Shown here: in pieces, positions 1 through 64,000 of the stretch
How positions within the stretch are numbered: the first letter of the stretch is position 1
How the letters are laid out: every line of letters starts with the position of its first letter
Assembly (NCBI GenBank): GCA_021798955.1
Contig: JAJZBK010000011.1
Location: 8,695 to 72,694 of the forward strand
DNA length: 64,000 nt
Direction of reading: 5' to 3'
DNA from: Actinomycetes bacterium
GTDB taxonomy: Bacteria; Actinomycetota; Acidimicrobiia; Acidimicrobiales; RAAP-2
The notes under the pieces: generated by a model
Databases searched by the model: none
Told to the model about the DNA's origin: nothing
What the model saw: only the letters and a program-made list of their open reading frames with translations
Translations under genes and position numbers: made by a program

Positions 1-122
1 GCCGTGCACCCGTGCCTGGCCCCGAGGAGCTGGGGCGGCTTCGGCCGTCTGGTTACTCGGGGCTTCGGCGCGTCCGGGGCCGGATCGACGCCGGCGCAGC
101 CTCGGGCACAGCGGGGGCAGCC

Positions 123-1118
123 TCAGGAGTGGTGGGAGTGCAGCTCCCCCGTCGCCTTGAGCAGCCCGCCTGCGTGGTCGTCGTGCTCGTTCCCCGGCTC
201 CCCGCCGACGAGGCGCAGGTCGCCGGTCGGCAGCGGTTCCATGGTGCAGGGATCGGCAGGACCGGCCACGCACCGCTCGCACTCGAGCTCGAGGGTGGCA
301 TGGGCGATCGAGAAGGGAACGCCGACGGCAGCCTTGACGGCTTCTCCCACCGCGTTGGCCTCTTCGAGCGACGGGTGCCCGACGAGCACCAGGTGGGCAG
401 AGAGCGCCCGGACCTCGCTGGAGAGGCTCCAGGCGTGCAAGTCGTGGACCTCGCCCACCCCGGGGACGGCGGCCATCGCCGCCGAGACGGCGGCGAGGTC
501 GAGGTCGGCCGGGGTCGACTCGAGGAGCACGGCGACGCTCTGGCGGAGCACGGCGACTGACTGGGTGGTGATGACGGCGGCCACTGCCAGGGCCGAAGCC
601 GGGTCGAGCCACTCCGGTGCCCCTCCCACGGCGATGGCCAGTGCAGCGACGACCACGGTCAGCGACGCCAGGGCGTCGCCGGCCATGTGGAGGAACGAAG
701 CCCGCATGTTGAGGTCGTGCGACCCGTCCGCGAGCAGCCGGGCAGCGACCACGTTGACGACAAGGGCGACGGCAGCGACCGAGGCCATCGCCGTGGCGTG
801 GACGTTCCCGGGGGCGCCGAGCCGCCGGACCGCCTCGACCACCACGAGGACCGTCACCGCCGAGACGATCGCCGAGTTCGCCAGGGCGGCGAGGATGGTG
901 GCCCGGTGGTTCCCGAACGTCCGCGCCGCATTGGGCGGTCTGAGGGCCCACCGCACGGCAACCAGCGACAGGGCGAGCGCGCCCACGTCGGTCAGGTTGT
1001 GCCCGGCATCGGCGATCAGGCCCATCGAATGGGCAGCCAGCCCGCCGACCGCCTCGACGGCCACCACGAGCGCGTTCACCGCGAGGCTGATGGTCAGTCG
1101 ACGGGTCCGGGTCATCAT
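123..1118 (-). CDS. Cation diffusion facilitator (CDF) family metal exporter
   Basis: Inner-membrane efflux protein of the CDF family, which normally exchanges Zn2+ (or Co2+, Cd2+) for protons. The N-terminal half has the hydrophobic segments of a CDF transmembrane domain, and the motif DAGHNLTD supplies the paired His and Asp of the transport site (HxxxD in TM2). The C-terminal part, with the run EVHDLHAWSLSS, matches the cytoplasmic CDF dimerisation domain. A -10-like TAGCCT at 1141-1146 lies downstream of the longest possible start (GTG at 1166), so I place the start at ATG 1118, which begins MMTRTRR; ATG 1115 is equally possible. This gives 331 residues, usual for the family. It stands alone. 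The family call is firm; metal specificity is inferred. Confidence 0.9.
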   Translation of the reverse strand: MMTRTRRLTISLAVNALVVAVEAVGGLAAHSMGLIADAGHNLTDVGALALSLVAVRWALRPPNAARTFGNHRATILAALANSAIVSAVTVLVVVEAVRRLGAPGNVHATAMASVAAVALVVNVVAARLLADGSHDLNMRASFLHMAGDALASLTVVVAALAIAVGGAPEWLDPASALAVAAVITTQSVAVLRQSVAVLLESTPADLDLAAVSAAMAAVPGVGEVHDLHAWSLSSEVRALSAHLVLVGHPSLEEANAVGEAVKAAVGVPFSIAHATLELECERCVAGPADPCTMEPLPTGDLRLVGGEPGNEHDDHAGGLLKATGELHSHHS

Positions 1119-1140
1119 GTACGCGCTCGCTCCGGCTCCC

Positions 1141-1146
1141 AGGCTA
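1141..1146 (-). promoter_or_regulatory. -10-like element for the CDF gene
   Basis: TAGCCT on the minus strand, 22 bases before ATG 1118. No convincing -35 is visible. The same hexamer precedes several other starts in this window. Confidence 0.4.
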
Positions 1147-1220
1147 GTGCCGAGGCGGGCCACCACGAGCGGACCGGGCCAGCGGCCGGGGGCTTACCGC
1201 CGCACCAGCGCCGCTTGCAG

Positions 1221-2150
1221 TCAGGTGGTCGGAAGCGGCTCCCAGGGCCACTCGGGCCGTTCTCCGGTTGCCACCTGACGGGCCAACAGGTCGCGGACGA
1301 CGGGCAGGTCATCGGCGTGGGTGACCCCGATGCACGCACCGCCGGCTCGCAGCACGCGCACCGGCAGCCCCTCGCCGTCGGCGACCATCCGGCCGACGAC
1401 CTCGGGAAGGAGCACCTCGCCCGTGGGCACGCCCCTCCCCGCGGCAACCATGGCCAGCGCCTCCTCCTCGTCGAGGCCCGAGGCGTCCATCGCCGCAGTG
1501 AAGACGGACCAGATGTCGGCTTGGAAGCCCCACAGGTTGACCGACACGGGGGCATCCGGCGTGAGGTCGACCGGCGAGGTGCCGTCGTCGGCGCGGAAAG
1601 CGACCTCGGCACCGTTGTCCTGGTGACGGGCGACGTGGCGTCGTTCGGCGATGGAAGAGAGGGTGCCGTCCGGCCCGACCGTGCAGACCCCCCGCGTCAC
1701 CGGTGCGTCGGAGACGACCGTGGCGGCGAGGGAGAACGCGACGAGGGCATGCGCTTGGCGCTCGGTCTGCAGGTGCCGGGCGAGCACGGAGAGGGCGTCT
1801 TCGCCGTAGACGTCGTCGGCGTTGGCCACGGCGAAGGGTCCATCCCCGATCGCCTCGCGGGCGGCGAGCACGGCATGGGTCGTCCCGAGCGGCACGCGCT
1901 GGACGGCGAAGGTGACCGGTACCGACTCTGGCCAGCACCGTTCGACGTGGTAGCGGACGGCGGGGCCGGTGTCGGGGTGGAGCACGAGCACGATCCGACC
2001 GAACCCGGCAGCTCGCGCGTCCGAGGCCACGAGGTCGATCACTGCCTCGCCGTGCGGGCCGACCGGGGCCAGCGGCTTCAGTCCGCCGTAGCGGCGGGCG
2101 AGCCCGGCTGCCAGGACGACGAGAGTCGGCGTGTCCGCTGCCGTCGTCAC
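1221..2150 (-). CDS. NTP-transferase (sugar-1-phosphate nucleotidyltransferase-like) protein
   Basis: A 309-residue protein with a Rossmann-like nucleotidyltransferase N-terminus: the segment LVVLAAGLARRYGGLKPLAP is the glycine-rich nucleotide loop plus the downstream Lys-Pro of this superfamily. ANADDVYG, about 100 residues in, fits the metal-binding Asp site. It probably transfers NMP from an NTP to a sugar phosphate or related acceptor; the acceptor cannot be read. Start is GTG 2150, which overlaps the fabH stop by four bases (GTGA), so the two are translationally coupled. Placement after fabH and a thiolase gives no obvious pathway link. Confidence 0.75.
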   Translation of the reverse strand: MTTAADTPTLVVLAAGLARRYGGLKPLAPVGPHGEAVIDLVASDARAAGFGRIVLVLHPDTGPAVRYHVERCWPESVPVTFAVQRVPLGTTHAVLAAREAIGDGPFAVANADDVYGEDALSVLARHLQTERQAHALVAFSLAATVVSDAPVTRGVCTVGPDGTLSSIAERRHVARHQDNGAEVAFRADDGTSPVDLTPDAPVSVNLWGFQADIWSVFTAAMDASGLDEEEALAMVAAGRGVPTGEVLLPEVVGRMVADGEGLPVRVLRAGGACIGVTHADDLPVVRDLLARQVATGERPEWPWEPLPTT

Positions 2151-3094
2151 CCGCCCCACCGAAGCACGGCGCTGGCCCAGGTCATCCCGCCACCGAACCC
2201 GCTCAACAGCAGGTGGTCGCCGGGCGAGATCCGCCCGGCGTCGAGCGCGTCGACGAGGGCGAGGGGAATGGAAGCCGACGACGTGTTGCCGTAGCGGTCG
2301 ATGACGACGACGGCCTGCTCCTCGGGGATGCCCAGCCGTTCGCAGGCCGCCGTGATGATGCGGAGGTTGGCCTGGTGGGGGACGAAGAGGTCGACGTCGG
2401 CAGCGGTCAGTCCGACTTCGGCCAGGGCAGCCTCGGAGGACTCGACGACCACCCGCACGGCCTTGCGGAAGACCTCCTTGCCTGCCATCGACAGGTAGCC
2501 CCCGTGGTCGCACTCGAGGAGGTGGCGCAGTGACCCGTCGGCACCGAGCTGCCAGCTGAGCAGCTGGCCGGGTCCTTCGACCGCCTCGATGACCACGGCC
2601 CCGGCCCCATCTCCGACGAGCACGGCGATCGACCGGTCCTCCCAGTCGGTGATCTTCGACAGTGTCTCGGCGCCGATCAAGAGGATCCGCTCGGCACCGG
2701 TGGCGATCAGGCCGTGGGCCACGGTGAGGCCGTAGACGAAGCCGGAGCAGGCGGCGTTGACGTCGAAGGCGCCGCCGGTGACGCCCAGGCCGTTCTGGAC
2801 GCTGGCCGAGGTGCCTGGCACGATCTGGTCGGGGGTGGTGGTGGCGAGGACCACGGCGTCGATCTCGTCGGGCCGCCGACCGGCCCGGTCGAGGGCGGCC
2901 CGTCCCGCTTCGATGGCGAGCCCGGAGGTGGTGCCGCCGATGTGCCGCTGGCGGATGCCAGTGCGCTCGACGATCCAGGCGTCGTTGGTGTCCATCTGGG
3001 CGGCCAGGTCGTCGTTGGTCACGACCTTGTCTGGCACGGCGATCCCCCAACCGGTGATCACACCACCTCGTGCCGTTGTCGGTGCATGGGCCAT
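2147..3094 (-). CDS. fabH: Beta-ketoacyl-ACP synthase III (FabH-like)
   Basis: Condenses an acyl-CoA starter with malonyl-ACP at the start of fatty-acid synthesis, or a related condensation. The KAS III triad is visible: Cys116 in NAACSGF, His240 in PHQANLRI and Asn270 in GNTSSAS. The C-terminus SGFGGGMTWAS is also typical. I start at ATG 3094 (MAHAPTT), giving 315 residues, because it lies one base after the thiolase stop; the upstream in-frame extension to 3169 would run through the thiolase gene. A thiolase lies upstream and a nucleotidyltransferase is coupled downstream, forming a three-gene operon. Actinobacteria often have several FabH paralogues, so a role outside primary fatty-acid synthesis is possible. 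Confidence 0.92.
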   Translation of the reverse strand: MAHAPTTARGGVITGWGIAVPDKVVTNDDLAAQMDTNDAWIVERTGIRQRHIGGTTSGLAIEAGRAALDRAGRRPDEIDAVVLATTTPDQIVPGTSASVQNGLGVTGGAFDVNAACSGFVYGLTVAHGLIATGAERILLIGAETLSKITDWEDRSIAVLVGDGAGAVVIEAVEGPGQLLSWQLGADGSLRHLLECDHGGYLSMAGKEVFRKAVRVVVESSEAALAEVGLTAADVDLFVPHQANLRIITAACERLGIPEEQAVVVIDRYGNTSSASIPLALVDALDAGRISPGDHLLLSGFGGGMTWASAVLRWGG

Positions 3095-3095
3095 G

Positions 3096-4262
3096 TCAGT
3101 CTGCCTCGAGGACGTGGATGCCGATGAAGGCTGCGTCGGTCCCGATGATGCCACCGGTGTTGGCAGCAACGGCGAGCCGGGGGCTGTCGACCTGTCGGGC
3201 GCCGGCTCGTCCGGTCAACTGATGGGTGAGCTCGACGACCTGGGCGATGCCCGTCGCCCCGAGGGGGTGGCCTCGCCCGACCAGGCCGCCCGAGGTGTTG
3301 ACGGTGACGCCACGACCCCCGATCGAGGTGTCACCGGCCAGGGTGGCCGGACCGGCGTCGCCTGGCTTGTAGAAGCCAAGCGACTCGAGCGCGTAGAGCT
3401 CCTCGGGGCTCGTGGCGTCGTGCAGCTCGACGACGTCGACGTCGGCCGGGTCGACTCCGGCGTCCTCCCACGCCGCCGCCGCCGCCTCGGCCAACCGGTC
3501 GTGGTAGTCGATGTCCCCGTTGCCGGATCGAATGGTGCTCGTCCGGATGCGGGGCGCGCCGGCCGCTCGTCGAGGCGTCACCACGACGGCTGCTGCTCCG
3601 TCGGTGAACGACGAGCACATCAACCGAGTGAGCGGCGGCACGATCGAAGGGGACGCCAGGACCTCCTCGGCGGTCACCTCGCTCTGGAACTGTGCGTTCG
3701 GGTTGAGGGCCCCGTGCCGCCGGGCCTTGACGGTGGCGGCGGCGAACTGCTCGAGGGTGGCGCCCCGTTCGTCCATCTGACGGCGGCACCAGGTGGCGTT
3801 GAGCGCCATGAGGACCGACCCGGAGGGGTTCTCCATCTCGGCGTGCATGCGAACCCGCTCGACGAGCGGGACCCCGTCCTCGATGCCGGCGAGGGTGGCC
3901 GAGCGGTCCCCAGTCCACATCTTCTCGGCGCCGACCGCCAGGACGGTCTTGGTGCCAGCCATCGCCGCCAGGGTGGCGACGTGGAGGGCCGAGGAGCCTC
4001 CGCCGCACGAGTTGTCGACGTTGACGATGCCGGCGTTGCGGAGACCGGCCTGACGAAGGAACGACTGGCCCCGGATGCAACCCTGGTCGACCAGCCTGCC
4101 GGCGGTGGCGTTCCCGAAGACGACCAGGTCGACGGTGGCCGGGTCGATGTCGGCGTCGGCCACGGCCTCGGCGACGACCTGGTGGGCCATCTCCTCGACG
4201 GTGCGATCGCGCCGGTTCATCGGCACGATCGCCGTGCCCGTGATGTAGGCGGTGCGTTCCAT
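3096..4262 (-). CDS. Thiolase-family protein, SCP2/lipid-transfer type
   Basis: A 388-residue thiolase-fold enzyme for acyl-CoA condensation or cleavage. The nucleophilic Cys is C86 in NVDNSCGGGSSA and the C-terminal His is in GRGHPLGATG. The second catalytic Cys of biosynthetic thiolases (CxG near the C-terminus) is absent: AANTGGIIG stands there. With HDATSPEE this fits the SCP-x/lipid-transfer thiolase group used in sterol, bile-acid or other branched acyl-CoA degradation. ATG 4262 has GAGG about five bases upstream. First gene of the thiolase-fabH-nucleotidyltransferase operon. Substrate unknown. Confidence 0.88.
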   Translation of the reverse strand: MERTAYITGTAIVPMNRRDRTVEEMAHQVVAEAVADADIDPATVDLVVFGNATAGRLVDQGCIRGQSFLRQAGLRNAGIVNVDNSCGGGSSALHVATLAAMAGTKTVLAVGAEKMWTGDRSATLAGIEDGVPLVERVRMHAEMENPSGSVLMALNATWCRRQMDERGATLEQFAAATVKARRHGALNPNAQFQSEVTAEEVLASPSIVPPLTRLMCSSFTDGAAAVVVTPRRAAGAPRIRTSTIRSGNGDIDYHDRLAEAAAAAWEDAGVDPADVDVVELHDATSPEELYALESLGFYKPGDAGPATLAGDTSIGGRGVTVNTSGGLVGRGHPLGATGIAQVVELTHQLTGRAGARQVDSPRLAVAANTGGIIGTDAAFIGIHVLEAD

Positions 4263-4398
4263 GGTGTCCTCTGGGTCTCTGCCTGGAGCCGGGGACGGCT
4301 CCCGGGTGCGGGATGGGTGTGGGTCGAGCTGCGGTGGAGGGTGGTGGCTGCGGTGGTGGCGTAGTGGACGGAGGCGGCTCGGGCGGGGCTCGATGGGC

Positions 4399-5430
4399 TC
4401 AGGCGGTGGAGCCGAGCGCGGCGAGCAGTGCGTAGAACTGAGGCAGGGGACGATCGTCGGTCACGTACACGGCCACGTGCTCGGCACCGGCCTGCCGATA
4501 GGCGTCGATGCGGGCAGCGACCGCCGACGCCGACCCGGCAGCGAGATGGTGGGCGAATGCCTTGGGGGGGAGCCCGTAGAGGGAGGACATCCACGCGAGG
4601 CCCCGTCGGCTGGCCTCGTCGGCGTCGTCGTCCACCGACACGAACAGGACCACCGATGTGGTGACCGCGCTGGCGGGACGTCCGGCCCGGTCGATCTCCT
4701 TGTCGAGGCGTTCGAGGGCTGCTGCGTAGGTATCGACGTCGAGGAAGAGCGGCATCCACCCGTCCGCCCTGGCGGCGGCGCGTCGCAGCGCCGCTTCTGA
4801 CGAGCCGCCCACCCACACCGGAACGGGTGGGGGGGCGGGGAGCTGGAGATAGCGAGCGGCGCTGTCGCCGGCGACGTCCCCGGCGGTGGCGCCATCGCCG
4901 CTCTGCCACGAACGGCGCAGGGCTTCGATGCCTTCGTCGAGCTGACGACCGCGCCGCTGATAGTCGGCTCCGGCCTGCTCGTACTCGCCTGGGTGGCTCC
5001 CGACGCCGACGCCGAGGACGACGCGTCCCCCGGTGGCCGACTGCAACGAGGCTGCTTGCTTGGCCACCACGGTGGGGTTGCGGAGGGGCAGCTGGACAAC
5101 CGACGTGCCCACGACCGCCCTTCGGGTCGCCATGGCGGCCACGGTGAGGGCGGTCATGCACTCGAGGACCGGTCGGTGCCAGAAGACGTGGTCGCACACC
5201 CACAGTGCCGAGGCGCCTGCGTCCTCGGCGGCCTTGGCGGTCGCCGTCAGGTCGGCGAACGGCGCGGCGTTGGCGTCAGGACCGATGGTGGGATCGATGG
5301 TGGGATCAGCGAAATTCTCACCAACGGTGGCACTGGTGGGTGCCGCACCTTCCCAGCTGGCGGTTCCGTCCTGGGTGATGGTCGGGAGGATGAGCCCGAC
5401 CGCCCCCAGTGGGGCAACTGGTCGCACCAT
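4399..5430 (-). CDS. LLM-class (luciferase-like) F420/FMN-dependent oxidoreductase
   Basis: A TIM-barrel oxidoreductase of the bacterial luciferase/F420-dependent superfamily, 343 residues. Recognisable elements are WVCDHVFWHRP near the first strands, LGVGVGSHPGEYEQAGADYQRR (the phosphate-binding region and following helix, joined here only to locate it) and PVPVWVGGSSEAALRRAA in the C-terminal half. ATG 5430 (MVRPVAPLG) is chosen because sequence upstream in the same frame is noncoding and holds an 11-bp tandem repeat. Residues about 35-55 contain a small 12-bp duplication (5285-5310) encoding a PTID/PTIG repeat. It lies alone, divergent from the NifU-like gene. Substrate and cofactor (F420 or flavin) cannot be settled from sequence. 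Confidence 0.85.
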   Translation of the reverse strand: MVRPVAPLGAVGLILPTITQDGTASWEGAAPTSATVGENFADPTIDPTIGPDANAAPFADLTATAKAAEDAGASALWVCDHVFWHRPVLECMTALTVAAMATRRAVVGTSVVQLPLRNPTVVAKQAASLQSATGGRVVLGVGVGSHPGEYEQAGADYQRRGRQLDEGIEALRRSWQSGDGATAGDVAGDSAARYLQLPAPPPVPVWVGGSSEAALRRAAARADGWMPLFLDVDTYAAALERLDKEIDRAGRPASAVTTSVVLFVSVDDDADEASRRGLAWMSSLYGLPPKAFAHHLAAGSASAVAARIDAYRQAGAEHVAVYVTDDRPLPQFYALLAALGSTA

Positions 5431-5500
5431 GGGTACCGCACATGCTAGCCGGGGTGGCGGTGCGCTGCGAGGCACCCGCGTCGGGCTGGTCCACTGCGGG

Positions 5501-5559
5501 CTGGACCGGGGCTGGACCGGGGCTGGACCGGGGCTGGACCGGGGCTGGACCGGGGCTGG
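5501..5559. repeat. 11-bp tandem repeat, 5 copies
   Basis: Five perfect copies of CTGGACCGGGG (5501-5555) plus a partial sixth, between the divergent LLM oxidoreductase and NifU-like genes. The unit is not a multiple of three, which agrees with the stretch being noncoding. Confidence 0.95.
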
Positions 5560-5668
5560 GGCCAAGGGCGACACGTGTCGCGAACGGGCTCGGGACGGGG
5601 CCGGTACGCTCGGCTGCGAAGGACGGCCACAAACAGGTGGCCGGCGAGCGCGAGCGAGGAAGAGGCGA

Positions 5669-6052
5669 GTGGCCGACGAGCGCGATGCCTCCGGGCCAGC
5701 AACTGAGGGAGCTGAGGGAATCGGGGGAGCCGAGGGGCTCTCCGACGACGAGCGTGCCTCCCGACTGGCCGACCTTACGGCTCTCATCGAGCTCATGCGT
5801 CCGGCCGTCCAGGCGGACGGCGGAGACCTCGTGCTGCTCGGTGCCGATGTCGAGTCCGGAGTGGTCGACGTGCAGCTCCAAGGGGCTTGCAGCTCGTGCG
5901 CGATCAGCGCGTCGACGCTCCAAGGTGGCGTAGAGCGCATCCTGACCGGTCGGCTCGACTGGGTCACCGAGGTGCGAGGCGGTGTCGACGAGTCGATGGA
6001 CCCCTTCGCTGCCGATGCTCTCGGTCGCGGAGGCTACGTCCCGGGCTTCTGA
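5669..6052 (+). CDS. NifU C-terminal-domain Fe-S scaffold protein
   Basis: A 127-residue protein whose C-terminal 80 residues are an Nfu domain: LMRPAVQADGGDLVL, then GACSSCAIS with the CxxC pair that binds a bridging [4Fe-4S] cluster with a second subunit, then a helix before RLDWVTEV. It should carry and donate Fe-S clusters in the cytosol. GTG 5669 is preceded by the purine run GAGGAAGAGG at good spacing. About 40 acidic, low-complexity residues precede the domain. A -10-like TACGCT lies at 5614-5619. Confidence 0.88.
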   Translation: MADERDASGPATEGAEGIGGAEGLSDDERASRLADLTALIELMRPAVQADGGDLVLLGADVESGVVDVQLQGACSSCAISASTLQGGVERILTGRLDWVTEVRGGVDESMDPFAADALGRGGYVPGF

Positions 6053-6073
6053 GCCGGGGCCGCTCGGGCTCAG
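6050..6073. terminator. Inverted repeat spanning two convergent stop codons
   Basis: TGAGCC and GGCTCA flank an 11-base GC-rich spacer. The left arm contains the TGA of the NifU-like gene and the right arm the TGA (minus strand) of the acyl-CoA dehydrogenase. No T-tract follows on either strand, so a bidirectional terminator is only a suggestion. Confidence 0.35.
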
Positions 6074-7293
6074 GCCGGCTTCGGCTCCTTGGGAAGTCCG
6101 AGGACCCGTTCGCCCACGATGTTGCGCTGGATCTCCGCCGTTCCGCCCCAGATCGTCTCGGACCTCGAGAAGAAGAACGACGCCTGCAGGTCACTGACCG
6201 GGTAGTCGGTGCGCCCCCGCTGGATCCGCGAGTCGCCCTCGTCGGTGATCTCGCCAGTGAGGACCTGGCCGTCGAGGCCGAGGATGTCGATGGCCAGCTC
6301 CATGGTCTCGCGGTGGTGCTCGGACCAGAACATCTTGTTGCAGGCGCCGAGCGCCGCCATGTGGTGCGTTCCGTTCAGGGCGTCGGTGAGCGATCGGTAG
6401 CCGTTGATCTCCATGATCTTCACCTTGGTCCAGGCCCGGGCGAGCCGCTGGCGGACGAGTGGGTCCTGTGCCTTCCCGTTGGCGCGGGCCGTGGCGATGA
6501 TCTCCTCGAGCTCGCGTAGGAAGCGCCGGTGGCCAGTCGTCGTCGATGAGCCCCGCTCGAAGCCGAGCGTGGTCATGGCCACTTTCCAGCCGTTGTTCAC
6601 GCCGCCGACGACGTTGGCCGCCGGGCACCGGGCATTGGTGAAGAAGACCTCGTTGAAATCTGCGCTGCCGTCGACCTGGGCGATCGGCCGGACTTCGATG
6701 CCCGGCTGCTTCATGGGCACGAGCAGGTAGGAGATCCCGGCGTGCTTGGGAGCATCGGGGTCGGTGCGGGCCAGAAGGAAGATGTAGTCGGCGAACTGGG
6801 CCTGGGTCGTCCAGACTTTCTGGCCGTTGATGACCCACTCGTCGCCGTCGAGCTCGGCACGCGTCTTGAGCGAGGCGAGGTCGCTGCCGGCCTCCGGCTC
6901 GGAGAAGCCCTGGCACCAGGCGATGGTCCCGTTGAGGATCCCGGGGATGAACTGCTGCTTTTGTTCCTCGGTACCCCACTGGAGGATCGTCGGGCCGACC
7001 AGGGTGTCTCCGAAGAAGTCGGCCCGGAGCGGCGCCTCGGCTCGGGCGAACTCCTCGTTCAGGACGACGGACTCCATGAGCGAGAGGCCCTTGCCGCCGT
7101 ACTCCTTGGGCCACGAGGCACAGATCCAGCCGCCCTCGAAGAGCTTCTTCGTCCACTCGTGGTTGAAGGCCCGACGCTCCTCACTGGTCATCGAGAAGCC
7201 GGGCGTGCCCCACCCCTTGGGCAGGTTTGCCTCGAGCCAGCTGCGGATCTCGGAGCGGAACGCCTCGGCTTCCGGCGGGTAGGTGAGGTCCAT
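6070..7293 (-). CDS. Acyl-CoA dehydrogenase
   Basis: A 407-residue FAD enzyme of the acyl-CoA dehydrogenase family, alpha,beta-dehydrogenating an acyl-CoA and passing electrons to ETF. Domains in order: N-terminal helices (PPEAEAFRSEIRSWLEANLP), mid beta domain with QGFSEPEAGSDLASL and NGQKVWTT, and the C-terminal helical domain ending GGTAEIQRNIVGERVLGLP. That ending is typical of the long-chain or actinobacterial FadE-type subgroup. A -10 box TAATGT at 7301-7306 lies seven bases before ATG 7293, so translation is probably leaderless. Convergent with the NifU-like gene. Natural substrate not evident. Confidence 0.9.
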   Translation of the reverse strand: MDLTYPPEAEAFRSEIRSWLEANLPKGWGTPGFSMTSEERRAFNHEWTKKLFEGGWICASWPKEYGGKGLSLMESVVLNEEFARAEAPLRADFFGDTLVGPTILQWGTEEQKQQFIPGILNGTIAWCQGFSEPEAGSDLASLKTRAELDGDEWVINGQKVWTTQAQFADYIFLLARTDPDAPKHAGISYLLVPMKQPGIEVRPIAQVDGSADFNEVFFTNARCPAANVVGGVNNGWKVAMTTLGFERGSSTTTGHRRFLRELEEIIATARANGKAQDPLVRQRLARAWTKVKIMEINGYRSLTDALNGTHHMAALGACNKMFWSEHHRETMELAIDILGLDGQVLTGEITDEGDSRIQRGRTDYPVSDLQASFFFSRSETIWGGTAEIQRNIVGERVLGLPKEPKPA

Positions 7294-7300
7294 GGCGGTG

Positions 7301-7306
7301 ACATTA
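7301..7306 (-). promoter_or_regulatory. -10 element (TAATGT), probable leaderless start
   Basis: TAATGT seven bases before the acyl-CoA dehydrogenase ATG, a spacing that would put the transcription start at or next to the start codon. No clear -35. Confidence 0.5.
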
Positions 7307-7371
7307 CCGACCGCTGACCACTGCTGGCGAGCCGACGGCGGCGTCGGGGCGGCTCGGGGTGCTGCCCGCGG

Positions 7372-9093
7372 TCAGCCTCCGCCGAGCCGGACGGCCTTGA
7401 CGACGAGGAGGACGATCGACAGGACGAGATAGGCCCGCAACGCCAGGATCCCGGCCCGGAGGCCCGGCGACCACGCCACCGGCTTGAGGAGGGTGAGAGG
7501 GGGCATGCGCCAGGTCAGCTTGTCGGTCCGACTGAGGGGAGCGGGCACCGGTGGGCGCGGCCGACCGCCTCGTCGGGCCATGACCTCGAGCATGGCGAAG
7601 ACTGCCAGTCCGCCGATGCCGAGGGCGCCGGCCAGCCAGAGGGTGACCGCGGTCACGTCGATCGACGGGAAGAGGGTGGTGATCATGAGCGTGCCCGACA
7701 GGACCAGCAGCACCCCCACGATGAGGACGGCGACCACGTTGAGCCACCGCTGGTTGACCCAGGGGCCGAGCACCTCCCGGTCGTTGCACAGCAGCAGGAG
7801 GAAGACGCTGGCCGACGGGAGCAGGATGCCGGCGAGTGCCTGGACGCTGGTGGTGATGAGCCCGAGCGGGGCATGGGGGATGAGGACGATGCCGGCGGCG
7901 ACGACGACCATGGTCAGGTAGGAGAGGTAGAAGGGCCGGGCTTCGCGGAACCCACGGTGGAGGGAGTGCCGGATGCCGAAGACGTCGCCGAAGGCATAGC
8001 TCGTCGACAGGGTGACTGCCGCGGCACCGAGCACGCTCGCGTCGAAGAGGACGATGGCGAAGATGGCGCCGAGCCCGCCGCTCCGCTGGGCCAGCAGGTG
8101 GGCGACCGCTCCGGCGTTGGTGAAGTGGCCGAAGGCGTGTGTGCTCCGAGCCGCGTAGTCGGCCGCCACCATGATGGCGGCAGCGCCGGCCACCACCACG
8201 AAGGAGCCGAGGACCGTGTCGGCTCGTTCGTAGCTGATGAAGCGGGGGGTGATGCGCTTGTCGACGATGTTCGACTGCTGGAAGAAGAGCTGCCACGGAG
8301 CGACCGTCGTGCCCACGATGGCGATGATGAGCAGGACCGCCGACGAGCTGACCCCGCCGTGGATGGACGGGATGACGAAGTTGCGGCCGATGGTCCCCCA
8401 GCGGGGATGGGAGAGGAAGAACAGCGGGACCTGGAGGGCGCCGACGGCGATGAAGATGAACATGGCCCGCTCCCACCGCCGGAAGCTTCCCGACGCGGTG
8501 ATCGCCACCAGGGCGACGGCGGCCACGGGAACGGCGACGAAGGGCGTGATGCCGGCGAACGAAGCGGCCAGGGAGATGCCGATGAACTCGGTGACGATGG
8601 TGAGGAAGTTGAGGAGGAAGAGGTCGCCCACGCTGAACCAGCCCCACCCGCGGCCGAACCGTTCGTTGATGAGGCGCGCGTGACCGACGCCGGTCACTGC
8701 TCCCAGCCGGACCACCATCTCTTGGTTGACGATGAGGACGGGGATGAGCAGCAGGAGCGTCCACAACAGGCTCGTGTGGAAGTCCTGCCCGGCCTGGGCG
8801 TAGGTCGAGACGCCCCCGGCATCGTTGTCGCCCACCATGACGATGATCCCGGGGCCCACGATGGCGGCCAGGGTGACGAGCCGCTGCCGCCAGGTGTGGC
8901 GCTCGCCGATGTCGCCGACGGCGATGCGCCCGAGGGCACCCTCGATGTCGCCGAGATGGGCTTCGTCGAGGACGGCGGACGGCCGCCCGCCGTCCTCGGG
9001 CGGAGGTGCCCCGGTCCGCCCGCCCATGGCGCCACCGGTGGCGTCGGGTGTGGGCGCGGCCTCGTCGGGACGCCGATCGACAGGAGGCGCCAC
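7372..9093 (-). CDS. NRAMP-related divalent metal transporter with altered metal-site motifs
   Basis: A 573-residue polytopic protein with about 11 membrane segments after a roughly 70-residue cytoplasmic N-terminus. Aligning by eye to NRAMP: TM1 reads GPGIIVMVGDNDAGG where classical NRAMP has DPGN, so the metal Asp (D91) stays but Asn becomes Gly. TM6 reads GTTVAPWQ (about 261-268) where Mn/Fe transporters have M-P-H, so the soft-metal-selecting Met is Ala and the His is Trp. Loss of that Met is associated with NRAMP-related transporters that accept Mg2+. The gene starts six bases after a MgtE_N/CBS protein, clearly one operon, which also points to Mg2+ or Mn2+. Family firm, metal inferred. 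Confidence 0.88.
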   Translation of the reverse strand: MAPPVDRRPDEAAPTPDATGGAMGGRTGAPPPEDGGRPSAVLDEAHLGDIEGALGRIAVGDIGERHTWRQRLVTLAAIVGPGIIVMVGDNDAGGVSTYAQAGQDFHTSLLWTLLLLIPVLIVNQEMVVRLGAVTGVGHARLINERFGRGWGWFSVGDLFLLNFLTIVTEFIGISLAASFAGITPFVAVPVAAVALVAITASGSFRRWERAMFIFIAVGALQVPLFFLSHPRWGTIGRNFVIPSIHGGVSSSAVLLIIAIVGTTVAPWQLFFQQSNIVDKRITPRFISYERADTVLGSFVVVAGAAAIMVAADYAARSTHAFGHFTNAGAVAHLLAQRSGGLGAIFAIVLFDASVLGAAAVTLSTSYAFGDVFGIRHSLHRGFREARPFYLSYLTMVVVAAGIVLIPHAPLGLITTSVQALAGILLPSASVFLLLLCNDREVLGPWVNQRWLNVVAVLIVGVLLVLSGTLMITTLFPSIDVTAVTLWLAGALGIGGLAVFAMLEVMARRGGRPRPPVPAPLSRTDKLTWRMPPLTLLKPVAWSPGLRAGILALRAYLVLSIVLLVVKAVRLGGG

Positions 9094-9099
9094 CGCCCG

Positions 9100-10377
9100 T
9101 TAGCTCGCCGACGTCGATCCGGCGGCCCGCGCGTCGCCTCCCTCAGGGCTGTCGGGATGTGGAGGCGGCTCCCGGCGGCGCCAGTCGTCCGGGATGGTCG
9201 CCTCGAGGATGTCGTCGACCGTGATGACCCCGATCAGACGGTTGTCGTCGTCGACGACCGGCACGGTCATCAGGTTGTAGTCGGCCATCAGCAACGCCAC
9301 GTCGACGACGTCGGTATCGGGCGTCACCCGTACCGGGTCGGCGTCGGCCACCTCGGCAAGCGTGCAGTCTCCCGTCGCCTGGAGGAGCCCGATCACGGTC
9401 ACCGTCCCCATCAGCCTGCGGACCTCGTCGACGACGTGCATGGTCAACAGCGCCTCGGGTTGGACCCGCTCGGCGTCGCGGATGCGCTGTACGGCGACCT
9501 CGACCGTCTCGTCGGGAGGCCCGGTGAGGAACTCGATGCCCATGATCCCCCCGGCGCTCGTGGCGTTGAAGCCGAGCAGGGTCAGGATGCGGGCGCGGGC
9601 GGCGAGGGGCAGGGCATCGAGCACTGCCTGGCGCCGGTTCTGGGGAAGGTCGGTGAGCGCGTCGGCAGCGTCGTCGGCGCGCATGTGGGCGAGCACCTCG
9701 GCCACTTCGCCGTCGCTCTTGTCGCCGAAGAGCCGTGCTGCCAGGTCGGGGTTGAGCTCTTCGAAGACGTCGGCCTCGAGCTCGGGGTCTGCGTGGACCA
9801 CGTCGAGGATCTCCTCGCCCTCCTGACGGGAGGCGTCCTCGATGAGATTGGCGATCTGCGCCGGCTTCAGGCGCCGCACCCGACCGAAGGGGGCACGCAC
9901 CAGCGCGCTCGGGGTGTGGCCGACGAGGGGCTCGAACGCCTTCCAGTCGCGGCAGGGGTGCCCGCCCGGGGTGCGCACGAGCCCGAAGAGCCGGGCCGGC
10001 CGGCGGGTATCGAGGCACGAGACGACCCAGCCTTCCTCGCTGGGCCGGAGCTCGATGTCCCAGGCGCGCACCAGCTCGGCGTCGGCGACGTCGATCAGTC
10101 GGTGGCCGAGGATGTCTTCGCGCAGGAGGACCTCGCCGTCGCGACGCTCGAAGCTCCTGAGGTCGACCCGGGCGCGAGGCAGCAGCATGTTGCCGGTCCG
10201 CAGCTCGGCGATCTCGCTGACGGGAATGAAGACGCGGCGCTTGCCGACCCGGGCCACCAGCCCGGTGACCAGCGGGTAGTCGCCGCCTCGGAGCCGCACG
10301 ATCAGGTCGTCGACCTTGCCGACGGCCTCACCGGTGGAGGACAGCAACGGGCATCCGAGCAGCCCGGCCAGGTGCAT
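9100..10377 (-). CDS. Soluble MgtE_N/CBS-domain protein with PRC-barrel repeats
   Basis: A 425-residue cytoplasmic protein. Residues about 1-160 look like two PRC-barrel units (LLSSTGEAVGKVDDLIV, then LRPSEEGWVVSCLD). Residues about 165-290 are an MgtE N-terminal helical superhelix (DVFEELNPDLAARLF, LPQNRRQAVLDALP). Residues about 295-410 are two CBS domains ending VPVVDDDNRLIGVITVDDILE. In the MgtE channel the N and CBS domains sense Mg2+ and gate the pore, but here the MgtE transmembrane domain is missing. The NRAMP-related gene follows after six bases, so this is probably its Mg2+-responsive regulatory partner. ATG 10377 sits six bases after TAGGGT (10384-10389), a leaderless arrangement. 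Confidence 0.88.
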   Translation of the reverse strand: MHLAGLLGCPLLSSTGEAVGKVDDLIVRLRGGDYPLVTGLVARVGKRRVFIPVSEIAELRTGNMLLPRARVDLRSFERRDGEVLLREDILGHRLIDVADAELVRAWDIELRPSEEGWVVSCLDTRRPARLFGLVRTPGGHPCRDWKAFEPLVGHTPSALVRAPFGRVRRLKPAQIANLIEDASRQEGEEILDVVHADPELEADVFEELNPDLAARLFGDKSDGEVAEVLAHMRADDAADALTDLPQNRRQAVLDALPLAARARILTLLGFNATSAGGIMGIEFLTGPPDETVEVAVQRIRDAERVQPEALLTMHVVDEVRRLMGTVTVIGLLQATGDCTLAEVADADPVRVTPDTDVVDVALLMADYNLMTVPVVDDDNRLIGVITVDDILEATIPDDWRRREPPPHPDSPEGGDARAAGSTSAS

Positions 10378-10383
10378 GCGCGT

Positions 10384-10389
10384 ACCCTA
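10384..10389 (-). promoter_or_regulatory. -10 element (TAGGGT) for the MgtE_N/NRAMP operon
   Basis: TAGGGT exactly six bases before ATG 10377, consistent with a leaderless transcript. No good -35 hexamer seen. Confidence 0.5.
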
Positions 10390-10564
10390 CAACGGGCAGG
10401 ACGCCACGAGCGGGTGAACGGAACCTGACTACTCGGTGACCGACGACGAGCGAACGGCGGTGTCGTGGTGGACGTCGCTTGGCAGGGGGAGCGGGACGGT
10501 TTGCGCGGGCGGGCCTCGGCGGGGGAGGCTTGCACTCTTATGCGCGCGTCGTCACGGGGTAGCG

Positions 10565-12028
10565 ATGCTTGAGCGGCTGTGGTCGCGAGGCGAGGCTCAC
10601 CGCCCAGCGCTCCAAGGGCTCCCCGAACGGGTAGCGCCGAGGCCGCCTGAGCCCGGAGGGCTCCGCGTGGCGTTCCTCGTCTATCGAGGGAACCCTCGTT
10701 GCGGCGGACAGGGTGTCTATACCCGGCACCTGACCCGCGAGCTGGTCGGCCTGGGCCACTCCGTCGAGGTCTTCGCCGGACCCCCCTGGCCGGAGCTCGA
10801 CGATGGCGTCGGGTTCACGCCGGTGCCCAGCCTCGACCTCTACCGCGACCCGGACCCGTTCCGGGTCCCGTCGCTCGCCGACTTCAGGAGCGCCCCATGG
10901 CCGGCCATTGCGGCCCTCGAGTTCGGTGTGATGTGCACGGCGGGCTTCCCCGAGCCGCTCACCTTCAGCCTCCGCGCCCGTTCCGTGTTGGCACGGCGGC
11001 GGGGCGACTTCGACGTCGTCCACGACAACCAGTGCCTGGGGAACGGCATCCTCGGCATGATCGAGGACGGATGGCCGGTGCTCACCACGCTCCACCACCC
11101 CATCACCGTGGACCGGCAGTTGGCCTTGGCGCACACCACCAATCCGTGGCAGGCCTTCACTACCCGGCGCTGGTTCGGTTTCCTGCGCATGCAGGTGCGT
11201 GTAGCCCGGTCGCTGCCCCGGGTCGTCACCGTCTCCGAGTCGTCGCGTTCCGACATCACGGCCCAGATGCAGGTGGCACCTGATCGCATGACCGTCGTCC
11301 CAGTCGGTGTGGACCACACCATCTTCCGTCCGCACCCCGACGTCCGTCCTGTGCCAGGGCGGATCATGGTGACGTCCTCGTCGGACGTCCCCATGAAGGG
11401 GCTCGTCCCCCTCCTCGAGGCGGTGGCCAAGCTCCGGACCGAACGGGACGTCCAGCTGATGGTGGTCGGCAACCCGCGACCGGACGGACGCGTTGCCCGG
11501 GCCATCGACCGGCTCGGGCTGGCGCCGGTGGTGCACTGCGTCACCGGCATCTCCGACCGCGAGCTGGCCCGCTACTACGCCGAGGCCGAGGTCGCAGTCG
11601 TCCCCTCGCTCTACGAGGGCTTCTCGCTGCCGGCCATCGAGGCGATGGCCTGTGGCGTCGCCCTGGTGGCCACCACCGGCGGTGCCCTGCCCGAAGTCGT
11701 GGGGACCGACGGTGAGACCGGCCTCCTCGTGCCGCCCGACGACCCCGGCGCCCTGGCCGCCGGCATCGCACGGCTGCTCGACGACCCGGCACTGCGGGCG
11801 CGGCTCGGTAGCGCTGGCCGGGAGCGGGTCCTCGGCCGCTTCACCTGGCAGGTGACGGCGACGGGGACGGCTGCCGAGTACCGGGCCCTGCTGGCCGAGA
11901 GGGCCGACGGGGCCCTGCTGGCCGAGGGGGCTGCCGGGGCCGACGGGGCCGCTCCCGATCTGCCCACGGTGGCGGTCTCCGATGAGGACCGCGGCGCGCT
12001 GGCGACGACGGAGGCCCGCTCTTGCTGA
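10565..12028 (+). CDS. Glycosyltransferase family 4 (GT-B fold)
   Basis: A 487-residue retaining GT-B glycosyltransferase. The N-terminal acceptor domain has the glycine loop GNPRCGGQGVYTRHL. The C-terminal donor domain has the E-x7-E signature EGFSLPAIE (E351, E359), then GGALPEVVG and GLLVPPDDP. The last roughly 45 residues are Ala/Glu-rich low complexity. ATG 10565 is chosen because upstream in-frame sequence is not GT-like; a start further in, before VAFLVYRGNP, is possible. It overlaps the methyltransferase by seven bases and heads a three-gene operon that may assemble or modify a glycoconjugate or glycolipid. Donor sugar unknown. Confidence 0.9.
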   Translation: MLERLWSRGEAHRPALQGLPERVAPRPPEPGGLRVAFLVYRGNPRCGGQGVYTRHLTRELVGLGHSVEVFAGPPWPELDDGVGFTPVPSLDLYRDPDPFRVPSLADFRSAPWPAIAALEFGVMCTAGFPEPLTFSLRARSVLARRRGDFDVVHDNQCLGNGILGMIEDGWPVLTTLHHPITVDRQLALAHTTNPWQAFTTRRWFGFLRMQVRVARSLPRVVTVSESSRSDITAQMQVAPDRMTVVPVGVDHTIFRPHPDVRPVPGRIMVTSSSDVPMKGLVPLLEAVAKLRTERDVQLMVVGNPRPDGRVARAIDRLGLAPVVHCVTGISDRELARYYAEAEVAVVPSLYEGFSLPAIEAMACGVALVATTGGALPEVVGTDGETGLLVPPDDPGALAAGIARLLDDPALRARLGSAGRERVLGRFTWQVTATGTAAEYRALLAERADGALLAEGAAGADGAAPDLPTVAVSDEDRGALATTEARSC

Positions 12029-12813
12029 CCGTCGACTACCGGCGGCTCGGTGTCGAGGCGGGCGATCGGCTCCTCGACCTCGGTTGCGGCTTCGGTCGGC
12101 ACGCCTTCGAAGCGGCGCGTCTCGGTGCCGGGGTCGTCGCCCTCGACGCGGGACGTGAGGAGGTACGGGGCGTCCTTGCGACGTTCGCCGCGATGGTCGA
12201 GGCCGGAGAGCTCGATCTGGCCCGAGACCGCGTCGGTGTCGCACAGGGCGATGCACTGGCCCTGCCGTTCGCTGACGGCAGCTTCGACCGGATCATCGCC
12301 TCGGAGGTGCTCGAGCACATCCCCGACGACGAGCAGGCGATGACCGAGCTCGCCCGGGTCCTCCGCCCTGGGGGGACCATGGCGGTCACGGTGCCGCGAG
12401 CCGGTCCTGAGCTGGTCAATTGGGCCCTGTCGGACGAGTACCACGACGTCCCCGGTGGGCACGTCCGCATCTACCGGCGCGGTCAGCTCGTCCGTCGGCT
12501 CGAACGGGCCGGCCTCGAGGTGACCGGTTACCACCACGCCCACGGCCTGCATGCCCCCTACTGGTGGCTGCGTTGCCTGGTCGGTCCGAGCAACGACCGG
12601 CACCCGCTGGTGGCTGCCTACCACCGTCTGCTCGTGTGGGACATCACCTCGGCTCCCCGGATCACCCGCGGGGCCGATCTCCTGCTCAACCCGCTGGTCG
12701 GCAAGAGCCTCGTCGTCTACACCACCAAGCCGAGCACCGCCCCCCGCCCCAAGGCGGCGACCGGGCCCGGGTCGGACGGACGTGACCTGGCCGGGGTGGG
12801 AGGGCGAGCGTGA
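12022..12813 (+). CDS. Class I SAM-dependent methyltransferase
   Basis: A 263-residue Rossmann-fold methyltransferase. Motif I is LLDLGCGFGRHAFEAA, the acidic ribose-binding position follows in VVALDAG, and motif IV is DRIIASEVLEHIPDDE with LARVLRPGGTM after it, the Methyltransf_11 pattern. The TTG start at 12022 is supported by GGAGG at 12010-12014 and overlaps the glycosyltransferase stop; the downstream gene starts in a GTGA overlap. Coupling on both sides suggests it methylates a lipid, glycan or related product of the neighbouring enzymes. Target unknown. Confidence 0.87.
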   Translation: MLTVDYRRLGVEAGDRLLDLGCGFGRHAFEAARLGAGVVALDAGREEVRGVLATFAAMVEAGELDLARDRVGVAQGDALALPFADGSFDRIIASEVLEHIPDDEQAMTELARVLRPGGTMAVTVPRAGPELVNWALSDEYHDVPGGHVRIYRRGQLVRRLERAGLEVTGYHHAHGLHAPYWWLRCLVGPSNDRHPLVAAYHRLLVWDITSAPRITRGADLLLNPLVGKSLVVYTTKPSTAPRPKAATGPGSDGRDLAGVGGRA

Positions 12814-13913
12814 CCGACCTTCCCGACCTCCCCGGCGTGCTCCGGTCGAGCGAGGTGCTGGCGACCGCCCGGTCCATCGCCGCCGTCCAGCGACCCGACG
12901 GGATGATCCCGTGGTTCCCCGGGGGGCACTGCGACCCCTGGAACCACGTCGAGGCGGCCATGGCGCTCACGGTGTGCGGGCTGACCGAAGCGGCCGACCG
13001 GGCCTACCAGTGGCTCGTCGACACCCAGCTTCCCGACGGCAGCTGGTTCAACTACTACCTGGCCTCGGGCGTGAAGGACCAGCGGCTCGACACCAACGTG
13101 TGCGCCTACCCGGCCGCAGGTGCCTGGCACCGCTACCTGTCGACCGGCGACCTCGACGGTCTCCGGTGGCTGTGGCCGACCGTGTCGGCGGGCGTGGACT
13201 TCGTCCTCCGCTGGCAGCGGGCGGATGGCTCGATTGCCTGGTCGCTCGACTCGACTGGCAACGTCGAGCCGAGCGCGCTGCTCACCGGCTCGTCGTCGAT
13301 CTACCACAGCCTGCGTTGCGCCATCGCCTGCGCCGAGCAGCTTGGGCTCGAGCGTCCCGACTGGGAGCTGGCAGCGGGACGCCTGGCACACGTGATCGCC
13401 CATCAGCGGGACCACTTCGCCTGCAAGGACGAGTTCGCCATGGACTGGTACTACCCGGTGCTGTCGGGAGCCTTGTCGGGTCGTGCCGCCGTGGAACGCC
13501 TGGAAGCGGGCTGGTCGACCTTCGTGCTCGACGGGCGTGGCGTCCGGTGTGTCTCCACCGGCGACTGGGTGACCGCCGCCGAGACGGCCGAGTGTGCGCT
13601 GGCTCTCGACGCCGTCGGGCAGGCCGATCGAGCGCGTGAGCTCCTCGATGCCGTCCAGGCGCTCCGTCGACCGGACGGGACGTACTGGACCGGCATGGTC
13701 TACCCCGACGAGGCGACGTTCCCCCCGCTCGAACGCTCCACGTACACGGCGGGAGCGATCGTTTTGGCTGCTGACGCACTGAGTGGCGCGTCGGGGGCGT
13801 CGGGACTATTCCGAGGCGAAGGGCTCCCGACCGCCCTCGACCTCACCGAACCGCCTCCGCCGGGGCCTCGCCAGCCGGTGGCCCCGTCGGGGCCTGCGCC
13901 GACCACGCCCTGA
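12810..13913 (+). CDS. (alpha/alpha)6-barrel protein, prenyltransferase/terpene-cyclase-like repeats
   Basis: A 367-residue soluble protein with four repeats of the type Q-x-P-D-G-x-x-x-W: QRPDGMIPW, QLPDGSWF, QRADGSIAW and RRPDGTYW. Such repeats are typical of prenyltransferase/squalene-cyclase-like or glycan-active alpha-alpha toroids. The DxDD proton donor of squalene-hopene cyclases is not seen, so it is not an ordinary hopene synthase. Trp, His and Asp residues are abundant (HCDPWNHVEAA, DEFAMDWYYP) as in sugar-binding barrels. The last 40 residues are Pro-rich. GTG 12810 overlaps the methyltransferase stop by four bases. Homologues are often labelled prenyltransferase; I do not assign an activity. 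Confidence 0.7.
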   Translation: MTDLPDLPGVLRSSEVLATARSIAAVQRPDGMIPWFPGGHCDPWNHVEAAMALTVCGLTEAADRAYQWLVDTQLPDGSWFNYYLASGVKDQRLDTNVCAYPAAGAWHRYLSTGDLDGLRWLWPTVSAGVDFVLRWQRADGSIAWSLDSTGNVEPSALLTGSSSIYHSLRCAIACAEQLGLERPDWELAAGRLAHVIAHQRDHFACKDEFAMDWYYPVLSGALSGRAAVERLEAGWSTFVLDGRGVRCVSTGDWVTAAETAECALALDAVGQADRARELLDAVQALRRPDGTYWTGMVYPDEATFPPLERSTYTAGAIVLAADALSGASGASGLFRGEGLPTALDLTEPPPPGPRQPVAPSGPAPTTP

Positions 13914-13983
13914 CCAGGCACGGGAGTGGGCCGGTGCCACCCCCGCTGCCCGCTGCCCGCTGCGAGTTGGTTCAATAGGGGAC

Positions 13984-15414
13984 GTGGCCTCGTCGCGACG
14001 ACCCCGGAGCTCCATCGACCAGTACAGCCGCGCCATGGAGCGGCTGGCGATGTTGTCGAGCGACCGCCCCGAGGGAACAACCGCCAAGCGGCCGTCAGGT
14101 CGCCGGACCGACGGACAGGCAGGCGGGCCGCCAGATCGACGGCCTGCGGGGCCGACGGACCGAGCGCCGAACGCCACCGGTTCCGAGGGTGGCGCCCCTC
14201 CGCCGTGGGCCACGGCGCCGCCGTGGGATGACCACCCCGAGCCGCCAGCGTGGGCGGACCGGTCACTCCGTCGAGACCCAGCCCGTCGAGACCCAGCCCG
14301 TCGAGACCCAGCCCGTCGAGACCCAGCCCGTCGAGACCCAGCCCGTCGAGACCCAGGCAGAGCTCCGGCGAGGCAGCCGGACCCACTCCGACCACCGGGG
14401 CCCGGGCAGCAGCCGTCCTCGTACGCGGCGCGGGCGAGGTCGGCCTCGCCTGTCGCGGACGGGTCTGTTCGTTCCCCGGCCCCCCCGGCGGCCCGCGTGC
14501 GGTCCGCCGCACGTTCGGCTGGCGGATCGACCGCGGTCGGCGCGCCGCCCTCGACCCGTGTGCCGCCCTCGACCCGCGTGCCGGCGGGGAACGTCCCTGA
14601 ACCGCCCGCCCTCAGCCGGCGGGTGTCATCGGCCGCAGGGACCTCGGGGTACCCGGCGACGCGATCGGATCTCCGCAAGCTGTCGAGGCAGGCCGGTCCA
14701 GCGGCCGGTGGGTCGGTCCTGGTGGAGGAGGCGGCCAAGATCATCGGTGCGTTCGAGCGCCGGGACGACCACGACCCCGGCGTCGAAGCGAACGCCCGTC
14801 TCACCGGGACGACCGGCCTCGTGCTCGCCGTGCTCTTCGTCCTCGAGGGCCTGACCATCCCGTTCATCTTCCGGGTCCTCTCGTGGCACATCGCCCTCGG
14901 CCTGCTCATCATCCCGCCGTTGCTCGTCAAGATGGGCTCGACGTTGTGGCGGTTCTCCCGCTACTACCTCGGTGACCCCCGCTACCGGCGAGCCGGTCCA
15001 CCCCATCCGCTGCTCCGGGCGTTGGGTCCGGTGCTGCTCCTCTCGACGGTCGCCCTGATGGCATCAGGGGTCGCCCTGTGGCTCAACGGACCGACCAACG
15101 ACCTGCTGCTGCTCCACCTCCACCAGGCGGCGTTCGTGGTGTGGTTCGCCTGTGTGGCCGTCCACTTCGTCTCCCACTTCTACCGGGCCGTCCGGCTTGC
15201 CGCCGGCGACTCGCGGGACGCTCAGACAGCGCGCCCAGTGGTGCGAGGGGCCCGTCTGCGGCGGCGGACCGTGGCGTTCGCGTTCGTGGCCGGCGTGGCG
15301 CTGGCCGCGTTCGGCCATACGGTCACCACCGGCTGGAGCCACCTCGTGTTCGCTCCGGTGCCGTCCCATGCCGCGTCACCAGGGACGGCCCCTGCTGCCA
15401 CGTCTCATCCGTAG
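13984..15414 (+). CDS. Cytochrome-b-like membrane protein with long disordered N-terminus
   Basis: A 476-residue protein. Residues 1 to about 265 are Pro/Arg/Ser-rich and disordered, including a tandem RRDPA repeat (14269-14358). Residues about 275-460 hold four or five membrane segments. Histidines sit where b-type haem ligands would: H302 (SWHIALG), H378/H380 (LLHLHQAAF) and H394/H398 (AVHFVSHF). This resembles small cytochrome b561/DUF4405-type proteins that move electrons or serve as redox anchors. GTG 13984 follows AGGGGAC. It probably sits downstream of the glycosyltransferase operon with its own start. Partner proteins are not present, and haem binding is inferred only from the histidines. 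Confidence 0.65.
   Translation: MASSRRPRSSIDQYSRAMERLAMLSSDRPEGTTAKRPSGRRTDGQAGGPPDRRPAGPTDRAPNATGSEGGAPPPWATAPPWDDHPEPPAWADRSLRRDPARRDPARRDPARRDPARRDPARRDPGRAPARQPDPLRPPGPGQQPSSYAARARSASPVADGSVRSPAPPAARVRSAARSAGGSTAVGAPPSTRVPPSTRVPAGNVPEPPALSRRVSSAAGTSGYPATRSDLRKLSRQAGPAAGGSVLVEEAAKIIGAFERRDDHDPGVEANARLTGTTGLVLAVLFVLEGLTIPFIFRVLSWHIALGLLIIPPLLVKMGSTLWRFSRYYLGDPRYRRAGPPHPLLRALGPVLLLSTVALMASGVALWLNGPTNDLLLLHLHQAAFVVWFACVAVHFVSHFYRAVRLAAGDSRDAQTARPVVRGARLRRRTVAFAFVAGVALAAFGHTVTTGWSHLVFAPVPSHAASPGTAPAATSHP
14269..14358 (+). repeat. 15-bp in-frame tandem repeat (RRDPA), 5 perfect + 1 imperfect copies
   Basis: Unit CGTCGAGACCCAGCC repeated head to tail inside the disordered N-terminal region of the cytochrome-b-like protein. 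Each copy adds five residues, so copy-number changes keep the frame. Confidence 0.95.
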
Positions 15415-15598
15415 TCCGACCCGGTTTGCCGACCGGAGCCGTTGCAGCCGAGCGAGCAACCCCAGGCCATAGGCCCCGGCAGGGCGGTCGGTGGTGGGGG
15501 CTCCACGGTGCGGCGTGGGTCCCCAGCGGCCACGGCGAGGTGTGAGGACGTGCCCGATGGCAACCCGGCGTGGAGCGTCAGGGTGCCAGGCGGCGAGG

Positions 15599-16333
15599 TC
15601 ATGCGTCGGGCGCCCCAACGCGCCGGAGCACCCGGAGCGACCCACAGGCTCCGTCTTCGACGAACGCCCCCGAGCCAAGTGCCTCACACCACAGCTCGTA
15701 GGGCGGGCGCCCGCCGTCGGCTGGATCGGGGAAGACGTCGTGGATGGCCAGCCACCCTCCCGCAGCGACGTGCGGTGTCCATCCTCGGTAGTCGGCCCAC
15801 GCCGGCTCCTCCCCGTGTCCGCCGTCGATGAAGCAGAAGGCGAGCGGTGTGGACCAATGCCGGGCGATGGTCGCTGAATCGCCCACCAAGCCGACCACCG
15901 ACGCTTCGAGCCCGGCACCGACGATGGTGGCGCGCCAGCGCGGCAGGGTGTCGATCCGGCCCGTTGTCGGGTCGACGAGGGAGGGGTCGTGGTGCTCCCA
16001 GCCCGCCTGGTTCTCCTCGGAACCGTGGTGGTGGTCGACACTGAAGAGCACGGCCCCCGTGGCCTCTGCCGCCGCCCCGAGGTACACCGCGGACTTCCCG
16101 CACCAGGCGCCGACCTCGACGAAGGTGGCGTGTGGGACCGATCGGCCCGCCCGCTCGGCCGCTGCCAGCAGCGCTTCCCCTTCGTCATCAGGCATGAAGC
16201 CGATCGCCGCCCGGGCCCGGTCGATGAGCTCGGCGCGTCGGGCCCGGGCGTGGCGGGTGGGCTCGTCCTGGCGGGTGGGCTCGTCCTGGCGGGTGGGCTC
16301 GTCCTGGCGGGTGGCAGGGGTCTTTTCCGGCAC
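15599..16333 (-). CDS. Class I SAM-dependent methyltransferase (Methyltransf_24 type)
   Basis: A 244-residue methyltransferase of the type found near glycan and natural-product genes. Motif I is FVEVGAWCGKSAVYLG, the acidic end of beta-2 is LFSVDHHHG, and the beta-4 region reads LAFCFIDGGHGEEPAWADYRGW, with GGWLAIHDVF after it. The Asp/His-rich FIDGGH is characteristic of the Methyltransf_24 family. Residues about 9-26 are three copies of TRQDEP. The start is GTG 16333, with no strong ribosome site, so a start after the repeat cannot be excluded. It lies 48 bases after the GDT1 gene and may be co-transcribed. Substrate unknown. Confidence 0.8.
   Translation of the reverse strand: MPEKTPATRQDEPTRQDEPTRQDEPTRHARARRAELIDRARAAIGFMPDDEGEALLAAAERAGRSVPHATFVEVGAWCGKSAVYLGAAAEATGAVLFSVDHHHGSEENQAGWEHHDPSLVDPTTGRIDTLPRWRATIVGAGLEASVVGLVGDSATIARHWSTPLAFCFIDGGHGEEPAWADYRGWTPHVAAGGWLAIHDVFPDPADGGRPPYELWCEALGSGAFVEDGACGSLRVLRRVGAPDA
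16259..16312 (-). repeat. 18-bp in-frame tandem repeat (TRQDEP), 3 copies
   Basis: Three copies of GGGCTCGTCCTGGCGGGT (plus-strand reading) near the 5' end of the Methyltransf_24 gene; they encode TRQDEP on the minus strand. Confidence 0.92.
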
Positions 16334-16381
16334 CGGGCCAGCCTGCCACCGATCGGCGGCGTCCTCCGACGGAGCTGGAGC

Positions 16382-16969
16382 TCAGACGCCGGCGAGCTGG
16401 AGCACCGAGTAGAGCGCGAACCCGGCGAGGACGACGCCACCTCCTTTGCGGACGGCCCCGAGGGGCACGTAGCGGACGAGCCACCGACCTCCGAACGCGC
16501 CGAGGGCAGCGGCTGCCGCGAGCGCGGCGAACGCTCCGAGGAAGACCGACAACGGTGCGTGGAGGCGGGCGGCCAGGTTGGCCGTGAGGAGCTGGGTCAG
16601 GTCGCCCAGCTCGCTCACCAAGATGACCAGGAACGCACCGGCCGCCGTCCGGAGCCCCGAGCGCGCCCGGCGGGCCTCCTCCTCGCCTCGTCGCCGTTCT
16701 TCTCGCTCGGGCACGACGAGCAGGTAGACGGCCCCCGCAGCGAACAGCGCGGCCGTCACTCCTTCGACCCACCGGTGGGGGAGGAGCTCGAGCGCTTGTC
16801 CCGCGGCGACGGCGACGGCAGCGTGGACGGCGAAGGCGGCAACAGCGCCGGCCCAGACGGCGACGGGTCGCGACCGGCTTCCCAGGACGAGCACGGCGAC
16901 CATCGTCTTGTCGGGAAGCTCGGCCACGAGCACGAGGGCGAAGACGCCCAGGACGACGCCGAGGTCCAC
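16382..16969 (-). CDS. TMEM165/GDT1 (UPF0016) family cation transporter
   Basis: A 195-residue membrane protein with two homologous halves of three membrane segments each, as in GDT1 proteins that export Mn2+ or Ca2+ in exchange for protons. The signature E-x-G-D-(K/R)-(T/S) appears in the first half as ELPDKT (E17, D20, with Pro for Gly) and in the second as ELGDLT. A charged loop rich in Glu and Arg links the halves. I choose GTG 16969 because the residues then begin directly with the first membrane segment and the length matches the family; the open frame continues upstream to 17206 as Arg/Pro-rich noncoding-like sequence. Confidence 0.85.
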   Translation of the reverse strand: MDLGVVLGVFALVLVAELPDKTMVAVLVLGSRSRPVAVWAGAVAAFAVHAAVAVAAGQALELLPHRWVEGVTAALFAAGAVYLLVVPEREERRRGEEEARRARSGLRTAAGAFLVILVSELGDLTQLLTANLAARLHAPLSVFLGAFAALAAAAALGAFGGRWLVRYVPLGAVRKGGGVVLAGFALYSVLQLAGV

Positions 16970-17111
16970 GGTCCGACCTACGGACAGCCGGCTGCGTCTG
17001 CCCTTGCCGGCGCCGATCGGGCGCCCCGGGCTGGGGTGTGTCCGCGCCCGGTGGAGCGCGGAGGTCGTGTCCGGGTGCCGGTCATCTGGGGAAGGCCGTG
17101 CCGAGGGTTGG

Positions 17112-19715
17112 TCAGGCCGTGCCGAGGTCGAACGCCGCGGCGAGGTCGGTTGCCAGGGTCGAGCCGTGCCGCACGCCGAAGGCCACCGAGACGGCCAACC
17201 GTTCAAGGATCTGCTCGACCGTCTTGCCGCCGCTCGGCAGCGGGTGGTCCTCGATGAACGCGGTGACCTCGGCGGCGAGCGTCGGTGAGCCGCACAGGGC
17301 GCGCACCCCGTCGAGCATGCGGGGGAGGATGTTGGCCGGGAAACGGTCCACCAGCTCGTCCCAGTGCCCCGTCACGCGTTCCCAGATGGCCGGTCCGGTG
17401 GCTCGGTTGGCGATCAGCAGCTGGAGGACGAAGGGCGCGTTCTGGGTGCGGACTTCGGAGAGCGCCAGGTCGAAGGTGCTGCGGGCCAGCTCCTCGTCGT
17501 CGAAGGACGTCAGGGCGTAGAGGTAGCGGTTCTCCTGCTGGGGATTGGCCGGTGCCCGGTAGCGGGCGAGGAAGGCGTCGAACTCCGCCCGACCGCCAGT
17601 GGCGGCCACGACGTCCAGCACGGCCGACTCGGTGTCCGGGTGGAGCGGGCCGGCGGCGAACCGGCGGGCCGCCTCGGCGCGCACGGCTGCGTCCTCGCCG
17701 ATGGTCCCGAGCGTGCGGAGCACCGAAGCGCGCAGCGCAGGCGTGCGTTCGTCGTCGTCGGGGGAGGGGTCCCACCCGAGGCGCCGGGCCACCGGGCCGA
17801 AGAGCGCGCGGGTGGCGGCGGCCAGCGCGGCCCGGTCGGCATCGGGCACGACCCGGTCGAACAGACCGAAGGCGCCGAGGACGACGGACCAGACGCTCGG
17901 GTCGCCCTCGCCCGAGTCGCCGAGCGCCCGGGCGACCCCCAGGAAGCCGGCGAGGCTGCCTCGCCCCGCCAGAGCGACGGCCCAGGCATCTGACACCAGG
18001 TTGTAGCGCTCGAGAGGGGTGAGCGAGCCGAGCTGACGGCACAGGGCCTCGACGGTGGCGTCAGGGTAGGCAGTCCGATAGAAGCCCGACCCGCCGGCGT
18101 TGACGAGCCACGGCCCGTCGTCGGCGTCCGAGCCAGCCACGGCCGCTGCGGGGCCGTCGAGCAGGGTGGCAACCGCGCCGCCGGTCGAGTGGCCGAGCCT
18201 GCGTGCCAGCACGGGGACCTGCCAGATGGCGCCGATGGCTCCGCCCGGCTCGGCCTGGTAGGAGAAGGGTGACTGGGCGAGACTGCCGTCTTCGCCGGCG
18301 CTGACGAGCGGGTAGCCACCCTGGTCGATCCAGGTCGACATGATGGCGCGGACCGGTTGGCCGCTGGCCTCCTCGAGGGCGTCCCACAGGTCGGACGTCT
18401 CGGTGTTGCCGTGGGCATGGACCGAGAGGTAGCGCCGGATGCCGTCGCGGAAGGCCTCGGGGCCGATGAACTGCTCGAGCATGCGCAGGACGCTGCCGCC
18501 CTTCTGGTAGGTGAGCACGTCGAACATGCCCTGGGCCTCCTCGGGGCGACCGACCGGGTACTCGACCGGTCGGGTGGCATGGAGCCCGTCGACGGCCAAC
18601 GCCGCCTCCCGCTCCACGCCGAAGCTGACCCAACGCTGCCACTCCGGTCGGAAGGCGTCGACGGCCAAGACTTCCATGAACGTGGCAAACGCCTCGTTGA
18701 GCCAGATGCCGTTCCACCACTTCATGGTCACGAGGTCGCCGAACCACATGTGGGCGATCTCATGGCAGACCACGTCGGCCACCCGTTCGAGCTCGGTGCG
18801 GGCCGCGTCGGCCGGGTCGACGAGGAGGACCGACTCGCGGAAGGTGACGCAGCCAAGGTTCTCCATCGCCCCGAAGGCGAAGTCGGGGATGGCCACGAGG
18901 TCGAGCTTGTCGGCGGGGTACGGGATGCCGAAGTACTCGGTGAAGAACCGCAGGGCGTGGGCGCCGACCTCGAGGGCGAAGGCGGTGAGGTGCCCCTTTC
19001 CGGTCGGGTGCACGACGCGCAGGGGGACGCCGTCGACGTCGACGGGGGAGGTGGCCTCGAGCGGTCCGACCACGAAGGCCACCAGGTACGTCGACATCGG
19101 CATGGTGGGGGCGAAGCGGACCCGGACCTTGCCGGGCGAACCGGGCTCGGGCGCCCGGTCGACCTCGGGGCTGTTCGAGTAGGCGGCAAGCTGTTCGTCG
19201 ACCACGAGGGTGATCTCGAAGGTGGCCTTGCGGTCAGGTTCATCGAAGCAGGGGAAGGCGCGCCGGGCATCGGTGGCCTCCATCTGGGTGGTGGCGATGA
19301 CCTGTTCGTTGCCGTCGGCGTCGGTGAAGGTCGACCGGTAGAAGCCGTGGAGCTTGTCGTTCAGCACGCCCGTGAACGACAGGTGGAGAGTCGCCGTCCC
19401 CGCCGGAAGGACGTCGTCGAAGCGGAGCCGTAGCTGCTCCTCGTCGGCGTCGAGCTGGGCGGACGCGGCAGTGACGACCCGGGCCCGTCGACTGCCGCCG
19501 GTCGACGCCTCGGCCCGGTCGACGGCCAGCTCGGCAGCGTTCAGGACGACGGTGTCCGTCGGCTCCACGACCGTCACGTCGATCTCCACCTCGCCGGCGA
19601 AGGTGGCCGCGGCGAGGTCAGGCTTGAGGACGAGCCGGTAGGCGTCGGGGGCGACGTCGCGGGGGAGCCGGTAGGCGTCAGAGGACGTCGGGTCGGGCGT
19701 GCGCGTCGGGGTCAT
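17112..19715 (-). CDS. pepN: Aminopeptidase N (M1 family zinc metallopeptidase)
   Basis: An 867-residue cytosolic M1 aminopeptidase that removes N-terminal residues from peptides. Order: N-terminal beta-sandwich, catalytic thermolysin-like domain with the exopeptidase motif GAMEN (282-286), zinc motif HEIAH at 318-322 with third ligand E341 in WLNEAFATF, then the C-terminal ERAP1-like alpha-helical domain. The length is normal for the actinobacterial type. Start ATG 19715 lies six bases after TAGCCT (revcomp of 19722-19727), so the mRNA is probably leaderless. It diverges from the PfkB kinase with only 22 bases between start codons. Confidence 0.95.
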   Translation of the reverse strand: MTPTRTPDPTSSDAYRLPRDVAPDAYRLVLKPDLAAATFAGEVEIDVTVVEPTDTVVLNAAELAVDRAEASTGGSRRARVVTAASAQLDADEEQLRLRFDDVLPAGTATLHLSFTGVLNDKLHGFYRSTFTDADGNEQVIATTQMEATDARRAFPCFDEPDRKATFEITLVVDEQLAAYSNSPEVDRAPEPGSPGKVRVRFAPTMPMSTYLVAFVVGPLEATSPVDVDGVPLRVVHPTGKGHLTAFALEVGAHALRFFTEYFGIPYPADKLDLVAIPDFAFGAMENLGCVTFRESVLLVDPADAARTELERVADVVCHEIAHMWFGDLVTMKWWNGIWLNEAFATFMEVLAVDAFRPEWQRWVSFGVEREAALAVDGLHATRPVEYPVGRPEEAQGMFDVLTYQKGGSVLRMLEQFIGPEAFRDGIRRYLSVHAHGNTETSDLWDALEEASGQPVRAIMSTWIDQGGYPLVSAGEDGSLAQSPFSYQAEPGGAIGAIWQVPVLARRLGHSTGGAVATLLDGPAAAVAGSDADDGPWLVNAGGSGFYRTAYPDATVEALCRQLGSLTPLERYNLVSDAWAVALAGRGSLAGFLGVARALGDSGEGDPSVWSVVLGAFGLFDRVVPDADRAALAAATRALFGPVARRLGWDPSPDDDERTPALRASVLRTLGTIGEDAAVRAEAARRFAAGPLHPDTESAVLDVVAATGGRAEFDAFLARYRAPANPQQENRYLYALTSFDDEELARSTFDLALSEVRTQNAPFVLQLLIANRATGPAIWERVTGHWDELVDRFPANILPRMLDGVRALCGSPTLAAEVTAFIEDHPLPSGGKTVEQILERLAVSVAFGVRHGSTLATDLAAAFDLGTA

Positions 19716-19721
19716 GGAGGC

Positions 19722-19731
19722 AGGCTACCGT
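19722..19731. promoter_or_regulatory. Bidirectional promoter core AGGCTACCGT (overlapping -10 boxes)
   Basis: Read on the plus strand, TACCGT (19726-19731) lies six bases before the kinase GTG 19738. Read on the minus strand, TAGCCT (19727-19722) lies six bases before the pepN ATG 19715. The two -10 boxes share the central TA, so one decamer could drive two leaderless transcripts. The identical decamer recurs at 21488-21497. Confidence 0.6.
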
Positions 19732-19737
19732 CGGGAG

Positions 19738-20838
19738 GTGACCCCGGACATCGAGACCCCAGCTCCCGCTTCCTCGGCTGTAGCGGCCACGGGCCCGTCC
19801 GGGCCGGCCACGCGCTCGGGGGGAGCTGGCGATGCCGGAGCGACCTTCGACGTCGTCGCCGTGGGCAACGCCCTCGTGGACGTCCTGGCCTCGAGCACGG
19901 ACGAGCAGGTGGCCGCCCTCGGGCTCACCAAGGGGACGATGACGCTGGCGGACAGCGAGCGTTCCGCCGCCGTCTACGAGGCCCTGGGCGACACCGTGGA
20001 GGCGTCGGGAGGTTCGGCGGCCAACACCGTCGCCGGCGTGGCCGCCCTCGGCGGCAGGTGTGCGTTCATCGGACGGGTCGCCGACGACCTGCTCGGCCGG
20101 TCGTTCCTCCACGACATCCGAGCCCTCGGCGTCGCCTTCGACCCGCCGGCAGTGGCCAAGGCGGAGGACGCGGTGACCGGGCACTGTCTCGTGCTCGTCA
20201 CCGACGACGCCCAGCGCACCATGGTCACCCACCTGGGCGTGGCCTCCGAGCTCGGTCCGGCAGACCTGAACGACGGCCACCTGGCTGCTGCCCAGGTGCT
20301 CTACCTCGAAGGCTACCTGTGGGAACAGCCGCCGGCGAAGGCGGCGATGCGGGCCGCCATGGAGCGGGCGCACCAGACGGACGGGGCGGTTGCCCTCTCG
20401 TTGTCGGACCCGTTCTGCGTCGAGCGCCACCGCGAAGAGTTCCTCGACCTCCTCGACGGCCACGTCGACCTGCTGTTCGCCAACGAAGAGGAGATCGTCA
20501 CCCTCTTCGGGGTCCGTGCCATCGACGCCGCCGTCGACGCCGTGGCCGACACCGGGGTGCTTGCCGTGCTGACCCGGGGGAGCGCAGGGTGCGTGGTCGT
20601 CACCCCCCGGGGGCCCGTCGCCGTCCCGGCAGCGGCGGTCGAGCGCGTCGTCGACACCACCGGCGCCGGCGACTTGTTCGCCGCCGGGTTCCTCTACGGC
20701 ATCACCCACGGACAGGGGCCAGAGGACAGTGCCCGCCTCGGCGCCCTGTGTGCCGCCGAGGCGATCTCGCACGTCGGGGCCCGGCCGCTGGCCGACCTCC
20801 GCAAGCTGGCCGTGGCCGCGGGGCTCCTCGAGGCCTGA
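19738..20838 (+). CDS. PfkB-family sugar/nucleoside kinase (adenosine kinase-like)
   Basis: A 366-residue ribokinase-fold kinase. After about 37 low-complexity residues the fold begins at FDVVAVGNALVDVLA. Substrate-site glycines are in EASGGSAANTVAG, and the C-terminal catalytic motif DTTGAGDLFAAGFLYG contains the anion-hole GAGD with the catalytic Asp. NEEEIVTLFG and VLTRGSAGCVV are further PfkB landmarks. The start is set at GTG 19738 by the six-base spacing from the -10 box. The overall pattern is that of bacterial adenosine/sugar kinases; the acceptor is not decided by sequence alone. Confidence 0.88.
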   Translation: MTPDIETPAPASSAVAATGPSGPATRSGGAGDAGATFDVVAVGNALVDVLASSTDEQVAALGLTKGTMTLADSERSAAVYEALGDTVEASGGSAANTVAGVAALGGRCAFIGRVADDLLGRSFLHDIRALGVAFDPPAVAKAEDAVTGHCLVLVTDDAQRTMVTHLGVASELGPADLNDGHLAAAQVLYLEGYLWEQPPAKAAMRAAMERAHQTDGAVALSLSDPFCVERHREEFLDLLDGHVDLLFANEEEIVTLFGVRAIDAAVDAVADTGVLAVLTRGSAGCVVVTPRGPVAVPAAAVERVVDTTGAGDLFAAGFLYGITHGQGPEDSARLGALCAAEAISHVGARPLADLRKLAVAAGLLEA

Positions 20839-20874
20839 TCGCCGTCCCCCTGGCGTCGACCGCCCCGACCGGTC

Positions 20875-21477
20875 TCAGGGCTCGTCGGGAGCGGCGGGAC
20901 GGAAGGTGAAGGGCAGGTCGCCGACGCGGACGAGCAGCGAGGCCACGGTCCGTCCCAGGGCGGCGAAGGGCTCGTCGAGGCGCTCGGGCTCCTCGAGCGT
21001 CGCCTCGTCGAGGGGACAGGATCCCTCGTAGGAGACCTCTACGGCGTGCTCGGGCCCTCGCGCGTCGTCGCCCAGTACCTGTTCGAGGGTGGGGAAGGCG
21101 CGGGCGAGCGGTTCGTCGCCCACGACGGCGAACTGATCGGGCAGCACGTCGAGGAGGGGGGCGATGTCGGGGGCGGCATCGAGTCCCTGCACCCGGATGG
21201 CGATCTCGACGACCACCTCGGGCAGCTCGTCGGGCTCCTCGCCGATGCCCCAGCTGCGGTAGGCGGTCTGGCTCCAGGTCGGCCAGTCGAGGCTGACGTC
21301 GACACGGATCCGGGCCGGCCGTTGCTCGCCGGGGAGGCTGTAGGAGGTCTCGAAGCTCACGTCGCCCAGGAAGACGTCCACCTGGAACCGCTCTTCGGGT
21401 GCTTGGCGCTCGAGGAGTGCCTGGTCGAACCCTCGACGGAGCGAAGTGACCAGGTGGGCGAAGATGTGGTCCAGCAT
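20875..21477 (-). CDS. Hypothetical protein, acidic, 200 residues
   Basis: No family recognised. The protein is soluble, acidic and without signal peptide or membrane segment. The N-terminus MLDHIFAHLVTSLRRGFDQALLE looks helical, and the middle reads like a beta sheet (VDVFLGDVSFETSYSLP, VEIAIRVQGL). ATG 21477 lies ten bases after TAGCCT (revcomp of 21488-21493), and the gene diverges from the GDPD gene. Codon use resembles neighbouring real genes and no overlapping alternative is credible, so I accept it as a gene of unknown function. Confidence 0.7.
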   Translation of the reverse strand: MLDHIFAHLVTSLRRGFDQALLERQAPEERFQVDVFLGDVSFETSYSLPGEQRPARIRVDVSLDWPTWSQTAYRSWGIGEEPDELPEVVVEIAIRVQGLDAAPDIAPLLDVLPDQFAVVGDEPLARAFPTLEQVLGDDARGPEHAVEVSYEGSCPLDEATLEEPERLDEPFAALGRTVASLLVRVGDLPFTFRPAAPDEP

Positions 21478-21487
21478 GGCGGGGCAG

Positions 21488-21497
21488 AGGCTACCGT
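21488..21497. promoter_or_regulatory. Bidirectional promoter core AGGCTACCGT (second copy)
   Basis: Plus-strand TACCGT (21492-21497) is six bases before the GDPD GTG 21504. Minus-strand TAGCCT (21493-21488) is ten bases before ATG 21477. Identical to the decamer between pepN and the kinase. Confidence 0.58.
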
Positions 21498-21503
21498 TCT
21501 CGC

Positions 21504-22385
21504 GTGGCCCGTGATCGAACCGTCGAGGGCGGGGTGTGGCTCGAACGGCGCGTCCTGGCCTACGCCCACCAGGGCGGGGCGTGGGAAGGGCCGTCGTCGA
21601 CGCTGTACGCCATCCGCCACGCGGTGGCCGTCGGTGCCACCGGGATCGAGCTCGACGTGCACGCCACGGCCGACGGGCACCTGGTGGTCTCCCACGACCC
21701 GACGGTGGACCGGACGACGAACGGCACCGGCGACATCGCCTTGCTCACGCTCGAGGAGCTCCAGCGGCTCGACAACGCCTACTGGTGGGTCGCCGGGGCG
21801 GACGTGACCCCCGGTCTGCCCGAGGACGCCTACCCCTTCCGGGGACGGGCACCAGAGGACCGAGCATTCGGGGTCGCAACCCTCGAAGAGGTGCTCGACG
21901 AGTTCCGGGGCGTGGTCCTCAACCTCGACATCAAGCGCACGGCGCCGGCAGTCGAGCCCTACGAACGCGCTCTCGCCGATCTGCTCCACCGGTTCGGCCG
22001 CCGGGACGACGTCATCGTGGCGTCGTTCCTCGACAGTGCCACCGATGCCTTCTCCGTCTACGCTCCCGACATCCCGACGTCGGCGGGCACGGTGGCCGTC
22101 GCCGAGCTCGTCCGGGCGGTCCGAGTCGGAGAGGAGCTCCCCACCCTCCGGCACGTCGCCCTGCAGGTGCCCGCCACCTACGGCGACGTCGTCATCGTGG
22201 ACGAGCAGCTCGTCGACGCCGCCCACCGCTCCGGGCTCGCCGTCCACGTCTGGACGATCGAGGAAGAAGAGGACATGGAGCGCCTGTGCGGCCTCGGCGT
22301 CGACGGCATCATCACCGACCGACCCTCTGTCTTGGTCGACGTGCTCACTCGCCGCGGACAACGATGGGTTCCGCCGTCACGGTGA
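21504..22385 (+). CDS. Glycerophosphodiester phosphodiesterase family protein
   Basis: A 293-residue TIM-barrel GDPD that hydrolyses glycerophosphodiesters to glycerol-3-phosphate and an alcohol. Key parts: AYAHQGGAWEGPSSTLYA, where the usual HR pair is HQ; GIELDVHATADGHLVVSHDPTVDRTTNG with the E-x-D metal ligands and catalytic His; and LNLDIKR at the third acidic site. No signal peptide, so probably cytosolic. GTG 21504 is placed by the -10 box six bases upstream. The Arg-to-Gln change in the HR motif leaves the metal ligands intact, so activity is likely kept. Confidence 0.88.
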   Translation: MARDRTVEGGVWLERRVLAYAHQGGAWEGPSSTLYAIRHAVAVGATGIELDVHATADGHLVVSHDPTVDRTTNGTGDIALLTLEELQRLDNAYWWVAGADVTPGLPEDAYPFRGRAPEDRAFGVATLEEVLDEFRGVVLNLDIKRTAPAVEPYERALADLLHRFGRRDDVIVASFLDSATDAFSVYAPDIPTSAGTVAVAELVRAVRVGEELPTLRHVALQVPATYGDVVIVDEQLVDAAHRSGLAVHVWTIEEEEDMERLCGLGVDGIITDRPSVLVDVLTRRGQRWVPPSR

Positions 22386-22417
22386 CCGGGCGTCCGAGCC
22401 CCGTTCGCCGGCGGAGC

Positions 22418-22501
22418 TCAGCCCCGTCCGCAGTTCGGCTTCTTGCCGTGGTTGGCCTTCTTTTTGGCGCGCAGCTTGCGCTTGTTGGTTCGCTTGGACA
22501 C
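22418..22501 (-). CDS. Small ribosomal protein bL37-like (27 residues)
   Basis: GTG 22501 to TGA 22418 encodes 27 residues starting MSKRTNKRKLRAKKK and continuing ANHGKKPNCGRG. High Lys/Arg content and the ANHGK(K/R)PN segment match bL37, the roughly 24-residue protein first seen in mycobacterial 50S structures near the peptidyl-transferase region. An in-frame stop lies just upstream, so this GTG is the only usable start. Minus-strand TAACCT (22511-22516) lies nine bases before it and no Shine-Dalgarno is present, so the message is leaderless or nearly so. Identification rests on memory of the family, not on a search. Confidence 0.78.
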   Translation of the reverse strand: MSKRTNKRKLRAKKKANHGKKPNCGRG

Positions 22502-22611
22502 GAGGGAGAGAGGTTAGTCGTCCGGCCGAGGCACCGGCTAACCAGCCCAGCCAGCCCAGCCAGCCCGGAGACCCACCTCCGGTCAGCCGCACTCGGCAGT
22601 GGGGTGTTCGG

Positions 22612-22941
22612 GTGAGCTGGCTGCTTCGCGACGGCGACGTGCTGGCGGCGGCCGACGTGGCGAGGACGGCACGGGCACGGGCCAAGGGGCTGCTCGGGAC
22701 GCGGTCCTTCTCGGGGGCCTTGGTGCTGCCGAGGACGAGGTCGGTGCACACCTTCGGGATGCACTACGCCATCGACGTCGCCTTCTGCGACCGCGACCTG
22801 GTCGTCCTCGACGTCGTCACCTTGCGGCGCTGGCGGATCAGCGCACCTCGGTGGCGGGCACGGACGGTCATCGAGGCCCAGGCGGGGGCGTTCGAACGGT
22901 GGGGCCTGCGGCGCGGCGACCACCTGGAGCTCCGGGAGTGA
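22612..22941 (+). CDS. DUF192 family protein
   Basis: A 109-residue protein of the DUF192 family, a small beta-rich domain. The hallmark is the stretch around RSVHTFGMHYAIDVAFCDRD, followed by VLDVVTLRRWRIS and an EAQAGAFERWGLRRGD ending typical of the family. Homologues are often exported, but no signal peptide is visible here. GTG 22612 is the first start in the domain frame. Its stop overlaps rsmI (GTGA), so the two are co-translated. Biochemical role unknown. Confidence 0.85.
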   Translation: MSWLLRDGDVLAAADVARTARARAKGLLGTRSFSGALVLPRTRSVHTFGMHYAIDVAFCDRDLVVLDVVTLRRWRISAPRWRARTVIEAQAGAFERWGLRRGDHLELRE

Positions 22942-23975
22942 CGACGAGCGGCGGCCCGGGGGCTCTCGTGCTCGTGGGCACGCCGATCGGCAACCTCGGG
23001 GACCTGTCGCCCCGTGCCGTCGAGGCCCTGGCCGGAGCCGCCGTCATCTACTGCGAGGACACCCGGCGCACCCGAGGCCTGTTGGCCCACGCGGGGGTCA
23101 CCGGTGTCCCCCTGCGCTCGCTCCATCAGCACAACGAAGCCGTCCGGATGACGGAGGTGCTGACCGCCGTGTCGTCGGGCGAGCGGGTGGCGGTGGTCAG
23201 TGACGCCGGCATGCCCGGGATCTCGGACCCGGGTGGCCAGCTGGTCGCCGCCGCCGCCGCCGCCGGGCTCGCGGTGACCGTCGTCCCGGGTCCCTCCGCC
23301 GTGCTCGGCGCCCTGGTGGTCAGTGGGCTTGCCATGGACCGGTTCTGCTTCGACGGCTTCCTTCCCCGGTCGGGGTCTGCTCGTCGGCGCCGACTGGCAG
23401 CGCTCTCGGCCGAGGAGCGCACGGTGGTCCTGTTCGAGTCGCCGCTGCGCGTCGCCAAGACCCTCGACGACCTTTCGGCCGCCTGTGGCCCGGCGCGTCG
23501 GGTGGCCGTCGTCCGCGAGCTCACTAAGCTCCACGAGGAGGTGTGGCGGGGCGACCTGGCCGCTGCGGCCGGCTGGGCCGAGGACCACCCGCCCAGGGGC
23601 GAGGTGGTGGTCGTCCTCGAGGGAGCCGAGCCTGCTGCGGCCACCTCGATGGGGGCCACGGGCCCAAGCCGCCCGGTGGCCGACGTCGACGACGACACCT
23701 TGGCCGCGGCCGTGGCCGAGCGGGTGGATGGCGGGGAGCGGACGAGGACGGCGGTGGCGGCGGTGGCGGCTCACTTCGGCGTGCCGCGACGGCGGGTGTA
23801 CCAGCTCGCCCACGCCCACCCCGGTGCCCCCGCCCAGCCCGGTGCTCCCGATGACCTGAGTGCTCCCGATGACCTGAGTGCTCCCGATGACCTGAGTGCC
23901 CCCGATGACCTGAGTGCCCCCGATGACCTGAGTGCCCCGAGTGCCGGAACAACCGGTGGTCCACCGACGTTGTGA
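22938..23975 (+). CDS. rsmI: 16S rRNA (cytidine-1402-2'-O)-methyltransferase
   Basis: A 345-residue SAM enzyme of the tetrapyrrole methylase fold that methylates the ribose of C1402 in the 30S decoding centre. Family landmarks: LVLVGTPIGNLGDLSPRAVE at the N-terminus, YCEDTRRTRGLL, VSDAGMPGISDPG and VPGPSAVLGALVVSGL. After the catalytic part (about residue 290) comes a short helical domain, then five APDDLS copies (23844-23933) and a Gly/Thr tail not found in model RsmI. Coupled to DUF192 upstream and to msrA downstream by GTGA overlaps. Confidence 0.95.
   Translation: MTTSGGPGALVLVGTPIGNLGDLSPRAVEALAGAAVIYCEDTRRTRGLLAHAGVTGVPLRSLHQHNEAVRMTEVLTAVSSGERVAVVSDAGMPGISDPGGQLVAAAAAAGLAVTVVPGPSAVLGALVVSGLAMDRFCFDGFLPRSGSARRRRLAALSAEERTVVLFESPLRVAKTLDDLSAACGPARRVAVVRELTKLHEEVWRGDLAAAAGWAEDHPPRGEVVVVLEGAEPAAATSMGATGPSRPVADVDDDTLAAAVAERVDGGERTRTAVAAVAAHFGVPRRRVYQLAHAHPGAPAQPGAPDDLSAPDDLSAPDDLSAPDDLSAPDDLSAPSAGTTGGPPTL
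23844..23933 (+). repeat. 18-bp in-frame tandem repeat (APDDLS), 5 copies
   Basis: Units of GC(T/C)CCCGATGACCTGAGT at the 3' end of rsmI, with a single T/C variant separating the first three from the last two copies. Confidence 0.95.
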
Positions 23976-24616
23976 ACAAGCAGTCCGGACGTGCCCCCGG
24001 TGGGCTGCGCCTGGATGCCTGCACCCGGATCGCTCAGCGAGGAGGACCTGCACTGTTGCGGCGAAGCCCATCCCGCCCGTTCGACACCCCCCTTGACACC
24101 ACGCGCGCCGCGCCGGTCGAGCCTGGAGCCGTCCCCGACGGCCTGGCCCGAGCCTCGTTCGCCGCCGGCTGCTTCTGGGGGGTCGAGGACTTCTTTCGGG
24201 CGGTCGACGGGGTGGTGGACGTGATGGTCGGTTACGAGGGCGGCGAAACGTTGGCACCGACCTACGAGCAGGTCTGCTCGGGCCACACTGGCCATGCCGA
24301 GACGGTGCTGGTCACCTACGACCCCCGACGCGTCGAGTACGCCACCTTGCTCGAGGCGTTCTTCCGGCACCACGACCCGACGACGCCGAACCGACAGGGG
24401 CCGGACATCGGCACGCAGTACCGGTCGGTCGTCTTCGCCCACGACGACGAACAGCTGCGTCAGGCGACCGAGGCGCTCGACGCCTACCAGGCACGCTTCC
24501 GTCGCCCCATCGTGACCGAGGTCGTGCGGGCGGCGACGTTCTGGCCGGCCGAGGCGTACCACCAGGGGTTCACCGCCCGTACGGGCCGGGGGAGCTGCCA
24601 CGTCGCCAACTGGTGA
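23972..24616 (+). CDS. msrA: Peptide methionine-S-sulfoxide reductase
   Basis: Reduces the S epimer of methionine sulfoxide in proteins. The catalytic Cys is C67 in AAGCFWGVEDFF. VSGH-type residues appear as VCSGHTGHAETV, with GTQYRSVVF and AEAYHQGF downstream. A Cys close to the C-terminus (GRGSCHVANW) could resolve the catalytic disulfide. GTG 23972 overlaps the rsmI stop (GTGA) and gives 214 residues, including about 55 residues before the domain that are not conserved in MsrA; an internal start such as TTG 24055 is possible. Confidence 0.92.
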   Translation: MNKQSGRAPGGLRLDACTRIAQRGGPALLRRSPSRPFDTPLDTTRAAPVEPGAVPDGLARASFAAGCFWGVEDFFRAVDGVVDVMVGYEGGETLAPTYEQVCSGHTGHAETVLVTYDPRRVEYATLLEAFFRHHDPTTPNRQGPDIGTQYRSVVFAHDDEQLRQATEALDAYQARFRRPIVTEVVRAATFWPAEAYHQGFTARTGRGSCHVANW

Positions 24617-24726
24617 CCCGCCAGCCCATCGACCGCCCGCCGCCGTCCCCGGGCGACAGCCGCCGTTCCCGGGTGACTGCCGCCGTCCTCCCCGCTACCA
24701 CGACAGTGGCCCACCTGCACGCTCGG

Positions 24727-24732
24727 TACGCT
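24727..24732 (+). promoter_or_regulatory. -10 element (TACGCT) before metG
   Basis: TACGCT lies eight bases before GTG 24741 with no ribosome-binding site between, so metG is probably leaderless or near-leaderless. The rest of the 124-base gap after msrA shows nothing recognisable. Confidence 0.45.
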
Positions 24733-24740
24733 GGCAGACG

Positions 24741-26249
24741 GTGCCCCACTTCTACATCACGACGCCCATCTACTACGTCAACGACGCGCCCCATGTCGGG
24801 CACGCCTACTGCACGGTCAACGCCGACGCGCTGGCGCGCTGGCACCGGCTTCGTGGGGACGACGTCTTCTTCCTGACGGGCACCGACGAGCACGGGCAGA
24901 AGGTGGCTCGCACGGCCGAGGAGCACGGCGTCTCACCCGAGGCGTGGACCGACCAGCTCGCGCCCCGTTTCGCCGAGGCCTGGCGTGCCCTTGAGGTGAG
25001 CAACGACGACTTCATCCGCACCACAGAGCCGCGTCACCATCGGGCTGTCCAGGCGTTCCTGTCTCGCATCTACGACAACGGGTACATCGTCAAGGGGACC
25101 TATCGCGGGCAGTACTGCGTGGCCTGCGAGCAGTACTACGGCGAGGACGAGCTGGTGGAGGGAAACCTGTGCCCGGTCCACCGGCGCCCCGTCGAGCTGC
25201 TCGAGGAGGAGAACTACTTCTTTCGGCTCAGCGCCTTCCAGCAGCGGCTCATCGAGTGGTACGAGGAGCATCCCGATGCGGTGGCACCGGAGCCCAAGCG
25301 CAACGAGGCGCTGAGCTTTATCAAGGGCGGTCTCCACGACATCTCGATCACCCGGACGTCGATCGACTGGGGGGTGCCCGTCCCCTGGGACGAGGGTCAC
25401 GTCTTCTACGTCTGGTACGACGCGCTCGTCAACTACCTCACGGCGATCGGGTTCGGCGAGGACGAGGAGCGCTTCGAGACGTGGTGGCCGGCGGTCCACC
25501 ATCTCATCGGCAAGGAGATCATCCGCTTCCACTGCGTGTGGTGGCCGGCGATGTGCATGGCTGCCGGTATCGACCCACCTGCCCACGTGCAGGTGCACGG
25601 GTGGCTGCTGGTGGCCGGCGAGAAGATGTCGAAGTCGAGCCTGAACCAGATCGCACCGGCCGACCTGATCGCCGACTACGGAGTCGATGCCGTCCGCTAC
25701 CACTTGCTACGCGACGTCCCCCTCGGCTCCGACGGCGACTTCTCGGCCGAAGGGATCACTGCCCGCTACAACGCGGACCTGGCCAACAACCTGGGCAACC
25801 TGCTCTCGAGGGTCACCACCGTGGTCGGCTCCAAGTGCGGCGGCATCGGGCCGGCCCCGGCCGCGTCGGGGCGTTTGGCCGACGAGGCAGGTGAGGCGGT
25901 GTCCGCAGCGGTGGCGGCGTGGGACGCCGGGCAGCCCCACCTCGCCCTCGAGGCCACGTGGCGGCTGGTGCGCGCCGCCAACGCCGCGCTCGAGGCCGCC
26001 GAGCCGTGGAAGGCCGAACCGGGGCCAGCGGTCGAGCGAGCGCTCGGCGACGCACTGGAGGCCCTGCGCATCGTGGCGCTCCTGGCCGCTCCGGCCATGC
26101 CGGAGGCGACGACGTCCATCTGGCACCGGATCGGTCTGAGCGGGTCTCCGGCGGACCAACGCCTGCCGGACAGTACGTCGTGGGGTGGCTATCCCGGCGG
26201 GGTCGCGGTCAGCAAGGGTGCTCCGCTGTTCCCACGGCGCAAGGGCTGA
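24741..26249 (+). CDS. metG: Methionyl-tRNA synthetase
   Basis: A 502-residue class I synthetase charging tRNA-Met. HVGH is the HIGH-type ATP motif, just after YITTPIYYVNDAP. The stem-contact insertion has one Cys set (CVACEQYYGEDELVEGNLC). KMSKS occurs in AGEKMSKSSLNQI, followed by the anticodon-binding helical domain. No C-terminal dimerisation (Trbp111) domain is present, as in other short actinobacterial MetRS. The GTG start is fixed by MPHFYITTP. tatD follows after three bases. Confidence 0.96.
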   Translation: MPHFYITTPIYYVNDAPHVGHAYCTVNADALARWHRLRGDDVFFLTGTDEHGQKVARTAEEHGVSPEAWTDQLAPRFAEAWRALEVSNDDFIRTTEPRHHRAVQAFLSRIYDNGYIVKGTYRGQYCVACEQYYGEDELVEGNLCPVHRRPVELLEEENYFFRLSAFQQRLIEWYEEHPDAVAPEPKRNEALSFIKGGLHDISITRTSIDWGVPVPWDEGHVFYVWYDALVNYLTAIGFGEDEERFETWWPAVHHLIGKEIIRFHCVWWPAMCMAAGIDPPAHVQVHGWLLVAGEKMSKSSLNQIAPADLIADYGVDAVRYHLLRDVPLGSDGDFSAEGITARYNADLANNLGNLLSRVTTVVGSKCGGIGPAPAASGRLADEAGEAVSAAVAAWDAGQPHLALEATWRLVRAANAALEAAEPWKAEPGPAVERALGDALEALRIVALLAAPAMPEATTSIWHRIGLSGSPADQRLPDSTSWGGYPGGVAVSKGAPLFPRRKG

Positions 26250-26252
26250 CCG

Positions 26253-27266
26253 GTGGCGGTTGGGCCGGACACTCCGGCACCGCGCCGGGAGGCGGAACTT
26301 GGGCCCGGACTGACCGAGCACTCGGAGCAGCGCGGCTCCGGGGACGCCGTCGTGGAATGGTTCGACTCCCACTGCCATCTGCAGGACACCTACTTACCCG
26401 GTGCCACCAGCGAGCGAACCGGTCCGGCCACCGGGGACAAGACGGCGAGCCAGGGTCGGACTGCCGCTGACCCCGTTGACGGCACCGGTGACGGCTCCGC
26501 CGACGACGGGAGAGTGGCCGCCGTGCTGGCTCGGGCGGCGGAGGCGGGAGTGACGCGGCTCGTCTGCGTGGGGACGGACGCGTCGACGTCGCGTCAGGCT
26601 GTCGACCTCGTCCGCTCTCTGAGGGCCCCCGGGTCATCGGCCCGAGCCGAGGGGGTCGAGGTCTGGGCCACCGTCGGGCTCCATCCCCACGACGCCGTCT
26701 GTGGCCTCGAGGAGACCGTCGCGGTGCTCGAGGAGGCCCTGGCCGCCACCGACCGAGGTGTCGTGGTGGGGATCGGCGAGTGCGGCCTCGACTACCACTA
26801 CGACCACTCGCCCCGCTCGGTCCAGCGGGAGGTGTTCGCCGCGCAGGTGGCGCTGGCACAGCGTGTGGGGCTCGCCCTCGTCGTGCACACCCGCCAGGCG
26901 TGGGACGACACGCTCGACGTGCTGCGCGGCGAAGGAGTGCCTGAGCGCACGGTCATCCACTGCTTCACCGGGGGTCCCGAGGAAGCGCGGCGTTGCCTCG
27001 ACCTCGGGGCGGTCCTGTCGTTCAGCGGTGTGGTGACCTTCAAGAACGCGGCCGACGTGCGTGAGGCGGCGGCGCTGTGCCCCGTCGACCGGATGCTCGT
27101 CGAGACGGATGCTCCCTTCCTCGCCCCGGTACCGCATCGCGGATCAGTCAACGAGCCCTCGAGGGTGCCCCTTGTCGGGGCGGTAGTCGCCGACTGTCAA
27201 GGTCGCGACCGCGAGGAGCTGGCTGCCGTCACGACGGCCAACGCCAGAGCCTTCTTCCGGGTCTGA
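26253..27266 (+). CDS. tatD: TatD family metal-dependent hydrolase (DNase)
   Basis: A 337-residue TIM-barrel hydrolase with 3'-5' DNase/RNase activity in characterised members. Metal ligands: WFDSHCHLQD (HxH), GIGECGLDYHYD (Glu), VVHTRQAWDD (His), IHCFTGG (His) and VETDAPFLAP (Asp). Between the first motif and VTRLVCVGTD there is a Gly/Asp/Thr-rich insert of about 60 residues longer than in model TatD. The GTG start three bases after metG gives a metG-tatD operon. Its last residues FFRV lie in a unit that is repeated twice beyond the stop. Confidence 0.92.
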   Translation: MAVGPDTPAPRREAELGPGLTEHSEQRGSGDAVVEWFDSHCHLQDTYLPGATSERTGPATGDKTASQGRTAADPVDGTGDGSADDGRVAAVLARAAEAGVTRLVCVGTDASTSRQAVDLVRSLRAPGSSARAEGVEVWATVGLHPHDAVCGLEETVAVLEEALAATDRGVVVGIGECGLDYHYDHSPRSVQREVFAAQVALAQRVGLALVVHTRQAWDDTLDVLRGEGVPERTVIHCFTGGPEEARRCLDLGAVLSFSGVVTFKNAADVREAAALCPVDRMLVETDAPFLAPVPHRGSVNEPSRVPLVGAVVADCQGRDREELAAVTTANARAFFRV

Positions 27267-27312
27267 TGACGGGGGGCTTCCGGGTCTGATGACGGGGGGC
27301 TTCCGGGTCTGA
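27257..27312 (+). repeat. 23-bp repeat spanning the tatD stop, 2 copies + partial
   Basis: CTTCCGGGTCTGA recurs three times, the first two followed by TGACGGGGGG-type spacer. The first copy includes the last codons and TGA of tatD, so the duplication has copied the gene end into the intergenic region. Confidence 0.85.
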
Positions 27313-27396
27313 AGCCTTTGGGCGGCCCTCGCCCGTTGGCCATGGGCGCGGGACGTGCCGGGTTGCCTGGGTGCCCGTGGGTGGCACACTGGCGGG

Positions 27397-28428
27397 GTGA
27401 CCCTGGGCCGATCCGACGTACAGCGCCTGCTCGCCGAGCACGGGCTTGCCCCTCGGCGGTCGCTTGGCCAGAACTTCGTGGCCGACGCCAACACGGTGCG
27501 TCGGATCGTGCGACTGGCGGACGTACGTGCCGGCTCGCCGGTCGTCGAGATCGGTGCCGGGCTCGGTTCCTTGACGCTGGCGCTGGTGGAGGTCGGAGCG
27601 TCGGTGACCGCGGTCGAGGTCGATCCGGCGCTGTGCCGGGTGCTGCGCGAGCAGCCCGCGCTGGCCGGGGTGCGTGTCGTCGAGGCCGACGCCACCAGGC
27701 TCGACTGGGACGTGCTGCTTGCCGGAGCCCCGGGAGGCCTACCACCGACCGGAACCACCGGAGGTCGGTCGGGGGTCGTGGCGGAGGACGGCTCGCTGTC
27801 CGATGCCGGCTCGCTGTCCGATGCCGGCTCGCTGTCCGAGGCCGACGCCGTTCGGTGGGAGCCGGACCGGACGCCAGGACAAGCCCGAGCATCCTCCGCG
27901 TGGACCCTGGTGGCCAACTTGCCCTACAACGTGGCCACCCCGCTGGTGGTCGACGTGCTCGAACGAGCACCGGCGGTGCGCTCTCTGCTCGTCATGGTCC
28001 AGCGCGAGGTGGGGGAGCGCTTCGCCGCGTCGCCCGGCAGTGGCGCTTACGGGGCCGTCTCGGTGAAGATTGCCTACTGGGCATCCGCGTCGGTGGTCGG
28101 GCGAGTGCCGGCTTCGGTCTTCGTCCCGCGTCCTCGGGTCGAGTCCGTGCTGGTCCGCCTCGAGCGTCACCCGGTGCCCGTCGAGCCGTCCTGGCGCGCC
28201 GACGGCGTCTCGTACCAACGTCTCTTCGCCGTGGTGCGGGCCGGGTTCGCGCACCGTCGCAAGATGTTGCGTCGTGCTCTCGACGGCGTCGTCCCTCCCG
28301 CTGCCTTCGGCGCTACCGGCATCCCCGATACCGCCCGTGCCGAAGAGCTGGCCCTCGACCAGTGGGCAGCCCTGGCCTCGTGGGAGCTGCCGGCCCGGCC
28401 CGGCTACGAGCATCCGGTGGTGGCATGA
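27397..28428 (+). CDS. rsmA: 16S rRNA (A1518/A1519-N6)-dimethyltransferase
   Basis: Dimethylates two adenines in the helix-45 loop of 16S rRNA, a late step of 30S assembly. Motifs: RRSLGQNFVADANT, VVEIGAGLGSLTLALVE (motif I), AVEVDPAL (acidic), VANLPYNVATPLV (catalytic NLPY) and VQREVGERFAA. Between LDWDVLL and WTLVANLPYN lies an insert of about 45 residues containing three GSLSDA-type copies (27790-27843) that normal RsmA lacks. GTG 27397 gives 343 residues; CACACT six bases upstream may be a weak leaderless -10. It overlaps ispE by ATGA. Confidence 0.95.
   Translation: MTLGRSDVQRLLAEHGLAPRRSLGQNFVADANTVRRIVRLADVRAGSPVVEIGAGLGSLTLALVEVGASVTAVEVDPALCRVLREQPALAGVRVVEADATRLDWDVLLAGAPGGLPPTGTTGGRSGVVAEDGSLSDAGSLSDAGSLSEADAVRWEPDRTPGQARASSAWTLVANLPYNVATPLVVDVLERAPAVRSLLVMVQREVGERFAASPGSGAYGAVSVKIAYWASASVVGRVPASVFVPRPRVESVLVRLERHPVPVEPSWRADGVSYQRLFAVVRAGFAHRRKMLRRALDGVVPPAAFGATGIPDTARAEELALDQWAALASWELPARPGYEHPVVA
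27790..27843 (+). repeat. 18-bp in-frame tandem repeat in rsmA (GSLSDA), 3 copies
   Basis: GGCTCGCTGTCCGATGCC twice and a third with one change (GAGGCC), inside the loop between rsmA motifs III and IV. Confidence 0.93.
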
Positions 28429-29426
28429 CCGGCATCGGAGGACCGGCGGGTGGGCAGGGCAAGCGCAGGTCGCACGTGGCGCAAGCCGATGGCGACAGCT
28501 CCGCTTCGACCGAGCCCATTGGTGCGGGCGCTCCTGCGGCGGTGCTTCTCGCCCCAGCCAAGCTCACCATCTCGCTTGCGTTGACTGGCACCCGTGCCGA
28601 TGGGTACCACCTGCTCGACGCCGAGATGGTCACGCTCGACTTCGCCGACACGCTGGTCCTCACTGACGGTGACGGGCTCGAGGTGTCGCTGGAGCACCTT
28701 CGGCCTCGGGGAGACGGCACCGCTGCCGCCGGGTCGGGGCTCGCCTCAGCCGGATCGGCGCCTCTCGCCCCTCGGGTCCCCGGCGGCGACGACAACCTCG
28801 TCCGGCGTGCCCTTAGGGCCGTAGGCCGGCGTGCCCACGTGGTGCTGGTCAAGCGGATCCCGCCGGGTGCCGGCCTCGGCGGCGGGTCGGCTGACGCGGC
28901 GGCCGTGCTCCGGTGGGCCGGCTGTCATGACCTCGAGGTGGCGGCACGCCTGGGTGCAGACGTCCCCTTTTGCTTGGTAGGCGGTCGGGCCCGGGTCACC
29001 GGTATCGGGGAGGTGGTCGAGCCCCTGCCGTCAGTCGAGCGCCACTTCGTCCTGGTGCTCCCACCCTTCGGTGTGGACACCGCCTCGGTCTACCGTGCCG
29101 CCGACGCCCTCGTGTCCGCCCGTGGTGGGAGGTGGGAGCACAAGCACGATGGCCCGACCAGGGGCGCAGGGACGTGGGTCGGCAACGACCTCGAGGAGGC
29201 GGCGCTCGTGGTCGAGCCACGTCTTGCCATCTGGCGCGACGCGCTCGCTGCCGCTACGGGCGCAACGCCTCGCCTGGCTGGCAGCGGCTCGACGTGGTTC
29301 GTCGAAGGACGCGCCGCGGACCTCGGGGTCGCCGGCCTCGACGTGCTCACCGTCGGCAACGAGACCGGTCGCCTCGTTGCCACCCGGACGCTCCCACCCG
29401 CCGACGACGGGGCAGCGCCCGGCTGA
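28425..29426 (+). CDS. ispE: 4-diphosphocytidyl-2-C-methyl-D-erythritol kinase
   Basis: GHMP kinase of the non-mevalonate (MEP) isoprenoid pathway, phosphorylating CDP-ME. Landmarks: LLAPAKLTISLALTGTRADGYHLLDAEMV near the N-terminus (about residues 41-68), the ATP loop PPGAGLGGGSADAAAVL and the C-terminal GSGSTWFVEG glycine loop. The first 40 residues are an unconserved Gly/Ser-rich extension, and about 20 extra residues sit before the DDNLV motif. ATG 28425 overlaps rsmA by four bases, the classic actinobacterial rsmA-ispE pair. Confidence 0.94.
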   Translation: MTGIGGPAGGQGKRRSHVAQADGDSSASTEPIGAGAPAAVLLAPAKLTISLALTGTRADGYHLLDAEMVTLDFADTLVLTDGDGLEVSLEHLRPRGDGTAAAGSGLASAGSAPLAPRVPGGDDNLVRRALRAVGRRAHVVLVKRIPPGAGLGGGSADAAAVLRWAGCHDLEVAARLGADVPFCLVGGRARVTGIGEVVEPLPSVERHFVLVLPPFGVDTASVYRAADALVSARGGRWEHKHDGPTRGAGTWVGNDLEEAALVVEPRLAIWRDALAAATGATPRLAGSGSTWFVEGRAADLGVAGLDVLTVGNETGRLVATRTLPPADDGAAPG

Positions 29427-29484
29427 CGAGGACCTGCCGGCTGACGAGGGCTCATGCCACGACCGGCACGGAGCCAGTCGCCGG

Positions 29485-29583
29485 CTACTTCCCCGCTCGC
29501 CGCTGCCAGCGGGTCGCCTTCAACATCTTCTTGTGCTTCTTCTTGCGCATGCGCTTGCGGCGCTTCTTGATAAGAGATCCCAT
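29485..29583 (-). CDS. Small ribosomal protein bS22 (AURKAIP1/COX24 domain)
   Basis: ATG 29583 to TAG 29485 encodes 32 residues that begin MGSLIKKRRKRMRKKKHKK and end WQRRAGK. This matches the AURKAIP1/COX24-domain peptides known as bS22 in mycobacterial 30S subunits, where the peptide lies near the decoding side. Minus-strand TAGGGT (29594-29599) is ten bases before the ATG, so the leader is very short and has no clear Shine-Dalgarno. It stands alone, convergent with ispE. The family match is by eye but the sequence is distinctive. Confidence 0.88.
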   Translation of the reverse strand: MGSLIKKRRKRMRKKKHKKMLKATRWQRRAGK

Positions 29584-29640
29584 GTCGTGCGGCACCCTAG
29601 TCGGCGGTGGGCCCGTCGCGCCATGTGCGGTCGTTCGGCC

Positions 29641-31380
29641 TCACCGACCTCCGCTGCCGGCGGGGTGACGGCCGGAGCCGCCGGAAGGGGTGCCGGCGGT
29701 CGTGGTGGGGAACCGCAGCCGGAAGAGCGCACCACCACCCTCCGCGTTCTCGGCGGTCACCGTGCCGCCCTCCTCGCTGGCCACCTGGGCCACGATGGCC
29801 AGGCCCAGGCCCGAGCCCGGCTTGCCGCGGGCGTCCGCTGCCCGGTAGAAGCGGGCGAAGATGTAGGGCAGGTCGGCCTCGGCGATGCCCGGGCCGTGGT
29901 CGCGTACGGCGACCTCGCCGTCGGCGCAGGTGACCTCGACAGTGGCGCCCTCGGGGCTCCACTTGAGCGTGTTGTCGAGCAGGTTGCCGACGGCACGCTC
30001 GATGCGGCTGCGAGTGCCGGACACCCAGCACGGCGAGGCCTCGAGGGCGAAGGTGATGTTGCGGCGCCGGCCGTGCGTTGTCGCCACCGACACGGCGTCC
30101 TCGACGAGACGGTCGAGCCGGAAGGCTTGGGCGGCTCGGCCTGGCTGGTCGCCGCGGGCTAGTTCGGCAAGGTCGCCCACCAGGGTGGTGAGCTCGTCGA
30201 GCTGGGTGAGCACGTCGCCGATCAGCACGTCGCGCTCGCCAGGGTCGAGCTCGTCGAGGCGTCGAGCTACCTCGAGGTTGGTGCGCAGACTGGTGAGGGG
30301 CGTCCGGAGCTCGTGGGAGGCGTCGAGGACGAGCTGACGCTGCGCTTCGCGCGAGAGGTCGAGGGCGGAGAGGAGGCGGTTGAAGGCGCGACGCAGGCGC
30401 CCGAGCTCGTCGCGGCCTCCGGGGTCGAGGCGGTGGGACACGTCGGTGTGCTCGGCCAGCTCCTCGACGTTGTCGGTGAGCTGGTTGAGCGGTCCGAGCA
30501 CGGCGCGACCGACGCCGTAGCCCAAGATGACCGCCAGGGCGACACCCCCGCCGGCCACCACCAGTAGCACGAAGAAGAGGTGGCGGAGCTCTTGGTCGAC
30601 GCCAGCCAGGGGCGCGGTGAGCTGGAGGGCGCCACCAGCGGGTAGCCGGTAGACGCCCGACTGCGATCGGTAGAGGAATTGGGGCGGGAGCGCGATGGTC
30701 ACTTCGCGCAGCCGGCTGCCGTTGGTCACCGTGGTGAAGTACGCCGAGGGGGCGTTGCCCTGGCTCAGCGCCACCGCGCGCACGCTGGGCGGGACGGGAA
30801 GGACCTGCGGGTCGCCGGGGTTGACGGCTCCGTTGCCGGCGACCACCTGGAAGCACTGTCCCGAGCTCACGCACTCGTTTGGGATGGCCGGCACACCCGG
30901 GCCGGAGATGAGGCTCTGGGCCTGCTGGCCGATGGTCACGTCGATGGAGTCGACGAGCGAACGTTCCGAGGCCACGTAGGCGGCACCGCTGGCCAGGACG
31001 ACCGCCACCACCACGGCAGCAGTGGCCGCCAGTACCAGCCGGGCACGGAACGTGACGTTGTGGCGCGTCAGCGACAGGTGGTAGTGCAACCGCTCGCCGA
31101 GGGTACGGGGTGCCCGTGACGGGCCGACGGGTGACCACCGGGGCGGCGGTGCACCGGCTCGGGTGGCGCCGGGGGGAGGCCAGCTGTCCGGCGGGACGTC
31201 GTTGTCGGGTGGCTCCGGTGGCGGCTCGGGGGGCGGCTCCGATGGCTGTGGCGGCTCCGGCCCCCCGGGTGGCTCCGGTAGCGGCTCTCGCAGCTCTGGT
31301 GGTGGCCCTGGCGGCGGTTCCCCGGGTGGTCCGGGCAGCGGCCCGGGCGTGGCAGAGGGGGTCGGCGGGAGGGTGCTCAC
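29641..31380 (-). CDS. Membrane sensor histidine kinase (MprB-like)
   Basis: A 579-residue HK. Residues 1-90 are an unusual Pro/Glu-rich cytoplasmic tail; TM1 is about 112-134, the extracellular sensor about 135-265, TM2 about 267-290, then HAMP, the DHp domain with H356 in [13 protein letters not shown], and a catalytic domain with [11 protein letters not shown] (N box), [12 protein letters not shown] (G1) and [11 protein letters not shown] (G2). The sensor has two Cys (ECVSSGQC) that could form a disulfide. It resembles actinobacterial MprB/TcrY envelope-stress kinases. GTG 31380 overlaps the response regulator by four bases. The signal sensed is unknown. Confidence 0.93.
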
Positions 31381-32051
31381 GGCTCGCGCAACACGTAGCC
31401 GACGCCGCGGGCCGTGTGGATGAGACGGCCCTCACCTTCGGCTTCGGTCTTGCGCCGCAGGTAGCCGACGTAGACGGCGAGGGAGTTCGTCCCCGAGTCG
31501 AAGTTGTAGCCCCACACCCGGTCGAGGATGACTTCGCGGGTCAGTACTTGGCGCGGGTGGAGCATGAGCAGCTCGAGCAGGTCGTACTCGATCCGGGTCA
31601 GGGTGAAGGGCCGGTCTCCTCGTCGGGCCTCGCGGCTCGCTCGGTCGAGGGCGAGGTCGGCGAAGCGGAGCACCTCGGCGCTGTCGTCCTCGTTGCGGCG
31701 GCGCAGCAGGGCACGCAGCCGGGCCAACAGCTCGGCCAGGGCGAACGGCTTGACCAGGTAGTCGTCGGCGCCGGCGTCGAGCCCCTGCACCCGGTCGTCG
31801 ATGGCGTCGCGGGCGGTCAGCATGAGCACCGGCGTGTCGTCGCCCGCCGACCGCATGCGGCGGCACACCTCGAGGCCGTCGAGGGTGGGGAGCCCGATGT
31901 CGAGCACCACGGCGTCGGGCGGACGGATGGCGAGCTCGGCCAGCGCATCAGGGCCGTCGGGGGCCACGGCCACGTCGTAGCCCTCGAGCCGCAGGGCCCG
32001 GTTGAGTGCCCCGCGCACCGCCGGGTCGTCGTCGACCACCAGGATCTTCAT
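31377..32051 (-). CDS. OmpR-family response regulator (MprA-like)
   Basis: A 224-residue regulator. The receiver has acidic residues VDDDP at the N-terminus, phospho-acceptor D51 in VVLDIGLP, Thr in LMLTARD and Lys in [11 protein letters not shown]. The C-terminal winged-helix ends with [22 protein letters not shown] and the recognition helix before [11 protein letters not shown] 32051 lies nine bases after TAGGCT (revcomp of 32061-32066), so a short-leader or leaderless mRNA is likely. It is transcribed first and coupled to the kinase. Confidence 0.95.
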
Positions 32052-32224
32052 CGTGCGCGGAGCCTACCGGGACGCCTGGTCCCCACCGTGGCAGGAGGCG
32101 ACCCGTCCCCACTGTGGCACCAAGCGACCGTTGCCGGGTGGAGGCCCGGTCTGGGCAGCGGCGGGGGCGGCCACCCCCGAGGCGGACGGTAGCGTAGGTG
32201 CCCGGCGGGCGTCAGCGTGCCCGG

Positions 32225-32297
32225 TCCGGGGTAGTTCAATCGGCAGAACGCCGGCCTTTGGAGCCGGATGTTGGAGGTTCGAGCCCTCCCCCCGGAG
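32225..32297 (+). tRNA. tRNA-Gln (anticodon TTG)
   Basis: A 73-base cloverleaf. The acceptor stem TCCGGGG pairs with CCCCGGA. Anticodon stem CCGGC/GCCGG encloses loop CTTTGGA with anticodon TTG. T-stem GGAGG/CCTCC encloses loop TTCGAGC. The discriminator is G, as expected for tRNA-Gln, and the 3' CCA is not encoded (GCGA follows). A possible -10 (TAGCGT, 32190-32195) lies upstream. Confidence 0.95.
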
Positions 32298-32320
32298 CGA
32301 GTCTGTGGCCGGCCTCGGCC

Positions 32321-34159
<1,839 letters not shown>

Positions 34160-34223
34160 GGAGAGGTCAGGCTACCGGGTGGCGGGCAGCGACCGTGCCG
34201 ATCGAGCGGCGTCCCTCAGGTCG

Positions 34224-36305
34224 TCAGCTGGCCGGGAGGGGTGTGACACATGTCGAGGAGCACGAGGCCTTGTCGGCGAACGCGTTGATCGTCCACGATG
34301 GCGTGCCCGGCGACAGGTAGTAAGGAGGGGCAATGAAGTCGAGCCGACTGTCCCAGTTGTACTGCACGTAGTTATAGCCGCAGCCCGTGTTGGAGCCGCA
34401 GTTGCCCCCGGGGGAGCTCCCCTCGATGTCGACGTAGTACTCGGCGATCACGCCGTTCACGTTGATCACGCCGAGCTGCTGTCCGACGTCGAAGTTGTTG
34501 ACGGTAAAGGAATGCTGCAGCGCCAGGATGACGGCGTCGAACCGTGGGCTCGGCAAGTCACAGGGAGTATCGCTGACACCGGACGAGGTGACGTCGAAGG
34601 CTCCAGTAGTACCACACAACGGCTCGTTCTTGCCGCTTCCACCCGTTCCCTGCTTGATGGGGTGGTTTACCTCGACGAAGTTGGTGGCGATCAAACCGAG
34701 GATGTCGTTGACGGCACCAGGGCTGGTGTTGATGGCGCACACCTGGCTGGCCGTGGTCGGGGTGGGGTCGGCGCTGTTGGGGTTGCCGTTGTTGGGGTTG
34801 CCCGGGGGCGTGGCGCCACAGTCCTGGTAGGTGATGTCGTTCATGGCGACGATGTCGTTGTCTGCGCCGATCGTGAGGGCTCCGGAGAGCCCGACGTTGT
34901 TCTGCCAGTTGCTCGGGTCATAGACCTTGTTGCCGACGAGTGCATCACCCTCGCAGTTCGACGAGTTCGTGCTCCCGAAATAGCCGTGCTGTAGGGGGTT
35001 CTTCTTAGTGGAGCAGTTCGAGGAAGTGGTCTGGACGAAGACCACGCCGTTTGCCGGAAGAGGGATCGGCGCGCTCGGGTCGCCCGAGGGAGGCAGGCAC
35101 GTGCTGGTGTCCCCGGCATCGTTGTTGGCGTCGATCGGGTTACCGCTGGCAGAGGTGCCACTCGTCGGTGTGTCGGGGCTCGAGACGATGATCCCGCTCT
35201 TCCCATCGAAGACGATCTGGGTGGGACCCGAGTAGAGGCAGCCGTTCGCCTTGGCCACCTTGGTGAGCGCAGTCTTTCCAACTACGTCTGAGGGCGGTTT
35301 CACGATCGGGTGCACGATGGACGTGCTGTAGGAGGGTGGCGTAGTTGCGACACCGTAGTTGGCCTGATTGTTGCATCCGTAGGACGTCCACGGGCCCTCT
35401 TGGATGGAATTGCCGACGACGGTACCGGGACGGCTATACGGGTCAGCGGTGTTGATGGGCTCACCCGGGTTGCCGACGTAGGTTTTCCCCGATTGGGTGC
35501 CGAACTGACAGACGAACAGAGGATCGTCCGAGAACATTGGGCCGTTGAACCACGTACCTGGTGGGTTGTATGCGACGTTGTTGTTCAGGCACCCCGAGCT
35601 GTAGGGTACAGCGCCGTTCGTCGTCTGCTGCCCGGCGGCGTTGGTCGTCACCGAACCCCAGGCCAGGCTGAGGTACTGGACCCCGTTCACGGTTGTCGTA
35701 TCGGGCTTGCAAGTACGGGTGTCGCCCTGGATGGCGGGGTCGTAGATCCCATGCACCGACCACCAGGCGTTGGTCAGGAAGTCGTTGGCTTGTTGGAAGT
35801 CGATGGTGGCCGAGTTGAACTGGTAGCGACCACCGTTCTCGACGGTACCGTCGATGGTCACGCTGACGAGGTTGTGGGCGGTGTCGAACGACGGATTGTG
35901 GATGGCGAACCACTCGGCGGGCGTGCTCCCTGTCCCCGAGCCCGGAACCTGGTTCCAGGCGTCGAACTTCATGTTGAAGCCAGTCTGGCTGTCACACGCC
36001 GGGGTCGAGCCGGCGTTGGTGCTGTTGCAGATCACTCGTACGGGATCGGTGTTGATGAGGTAGAGGTACTCGTTCAGCCCGGCTTGAACGGCCCGATAGG
36101 CGTCGTGCTGGGCGATGTTGTCGGCGACGACAGGAAGGACGTCGTTGGTGCTGGCGACGAACACCGTGGCACCGAGGACCATGATGAGGACGAGGCCCAT
36201 CACGAGGAGCATGGCCGCTTGGCCTCGATCGGAGCGCTCGCGGCGATGAGCGGTGTAGATGCGGCCGCCCACGGCGGCGCGAGCGGCATGGTGGGTCAAG
36301 TGCAT
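34224..36305 (-). CDS. PilX-like pilus-assembly protein, large (cassette B)
   Basis: A 693-residue protein with an N-terminal pilin-like segment: 28 mostly charged residues ending RSDRG, then [21 protein letters not shown] as the hydrophobic helix. The usual Glu at +5 is missing, as in PilX-type proteins. The long exported region has many Cys and Asn-Gly-Ser stretches. Shared with its paralogue at 40197-42593 are [17 protein letters not shown], a beta-solenoid-like run ([19 protein letters not shown]) and [16 protein letters not shown]. Last gene of a giant PilV/PilW/PilX set, 37 bases after the PilW-like stop. Probably a minor component or tip subunit of a surface pilus; no enzymatic motif. 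Confidence 0.75.
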
Positions 36306-36342
36306 GAGGTTCCTCCCCGGAGCGCCGTCGGGTTGCGCGTCG

Positions 36343-37257
36343 TCAACCCACGACCTCCGAGTAGCTGATCGCGATGGGCGTGACCGACGTGGCGTACCCG
36401 GATTGGAGGCCGTGAAGCTTCTGGACGGTGAGGTTGATGTCGACGCGGGTGATCTGGTCGGCCGGGCACGTGGTGATGCTGGTGCAACTGTTGGCGCCGA
36501 AGTCCGTCTGCCAGGGGGACCCGGCGGCGGTCGAGTACGGCGTGGGGCTGGTGTTGGCGCCCCAGGTGTACTGCAGGATCGGGTTTGCCGTGCCAGCAGC
36601 CGAGCCCGGTCCGTTGACCACGTCGTCGAGGGAGACGACCGTCTTCGGGTTGGCCGTGTCCCACTGGCAGTAGGTGGGGTTGGCGCTGTCGGGTTGGAAC
36701 GGGCAGGTCCCCGCCACGGCCCTGGCCTCGGTCATGGTGAAGGTAAAGGTGCCCGGCCCGACACCGGACGGGTACGGGGCGGTGTTGGGAGTAGTGGTGA
36801 TGGTGAAGAGCGCCGGACCGTTCGGGTCGCCGACGTTGGCGGTGAAGGTGGCCGAGAACGGACCAAGCGCGAACGGTCCCGAAGAGGAACTGCCGGGGGC
36901 CGGTTGGAAGGGAGGCACCGGGACGAGGACGGCATCGACCACTGCTTGTGGGGCTGGTTCGACCATCGACCGGAAGAAGGCCTGGAGGGTGGTGGTGGTC
37001 GGGATGACCTCGGTGAAGCCGCTGGAGCTCCGACTGATGGAGTTCTGCTGGCTGTAGAAGAACGTGATGACGGTGGCGCTCACCGCCATCACCACGGTCA
37101 GGATGCTCATGGCGACCAGCACCTCGACCAGGGTCATCCCGTCGTCGGTGGCCCGGCGCAGCCGGCGGGGCTGGGCGACGCGCCACCCGTTCGCCGCCGG
37201 CGCCGGGTGGGCGACGCCCCGGCTGGCGTGGCGCACCTTTGGCACGGGCCGGCTCAC
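36343..37257 (-). CDS. PilW-like minor pseudopilin (cassette B)
   Basis: A 304-residue type IV prepilin. A 40-residue basic leader ends in DDG, followed by MTLVEVLVAMSILTVVMAVSATV, with Glu at +5 (E45) for assembly. Prepilin peptidase should cut after G40. The exported part is beta-rich with Cys in pairs (TCPF, YCQW, NSCTSITTCP). GTG 37257 overlaps the giant pseudopilin's stop by four bases, which rules out the longer start at 37485. Shares length class and ending with the paralogue at 42597-43682. Confidence 0.85.
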   Translation of the reverse strand: MSRPVPKVRHASRGVAHPAPAANGWRVAQPRRLRRATDDGMTLVEVLVAMSILTVVMAVSATVITFFYSQQNSISRSSSGFTEVIPTTTTLQAFFRSMVEPAPQAVVDAVLVPVPPFQPAPGSSSSGPFALGPFSATFTANVGDPNGPALFTITTTPNTAPYPSGVGPGTFTFTMTEARAVAGTCPFQPDSANPTYCQWDTANPKTVVSLDDVVNGPGSAAGTANPILQYTWGANTSPTPYSTAAGSPWQTDFGANSCTSITTCPADQITRVDINLTVQKLHGLQSGYATSVTPIAISYSEVVG

Positions 37258-39854
37258 GGCACGCTCGCCAGGGTGATCGGCACCGCTGCCGGGAACGGGT
37301 AGGTGACGTTGTTGGCACCGTCGGTCACCCCGGTGGTGCCCACGGAGATCGTCTCGGTCGCCGTGGCGCCGGCTGCCGCGTCGGTGGCCGTCAGGGTGAA
37401 GGTGAGGCCGTTCCCCACGGGGACGCCCGCCTCGCTCGTCCCGTCGGCACCGGTGGTGGGAAGGTCGAAGGTGTCGTTCGCACACCCGTTCGAGGTGACT
37501 GTCAGCGACAGGGCGACGCCGCTCAGAGGAGCGCCCGAGTTGCTGAGCACGGTCGTCCGGAGGAAGCCGAGCGGAACGGTCGAGGACGTCGTCCCTCCGG
37601 GTGGCACCTGGACCGTGGGGAGGGTGAAGGTGGGCACCTCGGCCTGACAGCTCGCGTCACCGGCCCAGAGGTTGTAGAAGTAGTTGAAAGGGAAGAGGTT
37701 GCCAACCTGGGGCGGGTCCGGGGTGGACGCCGACGTGTAGGGCGCGGCCTGGTAGGTGGGTGCGCCGGAGGCCGTGTAGGTCCCGGTGGCTGACAGCCCG
37801 CTGGCCGACACCGTGATGGGGAGCCCGGTCGCGGTGGCGCCGTCCCAGGCGACCGACGACGTGAGCCCGGGGTCCTGGCTCCAGCTGCCCCCGCCGTCGC
37901 TACTGGCGAAGACCACCGGTCCCTGGTTGGACTCCCCGACGGCGTCGCAGGCGGTCGAGGTGGAGCAGCCCACTCCGGAGAGGAACTCGACGGAGGCGTT
38001 GAGGGAGGGGAACGCCCACGACCACGCGCCCCCGGCCAGCGTGCCGGTGGCCTCCACGCCGCCACCAGGCCCGGAACCGGACAGGAGGCAACTGGTCGAC
38101 GACGAACAGGTGAGGGAGGTGACCGTGGCGAACGAGGACGCCAGGGTGGCCACCGACGACCACGACTGGCCACCGTCGGAGGTGGCAGCCACGGTGCTCG
38201 ATTCGGTTCCCGAGCTCACCGTGGAGACGACCATCAGGCAGTCGCTGGCGTCGACGCAGGCCACCGGACCCGTGGCGGCGATCCCGGAGGGGAACGAGGT
38301 CGCTGCCGTCCAGGTCGTCCCCTGGTTGGTGGTCCAGAGCGCGGTGAGGGAGCCACCGACTGAGGCCGAGGCGACGCACAGCGGTGGGCTCGATCCGTTG
38401 ACCGCGTCACAGGCCACGTCGGCCACGTCGGTGGTCGTCGGGGGAACGGCCTCGGTGGCCCACGAACCGGAGCCCGAGGTCGTGTCGAGGATGATCCCTG
38501 TCGCCGACGTACTAGTCGTGCCGGTCGCCGACGTGCTGGTCGTGGTGCCGCTGCCGGATGCGAAGCACAGGTTGGCCGAGGAGCAGGTGACGGACGTGAG
38601 CGAGGCGACCTTGGTGGTGAGCGAGGCGGGGAGCTCGCTCGTCGCCGAGGATCCCGCCACGTCGAGCAGGACGGGCGCGTTGGGACCGTCCGTGCCGATG
38701 GCGTAGCAGTTGGACCCGTTCGAGCAGGCGACGCCGGTGAGGTCGGTCGACGGCACGGGGGTCGAGATGGTGGTGAGCGAGCCGTCGTGGTAGGAGAGGA
38801 CGACGCCTCCGCCACTGCCGGAACCAACCAGCACACAGGTGCCGTTCGGTAGGCACGACACCCCGTTGATGGCCTGGATGCCGTTGGGCACCGGCACCAT
38901 GGCGGCCTTCCCGTCCTGCACAGCCACCAGATCGGCACCGCCGCGCTCACGTCCCCAGGCGAAGCAGGGCCCACTGGTCGGGCAGGCGAACCCGTCGGCC
39001 AGGTCGGTCTGCGAGGCGTAGGCGAGGTTGATGGCGCCGCCGTGGTCGTAGAGGAACTCGTAGGAGGTCGTCGTGCCCGGCGAGACGACGAGCGGCGTGG
39101 TCGACGACGGTGTCGGGTTCTGGGCGGTGTTGTCGACGTAGGTGTTGGGACTTGGCCAGCCGGACGACGAGAGCACCACCGAGTACGTGCCTTGGGGCGC
39201 CGGCAGGAAGAGGCACCCTCCTTGGGGAACGGTCACCTGGGTATGGCCGTCCGGGAACGGGCTCGGGGAGAAGGTGGCGATGACGGCTCCCTGGTTGCTG
39301 TCGTAGGTGAGGCCGTTGCCGAGCGCGTTGTCGACTTGGATGGCCAGGTAGCCATCGGTGGTCGACAGTGCGCCGTAGGGCGGGTTGAGGACGGAGGTCG
39401 TCGAGATCGAATTGGCGTACGAGTGTGTCGTCGGGTTCGTCTCCTTCCCCCAGCTCACGGTGGCCACGGCCGAGATCACCTGGGGGGTGGCGCCGGGTGT
39501 GCACAGGTTCCCGCTCAGCCCCGCCTCGGCCCACGCCAGGTTGACGGAGGTGTGGTAGACGGTGCCTGCCACCGTCACGTCAGGCGCGAGGTAGGTGCCG
39601 GGGACGCTCGGGTAGCTGTCGAGCGCCAGCGTGTTCAGGTGGCTGATCCACTGGTCGGCGACCCCGGTGGCGGCCACACGCTCGCGGGTCTGGCTCGCTA
39701 CCTGGGTGACGCTGTCGATGAGGTAGCCCATGGGGACCAGGGCGATCAGGAGGACCATCAAGGCGACGATGACCTCCAGCAGGGAGAAGCCGGGGTCTCC
39801 TCGGTCGGCGCCGGTGGCCCGCCGCGTGGCGAGCGCACGGCTGAGGGGGCTCAC
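37254..39854 (-). CDS. Giant PilV-like pseudopilin with Cys-paired propeller-like repeats (cassette B)
   Basis: An 866-residue prepilin, several times longer than normal. Leader 1-22 ends DPG; FSLLEVIVALMVLLIALVPMGYLID follows with Glu27 at +5. Residues about 60-285 form a pilin/Ig-like region (GGCLFLPAPQGTYSVVL). From C291 to about 680 there are eight repeats with the pattern V-x-C-x4-6-C-x-x-x-G, for example VSCLPNGTCVLVG, VACSNGSNCYAIG, VTCSSANLCFASG and VGCSTSTACDAVG, spaced about 45-60 residues: the look of beta-propeller blades each closed by a disulfide. The C-terminal 130 residues are another Ig-like domain (VPLGFLRTTVLSNSGAPLSG). GTG 39854 has GGAG seven bases upstream. Function as pilus-tip adhesin is inferred. 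Confidence 0.8.
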   Translation of the reverse strand: MSPLSRALATRRATGADRGDPGFSLLEVIVALMVLLIALVPMGYLIDSVTQVASQTRERVAATGVADQWISHLNTLALDSYPSVPGTYLAPDVTVAGTVYHTSVNLAWAEAGLSGNLCTPGATPQVISAVATVSWGKETNPTTHSYANSISTTSVLNPPYGALSTTDGYLAIQVDNALGNGLTYDSNQGAVIATFSPSPFPDGHTQVTVPQGGCLFLPAPQGTYSVVLSSSGWPSPNTYVDNTAQNPTPSSTTPLVVSPGTTTSYEFLYDHGGAINLAYASQTDLADGFACPTSGPCFAWGRERGGADLVAVQDGKAAMVPVPNGIQAINGVSCLPNGTCVLVGSGSGGGVVLSYHDGSLTTISTPVPSTDLTGVACSNGSNCYAIGTDGPNAPVLLDVAGSSATSELPASLTTKVASLTSVTCSSANLCFASGSGTTTSTSATGTTSTSATGIILDTTSGSGSWATEAVPPTTTDVADVACDAVNGSSPPLCVASASVGGSLTALWTTNQGTTWTAATSFPSGIAATGPVACVDASDCLMVVSTVSSGTESSTVAATSDGGQSWSSVATLASSFATVTSLTCSSSTSCLLSGSGPGGGVEATGTLAGGAWSWAFPSLNASVEFLSGVGCSTSTACDAVGESNQGPVVFASSDGGGSWSQDPGLTSSVAWDGATATGLPITVSASGLSATGTYTASGAPTYQAAPYTSASTPDPPQVGNLFPFNYFYNLWAGDASCQAEVPTFTLPTVQVPPGGTTSSTVPLGFLRTTVLSNSGAPLSGVALSLTVTSNGCANDTFDLPTTGADGTSEAGVPVGNGLTFTLTATDAAAGATATETISVGTTGVTDGANNVTYPFPAAVPITLASVP

Positions 39855-39980
39855 GGCACGCTCCGAGGGGAAGAGGTGCCCGACCTGACCGCCGGCACGT
39901 GCCTGCTGGTGGAGGGGGGCTGCATGGCCCGTGGCTCAGTGCCCGTGTCTCGTGGTGGTGTGGACATGTCGCTCCACGCC

Positions 39981-40008
39981 AGCGTACGAGAATCACGGAG
40001 CGTGACAA
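39981..40008 (-). promoter_or_regulatory. Candidate promoter of pseudopilin cassette B
   Basis: Minus-strand TTGTCA (40008-40003), a 16-base spacer and TACGCT (39986-39981). This would start a transcript with a leader of about 120 bases before GTG 39854, which has its own GGAG. Confidence 0.45.
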
Positions 40009-40028
40009 ATAAGTGATTCTACGTAGTG
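39997..40028 (-). promoter_or_regulatory. Conserved upstream block, cassette B copy
   Basis: Minus strand reads CACTACGT, two variable bases, AATCA, then CTTATTTGT, CAC and GCTCC. The copy before cassette A (46500-46538) has the same words in the same order with a 10-base insertion and without the CAC. Confidence 0.6.
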
Positions 40029-40196
40029 ATTGGGAGCTGACTGGGCGGCTGGGTGTGGGCGCGTCCCGCGGGTAGCCGGCTCGGCAGGGACCGTGTGCGC
40101 CGTCTCGCCGAGCGGCAGTCGGATCGTTGGCGGAGGTATGGCTGTCAGCCGGAGCAGGGCAGGTAGCTGTCGTTGGCCGTCGGTCGGCGTTGGCTC

Positions 40197-42593
40197 TCAG
40201 CCGTAGTTGGGCAGCCCACCGTTCGCCGCGCCGCAGTACGACGAGGTCGGGTTCCCGCCGCTCTTGTACGGAGCAGGCAGGCTCGGGCACGATCCCGAGG
40301 TCGGGGAGACGACTGTTCCTGAGGAGGAGGCCAACTGCCACGACGGCATGGTCGGCACCAGGTAGCTCGGCGGGGAGACGAAGTCGAGGAGTGGGTCCCA
40401 TGTGTAGTACTTGCTGTAGCCACTCACGTAGCTGCTCCCGCTGAAGGTGCCGACCGGGCCGCGGGCGAACTGCTGGATCGACCCGTAGACGATCAGCTTC
40501 CCTTCCGGAGAGCCGACCGTGTAGTTGTTCACGACGAAGGACTGGCTGAGGGCGAGGACAGCGGCATCAATGGTCACGTTCCCGCTGCTGGCGGCCGGGT
40601 TGCACAAGGGGCCGGGCGCGCCCACCGGGCAGGCGGGGAGCAGGTGCCCACTCGAGGGCGACACGGGTTGGTTGACCTCGACGTACTTCTCGGCGATCAA
40701 TCCCAGCGTGTCGTTGGTCCCGCCGGGGTTGAAGGGGCAGTAGCTCTCCGATGGTGTCCCCGACCCGGGGGCCGCGCCGGAGGCGCTCTCCCACGAGCAG
40801 TCGTCGTAGGTGATGTTGCCGTCGATGACGATGTTGTTGGCCGAGCCGATGGTCAGCTCCCCGGACAGGTTGCCGTGGACGAAGGCGTCCCCCTCGCTAT
40901 CGGGTGTCGGTGTCTCCCCGTAGTAGCAACTGCCGCACCCACCCGCCGACACCTGGGAGTCAGGCCCGTACGTCGTCGACGGCTGGAGCGAGCGGTGATG
41001 ACCGAGCGACCCCGACGACGCCGTCGTCGTCGCGTTGCCCGAGTACCTCGCGGTGAACCCGCCAGTGCCGTTGGATGCCTCGGTGGTCGTGCACGTGGCC
41101 GTCGATTCGTAGGTCGCCGGCGTGGTCGCCGGAACGACCGCTACCGGGGCCGACAGCGGCTGGGCCGAGCAGCCCGCGATGACCGAGGTCTGATTCCGGC
41201 GTCGACACCCCCACCAGTGGCACACCCGCCGGGAGGTGGTCTGGCGGAACGTGACGGTCGCACCGGTGTCGAGGTCGCTGCTCGCCGAGGTGACCGTCGC
41301 CGTCAAGGTGACCGACGCGGACCGCCTGGGTGGGGACGGGCTCGCCGTCAGGTCGGTCACCGAGTTCGACACCGCGTCGTCGAACGGGTTGGCCCCGGCG
41401 ACCGTCTGGCCCGCTGTGGCCTTCTGGACGAAGACGACACCGTTGGGCGGGATCGGTGCTGTCCCGTTGTTGGGGCAGTCGTTCAGGTTCGCGCTCAGGT
41501 TGTTGGTGTCCCACTGGTGGCTGACGCCGTTGACGACCACCGTCTGCTCGTGGGTGTCGGGGCTCGAGACCGTCATGGTTCCGTGGTCGAGGGTGATCTG
41601 GGTCGGCCCCGAGTAGAGGCAGCCGTTCTGGGCGGCGATCGTCCCGAGCTGGGTGTCGTCCTGGGGCGGGACCTCGAGGGGGTGGCCGTTGGCGCTGGTT
41701 GTCGTGTCGTAGACGCTCACCGAGGTGTCGGCCTTGCTGCAGTTGACGGAGCCCCCGCTCATGCCGTAGCTCTGGTTGACGAAGAGGCAGTTCGGGTCGG
41801 CAGTCTCGACGGTGCTCGGGTTGGAGGCGGTGCCGAAGGACGGGCCGCCGGAGACGAACAGCGAGTCGTTGGAGTAGATCGGACCGTTCAGGTAGTCCCC
41901 GGGGCCGAAGTAGACCGGTGAGCATCCGAGCGTGCCCCCCAGGATGTCGTAGTTGCCGAGGGGGCCACCGGTCGGGTTGTCGTGCTTCGTCGCCCAGTTG
42001 TAGTTGCACGTCGAGTAGTTCCCCGACGCGTTGTACGACTCGTAGTTCGTCCACCACACGTTGTCGAGGAAGCCGTTGGACGGGGTCACGGTGAGCGTTG
42101 ACGTCTCGAAGACGTAGTGGTTCGCCGCCGTCGGGTCGTAGGCAGCCCCGACCACCTGGACGGTGAGCGTGGTGAGCGAGCCGCTGGGGCCGATCGTCGG
42201 TTGTGGGTTGCCGAAGGCGTAGTACTCGGTGTCCGCTCCATTGACCCCGGAGCCCGACACCTCGTTCCAGACCTCGTACTTCAGCCCGCTGCACGTCCCG
42301 CTCCCGTTGGTGGTGCTGTTGCACTGGGCCAGACTGGGGTTGGTGTTGATGGCGGTGAGGTAGCTGTTGACGGCGGCTTCGAGGGCCCGGTTGGCATACA
42401 CCTGGCCGGCCTGCCGCTGCTGGACGGAGCCGGACTGGACGGTCTCCTGCAACAGGAACGCCCCGGTGGCGGCGAGCCCGACGGTCAGGGCGATGACGGC
42501 GACGATGGCGGTCTGACCAAGGTCATCACGGGTGCGCCGGCGGGCTGGTCGCCATGCCCTGCGAGCCTGCTCAAGTCGGGTGCGGACGTTCAT
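40197..42593 (-). CDS. PilX-like pilus-assembly protein, large, with Ig-like insert (cassette A)
   Basis: A 798-residue paralogue of the 34224-36305 protein. The N-terminus is 26 residues ending DDLG, then QTAIVAVIALTVGLAATGAFLL. Conserved points are [37 protein letters not shown] and DTLGLIAEKYVEVNQP. It carries an extra segment of about 150 residues (near 405-555), starting SVTDLTASPSPPRRSASVTLTATVTS with later FTARYSGNATTTASSG, which looks like a bacterial Ig-like (Big_3-type) domain absent from the other copy. ATG 42593 is three bases after the PilW-like stop. Likely an exposed minor pilus subunit. Confidence 0.75.
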   Translation of the reverse strand: MNVRTRLEQARRAWRPARRRTRDDLGQTAIVAVIALTVGLAATGAFLLQETVQSGSVQQRQAGQVYANRALEAAVNSYLTAINTNPSLAQCNSTTNGSGTCSGLKYEVWNEVSGSGVNGADTEYYAFGNPQPTIGPSGSLTTLTVQVVGAAYDPTAANHYVFETSTLTVTPSNGFLDNVWWTNYESYNASGNYSTCNYNWATKHDNPTGGPLGNYDILGGTLGCSPVYFGPGDYLNGPIYSNDSLFVSGGPSFGTASNPSTVETADPNCLFVNQSYGMSGGSVNCSKADTSVSVYDTTTSANGHPLEVPPQDDTQLGTIAAQNGCLYSGPTQITLDHGTMTVSSPDTHEQTVVVNGVSHQWDTNNLSANLNDCPNNGTAPIPPNGVVFVQKATAGQTVAGANPFDDAVSNSVTDLTASPSPPRRSASVTLTATVTSASSDLDTGATVTFRQTTSRRVCHWWGCRRRNQTSVIAGCSAQPLSAPVAVVPATTPATYESTATCTTTEASNGTGGFTARYSGNATTTASSGSLGHHRSLQPSTTYGPDSQVSAGGCGSCYYGETPTPDSEGDAFVHGNLSGELTIGSANNIVIDGNITYDDCSWESASGAAPGSGTPSESYCPFNPGGTNDTLGLIAEKYVEVNQPVSPSSGHLLPACPVGAPGPLCNPAASSGNVTIDAAVLALSQSFVVNNYTVGSPEGKLIVYGSIQQFARGPVGTFSGSSYVSGYSKYYTWDPLLDFVSPPSYLVPTMPSWQLASSSGTVVSPTSGSCPSLPAPYKSGGNPTSSYCGAANGGLPNYG

Positions 42594-42596
42594 GGT

Positions 42597-43682
42597 TCAC
42601 CCCACGTTCTTCGAGTACTGGAACGGAAGGTCCGGGGCGACCGAGTTCCCCTGGTCGCGGTAGGTGATGACTTGGGTCTCCGTGCTCCCGTTCGTACCCG
42701 ATCCCTTCTGGTCGACGATCAGGTCGATCGTCACGCTCTGGATGGCGTCAGCCGGGCAGCTGGCCGCCACGTCGAGGTAGGTCCCGTTTGGTTTCGTGCA
42801 CGTCGTGAGCGACAGCGTCGACGTCCCCGAGAGGTCCTTCGCGAAGGGCGTACCCGTCACCGAGACCGACCCGCTGGTTACGTCGGCGGGGGTCAGGGCC
42901 AAGGTGGCGTCGATCTTCGGGTCGAAGAGGTCGTAGCTGAAGAGCTGCTGGCCCGACTGGGACGGGTCGTTCACCACGCCGGAGACGTTGTCGATGAGTC
43001 GGTAGGACGACCCGTACTGGCACACCGCGGTGCTCTTCGACGAGAACGGGCAGGTGCTCACCCCGGGGGTCGACTGGATAGGGAGGTACTCCTTCACCTG
43101 GAAGTTGCACGGGTCGGCCGTCGAGCAGGTCGCCGTCGCCGCGCCGCCGGGCGTCGTCTCCTCGGCGACGATCTTGGCTGGGCCACAGACGGTCGACGAG
43201 CCGGTCGGGCAAGCGTTGGCGCCGCCGATGGTCCCGACGTTGGCGTAGAAGGTGAGGGTGAAGTTCCCGATGCCCGAGATGTTCCCCGAGGTCTTCGAGA
43301 GGTTGTCGACCCCGAAGCCGGGGACCGGTCCACCGCCGGCGTTGTTCGGGTTGTCCGAGGGGCCGGGCTCGACCTCGGCGCGCAGCAGGGGCTGGACGAC
43401 GTTGATAGCAGGGCTGACCTGGTCGAACTCGCTGTTCTGAGCGAAGACCTCGGTGCCGATGTTGAGGAACGTCGTGTAGGTGACGAGCACGATGGTGAGG
43501 AGGACGACGAGCAGGCCCGAGGCGATGAGGAGCTCCACGAGCGTCATCCCCGAGTCGTCCATGGACCGGTCGTTTCGCTCGGTGTTGCGCCGAACCCGAC
43601 GGCGCAACACCGAGGCGAGGAGCGCCTGCCGCCGCTGGGGCACACCACCCGCGAGCGCCTGCCATTGGGGTATGCCGGTCAC
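42597..43682 (-). CDS. PilW-like minor pseudopilin (cassette A)
   Basis: A 361-residue type IV prepilin. The 45-residue Arg-rich leader ends MDDSG, then MTLVELLIASGLLVVLLTIVLVTYTTFL with Glu at +5. The passenger is beta-rich with several Cys (NACPTGSSTVC, TCSTADPC, TCPFSSKSTAVC). GTG 43682 overlaps the giant pseudopilin stop by four bases, so the open frame upstream to 43883 is not used. Its counterpart is 36343-37257; the end motif (Ile-x-Tyr and two to three more residues) is similar in both. Confidence 0.85.
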   Translation of the reverse strand: MTGIPQWQALAGGVPQRRQALLASVLRRRVRRNTERNDRSMDDSGMTLVELLIASGLLVVLLTIVLVTYTTFLNIGTEVFAQNSEFDQVSPAINVVQPLLRAEVEPGPSDNPNNAGGGPVPGFGVDNLSKTSGNISGIGNFTLTFYANVGTIGGANACPTGSSTVCGPAKIVAEETTPGGAATATCSTADPCNFQVKEYLPIQSTPGVSTCPFSSKSTAVCQYGSSYRLIDNVSGVVNDPSQSGQQLFSYDLFDPKIDATLALTPADVTSGSVSVTGTPFAKDLSGTSTLSLTTCTKPNGTYLDVAASCPADAIQSVTIDLIVDQKGSGTNGSTETQVITYRDQGNSVAPDLPFQYSKNVG

Positions 43683-46477
43683 GAGGAAACCACCAGGGGA
43701 GTGCTGCCGTACGCGGTGACCGTCGGGCCCGTAGTGGGCGTGAACGACTCGTAGCCGGCACCCACGGCGACGGTTCCGACCTGCGTCGAGCCGACGCCGA
43801 GCTGGTAGGTGCCGAACGGCACGGCGATGGCGCTGGTGCCCATGGGCGACGTGGCCGGGAGCGTGTAGGTGTCGGACCCGCACGCCGTGAGCGTCAAGCC
43901 GGCATCGGGGAGTGCCGCGCCAGTGGACTTCGTGATCTCGAGCGACAGGAGGCCGAGCGGCAGGGTGGCGGTCGCCGGGTCGCTGGCAGGGGTGGTCGGC
44001 GTGGCGCCCGGGATCGTCGTCAGGGCGGCGGTGGGCCCCGACGGCGTGGACGTGTCGCAGCCGACCGCAGCGACCTCGTACCCGTCGGGTTGTGGGTAGA
44101 GCAGGTTGGGCAGAGTCGTGACGTTCGAGGACGCGTCGGACTGGTAGGGGCTCTGGGTCACCCAGCTACCCGAGCCGGCCGCGTCGGTCCGGACGGCGAC
44201 GCCGTCGACGGTGTCGCCGAAGAGACCCGCAGGCGTTTGGACGGACCAGGTCGAAGCGCCGGGTCCGGCGTCGGTGGTGAGGACGACAGGCCCCGAGGTG
44301 GACGAGCCGACGGCGGCGCAGGTCCCCCCGTTGGCCACGGGCTCGCAGGCGACGCCGTAGAGGGCGTCCACGGCACCCGCAGCCGGTGGCAGTGCCACGT
44401 CGGCCCACGTCCACGCGCCGGCGTCGAGCGATCCGTCCTCGAGGTAACCGGTCCCCGTGCTCCCAGCCTGCACCACGGCGGTGACCGCACAGTCGGCGGT
44501 GTCGCTCCCGCTGGGCTCGCCGCAGGAGACACCGGTCAGACCGGACGTCCAACCCGACGCGGACGAGCTTCCCGAGATGGCACCCGGGAGCGCCTGCTGC
44601 GTCCAGGCATCGGGCAAACCGGTCCAGAAGGCGGGTGCACCCGTGGTGAGGGTGCCGATGACGGCGCACGTCGCCTGCGTGCAGGAGAGCTGAGCGAACG
44701 ACCCGACGCCCGTCGGAGACGTCGGATCGTCGGCCCAGCCGGTGGCGGGCGCGGCGGACCCGCTGGCTGGGGCGTTGGTCTCAATGATGACCGGGTCGGT
44801 GGCGCTGGTCGAGTCGCCGGTGGCCAGCGCCACGCACAAGGTGGGCGACGGGCAGACGAGCTGCCCGACGGTGGTGAGGCCGGTCGGCATGGAGTCGGCG
44901 GACACCGTGGGCATCCAGCTCGGCGTGTTGGCGAGGGCCGACGGATCGCCGCTCAGGCGCACGACGCCCGGGGTCGGGGCGGCACCGCTCACGCTTCCCT
45001 CGCCGCTCACCAAGCAGAGGGAGCTTGTGGGGCAGGCGATCGAGCTCAGTGTCGTATAGGTCGTATTGGCGAGCGGCGGCAGGGTGACCCAGGTGTCCGG
45101 GTGCCCGGGCCCCTCGCCGACGTCCCCGGCCAGGATCACCGGCCCAGTCGCTGTCAGTCCGATGGCATAGCAGCCGTTGGCGGACGGGCAGGCGACCTGG
45201 GTGACGTCTTCGACCCCCGAGGGGACGGTGTCGCCCGTGGCAGTGGACAGGGTGGTCTGGGTGGTGTCGATCACGCCCGTCGACGTGCCGGCGGTCGTGT
45301 GCTGGCCACCGGCGACGCAGGTAGAGGATGCCGACGGCGTACATGCCACTGCGTTGAGCGTCGACATGCCCGGAGCGGCTCCAGCCGACCACTGGCTCGA
45401 TGCTCCTCCCCAGGCAGCGTCGGCGAGTGACGCGCCCGGGGTCGCTGACGCCCCTCCTGCGACCACGCAGGTCAGCGTCGAGGTGCCCGGGCAGGCGACG
45501 ACGCCGTCAACCGGTGTGGCCGAGCCGTAGGTGACCCCGGCGGTGACCCCCTCGTCGAATTCGACTGCGGGCAGGCCGAAGAGGACGGACACGGTCTCGG
45601 TATCGCTGACCGTGACCGTCTGGGTGAGGTTGCTGGTAGCGCCGTACTGGTCGACGAACGACGGGGTGCCGAGGTTGGGCTGGCCAAGCGTGACCGAGTA
45701 GGTGCCGGGAGGGAGCTGGGCGAAGATACAGCCGTTGCTGTCGGGTTTGAGCGTCAGCGTCAACGGGGGCGTGGCACCGGTGCTGGCGACGGTCACAGGG
45801 ATCGCTTCGAGCCGGGTGGTCGATGAGTTGCCGTTGACGTCGCTCAGGGGCGAGTTGTGGATACTGACCTCGAGAAAGCCGTCGGTCTGCACGCCGGGCT
45901 GTGGGTACTCGAGCATCGTGGCGTCGGACAGGCGCTGGAGGCCGTGGTCCCACGAGACGGTGACGTGGAGCACGATCACGCCAGGGTGGTTGGGGCTCGG
46001 TGGCTCGTCCTGCCCGCACAGGTCGCTCTGGCCGACCCCCGAGCTCACGGCCTGCTCGGTGTACTCGGCGCTGACCGTAAAGGTCGTGCCGGCCAGTGTC
46101 GTCTTGGGCTGCTGGACTCCTGACGGGAGCGCAGGTGGCGAGAAGACGACGTTCGTCTCGACCGCTCCGTTCTGCACGGGTGGTGTCGAGTTGGAGAGGA
46201 TCTCGACCCACGACTCGGCGAGGCCGAGGGCCGCCTCACGCTGGCGGGTCGACGTCGAGCTCGCCAGCTCGGCGTCGAGCGTGTAGGCCATCGGGACGAT
46301 CGTGATGAGCAGGATGACGAAGGCGACCAGCACCTCGACGAGCGAGACACCTTCGTCTCCCCGGGCCCGGCGGGCCTCGCGCCGGCACGCGAGGCACCAC
46401 CGCCGAGCACGATGACAGTGCCCATCGATGGTAGCAATGTGTGGCAGTACGCCCGCGCTCCGTGCTGTCCTGATCAT
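43679..46477 (-). CDS. Giant PilV-like pseudopilin with Cys-paired propeller-like repeats (cassette A)
   Basis: A 932-residue prepilin from ATG 46477 (TTG 46519 is the only longer option and lies in the conserved upstream block). The leader of 43 residues ends GDEG, then VSLVEVLVAFVILLITIVPMAYTLD with Glu48 at +5. An Ig-like region (GCIFAQLPPGTYSVTL) precedes eight Cys-pair repeats from C329 to about 760, such as VACPSANGCYAIG, IACPTSSLCLVSG, LVCPSPTLCVALA and LSCTQATCAVIG. The C-terminus is an Ig-like domain (LPLGLLSLEITKSTGAALPD). Same architecture as the 37254-39854 protein but clearly diverged. Predicted surface or tip subunit; ligand unknown. Confidence 0.8.
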   Translation of the reverse strand: MIRTARSAGVLPHIATIDGHCHRARRWCLACRREARRARGDEGVSLVEVLVAFVILLITIVPMAYTLDAELASSTSTRQREAALGLAESWVEILSNSTPPVQNGAVETNVVFSPPALPSGVQQPKTTLAGTTFTVSAEYTEQAVSSGVGQSDLCGQDEPPSPNHPGVIVLHVTVSWDHGLQRLSDATMLEYPQPGVQTDGFLEVSIHNSPLSDVNGNSSTTRLEAIPVTVASTGATPPLTLTLKPDSNGCIFAQLPPGTYSVTLGQPNLGTPSFVDQYGATSNLTQTVTVSDTETVSVLFGLPAVEFDEGVTAGVTYGSATPVDGVVACPGTSTLTCVVAGGASATPGASLADAAWGGASSQWSAGAAPGMSTLNAVACTPSASSTCVAGGQHTTAGTSTGVIDTTQTTLSTATGDTVPSGVEDVTQVACPSANGCYAIGLTATGPVILAGDVGEGPGHPDTWVTLPPLANTTYTTLSSIACPTSSLCLVSGEGSVSGAAPTPGVVRLSGDPSALANTPSWMPTVSADSMPTGLTTVGQLVCPSPTLCVALATGDSTSATDPVIIETNAPASGSAAPATGWADDPTSPTGVGSFAQLSCTQATCAVIGTLTTGAPAFWTGLPDAWTQQALPGAISGSSSASGWTSGLTGVSCGEPSGSDTADCAVTAVVQAGSTGTGYLEDGSLDAGAWTWADVALPPAAGAVDALYGVACEPVANGGTCAAVGSSTSGPVVLTTDAGPGASTWSVQTPAGLFGDTVDGVAVRTDAAGSGSWVTQSPYQSDASSNVTTLPNLLYPQPDGYEVAAVGCDTSTPSGPTAALTTIPGATPTTPASDPATATLPLGLLSLEITKSTGAALPDAGLTLTACGSDTYTLPATSPMGTSAIAVPFGTYQLGVGSTQVGTVAVGAGYESFTPTTGPTVTAYGSTPLVVSS

Positions 46478-46499
46478 AGTGTTTGATGGCAGGCTACAA

Positions 46500-46538
46500 G
46501 GAGCACAAATAGTGAGCAATACATGATTGCACGTAGTG
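46500..46538 (-). promoter_or_regulatory. Conserved upstream block, cassette A copy
   Basis: Minus strand reads CACTACGTGCAATCA, a 10-base segment, then CACTATTTGTGCTCC. Homologous to 39997-40028. It lies 23 to 61 bases upstream of ATG 46477, where a promoter or operator would be expected. The -10 is not clear (TATGAT overlaps the ATG). Confidence 0.55.
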
Positions 46539-46672
46539 GAACGGGGAGAGGTTGGCGGGGAGTGGGCACGCGGGCTCGGGGTCTTGGGGGACGTGCCGAG
46601 GTCGCGGGCAGCCCGGCGTGGGGCTCAGGTTGACGTGCCGGCGCCGCGGCCGTGGGCAGCCCGAGCTGGGCG

Positions 46673-47881
46673 TCAGTAGGACTTGCCGAGGCCGAGGGAG
46701 TGTTGGGCGACGAAGTTGAGGACCATCTCGCGGCTTACCGGGGCGATGCGGAACAGCCGGCACATGCCCCACAAGTCGGCCAGGCCGTACTCGGAGGAGA
46801 GGCCGTTGCCCCCGAGGGTCTGGATGGCCTGGTCGAGGGCGGCAAGGGCCGCTTCTGCGGCCGCGTACTTGGCCATGTTGGCCGCTTCGCCTGCCGCGGC
46901 GACCCCAGCGTGGTCAGTGGCCCGGTCAGTGGCCCGGTCAGTGGCATGGTGAGTGGCATGGTCGTGGAGCCAGGCCGCCTTGGCGGTCATCAGCCGCGCC
47001 AGCTCGACTTCGACCTTGGCCTTGGCCAGCGGGTGGCTGAGTCCCTGGTGCTGGGCGATGGGCACGCCCCACACCGAGCGTTCCCGTGCATAGGCGGCGG
47101 CCGTGTCGAGGGCGTAGCGGGCCATGCCGCAGGCGATGGCCGCCGACATGATGCGCTCGGGGTTGAGCCCGAGGAACACGTGGCGTAGGCCGTCTCCCTC
47201 CGTACCGACGAGCCGGTCGGCGCCGACCTCGACATCGTCGAAGAAGAGGGTGAACTGCTTCTCGGGGGCGGCGATCTCGACGGGCAGCACCTCAGCGGTG
47301 AGCCCCGGCGCGTCGGTGTCGACGACGAAGAGGGAGAGCCGGCCGCGTCCGGTGTCGGGGTCGACGCCGGTCCGGGTCACCACCAGCATCGACTCGGCTT
47401 CGTCGACCCCCGAGATGTAGTACTTCGTCCCGTTCAGCCGGTAGACGTCGCCGTCGCGGGTGGCGGTGAGGGCGAGGTTGTGGGAGTTCGACCCGGCGTC
47501 GGGCTCGGTGATGGCGAACGCCATGCGCAGCTCACCGGTGGCGAACCCGGGCAACCACCGCGCTCGCTGGTCCTCGGAGCCATAGGCGGCGATGATGGTG
47601 GCGCAGATGGCCGGGGAGACGAGCATGAGGAGGAGGGGACACCCCTGGGCGGCGACCTCCTCGGCCACCAGGGCGAGCTCGGTGATCCCGCCGCCGCCGC
47701 CGCCGTAGGCAGCGGGAACGTGGACGCCGAGATAGCCGGAGGCACCGACGGCGTCCCACAGCTCGGTGGAGCGTCCCCCGGCCTTGGCCTGCGCCGCGTA
47801 GTAGGGGTGGCCGAACCGGCTGGCGATCGCTGCCACCGCCTCGCGTAGCAGGCGGTGCTCTTCGGGCTCGGTGAAGTCCAT
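46673..47881 (-). CDS. Acyl-CoA dehydrogenase (AtuD-like by context)
   Basis: A 402-residue FAD acyl-CoA dehydrogenase. Seen: PEEHRLLREAVAAIASRFG at the N-terminus, FAITEPDAGSNSHNLA and YYISGVDEA in the mid domain, and QTLGGNGLSSEYGLADLW with RIAPVSREMVLNFVAQHSLGL at the end. In the helical C-domain a 12-bp repeat inserts ATDRATDRATDH-type residues, an unusual extension in a loop before AGEAANMAKY. It is the last gene of a carboxylase/AtuA operon, 108 bases after atuA, so citronellyl-CoA or another branched acyl-CoA is a reasonable substrate guess. Confidence 0.88.
   Translation of the reverse strand: MDFTEPEEHRLLREAVAAIASRFGHPYYAAQAKAGGRSTELWDAVGASGYLGVHVPAAYGGGGGGITELALVAEEVAAQGCPLLLMLVSPAICATIIAAYGSEDQRARWLPGFATGELRMAFAITEPDAGSNSHNLALTATRDGDVYRLNGTKYYISGVDEAESMLVVTRTGVDPDTGRGRLSLFVVDTDAPGLTAEVLPVEIAAPEKQFTLFFDDVEVGADRLVGTEGDGLRHVFLGLNPERIMSAAIACGMARYALDTAAAYARERSVWGVPIAQHQGLSHPLAKAKVEVELARLMTAKAAWLHDHATHHATDRATDRATDHAGVAAAGEAANMAKYAAAEAALAALDQAIQTLGGNGLSSEYGLADLWGMCRLFRIAPVSREMVLNFVAQHSLGLGKSY
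46912..46962 (-). repeat. 12-bp in-frame tandem repeat in an acyl-CoA dehydrogenase
   Basis: About four copies of GGTCAGTGGCCC and variants (GGTCAGTGGCAT, GGTGAGTGGCAT), encoding Ala-Thr-Asp-Arg/His units. Confidence 0.85.
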
Positions 47882-47989
47882 GGCTGGTTGCTCGCTCGCT
47901 TCCTGTGCGTGGGCTGGTCGGCGTCCGGCGGCGGCTCGTCGTTGGCCGCCGGTGCAGACCGAGCCGGGTGGTGACCGCGGACGCCTCGG

Positions 47990-49908
47990 TCAGTGGGGAA
48001 GGCCGGATTCCGACCCGGCCGGTGGATCGGGGACCCGGGCCGTCTCCGGGGCACGCCGGTCCGCCGGGACGAGGGCGAGCGGGACGTCCACCAGCCGACT
48101 GCGCAGGTACTCACCCAGTCCCTTGGCTTGGGGGTCGGGGCGGGTCGACGCGGCGACGCCCTCGCCGAGCAACCCGACTACCACGAAGTTGAGGGCCCGC
48201 AGGTTGGGCAGCTCGTAGCGGTCGACCCGGAGGTCGTCGGCTTCGGGGAGGAGGGCACGGAAGGCGGTGGTGGTGAGGGTCGACCGCAGCCAGGCCCAGC
48301 CGGCCTCGTCTCGTGCCCAAAGGCCGACGTTGGCATTGCCTCCCTTGTCCCCCGAGCGAGCACCGATGATGGTCCCGAGGGGGAGGCGTCTGGCGGGCAC
48401 GTGCGGTACTGCCCCATGGGAGGCTTGGGAGGCTTGGGAGGCTTGAGAGGCTTGAGAGGCTTGGGAGGCTTGGGAGGCTTGGGAGGCTTGGGGCGCGATG
48501 TCGGCGGGCCGAGGGACGGGCTGCGGTTGGCCTGCTTCGGCGTGCTCGAAGGCCGAGTGGGGCACGGGCACCCGTCGGCCGTCGGGGTGGACGACTTCGG
48601 GGGTGACGAGCGACGCCGGGACCAGTGCCGGCCAGTAGATGCCGTAGCTCGTCCCTGCCGTCGGGGGCGCGGTGAGATGCAGCCCCGGGTAGCCGGCCAG
48701 GGCAAGTTCGGTGGCGGCGTCCGAGAAGGCGCGGCCTACCCGTTTGCCGTCCCGGTCCTTCACCGTGATGCGCAGCTGGGCGGTCGCCTCGGCGTTGGTC
48801 GGGGCGTCGGGGTGGTCGGACCGGATGAGCGTGACGTCGAAGGCGTCGAACTGGTCGCGACCGCCGAGCGCCTGCTCGAGGGCGGCAAGGGTGAGCGCGG
48901 CCTTGGCCTCGATGTCGAGGCCGGTCAGCACGAAGGTCATCGTGTTCCGCCACCCGCCCAGCAGGTTGACGCACACCTTGACGTGGTCGGGCGCGGGCTC
49001 GCCCCGGGTCCCCGACAGACGTACCCGGTCGGGGCCGTCGTCGGTGAGGGAGATGGTGTCGAACCGGGCCACCACGTCCGTGTTGGGGTACTCGGGCCCG
49101 GCGATCTCGTAGAGCAACTGCGCGGTGACCGTCCCCAGGGAGACCTCGCCGCCGGTACCAGGGTGCTTGGTGATGACCGACGAGCCGTCCTCGGCGACCT
49201 CGGCGATCGGGAACCCGGGGTGCTCAAGTCCGGACACCTCGGTGAAGAACGCATAGTTGCCCCCCGTTGCCTGAGGCCCGCACTCGATGACGTGGCCGGC
49301 GGCCACTGCTCCGGCCAGGCGGTCCCAGTCGGTGGGTGACCAACGGTGGTGCCAGGCCGCGGGACCGACGACGAGGGAGGCGTCGGTGATGCGGGGGCAC
49401 ACCACGACGTCCGCACCGCCGTCGAGGGCTTCCACGATGGGCCAGGCTCCGAGGTAGGCGTTGGCGGTGACCACCTCGGCGCCCCGCTCGGCCAGGTGCT
49501 GCCCGGTGTCGAGGTTGTCGAGGCGGTGGCCGGCAGCGGCGAGCTCGTCGAGGCGGGGCAGGAGATCGTCACCCTCGACGTGGGCGACGGCCACGTCGAG
49601 GCCCAGCCGCTCGGCGACATGACGGACCTCGTCGGCCAGGCCGGCCGGGTTGAGACCGCCGGCGTTGGTGACGACCTTGATGCCCCGGTCGACACAGGTG
49701 CCGAGGACCTGCTCCATCTGGGTGAGGAAGGTCCGGGCGTACCCCTTGGTCGGGTCTGCCTGTCGCGACTTCCACAGGATGAGCATGGTCAGCTCGGCCA
49801 GCCAGTCGCCGGTCAGCACGTCGATGGGACCACCCTCGACCATCTCCCGGGCGGCGCTCAGCCGGTCGCCGTAGAACCCGGAGCAGTTGGCGATGCGGAT
49901 CGGGTCGC

Positions 49909-49912
<4 letters not shown>
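47990..49912 (-). CDS. AtuA-family protein (acyclic terpene utilization, DUF1446)
   Basis: A 640-residue protein. Residues 1 to about 450 are the DUF1446/AtuA domain, with IRIANCSGFYGDRLSAA at the N-terminus, TNAGGLNPAGLA, VANAYLGAW-type and PRITDASLVVGPAAWHH motifs. A linker of eight QAS triplets (48418-48489) follows, then the AtuA-like C-terminal domain (IIGARSGDKGGNANVGLWAR). In Pseudomonas AtuA belongs to the citronellol/geraniol catabolic cluster; its reaction is not established. ATG 49912 overlaps the biotin carboxylase stop (ATGA). Confidence 0.87.
48418..48489 (-). repeat. 9-bp in-frame tandem repeat in atuA-like gene (QAS), 8 copies
   Basis: GGGAGGCTT with two GAGAGGCTT variants in the middle, between the two domains of the AtuA-family protein. 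Confidence 0.95.
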
Positions 49913-52410
<2,498 letters not shown>

Positions 52411-52477
52411 CGGTCGCCTCTCGGCAGCGCGCCGGTCTCCGGACTTCCGTCGGTCGGTCGTGCGTCCACGGTGCCGG

Positions 52478-54076
52478 TCACATCCGGAAGACGCCGTAGC
52501 CGCGAGTCCCGGCGATGGGTTGGGTGTCGATGACGGACAGGCAGAGCCCGAGGATCGTCCGAGTGTCACGGGGGTCGATGACGCCGTCGTCATAGAGCCG
52601 ACCGCTCAGGAAGAGGGGGAGCGACTCGGCTTCGATCTGGGCCTCGACGGCAGCGCGCATGGCGGCGTCGGCCTCCTCGTCGAAGGGCAGGCCACGTGAG
52701 GCGGCCGACTGACGCCCGACGATCGAGAGGACGCCGGCGAGCTGGGTGGGGCCCATGACGGCCGAGCGGGCGTTCGGCCAACTGAAGAGAAACCGGGGTT
52801 CGTAGGCACGGCCGCACATGCCGTAGTTGCCCGCCCCGTAGGAAGCGCCGATGTTGACGGTCAGGTGGGGCACAGACGAGTTGGTCACCGCGTTGATCAT
52901 CTGGGCGCCGTGCTTGATGATCCCGCCCTGCTCGTACTCCTTGCCCACCATGTAGCCGGTGGTGTTCTGGAGGAAGAGGAGGGGGACGTCGATCTGGTTG
53001 GCCAACTGGATGAACTGGGTGGCCTTGTGGGCTTCCTCGGAGAACAGCACGCCGCGATGGTTGGCAAGGACGCCGATCGGGTACCCGTGGATGGTCGCCC
53101 AGCCGGTCACCAGGCTCGAGCCGTAGAGCGGCTTGAACTCGTCGAAACGGGAGCCGTCGACGACGCGGGCGAGCACGTCGCGGGGGTCGAAGGGGACCTT
53201 CGGGTCGGCCGAGGCGATGCCCAGAAGCTCGTCGGGGTCGTAGCGCGGTGGTTCTGGCGATTGGGCGGGGCCCGGACCGCGCTTGCGCCAGTGGAGGCGG
53301 CGCACGATCTGGCGGCCCAGTCGGATGGCGTCGTGCTCGTCGACGGCCAGGGCATCGGCCAGCCCGGAGACCCTGGCGTGCATGGAGGCGCCGCCCAGCT
53401 CCTCGTCGTTGGACTCCTCTCCGGTCGCCATCTTGACGAGGGGCGGTCCACCCAGGAAGACCTTGGAGCGCTGCTCGATCATGACGATGTAGTCGCTCAT
53501 CCCCGGCACGTAGGCGCCACCTGCCGTCGAATTGCCGAAGACGAGGGCGATGGTGGGGAGGGCGGCCGCCGAGTGACGGGTGAGGTCCCGAAAGGCGCGC
53601 CCCCCGGGGATGAACAGCTCGGCCTGGGAGGGGAGGTCGGCGCCGCCCGACTCGACGAGGTTGATGATGGGCAGGCCGTTCTGCAGAGCGATGTCCGATA
53701 TGCGGGCGCTCTTGCGGAACGTGTAGGGGTTCATGGCCCCCCCGCGCACGGTGGGGTCGTTGGCGCTGATGACGCACTCGACGCCTTCGACGACGCCGAT
53801 GCCGGCGACCACCGAGGCACCGACGGTGAAGTCCGAACCCCACCCGGCCAGTGGGCAGAGCTCGAGGAACGGCGAGTCGCGGTCGAGGAGGAGCTCGACC
53901 CGCTCGCGGGCGAGGAGCTTGCCGCGCTGGCGGTGTCGCTCGCGGTAGCGGGGGCCGCCGCCATCCCGGGCCAGGGCGAGCTGCGCCTCGACCTCAGCGA
54001 GGGCGGCGAGGAGCGCGTCCCGGTTGGAGCGGTACTCGGGCGAGCCGATATCGAGCGTAGAGGCGAGGACGGGCAC
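52478..54076 (-). CDS. Acyl-CoA carboxylase beta subunit (carboxyltransferase)
   Basis: A 532-residue carboxyltransferase moving CO2 from biotin to an acyl-CoA. N-terminal RERHRQRGKLLARERVELLLD is the family start; oxyanion-hole regions are VESGGADLPSQAE with FGNSTAGGAYVPGMSDY, and GASYGAGNYGMCGRAYEPRF in the C-terminal half. NTTGYMVGKEYEQGGIIKHGAQM places it with methylcrotonyl/geranyl-CoA carboxylase beta chains rather than propionyl-CoA types. The start is GTG 54076, with AGAGGAG 13 bases upstream and a possible -10 TATTCT at 54130-54125. First gene of the operon. Confidence 0.9.
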   Translation of the reverse strand: MPVLASTLDIGSPEYRSNRDALLAALAEVEAQLALARDGGGPRYRERHRQRGKLLARERVELLLDRDSPFLELCPLAGWGSDFTVGASVVAGIGVVEGVECVISANDPTVRGGAMNPYTFRKSARISDIALQNGLPIINLVESGGADLPSQAELFIPGGRAFRDLTRHSAAALPTIALVFGNSTAGGAYVPGMSDYIVMIEQRSKVFLGGPPLVKMATGEESNDEELGGASMHARVSGLADALAVDEHDAIRLGRQIVRRLHWRKRGPGPAQSPEPPRYDPDELLGIASADPKVPFDPRDVLARVVDGSRFDEFKPLYGSSLVTGWATIHGYPIGVLANHRGVLFSEEAHKATQFIQLANQIDVPLLFLQNTTGYMVGKEYEQGGIIKHGAQMINAVTNSSVPHLTVNIGASYGAGNYGMCGRAYEPRFLFSWPNARSAVMGPTQLAGVLSIVGRQSAASRGLPFDEEADAAMRAAVEAQIEAESLPLFLSGRLYDDGVIDPRDTRTILGLCLSVIDTQPIAGTRGYGVFRM

Positions 54077-54124
54077 GGGGTTGGCGGTACTCCTCTGACG
54101 AGCACGGGTGTGCGCGACGTGGGA

Positions 54125-54130
54125 AGAATA
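54125..54130 (-). promoter_or_regulatory. -10-like TATTCT before the acyl-CoA carboxylase operon
   Basis: TATTCT on the minus strand, about 48 bases before GTG 54076. No -35 recognised; divergent from glmU. Confidence 0.35.
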
Positions 54131-54195
54131 GGCCCCATGACGGAACGAGCGCCTGTTCGGACCTGCGGCGGGGGCGGAACGCCGGACGCACTTGC

Positions 54196-54243
54196 GGAGT
54201 CGGGCCGGTGAGCACTGCCGGAGTCGGGCCGGTGAGCACTGCC
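54196..54243 (+). repeat. 24-bp direct repeat duplicating the glmU start codon region
   Basis: Two copies of GGAGTCGGGCCGGTGAGCACTGCC. Each contains a GTG in the glmU frame (54208 and 54232), so either could initiate and the N-terminus differs by eight residues. Confidence 0.9.
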
Positions 54244-55350
54244 GGACGCCGAGGGGCTCGGCCCCGACCGCTGTGGGCGGTCGTGCTGGCAGCCGGCGAG
54301 GGGACGCGGATGCGCTCGGAACGCCCAAAGCCCCTCCATCGCCTGTGCGGGCGGCCCATGGTGCTCCATGTGCTCGACGCCCTCGCCGGGATCAACGTGG
54401 ACCGCGTCGTGGTCGTCGTCGGTCACCGGGCCGAGTGGGTGACCAAGACGCTCGTGGAGCACACGCCGCCGGGCATGGCCATCGAGTTCGTCGAGCAGGC
54501 GCGCCAGCAGGGGACAGGGGACGCCATGGCGGTGGCGCTGACTGGGCTGCCGACCGAGATGGACGACGACGACGGTGACGTCGTCGTCCTGCCCGGCGAT
54601 ACCCCGTTGTTGCGACCGGCGACGCTCGCGTCGCTCGTCCACCACCACCGGAGGACGGAGGCCGCAGCAACGTTGCTGACGGCGGTGCTGCCCGACCCGA
54701 CCGGGTACGGGCGGGTCGTGCGGGGGCGGGACGACGCGATCGCCCGGATCGTCGAGCATGGTGACGCCACTGCCGAGGAGCGAGAGGTCGACGAGGTGAA
54801 CACGTCGATCTACTGCTTCCGAAGGAGCGTCCTCGCCCCGGCGCTGCGCCGGCTCAGTCCGGCCAACGCCCAAGGGGAGTACTACTTAACCGACGTGGTC
54901 GAGGTCCTCTACGAGGCCGGGCATCGTGTCGAAGCGGTGGCGGTGGAGGACACCATGGAGGTGGCCGGTGTCAACGACCGGGCCCAGCTGGCCGTCGCCG
55001 AGGCCGAGCTGCGCGACCGGATCAACGAGCGGTGGATGCGCCGGGGCGTGACCATGTGGGATCCGGAGCACACCTACATCGACGCCGAGACGGTGCTCGG
55101 GACCGACGTGGTGCTACTGCCCGGCGTCATCCTGCAGGGGGCGTGCCGGATCGACGACCACGCCGAGATCGGGCCGAACACCCATCTGGTGGACACCGAG
55201 GTCGGTGAGGGGGCGGTCGTGACCTCGAGCGTGTGCCGTCGCTGCGCCATCGGGACGGACGCCAGAGTCGGACCCTTTGCCGTGCTCGACGAGGGGAGCA
55301 AGGTCCCTCCGGGCGGAACGGTCCCTCCGGGCGGAAGCGCGCAGGCCTGA
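54208..55350 (+). CDS. glmU: UDP-N-acetylglucosamine pyrophosphorylase (GlmU), lacking most of the acetyltransferase domain
   Basis: A 380-residue GlmU-like protein. The uridylyltransferase domain is complete: VVLAAGEGTRMRSERPKPLHR, QGTGDAMAVAL, LPGDTPLLRP and EVNTSIYCF. The left-handed beta-helix begins (DPEHTYIDAETVLGTDVVL) but stops after five or six turns at VGPFAVLDEG and a PPGG tail. Normal GlmU is about 450-480 residues, with acetyl-CoA and catalytic residues in the missing part, so only UTP:GlcNAc-1-P transfer is expected. No remnant of the rest is found in other frames downstream. Start GTG 54208 or 54232. Precedes prs, the usual neighbour. Confidence 0.9.
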   Translation: MSTAGVGPVSTAGRRGARPRPLWAVVLAAGEGTRMRSERPKPLHRLCGRPMVLHVLDALAGINVDRVVVVVGHRAEWVTKTLVEHTPPGMAIEFVEQARQQGTGDAMAVALTGLPTEMDDDDGDVVVLPGDTPLLRPATLASLVHHHRRTEAAATLLTAVLPDPTGYGRVVRGRDDAIARIVEHGDATAEEREVDEVNTSIYCFRRSVLAPALRRLSPANAQGEYYLTDVVEVLYEAGHRVEAVAVEDTMEVAGVNDRAQLAVAEAELRDRINERWMRRGVTMWDPEHTYIDAETVLGTDVVLLPGVILQGACRIDDHAEIGPNTHLVDTEVGEGAVVTSSVCRRCAIGTDARVGPFAVLDEGSKVPPGGTVPPGGSAQA

Positions 55351-55384
55351 CGAACCGGAGGCGTGTCGAAGGCCGGTCCGTTTC

Positions 55385-55453
55385 GGGGTCGACCCCGGCC
55401 CGTACCGGCCCCGTCGTGGCTTCCTGCGCTCGAACGGTACCGGTGCCGGTACC
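55385..55453. promoter_or_regulatory. Two palindromes upstream of prs
   Basis: GGGGTCGACCCC (55385-55396) and an 18-base palindrome GGTACCGG-TG-CCGGTACC (55436-55453) in the glmU-prs gap. They could be operator sites or the stem of a glmU terminator; no T-tract follows. Confidence 0.35.
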
Positions 55454-55564
55454 CGCTTGTTCCGACACCGGTCAGCGTGGGGGGGAGCACGTGAGGGGGG
55501 GGAGCGAGCCGGTGTGCCCCGACGTGACGACGTCGGCCCATCGATGAGCCCGTCGTGCCTGCGG

Positions 55565-55570
55565 TAGCCT
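55565..55570 (+). promoter_or_regulatory. -10 element (TAGCCT) before prs, leaderless spacing
   Basis: TAGCCT exactly six bases before ATG 55577, so the prs transcript probably begins at its start codon. Confidence 0.55.
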
Positions 55571-55576
55571 CCGCTC

Positions 55577-56548
55577 ATGGAGTTCACGCCCCGTCGTCGG
55601 CTCGAGCTCGTCTCGGGGAGGTCTCACCCGGAGCTGGCCCAGGACATCGCTGCCGAGCTCGGCGTGCAGCTCGGCGAGGCCAACCTCCGCGAGTTCGCCA
55701 ACGGCGAGATCCACTGCCGGTACGACAACTCGATCCGGGGTAGTGACGTCTTCATCGTCCAGACGCACTGCAACCCGGTCAACGACACGCTGATGGAGCA
55801 CCTGATCATGATCGACGCGGCCAAGCGGGCCTCGGCGAAGCGGATCACAGCGGTGTGCCCCTACTACGGCTACTCCCGGCAGGACCGAAAGGCGACCGGT
55901 CGTGAGCCGATCACCGCGAAGCTGGTCGCCGACATGCTGTCGGTCGCCGGCGCTGACCGAGTCGTGAGCGTGGACCTCCACTCGGGGCAGATCCAGGGTT
56001 TCTTCGACGTGCCGTTCGACCACTTGACGGCTGCACCGGTGCTGGAGGAGTACCTGCGTGGCCAGGGGACCAACGACCTCGTCGTCGTGGCCCCGGATGC
56101 CGGCCGGGTCAAGGTGGCCGAGCGGTTCAGCCAACACCTGGGGGCTGACCTCGCGGTCGTCCACAAGCGTCGTCCCCGTGGGTCCGCCAACAAGGTCGAG
56201 GCACTGCACGTCGTCGGCGAAGTGCAAGGTCGGCGCTGCGTCCTCATCGACGACATGATCGACACAGCCGGCACCATTGTGGCGGCAGCCGATCTGTTGG
56301 CCGAACGGGGTGCCACTGAGGTGTGGTGCATGGCCACGCACGCCGTGCTCTCCGATCCCGCAGTGGACCGCCTGAAGAACTCGGCCCTGACCAAGGTCGT
56401 CGTCACCAACACCTTGCCGATCCCGGCAGACCGACGGTTCGACAAGCTCGAGGTCCTCTCGGTGGCCAAGATCATCTCGGATGCCATCGATGCTGTCTTC
56501 GAGGACTCGTCCGTCTCCGAGATCTTCGGCGGCGAGAACCTCGCCTGA
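55577..56548 (+). CDS. prs: Ribose-phosphate pyrophosphokinase (PRPP synthetase)
   Basis: A 323-residue enzyme making PRPP from ribose-5-phosphate and ATP for nucleotide, His and Trp synthesis. Seen: ANLREFANGEIHCRYDNSIRG, PYYGYSRQDRKATGREPI (flexible ATP loop region), VDLHSGQIQGFF, the catalytic KRRPRGSANKVEA region and the PRPP-binding loop IDDMIDTAGTIV. Class I bacterial type, normal length. It follows glmU as in many bacteria; the usual downstream rplY is replaced here by a repeat tract and an HNH gene. Confidence 0.97.
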   Translation: MEFTPRRRLELVSGRSHPELAQDIAAELGVQLGEANLREFANGEIHCRYDNSIRGSDVFIVQTHCNPVNDTLMEHLIMIDAAKRASAKRITAVCPYYGYSRQDRKATGREPITAKLVADMLSVAGADRVVSVDLHSGQIQGFFDVPFDHLTAAPVLEEYLRGQGTNDLVVVAPDAGRVKVAERFSQHLGADLAVVHKRRPRGSANKVEALHVVGEVQGRRCVLIDDMIDTAGTIVAAADLLAERGATEVWCMATHAVLSDPAVDRLKNSALTKVVVTNTLPIPADRRFDKLEVLSVAKIISDAIDAVFEDSSVSEIFGGENLA

Positions 56549-56554
56549 GCAGGC

Positions 56555-56659
56555 GCCGGACGCCGGACGCCGGACGCCGGACGCCGGACGCCGGACGCCG
56601 GACGCCGGACGCCGGACGCCGGACGCCGGACGCCGGACGCCGGACGCCGGACGCCGGAC
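56555..56659. repeat. 7-bp tandem repeat GCCGGAC, 15 copies
   Basis: Fifteen perfect copies starting seven bases after the prs stop, in the convergent gap before the HNH gene. The unit length would shift frame, so the tract is noncoding. Open frames across it on all strands are artefacts. Confidence 0.97.
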
Positions 56660-56765
56660 GCCGGGGGTGGCGCCGATCGACGCCATCGGCCAAGGTTGGC
56701 TGGAGCGGAGAAGCCCGTCACCGCTCGCTGGGTCCATCACGGGCAGCTGAGCACGTCGCTCCTCG

Positions 56766-58187
56766 TCAGCCGTCGCCATCGTCGACGACGATCGGGTCGT
56801 CAGGTGGGTGCCACACCCACCTCCCAGGACCTCCGCTCAGGCGGAAGCCGCGGAAGGTCTTGAGGAAGTGATGGTGGTGGCAGAGCCTGGCGAGGTTGGC
56901 CAGCGAGGTCGGGCCACCTTCCGCGAACGGAACGCGCCAGTGGTCGATCTCGAGCCCGAGGTCCGAGCCGCACCCCGGAACGACACAGGTTCGGTCACGT
57001 TCGATCAACGCCGTTCGCACCGGGGCCGGGATGGTACGGCCGGCGTGGCACACGGTGGCCACGTCGACGCCGTCGACGATCACGAGCTTGAGCCAGGCAT
57101 CACCGAGCAGGGAGCGAGCTGACTCGACGGGGACCGGACCGACCCCGGCGATCTCGCAGACCTCTCCGTCGCCGGCCCAACCTCGCCGGAGAGCAGCGAC
57201 ATCGACTCGGACGTGGACGACGGCGGGTGGAGTCGGCCCGGTCGAGCCCTCTCTGGCACCGCCGGCTCCGTCGGTCGTCGCGGTGAAGCCGTCCCGGCAC
57301 ATTGACACCAAGGCGTCAGCAGCGAGACGTTCGTAGCGCTCTGGTGCACCGCGGCGCCGGGCTTCGTCAGCGAGCAGTTTCGTCCGGGTTTCGAGAGCGG
57401 AGCGGATGACGGCACCTGCGTCCGGAGTGAACCGAGCCTCGAGGCGGACGGCACCATCGTCGTCCGACCACGTTCGGCAGTACCGCGATGACCGGACGAG
57501 CTCGTAGTTGCGGACGGCCTCATCGTGGGTGAGCGAGCGCGCCCGTGTCGCCCGGCAGCGCTCGCGCAGAGACCGATGGTCGTCGCGAACTGCAGCGCCG
57601 ACGAGCGTCAGCTCTTCATCCGGGTTTGCCAGTGCAGCGTCCGAGACGGCCTGCACGCGGCTCCGAGACAACCGGCCGGACCGGAGGGCCTTGTCGAGTG
57701 CCTGCTGGTGGGGCAGACGTCGGCCGAGCTCGAGTGTCCGGACTGCATCGCCGACCGATTCGCCAGTCACCTCGGCGAGCCAGTGCGCCGCTGACCGTTG
57801 GCCCGATGCCGTCTGGGGCGCTGCGAGCGCAGCCCGCGCCGCGGCAAGCGTCTTGCCGGCATGGCCGAGGTGTTCGCAGCGGGTGAAGGACGCCACGAGG
57901 CGCATGGCCTGGCGACCGTCCACGCGCTGGGCGTCGAGGCAAGCGACGATCGATGCGATGGTGTCGATCGCCCGATCGAGCTGGTCGAGCTGGTCGAGCT
58001 GGTCGAGCTGGTCGAGCTGGTCGAGCTGGTCGAGCTGGTCGAGCTGGTCGAGCTGGTCGAGCTGGTCGAGCTGGTCGAGCTGGTCGAGCTGGTCGAGCTG
58101 GTCGAGAGGTCGGGGTCCGCTGCCGGGGGTCGGCTGGGACGCAGCCGACCGTGCGGATTGATTTGCACCTCCAGCGCGTACGGCCAT
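56766..58187 (-). CDS. DUF222 / HNH endonuclease domain protein
   Basis: A 473-residue protein of the actinobacterial DUF222-HNH type (13E12-like in mycobacteria). After a 14-copy LDQ repeat (about residues 28-69), a helical DUF222 region runs to about 390 with RSAAHWLAEVTGESVGDAVRTLELGRRL. It ends in an HNH nuclease domain: CVVPGCGSDLGLEIDHWRVPFAEGGPTSLANLARLCHHHHFLKT, with Cys pair, catalytic His of DHW and the final His cluster (given in parts only to mark them). The start is ATG 58187, though an in-frame ATG at 58238 is possible. These proteins occur in multiple copies per genome; their targets are unknown. Confidence 0.85.
   Translation of the reverse strand: MAVRAGGANQSARSAASQPTPGSGPRPLDQLDQLDQLDQLDQLDQLDQLDQLDQLDQLDQLDQLDQLDQLDRAIDTIASIVACLDAQRVDGRQAMRLVASFTRCEHLGHAGKTLAAARAALAAPQTASGQRSAAHWLAEVTGESVGDAVRTLELGRRLPHQQALDKALRSGRLSRSRVQAVSDAALANPDEELTLVGAAVRDDHRSLRERCRATRARSLTHDEAVRNYELVRSSRYCRTWSDDDGAVRLEARFTPDAGAVIRSALETRTKLLADEARRRGAPERYERLAADALVSMCRDGFTATTDGAGGAREGSTGPTPPAVVHVRVDVAALRRGWAGDGEVCEIAGVGPVPVESARSLLGDAWLKLVIVDGVDVATVCHAGRTIPAPVRTALIERDRTCVVPGCGSDLGLEIDHWRVPFAEGGPTSLANLARLCHHHHFLKTFRGFRLSGGPGRWVWHPPDDPIVVDDGDG
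57981..58106 (-). repeat. 9-bp in-frame tandem repeat (LDQ), 14 copies
   Basis: Fourteen perfect copies of CTGGTCGAG near the 5' end of the HNH gene, encoding a run of Leu-Asp-Gln likely to form a helix. Confidence 0.97.
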
Positions 58188-58694
58188 GGTCCTATGCAAG
58201 CATGAGGGTGTCTCACAATCCGGCATCGGCTGCATCATCGTTTTTTTGTTGATAGACACATCACATGGGGCGAGATGGACACCACAAAAGGTGGTGATGG
58301 GCGGCTGACACGCTGCGTCGACAGATGACCACATTGCGAGACGAGGCCAGTGATCGACTCGGGGTCCCACATGGGGACACGAACGCATCGGGCGCGATGC
58401 GCAGGGCACGTCTGAGGTGCGCCGGCGGCATCGTTCCGGCACCAGAGGGGCTGAACAGGGGTTCTGTCTGCATCGACGTCAATTTGACCGGCCAGGCGGG
58501 GGCTGACGGTCCGTGCCAGGAGGAAGGCTGAACCCAGAGACCAGTCGGCAAGGTGGTGGGCAGTTGCGGTGCAAGGTGGCGTGGAGAACCTGGGGACGGG
58601 TGGGGCAGTTGCGGCAGAGGGATCGGAGCAGGTCCAAGTCAGGGAGACAAGTGGGACGATCGGAATTGCATCCATGCTGAAGAAGAAAAAGCAC
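58188..58694. other. About 500-base divergent intergenic region, no gene recognised
   Basis: Between the HNH gene and the Tad-type operon. It contains an AT-richer stretch with a 7-T run (58240-58246) that falls in the 5' region of the HNH gene. Short open frames here (for example from ATG 58675, 32 basic residues) lack family resemblance and one overlaps the promoter at 58695-58723. No RNA structure was recognised. Confidence 0.6.
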
Positions 58695-58723
58695 TTGCGA
58701 GATCGCCGAAGGACTCCTATGGT
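58695..58723 (+). promoter_or_regulatory. Promoter of the Tad-type operon
   Basis: TTGCGA (58695-58700), exactly 17 bases, then TATGGT (58718-58723): the best sigma-70-type promoter seen in the window. The transcript would begin near 58730, upstream of the small frame at 58762 and the CpaB-like gene. Confidence 0.6.
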
Positions 58724-58761
58724 GCGCTCTCGGCGTGGAAGGTGTGTGCGAGGCGGAGCAC

Positions 58762-58990
58762 GATGCGAGTGAGCAACGGCGGGATGATGGGTCGGTGGCT
58801 CGACCCCGAGGGGGATGGTCGGGAGCCGGTGGCGGTGGCGGTAGCGCGTTGTCGGGTCGCCTCGGTCGCACGGGGCGGGGACGGCGACCGGGGCAGGGCA
58901 GGGAGCGCGTGTCGTCGGAGGGATAACGAGGCGGGTCCGCCGTGCCGGCCGTCTTCCGGTCCTTCGGCAGCGAGGCGGCAAGCGGCATGA
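58762..58990 (+). CDS. Possible small leader protein (75 residues) before the CpaB-like gene
   Basis: ATG 58762 is preceded by GGCGGAGCACG (Shine-Dalgarno GGAG) about 39 bases after the predicted promoter, and its TGA overlaps ATG 58987 of the CpaB-like gene (ATGA). The product begins MRVSNGGMMGRWLDPEGDGR, then turns Ala/Arg/Gly-rich and resembles no family. The placement argues for a translated leader that couples initiation of the next gene; the composition argues that it may be untranslated leader sequence. Confidence 0.35.
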
Positions 58991-59817
58991 CTGCCGTCGA
59001 GGGCAGCGAAGAGCTGAGGGTTGGGCCGGCGGACCGACTGAGCTGGGTTGGCTCGCAATGGTCGCGGCGGGTCCCGCGTGGGGGCGTGGCGACGACGCAG
59101 TGGCGCAGGCGACCGATCATGCTGGCGTTGTCGCTTCTCGTCGTCGTGACGAGTGCCGCCGTCTTCAGTGACTCCTACGCACATGCCCGGCAGTTGACCC
59201 CGGTGCTGGAGGTCGCGGCGCCCGTCCGTCAGGGTCAGGTGATCGTTGCCTCGGACCTCTCGGAAGCCGATGTCGAGGTTGGTCGGTCGGTGTCGGTGGT
59301 GGCGGCAGGCCAGGCCGGCACGGTCGTCGGGGCGAGGGCGGCCGTCCCTCTCACCCCGGGTGAGCTACTGAGCTCGGCGGAGCTGACGCGCTCGACACCG
59401 CTCGCCGCAGGCGACGCCGAGGTGGGGGTGGTGGCGGGCGATGGTCAGCTTCCGTCCGCCGGACTCACACCTGGCGAGACGGTCATGGTCGTGGAGACCA
59501 GCCCGCCGGGCGCGCCCGCTGCTTCCGGAAGCACGGCGCCCGGTCTGGCAGCCGGAACCGCCGCGGTCGGGACACCAGCGGCGTCCGGTGTGGGGGGATC
59601 GGAGTCGGTCGTCCTCGTGCCGGCGGCACAGGTCGTCGACGTGAGGGAGGGAGCGTCAGGCTCGGGTTCCACTGCGGCCACCTTGGTCTCGCTGGTCGTA
59701 CCCGCAGCCGCTGCGCCTTCGGTGGCGGTCGCCGCTGCGGCGGACGAGGTCGCCCTGGTCTTGCTCCCGAGCCCCGGTTCGAGCTCGGCGGGCCAGGGCG
59801 GGAGCGGAGGTGCGTGA
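58987..59817 (+). CDS. SAF-domain protein, CpaB/RcpC-like (Flp/Tad pilus assembly)
   Basis: A 276-residue protein with one N-terminal membrane helix (about 45-65, RPIMLALSLLVVVTSAAVF), then a SAF domain: LEVAAPVRQGQVIVASDLSEADVEV and VPLTPGELLSSAEL are typical of CpaB/RcpC, periplasmic or wall-side proteins that help assemble Flp pili. After residue 140 the chain becomes Ala/Gly/Ser-rich with a second beta segment. ATG 58987 overlaps the preceding small frame; GTG 58942 is an in-frame alternative. First assembly gene of a run of five overlapping genes. Confidence 0.75.
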   Translation: MTAVEGSEELRVGPADRLSWVGSQWSRRVPRGGVATTQWRRRPIMLALSLLVVVTSAAVFSDSYAHARQLTPVLEVAAPVRQGQVIVASDLSEADVEVGRSVSVVAAGQAGTVVGARAAVPLTPGELLSSAELTRSTPLAAGDAEVGVVAGDGQLPSAGLTPGETVMVVETSPPGAPAASGSTAPGLAAGTAAVGTPAASGVGGSESVVLVPAAQVVDVREGASGSGSTAATLVSLVVPAAAAPSVAVAAAADEVALVLLPSPGSSSAGQGGSGGA

Positions 59818-60815
59818 TGCTCGTCACGGTGCTGTCGGTGTCCGGTGCCCCCGGGGTGACCACCTTGTGCCTCGCGCTCGGATCCACCTGGCCCACGGGG
59901 GTTTCTGGTGGGCCGGCACCGCGCCGGTTGCCGCCCGGTGCGTCTGCAGCCGGTTCGTGGTCGGAGGAGCCAGCCGGTTCGTGGTCGGAGGAGCCAGCCG
60001 GTTCGTGGTCGGAGGAGCCAGCCGGTTCGTGGTCGGAGGAGGGATCGCCGTCCTCGGACCAGCCGGTTCCCGTTCTGCCCGCGCTGGTGGCCGAGTGCGA
60101 TCCGCACGGCGGTGTGGTCGCCGCCCGGTTCGGGCTGGAGGACCGGCGAGGCTGGGGAGGCCTGTGCGCGACCGTGCGTCGGCAGGGATCTGCCGGAGTC
60201 GATGCGTTCGTCGACGTCCTGCCGGGGGGCGTCCACGTGCTCGTAGGCTGCCGGCCCGGAGAACGCGGTGCGTTGCGGGGACCGGTTCGCACCCGTGCCT
60301 GTGACGAGCTGGTAGCCGAGGCCGGTCGTCGCGACGTGATCGTCGACCTCGGGAGGTTTGACCCGGAGCTCGAGGCCGGCGACGGTCTGCTGGCGCGGTC
60401 GGACCGGGTGGTCGTGCTCGTCCGCCCGGACGTGGGCTCACTGGTTCGGCTCTGCGACCACGCCGGCAGGTTGCGATCGTCGGGGCCTGACGCCATCGGG
60501 GTGGTCTTGCGAGGCCGGAGCCCGTACACCAGCGGCGCTGTCGCCCGGGGCACGGGGCTCGTGGTGCTGGGCACGGTGCCGGATGCCCCGGCTGGCGCCG
60601 GTGTCGTGGCGGGTGAGCTGCCACCGAGGAGGCATTCGTTCCGCTCTCGGTACCTGCGTGCGGTCAGGTCGCTGGCCGAGTCGCTTGTTGGTGGTCCGCG
60701 TCGTGGGGGTGGAACGGGACCCGGTCGTGACCATCAGCTGACCCACCGATCGGGCGGCTGGCCCGGCGGCGATGGTCAGGCGGTGTCCAGGGCTGGGGGT
60801 GGGAGGGGCGCATGA
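59817..60815 (+). CDS. TadZ/CpaE-like P-loop-fold protein with degenerate Walker A
   Basis: A 332-residue protein of the MinD/ParA-like fold. The N-terminus LVTVLSVSGAPGVTTLCLALG occupies the Walker A place but lacks the Lys residues of KGGxGKT. VIVDLGRFDPE and DRVVVLVRPDVGSLVRL fit the later strands. This matches actinobacterial TadZ/CpaE-like or septum-site ATPase relatives that localise the Tad machine. An SWSEE-containing repeat (59949-60040) splits the first strand region from ECDPHGG. ATG 59817 follows GGAGG by six bases and is preferred over GTG 59814. It may bind nucleotide poorly or not at all. Confidence 0.7.
   Translation: MLVTVLSVSGAPGVTTLCLALGSTWPTGVSGGPAPRRLPPGASAAGSWSEEPAGSWSEEPAGSWSEEPAGSWSEEGSPSSDQPVPVLPALVAECDPHGGVVAARFGLEDRRGWGGLCATVRRQGSAGVDAFVDVLPGGVHVLVGCRPGERGALRGPVRTRACDELVAEAGRRDVIVDLGRFDPELEAGDGLLARSDRVVVLVRPDVGSLVRLCDHAGRLRSSGPDAIGVVLRGRSPYTSGAVARGTGLVVLGTVPDAPAGAGVVAGELPPRRHSFRSRYLRAVRSLAESLVGGPRRGGGTGPGRDHQLTHRSGGWPGGDGQAVSRAGGGRGA
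59949..60040 (+). repeat. 24-bp in-frame tandem repeat (AGSWSEEP), 3 copies + partial
   Basis: GCCGGTTCGTGGTCGGAGGAGCCA units inside the TadZ-like gene. Each adds eight residues with Trp and two Glu. Confidence 0.95.
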
Positions 60816-62302
60816 GGACCCGGGCTGAGATCGCCGCCCATCTGCGAGAACGGGTCGCCGACGACCTGGCCGCCACTCCCTCGAGCCTCGGTGTCGAGCA
60901 CCGTCGCGAGCTTGCTCGCCAGCGCATCTTCCACCACCTCGACGAGCTGGGGCGAACGGCAGTCGAGGACGCGGTGGTGGCGTTGACGCCCGAGGACGAG
61001 CAGCGGCTGGCCCAGGACGTCCTCGATGCGCTCTTCGGTATGGGGCGCCTACAGCCATTGATCGACGACGACGAGATCGAGAACATCGACGTCAACGGGT
61101 GCGACTGCGTCTGGGTCACGAGAGCAGACGGACGCAAGCACCGGGTGGGACCGGTTGCCGACAGCGACGACGAGCTGGTCGGGTTGGTCCGGGCCGCTGC
61201 GGTTCGTTTCGGGCTCTCCGAGCGTCGGTTCGACGCTTCGTGCCCCGAGCTCGACCTTCGTCTGCCGGATGGAAGCCGGCTGTCGGCGCTCATGGCGGTG
61301 ACGGATCGCCCCGTGCTGTCGATCCGGCGCCACCGGCACGACGACTTGTCGATCGCCGACCTGGTGGCGTTGGGCACGATGGACGAAGACCTGGCATCGT
61401 TCCTCGCCGCGGCCGTCCGGGCCCGCAAGAACATCGTCGTCGCCGGGGCGATGAACTCGGGGAAGACGACGCTGTTGCGGGCCCTGGCATCGTCCATCCC
61501 CGCACGCGAGCGGATCGTGACCATCGAGCAGTCCTTCGAACTATCGCTCGACAAGCACCCGTCCCGGCACCCAGACGTGGTGGCGCTCGAGGCTCGACCT
61601 CCCAACCTCGAGGGAATGGGCGAGATCACGGTCGCCCAGCTCGTGCGCCGGGCCCTGCGAATGAACGCCGACCGGGTCATCGTTGGCGAGGTCCTCGGCG
61701 ACGAAGTGCTGCCCATGTTGAACGCCATGAGCCAAGGGCGCTCGGGGTCGATGTGCACCATCCACGCCGACTCGTCAGCTGGGGTGTTCCGTCGGATCGC
61801 CTCGTACGCCGTCCAGGCGCCCGAGCGCCTCGCAGTAGAGGCAGCGAACCTGCTGATCGCCGGGTCCGTCGACCTGGTCGTCTACCTCGACGCCGACGTG
61901 ACCGACGACGGGGAGGGGCGGAACGGCGTCACGGTCGGCGACCCCGAGCAGTTCGCCCCAGCCGGTCACCGCGACGTCGACGGCGGGACGGCTCGGCCCG
62001 TGCTCGGCGGGAACGGTGAGGCGGTCGACGTCCTCGAGAGAGTGGAGGCGAGCGCTTCCGGAACGGGTCCGACAGCGTTCGCCGCTCCCAGCCGACGCCG
62101 CCGCGTCGTGTCGTCGATCAGGGAAGTCGTGGACGCCGACGGCCTGCAGGTCGTCTCCAACGAGGTGTACCGACCGGGACGGGGTCGTCGGGCCGTTCCC
62201 TGTGCCCCCGTCCGCTCGCAGACGCTGGCAGAACTGACGGCCGCCGGCTACCGATCGAGGTCCGTCCTGGTGGCGAGCGCTGGAGGTGTCCCGTGGGAGT
62301 GA
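60812..62302 (+). CDS. tadA: TadA/CpaF-family secretion ATPase
   Basis: A 496-residue hexameric ATPase of the type II/IV secretion superfamily that powers Flp pilus extrusion. Helical N-domain to about 180, then Walker A GAMNSGKTT (212-220), Walker B-like region with RVIVGEVLGDE (288-298) and the His box CTIHAD (about 315-320). The C-terminal roughly 110 residues after LVVYLDADV are a Gly/Asp-rich extension before LAELTAAGYRSRSVL. ATG 60812 overlaps the TadZ-like stop (ATGA). Name is by family; other CpaF-type systems use the same ATPase. Confidence 0.92.
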   Translation: MRTRAEIAAHLRERVADDLAATPSSLGVEHRRELARQRIFHHLDELGRTAVEDAVVALTPEDEQRLAQDVLDALFGMGRLQPLIDDDEIENIDVNGCDCVWVTRADGRKHRVGPVADSDDELVGLVRAAAVRFGLSERRFDASCPELDLRLPDGSRLSALMAVTDRPVLSIRRHRHDDLSIADLVALGTMDEDLASFLAAAVRARKNIVVAGAMNSGKTTLLRALASSIPARERIVTIEQSFELSLDKHPSRHPDVVALEARPPNLEGMGEITVAQLVRRALRMNADRVIVGEVLGDEVLPMLNAMSQGRSGSMCTIHADSSAGVFRRIASYAVQAPERLAVEAANLLIAGSVDLVVYLDADVTDDGEGRNGVTVGDPEQFAPAGHRDVDGGTARPVLGGNGEAVDVLERVEASASGTGPTAFAAPSRRRRVVSSIREVVDADGLQVVSNEVYRPGRGRRAVPCAPVRSQTLAELTAAGYRSRSVLVASAGGVPWE

Positions 62303-63156
62303 CGGCGGGATCGACGACAGCAGGACTGTGCGGGGCGTGCTTCGGTGCGGGGCTGATCGCCCTGTACGTCGGCGCCAGGGGCCCCGGGCTGGGTCGACTG
62401 CGGTCTGGACGGGCGCCGGGTGGCGTACTCGGGACCGGTCACCACCTCCTTCGCCTCGTCGGTGCCGCCGCCGCCGGGGCAGTGGTCGTGGCCGTCACCT
62501 CGTGGCCGGTCGCCGGGCTCACCGCCGCCGCCGCAGTGCTCGTCGGTCCGTGGTTGCTGGGCTCGCTTGGGGCCCAGACGGCGGTCGAGCGAGTCGAGGC
62601 CGTCGCCACGTGGACCGAGATGCTGCAAGGAACGTTGGCCGCCTCTGCGGGTATCGGCGAGGCCATCGGAGCGACCGCGGCAGTCGCTCCCCTGGCCATC
62701 CGCCCGGCAGTGGTCTCGCTGGCAGGGCGGCTGCGGTCCGGCGTGCCGACAGCCCAGGCGCTGACCCGCTTCGCCGCCGACGTGGACGACCCGTGTGCCG
62801 ACCGCGTGGTCTGCTCCCTGCTCCTCGCCACGTCGGCGCCCGCACAACGCCTTGGCGAGCTTCTCGCCACGCTTGCTGAAGCGACGCGGGACGAGGTTGC
62901 CGTCCGGGTCCGCGTGGAGACCAGCCGTTCGACGGTGCACAGCAGTGTCCGGCTGGTGATCGGCTGCTCGTTGCTGTTCGGCGCCGGACTGGTCGTGCTC
63001 GCTCGGCCCTACCTCGCTCCGTTCTCGTCGGTCGAGGGCCAGATCGTCCTTGCCGTGGTCGTGGCGTTGTACGGAGCCGGTGTGGCCCTCATGGCGGCGA
63101 TGTCCCGGATCGATGGCTCCGAGCGGCTGCTCGCCGGAGGGGGGCCGAGCTCGTGA
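62293..63156 (+). CDS. tadB: TadB-like type II secretion F-domain membrane protein
   Basis: A 287-residue inner-membrane platform protein. Two N-terminal helices, a cytoplasmic T2SSF domain (WTEMLQGTLAASAGIGEAIGATA, RLRSGVPTAQALTRFAADVDDPCADRVVCSLLLATSA) and two C-terminal helices around LVIGCSLLFGAGLVVL and QIVLAVVVALYGAGVALMAA. GTG 62293 overlaps the end of tadA by ten bases. With TadC it should form the platform on which TadA acts. Confidence 0.87.
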   Translation: MGVTAGSTTAGLCGACFGAGLIALYVGARGPGLGRLRSGRAPGGVLGTGHHLLRLVGAAAAGAVVVAVTSWPVAGLTAAAAVLVGPWLLGSLGAQTAVERVEAVATWTEMLQGTLAASAGIGEAIGATAAVAPLAIRPAVVSLAGRLRSGVPTAQALTRFAADVDDPCADRVVCSLLLATSAPAQRLGELLATLAEATRDEVAVRVRVETSRSTVHSSVRLVIGCSLLFGAGLVVLARPYLAPFSSVEGQIVLAVVVALYGAGVALMAAMSRIDGSERLLAGGGPSS

Positions 63157-64000
63157 GCGTGGGGGTCGGCTCGATGGTGGCGATGGCAGTGGGCATCGTG
63201 GGTGTGGCGTGGTCGTCGGTCCGGCGGCCAGTGCCGCTCGGGCGAGTCATGGAGGTACGCCAAGGCGGGGGAGCCAACGCGACGGTCGGGGGTGACGGCC
63301 GGTGGTTCGAACGATGGCGATCGGCGCTGGGATCGCGTCTGGCACGCGGGGTGACCGAGCTCGCCGAGGTGCGAGGAGCTACCAGCTCGCCGGTGTGGCA
63401 GTGGTTGACCACGACGACGACGCTCTGTGGGCGGTCGGTCGAGGACGTCTCGGTTCGCTCGCTCGCTCTGGGCGTCACTGGTGCTGTGGTGCCCCTGGTC
63501 GGCTGGGTTGTGCTCGGTGGGTTGGTCGGGGTCTCGGCGGTCATGGCGCTCGGCTTGTCGGTGGTGTGCGGAGCGGCTGGCGTGGTTGCGCCCGTGGCGG
63601 CCCTGCACCGCCAGGGCGTCGCCGCTCGGCGTCACGCCCGGACGGCCGTCGGATGTTTCGTCGACCTGGTGGTCCTGGCACTGGCCGGCGGCGCCGGCAT
63701 CGAAGGATCGTTGCTCGAGGCGGCCCGGGTTGCCGACGACTGGGTGTTCCAGCGGATCGAGCGGACGCTCGTGCGGGCTCGGGAGGCGGGCGTGCCTCCA
63801 TGGGTGGCGCTCGGCGACCTGGGGCGAGCGACGGGTGTGCCGGACCTCGTCGAACTGGCGGCGACCGTCGGGCTCGCGGGTACCGAAGGTGCCCGCGTGC
63901 AACGGGCGCTGGCGGCTCGTGCGGTCTCGCTTCGTCGTCGTGAGCTCGCCGACGCCGAACGCCAGGCCAACGCCGTGACGGAACGACTGTTCCTGCCGAG
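63153..64000 (+). CDS. tadC: TadC-like type II secretion F-domain membrane protein, partial at window end
   Basis: The first 282 codons of a second platform protein; the gene runs off the window at 64000. N-terminal helix, then a linker, two helices (ALGVTGAVVPLVGWVVLGGLVG and following VMALGLSVVCGAAGVVAPV) and an F domain: GCFVDLVVLALAGGAGIEGSLLEAA, AREAGVPPWVALGDLGRATGVPDLVELA. GTG 63153 overlaps the tadB stop by four bases. The pilin and peptidase genes of the system are not in the window. Confidence 0.87.
   Translation, partial: MSVGVGSMVAMAVGIVGVAWSSVRRPVPLGRVMEVRQGGGANATVGGDGRWFERWRSALGSRLARGVTELAEVRGATSSPVWQWLTTTTTLCGRSVEDVSVRSLALGVTGAVVPLVGWVVLGGLVGVSAVMALGLSVVCGAAGVVAPVAALHRQGVAARRHARTAVGCFVDLVVLALAGGAGIEGSLLEAARVADDWVFQRIERTLVRAREAGVPPWVALGDLGRATGVPDLVELAATVGLAGTEGARVQRALAARAVSLRRRELADAERQANAVTERLFLP

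Follow-up and report, generated by a model that had tools for sequence, protein, structure and literature searches.

Why should a single bacterial genome carry, side by side, two three-gene sets of pilin-like proteins of unusual size, and what could the cell do with both? The question is posed by a 64-kb window (the whole stretch of DNA that was analyzed, C15:8695-72694, to which window positions below refer) in a 2.5-Mb genome of 54 contigs that is 92% complete. The two named relatives that sequence comparison brought up are Acidimicrobiales MAGs, and the organism very probably belongs to that order too. Six intact reading frames on the minus strand form two V-W-X cassettes in tandem, in the order and at the positions that the original prediction had given. 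Cassette 1 consists of V1, a modular minor pilin of 932 aa (43679-46477) with a PilV/GspI-like N-terminus (G/VSLVE, the slash marking the cleavage site); W1, a PilW/GspJ-like minor pilin of 361 aa (42597-43682; G/MTLVE); and X1, a large pilin-like protein of 798 aa (40197-42593) that keeps the cleavage glycine and lacks Glu5 (G/QTAIVA). Cassette 2 follows the same plan with V2, again a modular minor pilin (37254-39854, 866 aa, G/FSLLE), the PilW-like W2 (36343-37257, 304 aa, G/MTLVE) and X2 (34224-36305, 693 aa, G/QAAMLL, without Glu5). The exact four-base overlap of V and W was likewise found in both cassettes, as GTGA; we discarded it as a sign of recent duplication because overlaps of four bases, or of 1 base, occur in many single-cassette relatives and are common in the family. 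All three pairs proved homologous on pairwise alignment, as anticipated: V1 and V2 match at BLASTP E 5e-30 (32% identity, MAFFT), W1 and W2 at 7e-18 (34%) and X1 and X2 at 1e-39 (40%). X1 is under purifying selection relative to its orthologue in genome G060 (dN 0.13, dS 0.39), and the GC content of X2 (0.626; third position 0.834) lies below that of neighboring genes.

The site has conserved flanks on both sides, typA downstream (TypA/BipA, named by similarity across relatives and by sequence; 32321-34159, minus strand) and an acyl-CoA dehydrogenase (ACAD)-like gene upstream (46673-47881, minus strand). Otherwise ordinary metabolic genes between 46673 and 52593 of the window contain in-frame short tandem repeats, with ATDR-type repeats in the acyl-CoA dehydrogenase, ASQ repeats in 47990-49912 and AWP/ARP and GDDPT repeats in 49909-52593; ELP-type runs on another contig, C41, resemble them.

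The N-termini indicate what kind of proteins these are. V1, W1, V2 and W2 carry a class III prepilin signal (Gly at -1, Glu at +5, then a hydrophobic helix) recognized by N_methyl or IV_pilin_GFxxxE matches, and these motifs, with the sizes of V and X given above, agree with the idea of minor-pilin-like sets bearing very large modules. Among 21 X homologues, the cleavage-site Gly is present in every one and is followed by Gln in 20, then by a hydrophobic stretch, and Glu5 is missing from all 21. A Glu5-less signal marks a subunit that can have no pilin above it (K of HIJK, PilA of the S. sanguinis PilABC complex; PMC10191384, PMC9934059), and X bears this hallmark of a subunit that would cap, or be the first to enter, a type IV pilus tip. 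Family names have to be used with care. V1 scores 23.1 bits against the PilV (TIGR02523)/GspI equivalogs, for which the curated cutoff is 52.2; Pfam and NCBIfam scans gave neither a pilin-family match for X1 or X2 nor a match to the PilC/PilY1 beta-propeller domain; and the PilX (PF14341) N-terminal domain did not match X1 or X2 at E <= 1, the label PilX-like denoting missing Glu5 and gene position only. With scores below cutoff or no match, we did not retain V, W and X as orthologues of PilV, PilW and PilX, or as PilY1. N_methyl is the only Pfam domain over cutoff in the window proteins.

The bulk of V and X lies beyond these signals. In V1, the pilin module extends to about residue 190 and is followed by beta domains, eight Cys-Cys repeats (residues 327-760) and a C-terminal beta domain; V2 likewise has eight repeats (290-670), and most relatives have seven to nine. 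The repeats, found with our own HMM, are about 50 residues long with the consensus VACPSTTTCVAVGTGSSGSTAVILSGTIGTSTTWTADTLPSGVTSLTTLSS and would look like a beta-propeller with one disulfide per blade, which we regard as a candidate fold. AlphaFold models built from four-row alignments were poor for both V1 (mean pLDDT 42.5) and X2 (mean pLDDT 33.2; a helix at 24-86 and then strands, a pilin-like succession). Given such scores, the case for a pilin fold in X and for a propeller in V is made from the sequences and from the order in which structural elements are predicted. A fold search of the PDB with the low-confidence V1 model as query returned only partial, high-rmsd matches, some of them to Ig/CnaB-type surface proteins, and profile searches of PDB sequences returned nothing useful. 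The lengths of X in the different cassettes run from some 670 residues to more than 4,000. Two cassette-1-type orthologues reach 4,026 residues (G008, L024:9950-22033) and 2,459 residues (G009, L056:8468-15847) because 35 and 15 fibronectin type III (FnIII) stretches, respectively, follow the X core at the C-terminal end; typA comes directly after both giant genes, and in a third genome, G019, an open frame extends over about 3,900 residues. Both orthologues are longer than the 860-residue pilin that a 2021 survey of modular pilins (PMC8179133) highlighted as extreme for its number of domains, and their FnIII stalks would fit an exposed, far-reaching adhesin.

Which machine could assemble such proteins? 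The original prediction saw no ATPase or platform gene beside the cassettes, which is true of the cassettes themselves but not of the window, where Tad/Flp-type ATPase and platform genes (60812-64000) lie about 14 kb away. They belong to a Tad/Flp-type locus (58942-64000, continuing to about 66000 of the joined contig) with SAF-like, CpaE-like, TadA-type ATPase, TadB/TadC-like and TadE-like genes and a possible small Flp-type pilin. The only type IV pilus machine in the genome, which has a single major pilin, is on a different contig from the cassettes: C41 carries pilA, pilC, a PilT-like, MshEN-domain ATPase and pilB and, further along, a second T2SSE-type ATPase and PilM. Exactly five N-methyl genes were found in the whole genome, pilA on C41 and V1, W1, V2 and W2, and no fourth minor pilin (H; FimU/PilH-type) was found in this 92% complete assembly. 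Contig C51 encodes a prepilin peptidase whose catalytic aspartates are intact; there the catalytic A24 domain stands alone (L097 around 5712-6041) near aroC/aroK-like genes. PilD seems to be split into two halves, on C41 and C51, since the gene beside pilB (C41, L004:12910-14037) has only the N-terminal, methylase-type A24_N domain, along with Gly-Thr-Cys repeats. The machinery on which the original prediction depended is therefore present (PilA, PilB, PilC, PilM, two PilT-like ATPases and prepilin peptidase), and its location on C41 and C51, together with the count of only five N-methyl genes, means that the cassettes were rightly said to depend on machinery elsewhere.

The two cassettes also appear to share a control element. 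Upstream of cassette 1, a predicted promoter/operator on the minus strand (46491-46537) consists of ACTACGTGCAATCATGTATT, 21 nt, the -10-like TAGCCT and a further 13 nt to the start codon; its counterpart before cassette 2 (39981-40027, minus strand) reads ACTACGTAGAATCACTTATT, 21 nt and TACGCT. TAGCCT and TACGCT are plausible -10 elements. The common box, ACTACGTNNAATCANNTATT, starts 60 nt upstream of the V1 ATG and, in cassette 2, at the same distance from the ATG at 39967 of a 38-codon leader ORF (39851-39967, minus strand) whose stop overlaps the V2 start (GTGA). In the whole 2.5-Mb genome it is found only at these two places, even with up to two mismatches allowed, and the pilA-pilB stretch has no copy. 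We take this two-hit uniqueness as stronger evidence for a shared box than the shuffle test of the upstream regions, in which the best local alignment was not significant under strict scoring (180 of 2000 shuffles reached its score) and was reached by none of 2000 under looser scoring. Related boxes stand upstream of V in the single-cassette relatives G059, G040 and G058, the G059 element being GGAATCACCTATTGGCCAC-N14-GTACCCTGA. Joint regulation of both cassettes is likely, judging from these elements.

Cassettes of this kind are a recurrent feature of the family. X homologues occur in 38 of its 172 genomes, and an order-wide search with one X sequence matched 22 of 248 sampled genomes, many of them weakly. 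PilM scores over cutoff in 43 family genomes, namely 33 of the 38 with a cassette versus 10 of the 134 without (both 33, X only 5, PilM only 10, neither 124; Fisher p 2.6e-21, uncorrected for relatedness); the five cassette genomes in which PilM was not detected comprise four that are 59-81% complete and one at 92%. The V-W-X order holds at all 34 loci with readable neighbors, with mostly coupled starts. At about 15 loci, a single cassette occupies the same address (ACAD-V-W-X-TypA, or adjoining whichever flank is on the contig). In G020 (L060/L031) and G046 (L064/L065), a further cassette that closely resembles the first was seen on a short contig of its own; these may be strain variants or paralogues. 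We found no paper on such cassettes in Acidimicrobiia in the open-access literature.

On balance, we think it probable that each cassette specifies the three subunits of a tip (priming) complex for the only type IV pilus of the cell, that the two sets give two kinds of tip with different targets and that cassette 2 came in by insertion. Alternative tip complexes with different ligands, as first proposed, are the best reading of the two sets. We infer a course of processing, priming, tip location and adhesion in which V, W and X would be exported and their leaders cut by the prepilin peptidase encoded on C51; V and W as class III prepilins, and X as a Glu5-less subunit at the start of the fiber, would then assemble in the membrane as a primer onto which PilB and PilC would polymerize PilA. 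The large modules of V and X would be carried outward at the tip as adhesins to bind a surface, and PilT-type motors would retract the fibers. Given a single machine and two sets that have diverged and are probably co-regulated, the cell could make pili with two kinds of tip, each with its own ligands and directed at different targets, and could use them alternatively. The second of these sets would have reached the genome horizontally, by insertion at the junction of X1 and typA; relatives have either one type or the other at this address.

The common promoter box, which suggests co-expression, could also mean that both sets enter one larger tip complex with subfunctionalized subunits. We consider that unlikely: one set, whichever its type, is enough for most relatives, and two distinct X proteins, both lacking Glu5, would be rivals for a single position. 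Nor does service in competence (DNA uptake) or in a secretion-type pseudopilus, rather than in adhesion, seem a probable role: the N-terminal matches are GspI/ComG-like and monoderm Com pili use related machinery, but separate PilT-type ATPases and PilM are present here, and the FnIII arrays of X orthologues, with up to 35 domains, better suit reach and adhesion. A DNA-binding tip is possible. That cassette 2 might be a silent store of alleles for recombination into cassette 1 is suggested by the address common to both types in relatives; its intact frames, coding-like third-position GC (0.83-0.91) and own promoter box make this very unlikely. We return, then, to two alternative tip complexes, and to how the second was acquired.

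The answer departs from the tandem duplication that the original prediction proposed. In the trees, X1, V1 and W1 group with G059, G008, G009, G019 and G040 (and with G020 where present), and X2 and V2 group with G037, G016 and G006; G037 and G016 have the cassette-2 type alone at the ACAD-typA address. Approximately unbiased (AU) tests rejected a clade of X1/G060 with X2 (p 4e-5), of V1 with V2 (p 1e-9) and of W1 with W2 (p 1e-6); W2 is less well resolved, and joining it to the whole type-1 clade was not rejected (p 0.059). By these trees, the two cassettes are deep, separate lineages. Within the genus, one other genome, G060, gave a match. Its X1 is 79% identical, and typA comes right after it; the alignment with the window runs to the X1 stop and resumes a little upstream of typA, and the roughly 6 kb of cassette 2 are absent from this junction, although the G060 contig ends inside X1 and a copy in an assembly gap is possible. 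In G059 and G058, which with G060 are the nearest genomes, the interval from X1 to typA likewise lacks a second cassette. A tandem duplication specific to this lineage, with the two copies of one ancestral cassette then diverging rapidly, would explain the adjacency, common order and common strand, and the shared box with its identical spacing to the ATG could be the relic of a duplicated promoter. Such a duplication is nonetheless most improbable in light of the AU tests, the lack of a second cassette between X1 and typA in these three genomes, and the fact that X1 is far closer to X of other genera than to X2. An old duplication with many losses is a possible origin. The genome is probably a metagenome assembly, but the coherence of both flanks and of the promoter copies makes it unlikely that two strain alleles were falsely joined. 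The simplest account is that this lineage gained a divergent cassette between X1 and typA, perhaps by transfer from an unsampled relative. More tentatively, and with somewhat less than even confidence, we suggest that the ACAD-typA interval is an exchange site in this Acidimicrobiales family, at which diverged V-W-X 'alleles' replace or join one another under a conserved promoter and so refit the tips of a single machine, with the present genome holding two alleles. There is little chance that the cassettes are instead substrates of the Tad/Flp-type system, whose ATPase and platform lie in the same window, and we judged it an unlikely exporter, because the V and W signals are of the T4aP type and match N_methyl and the cassette co-occurs with PilM.

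How would such an arrangement compare with known systems? The closest architectural precedent is S. sanguinis PilABC (PMC8179133, PMC9934059), which resembles the cassettes in having three minor pilins in one operon, one without Glu5 and others with large grafted modules, in a monoderm and with a proposed adhesive tip. Here, however, the Glu5-less X is itself giant, the modules are unrelated (Cys-Cys repeats and FnIII arrays) and two diverged sets stand in tandem. The closest working precedent is M. xanthus, in which minor pilin/PilY1 clusters 1-3 serve one machine and one major pilin (PMC7541494, PMC13190605), as the two diverged sets here face one machine and one major pilin. Those sets share less than 36% identity, and their diversity has been proposed to stem partly from horizontal transfer (PMC7541494, PMC13190605); either cluster 1 or cluster 3 alone, of the three, suffices for pili (PMC7541494). 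In contrast to M. xanthus, the present sets have no PilY1 and no FimU, their large modules are fused to pilins and they are adjacent at one address rather than dispersed. Neither precedent has sequence families in common with V, W and X beyond the N-terminus. Like GspHIJK and FimU-PilVWX, the cassettes are operons in which the V and W N-termini resemble GspI, PilV and PilW and X lacks Glu5 as K and PilX do, but matches fall below family cutoffs, there is no H subunit and the proteins are much larger. If the V repeats do form a propeller, V would also share with the PilC/PilY1 tip adhesin, which has one at its C-terminus, a propeller at the tip, although V is a pilin fusion with no PilY1 match.

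The versatility of type IV pili owes much to their tips, and what is known of natural variation in entire tip complexes comes mostly from a handful of model bacteria. The cassettes extend the view to a little-studied actinobacterial order, in which putative three-gene tip cassettes occupy a fixed address either singly, as alternative types or as a pair, and the giant modules are part of the pilins themselves. The paired arrangement described here would let one ask whether one machine primes fibers with either set.
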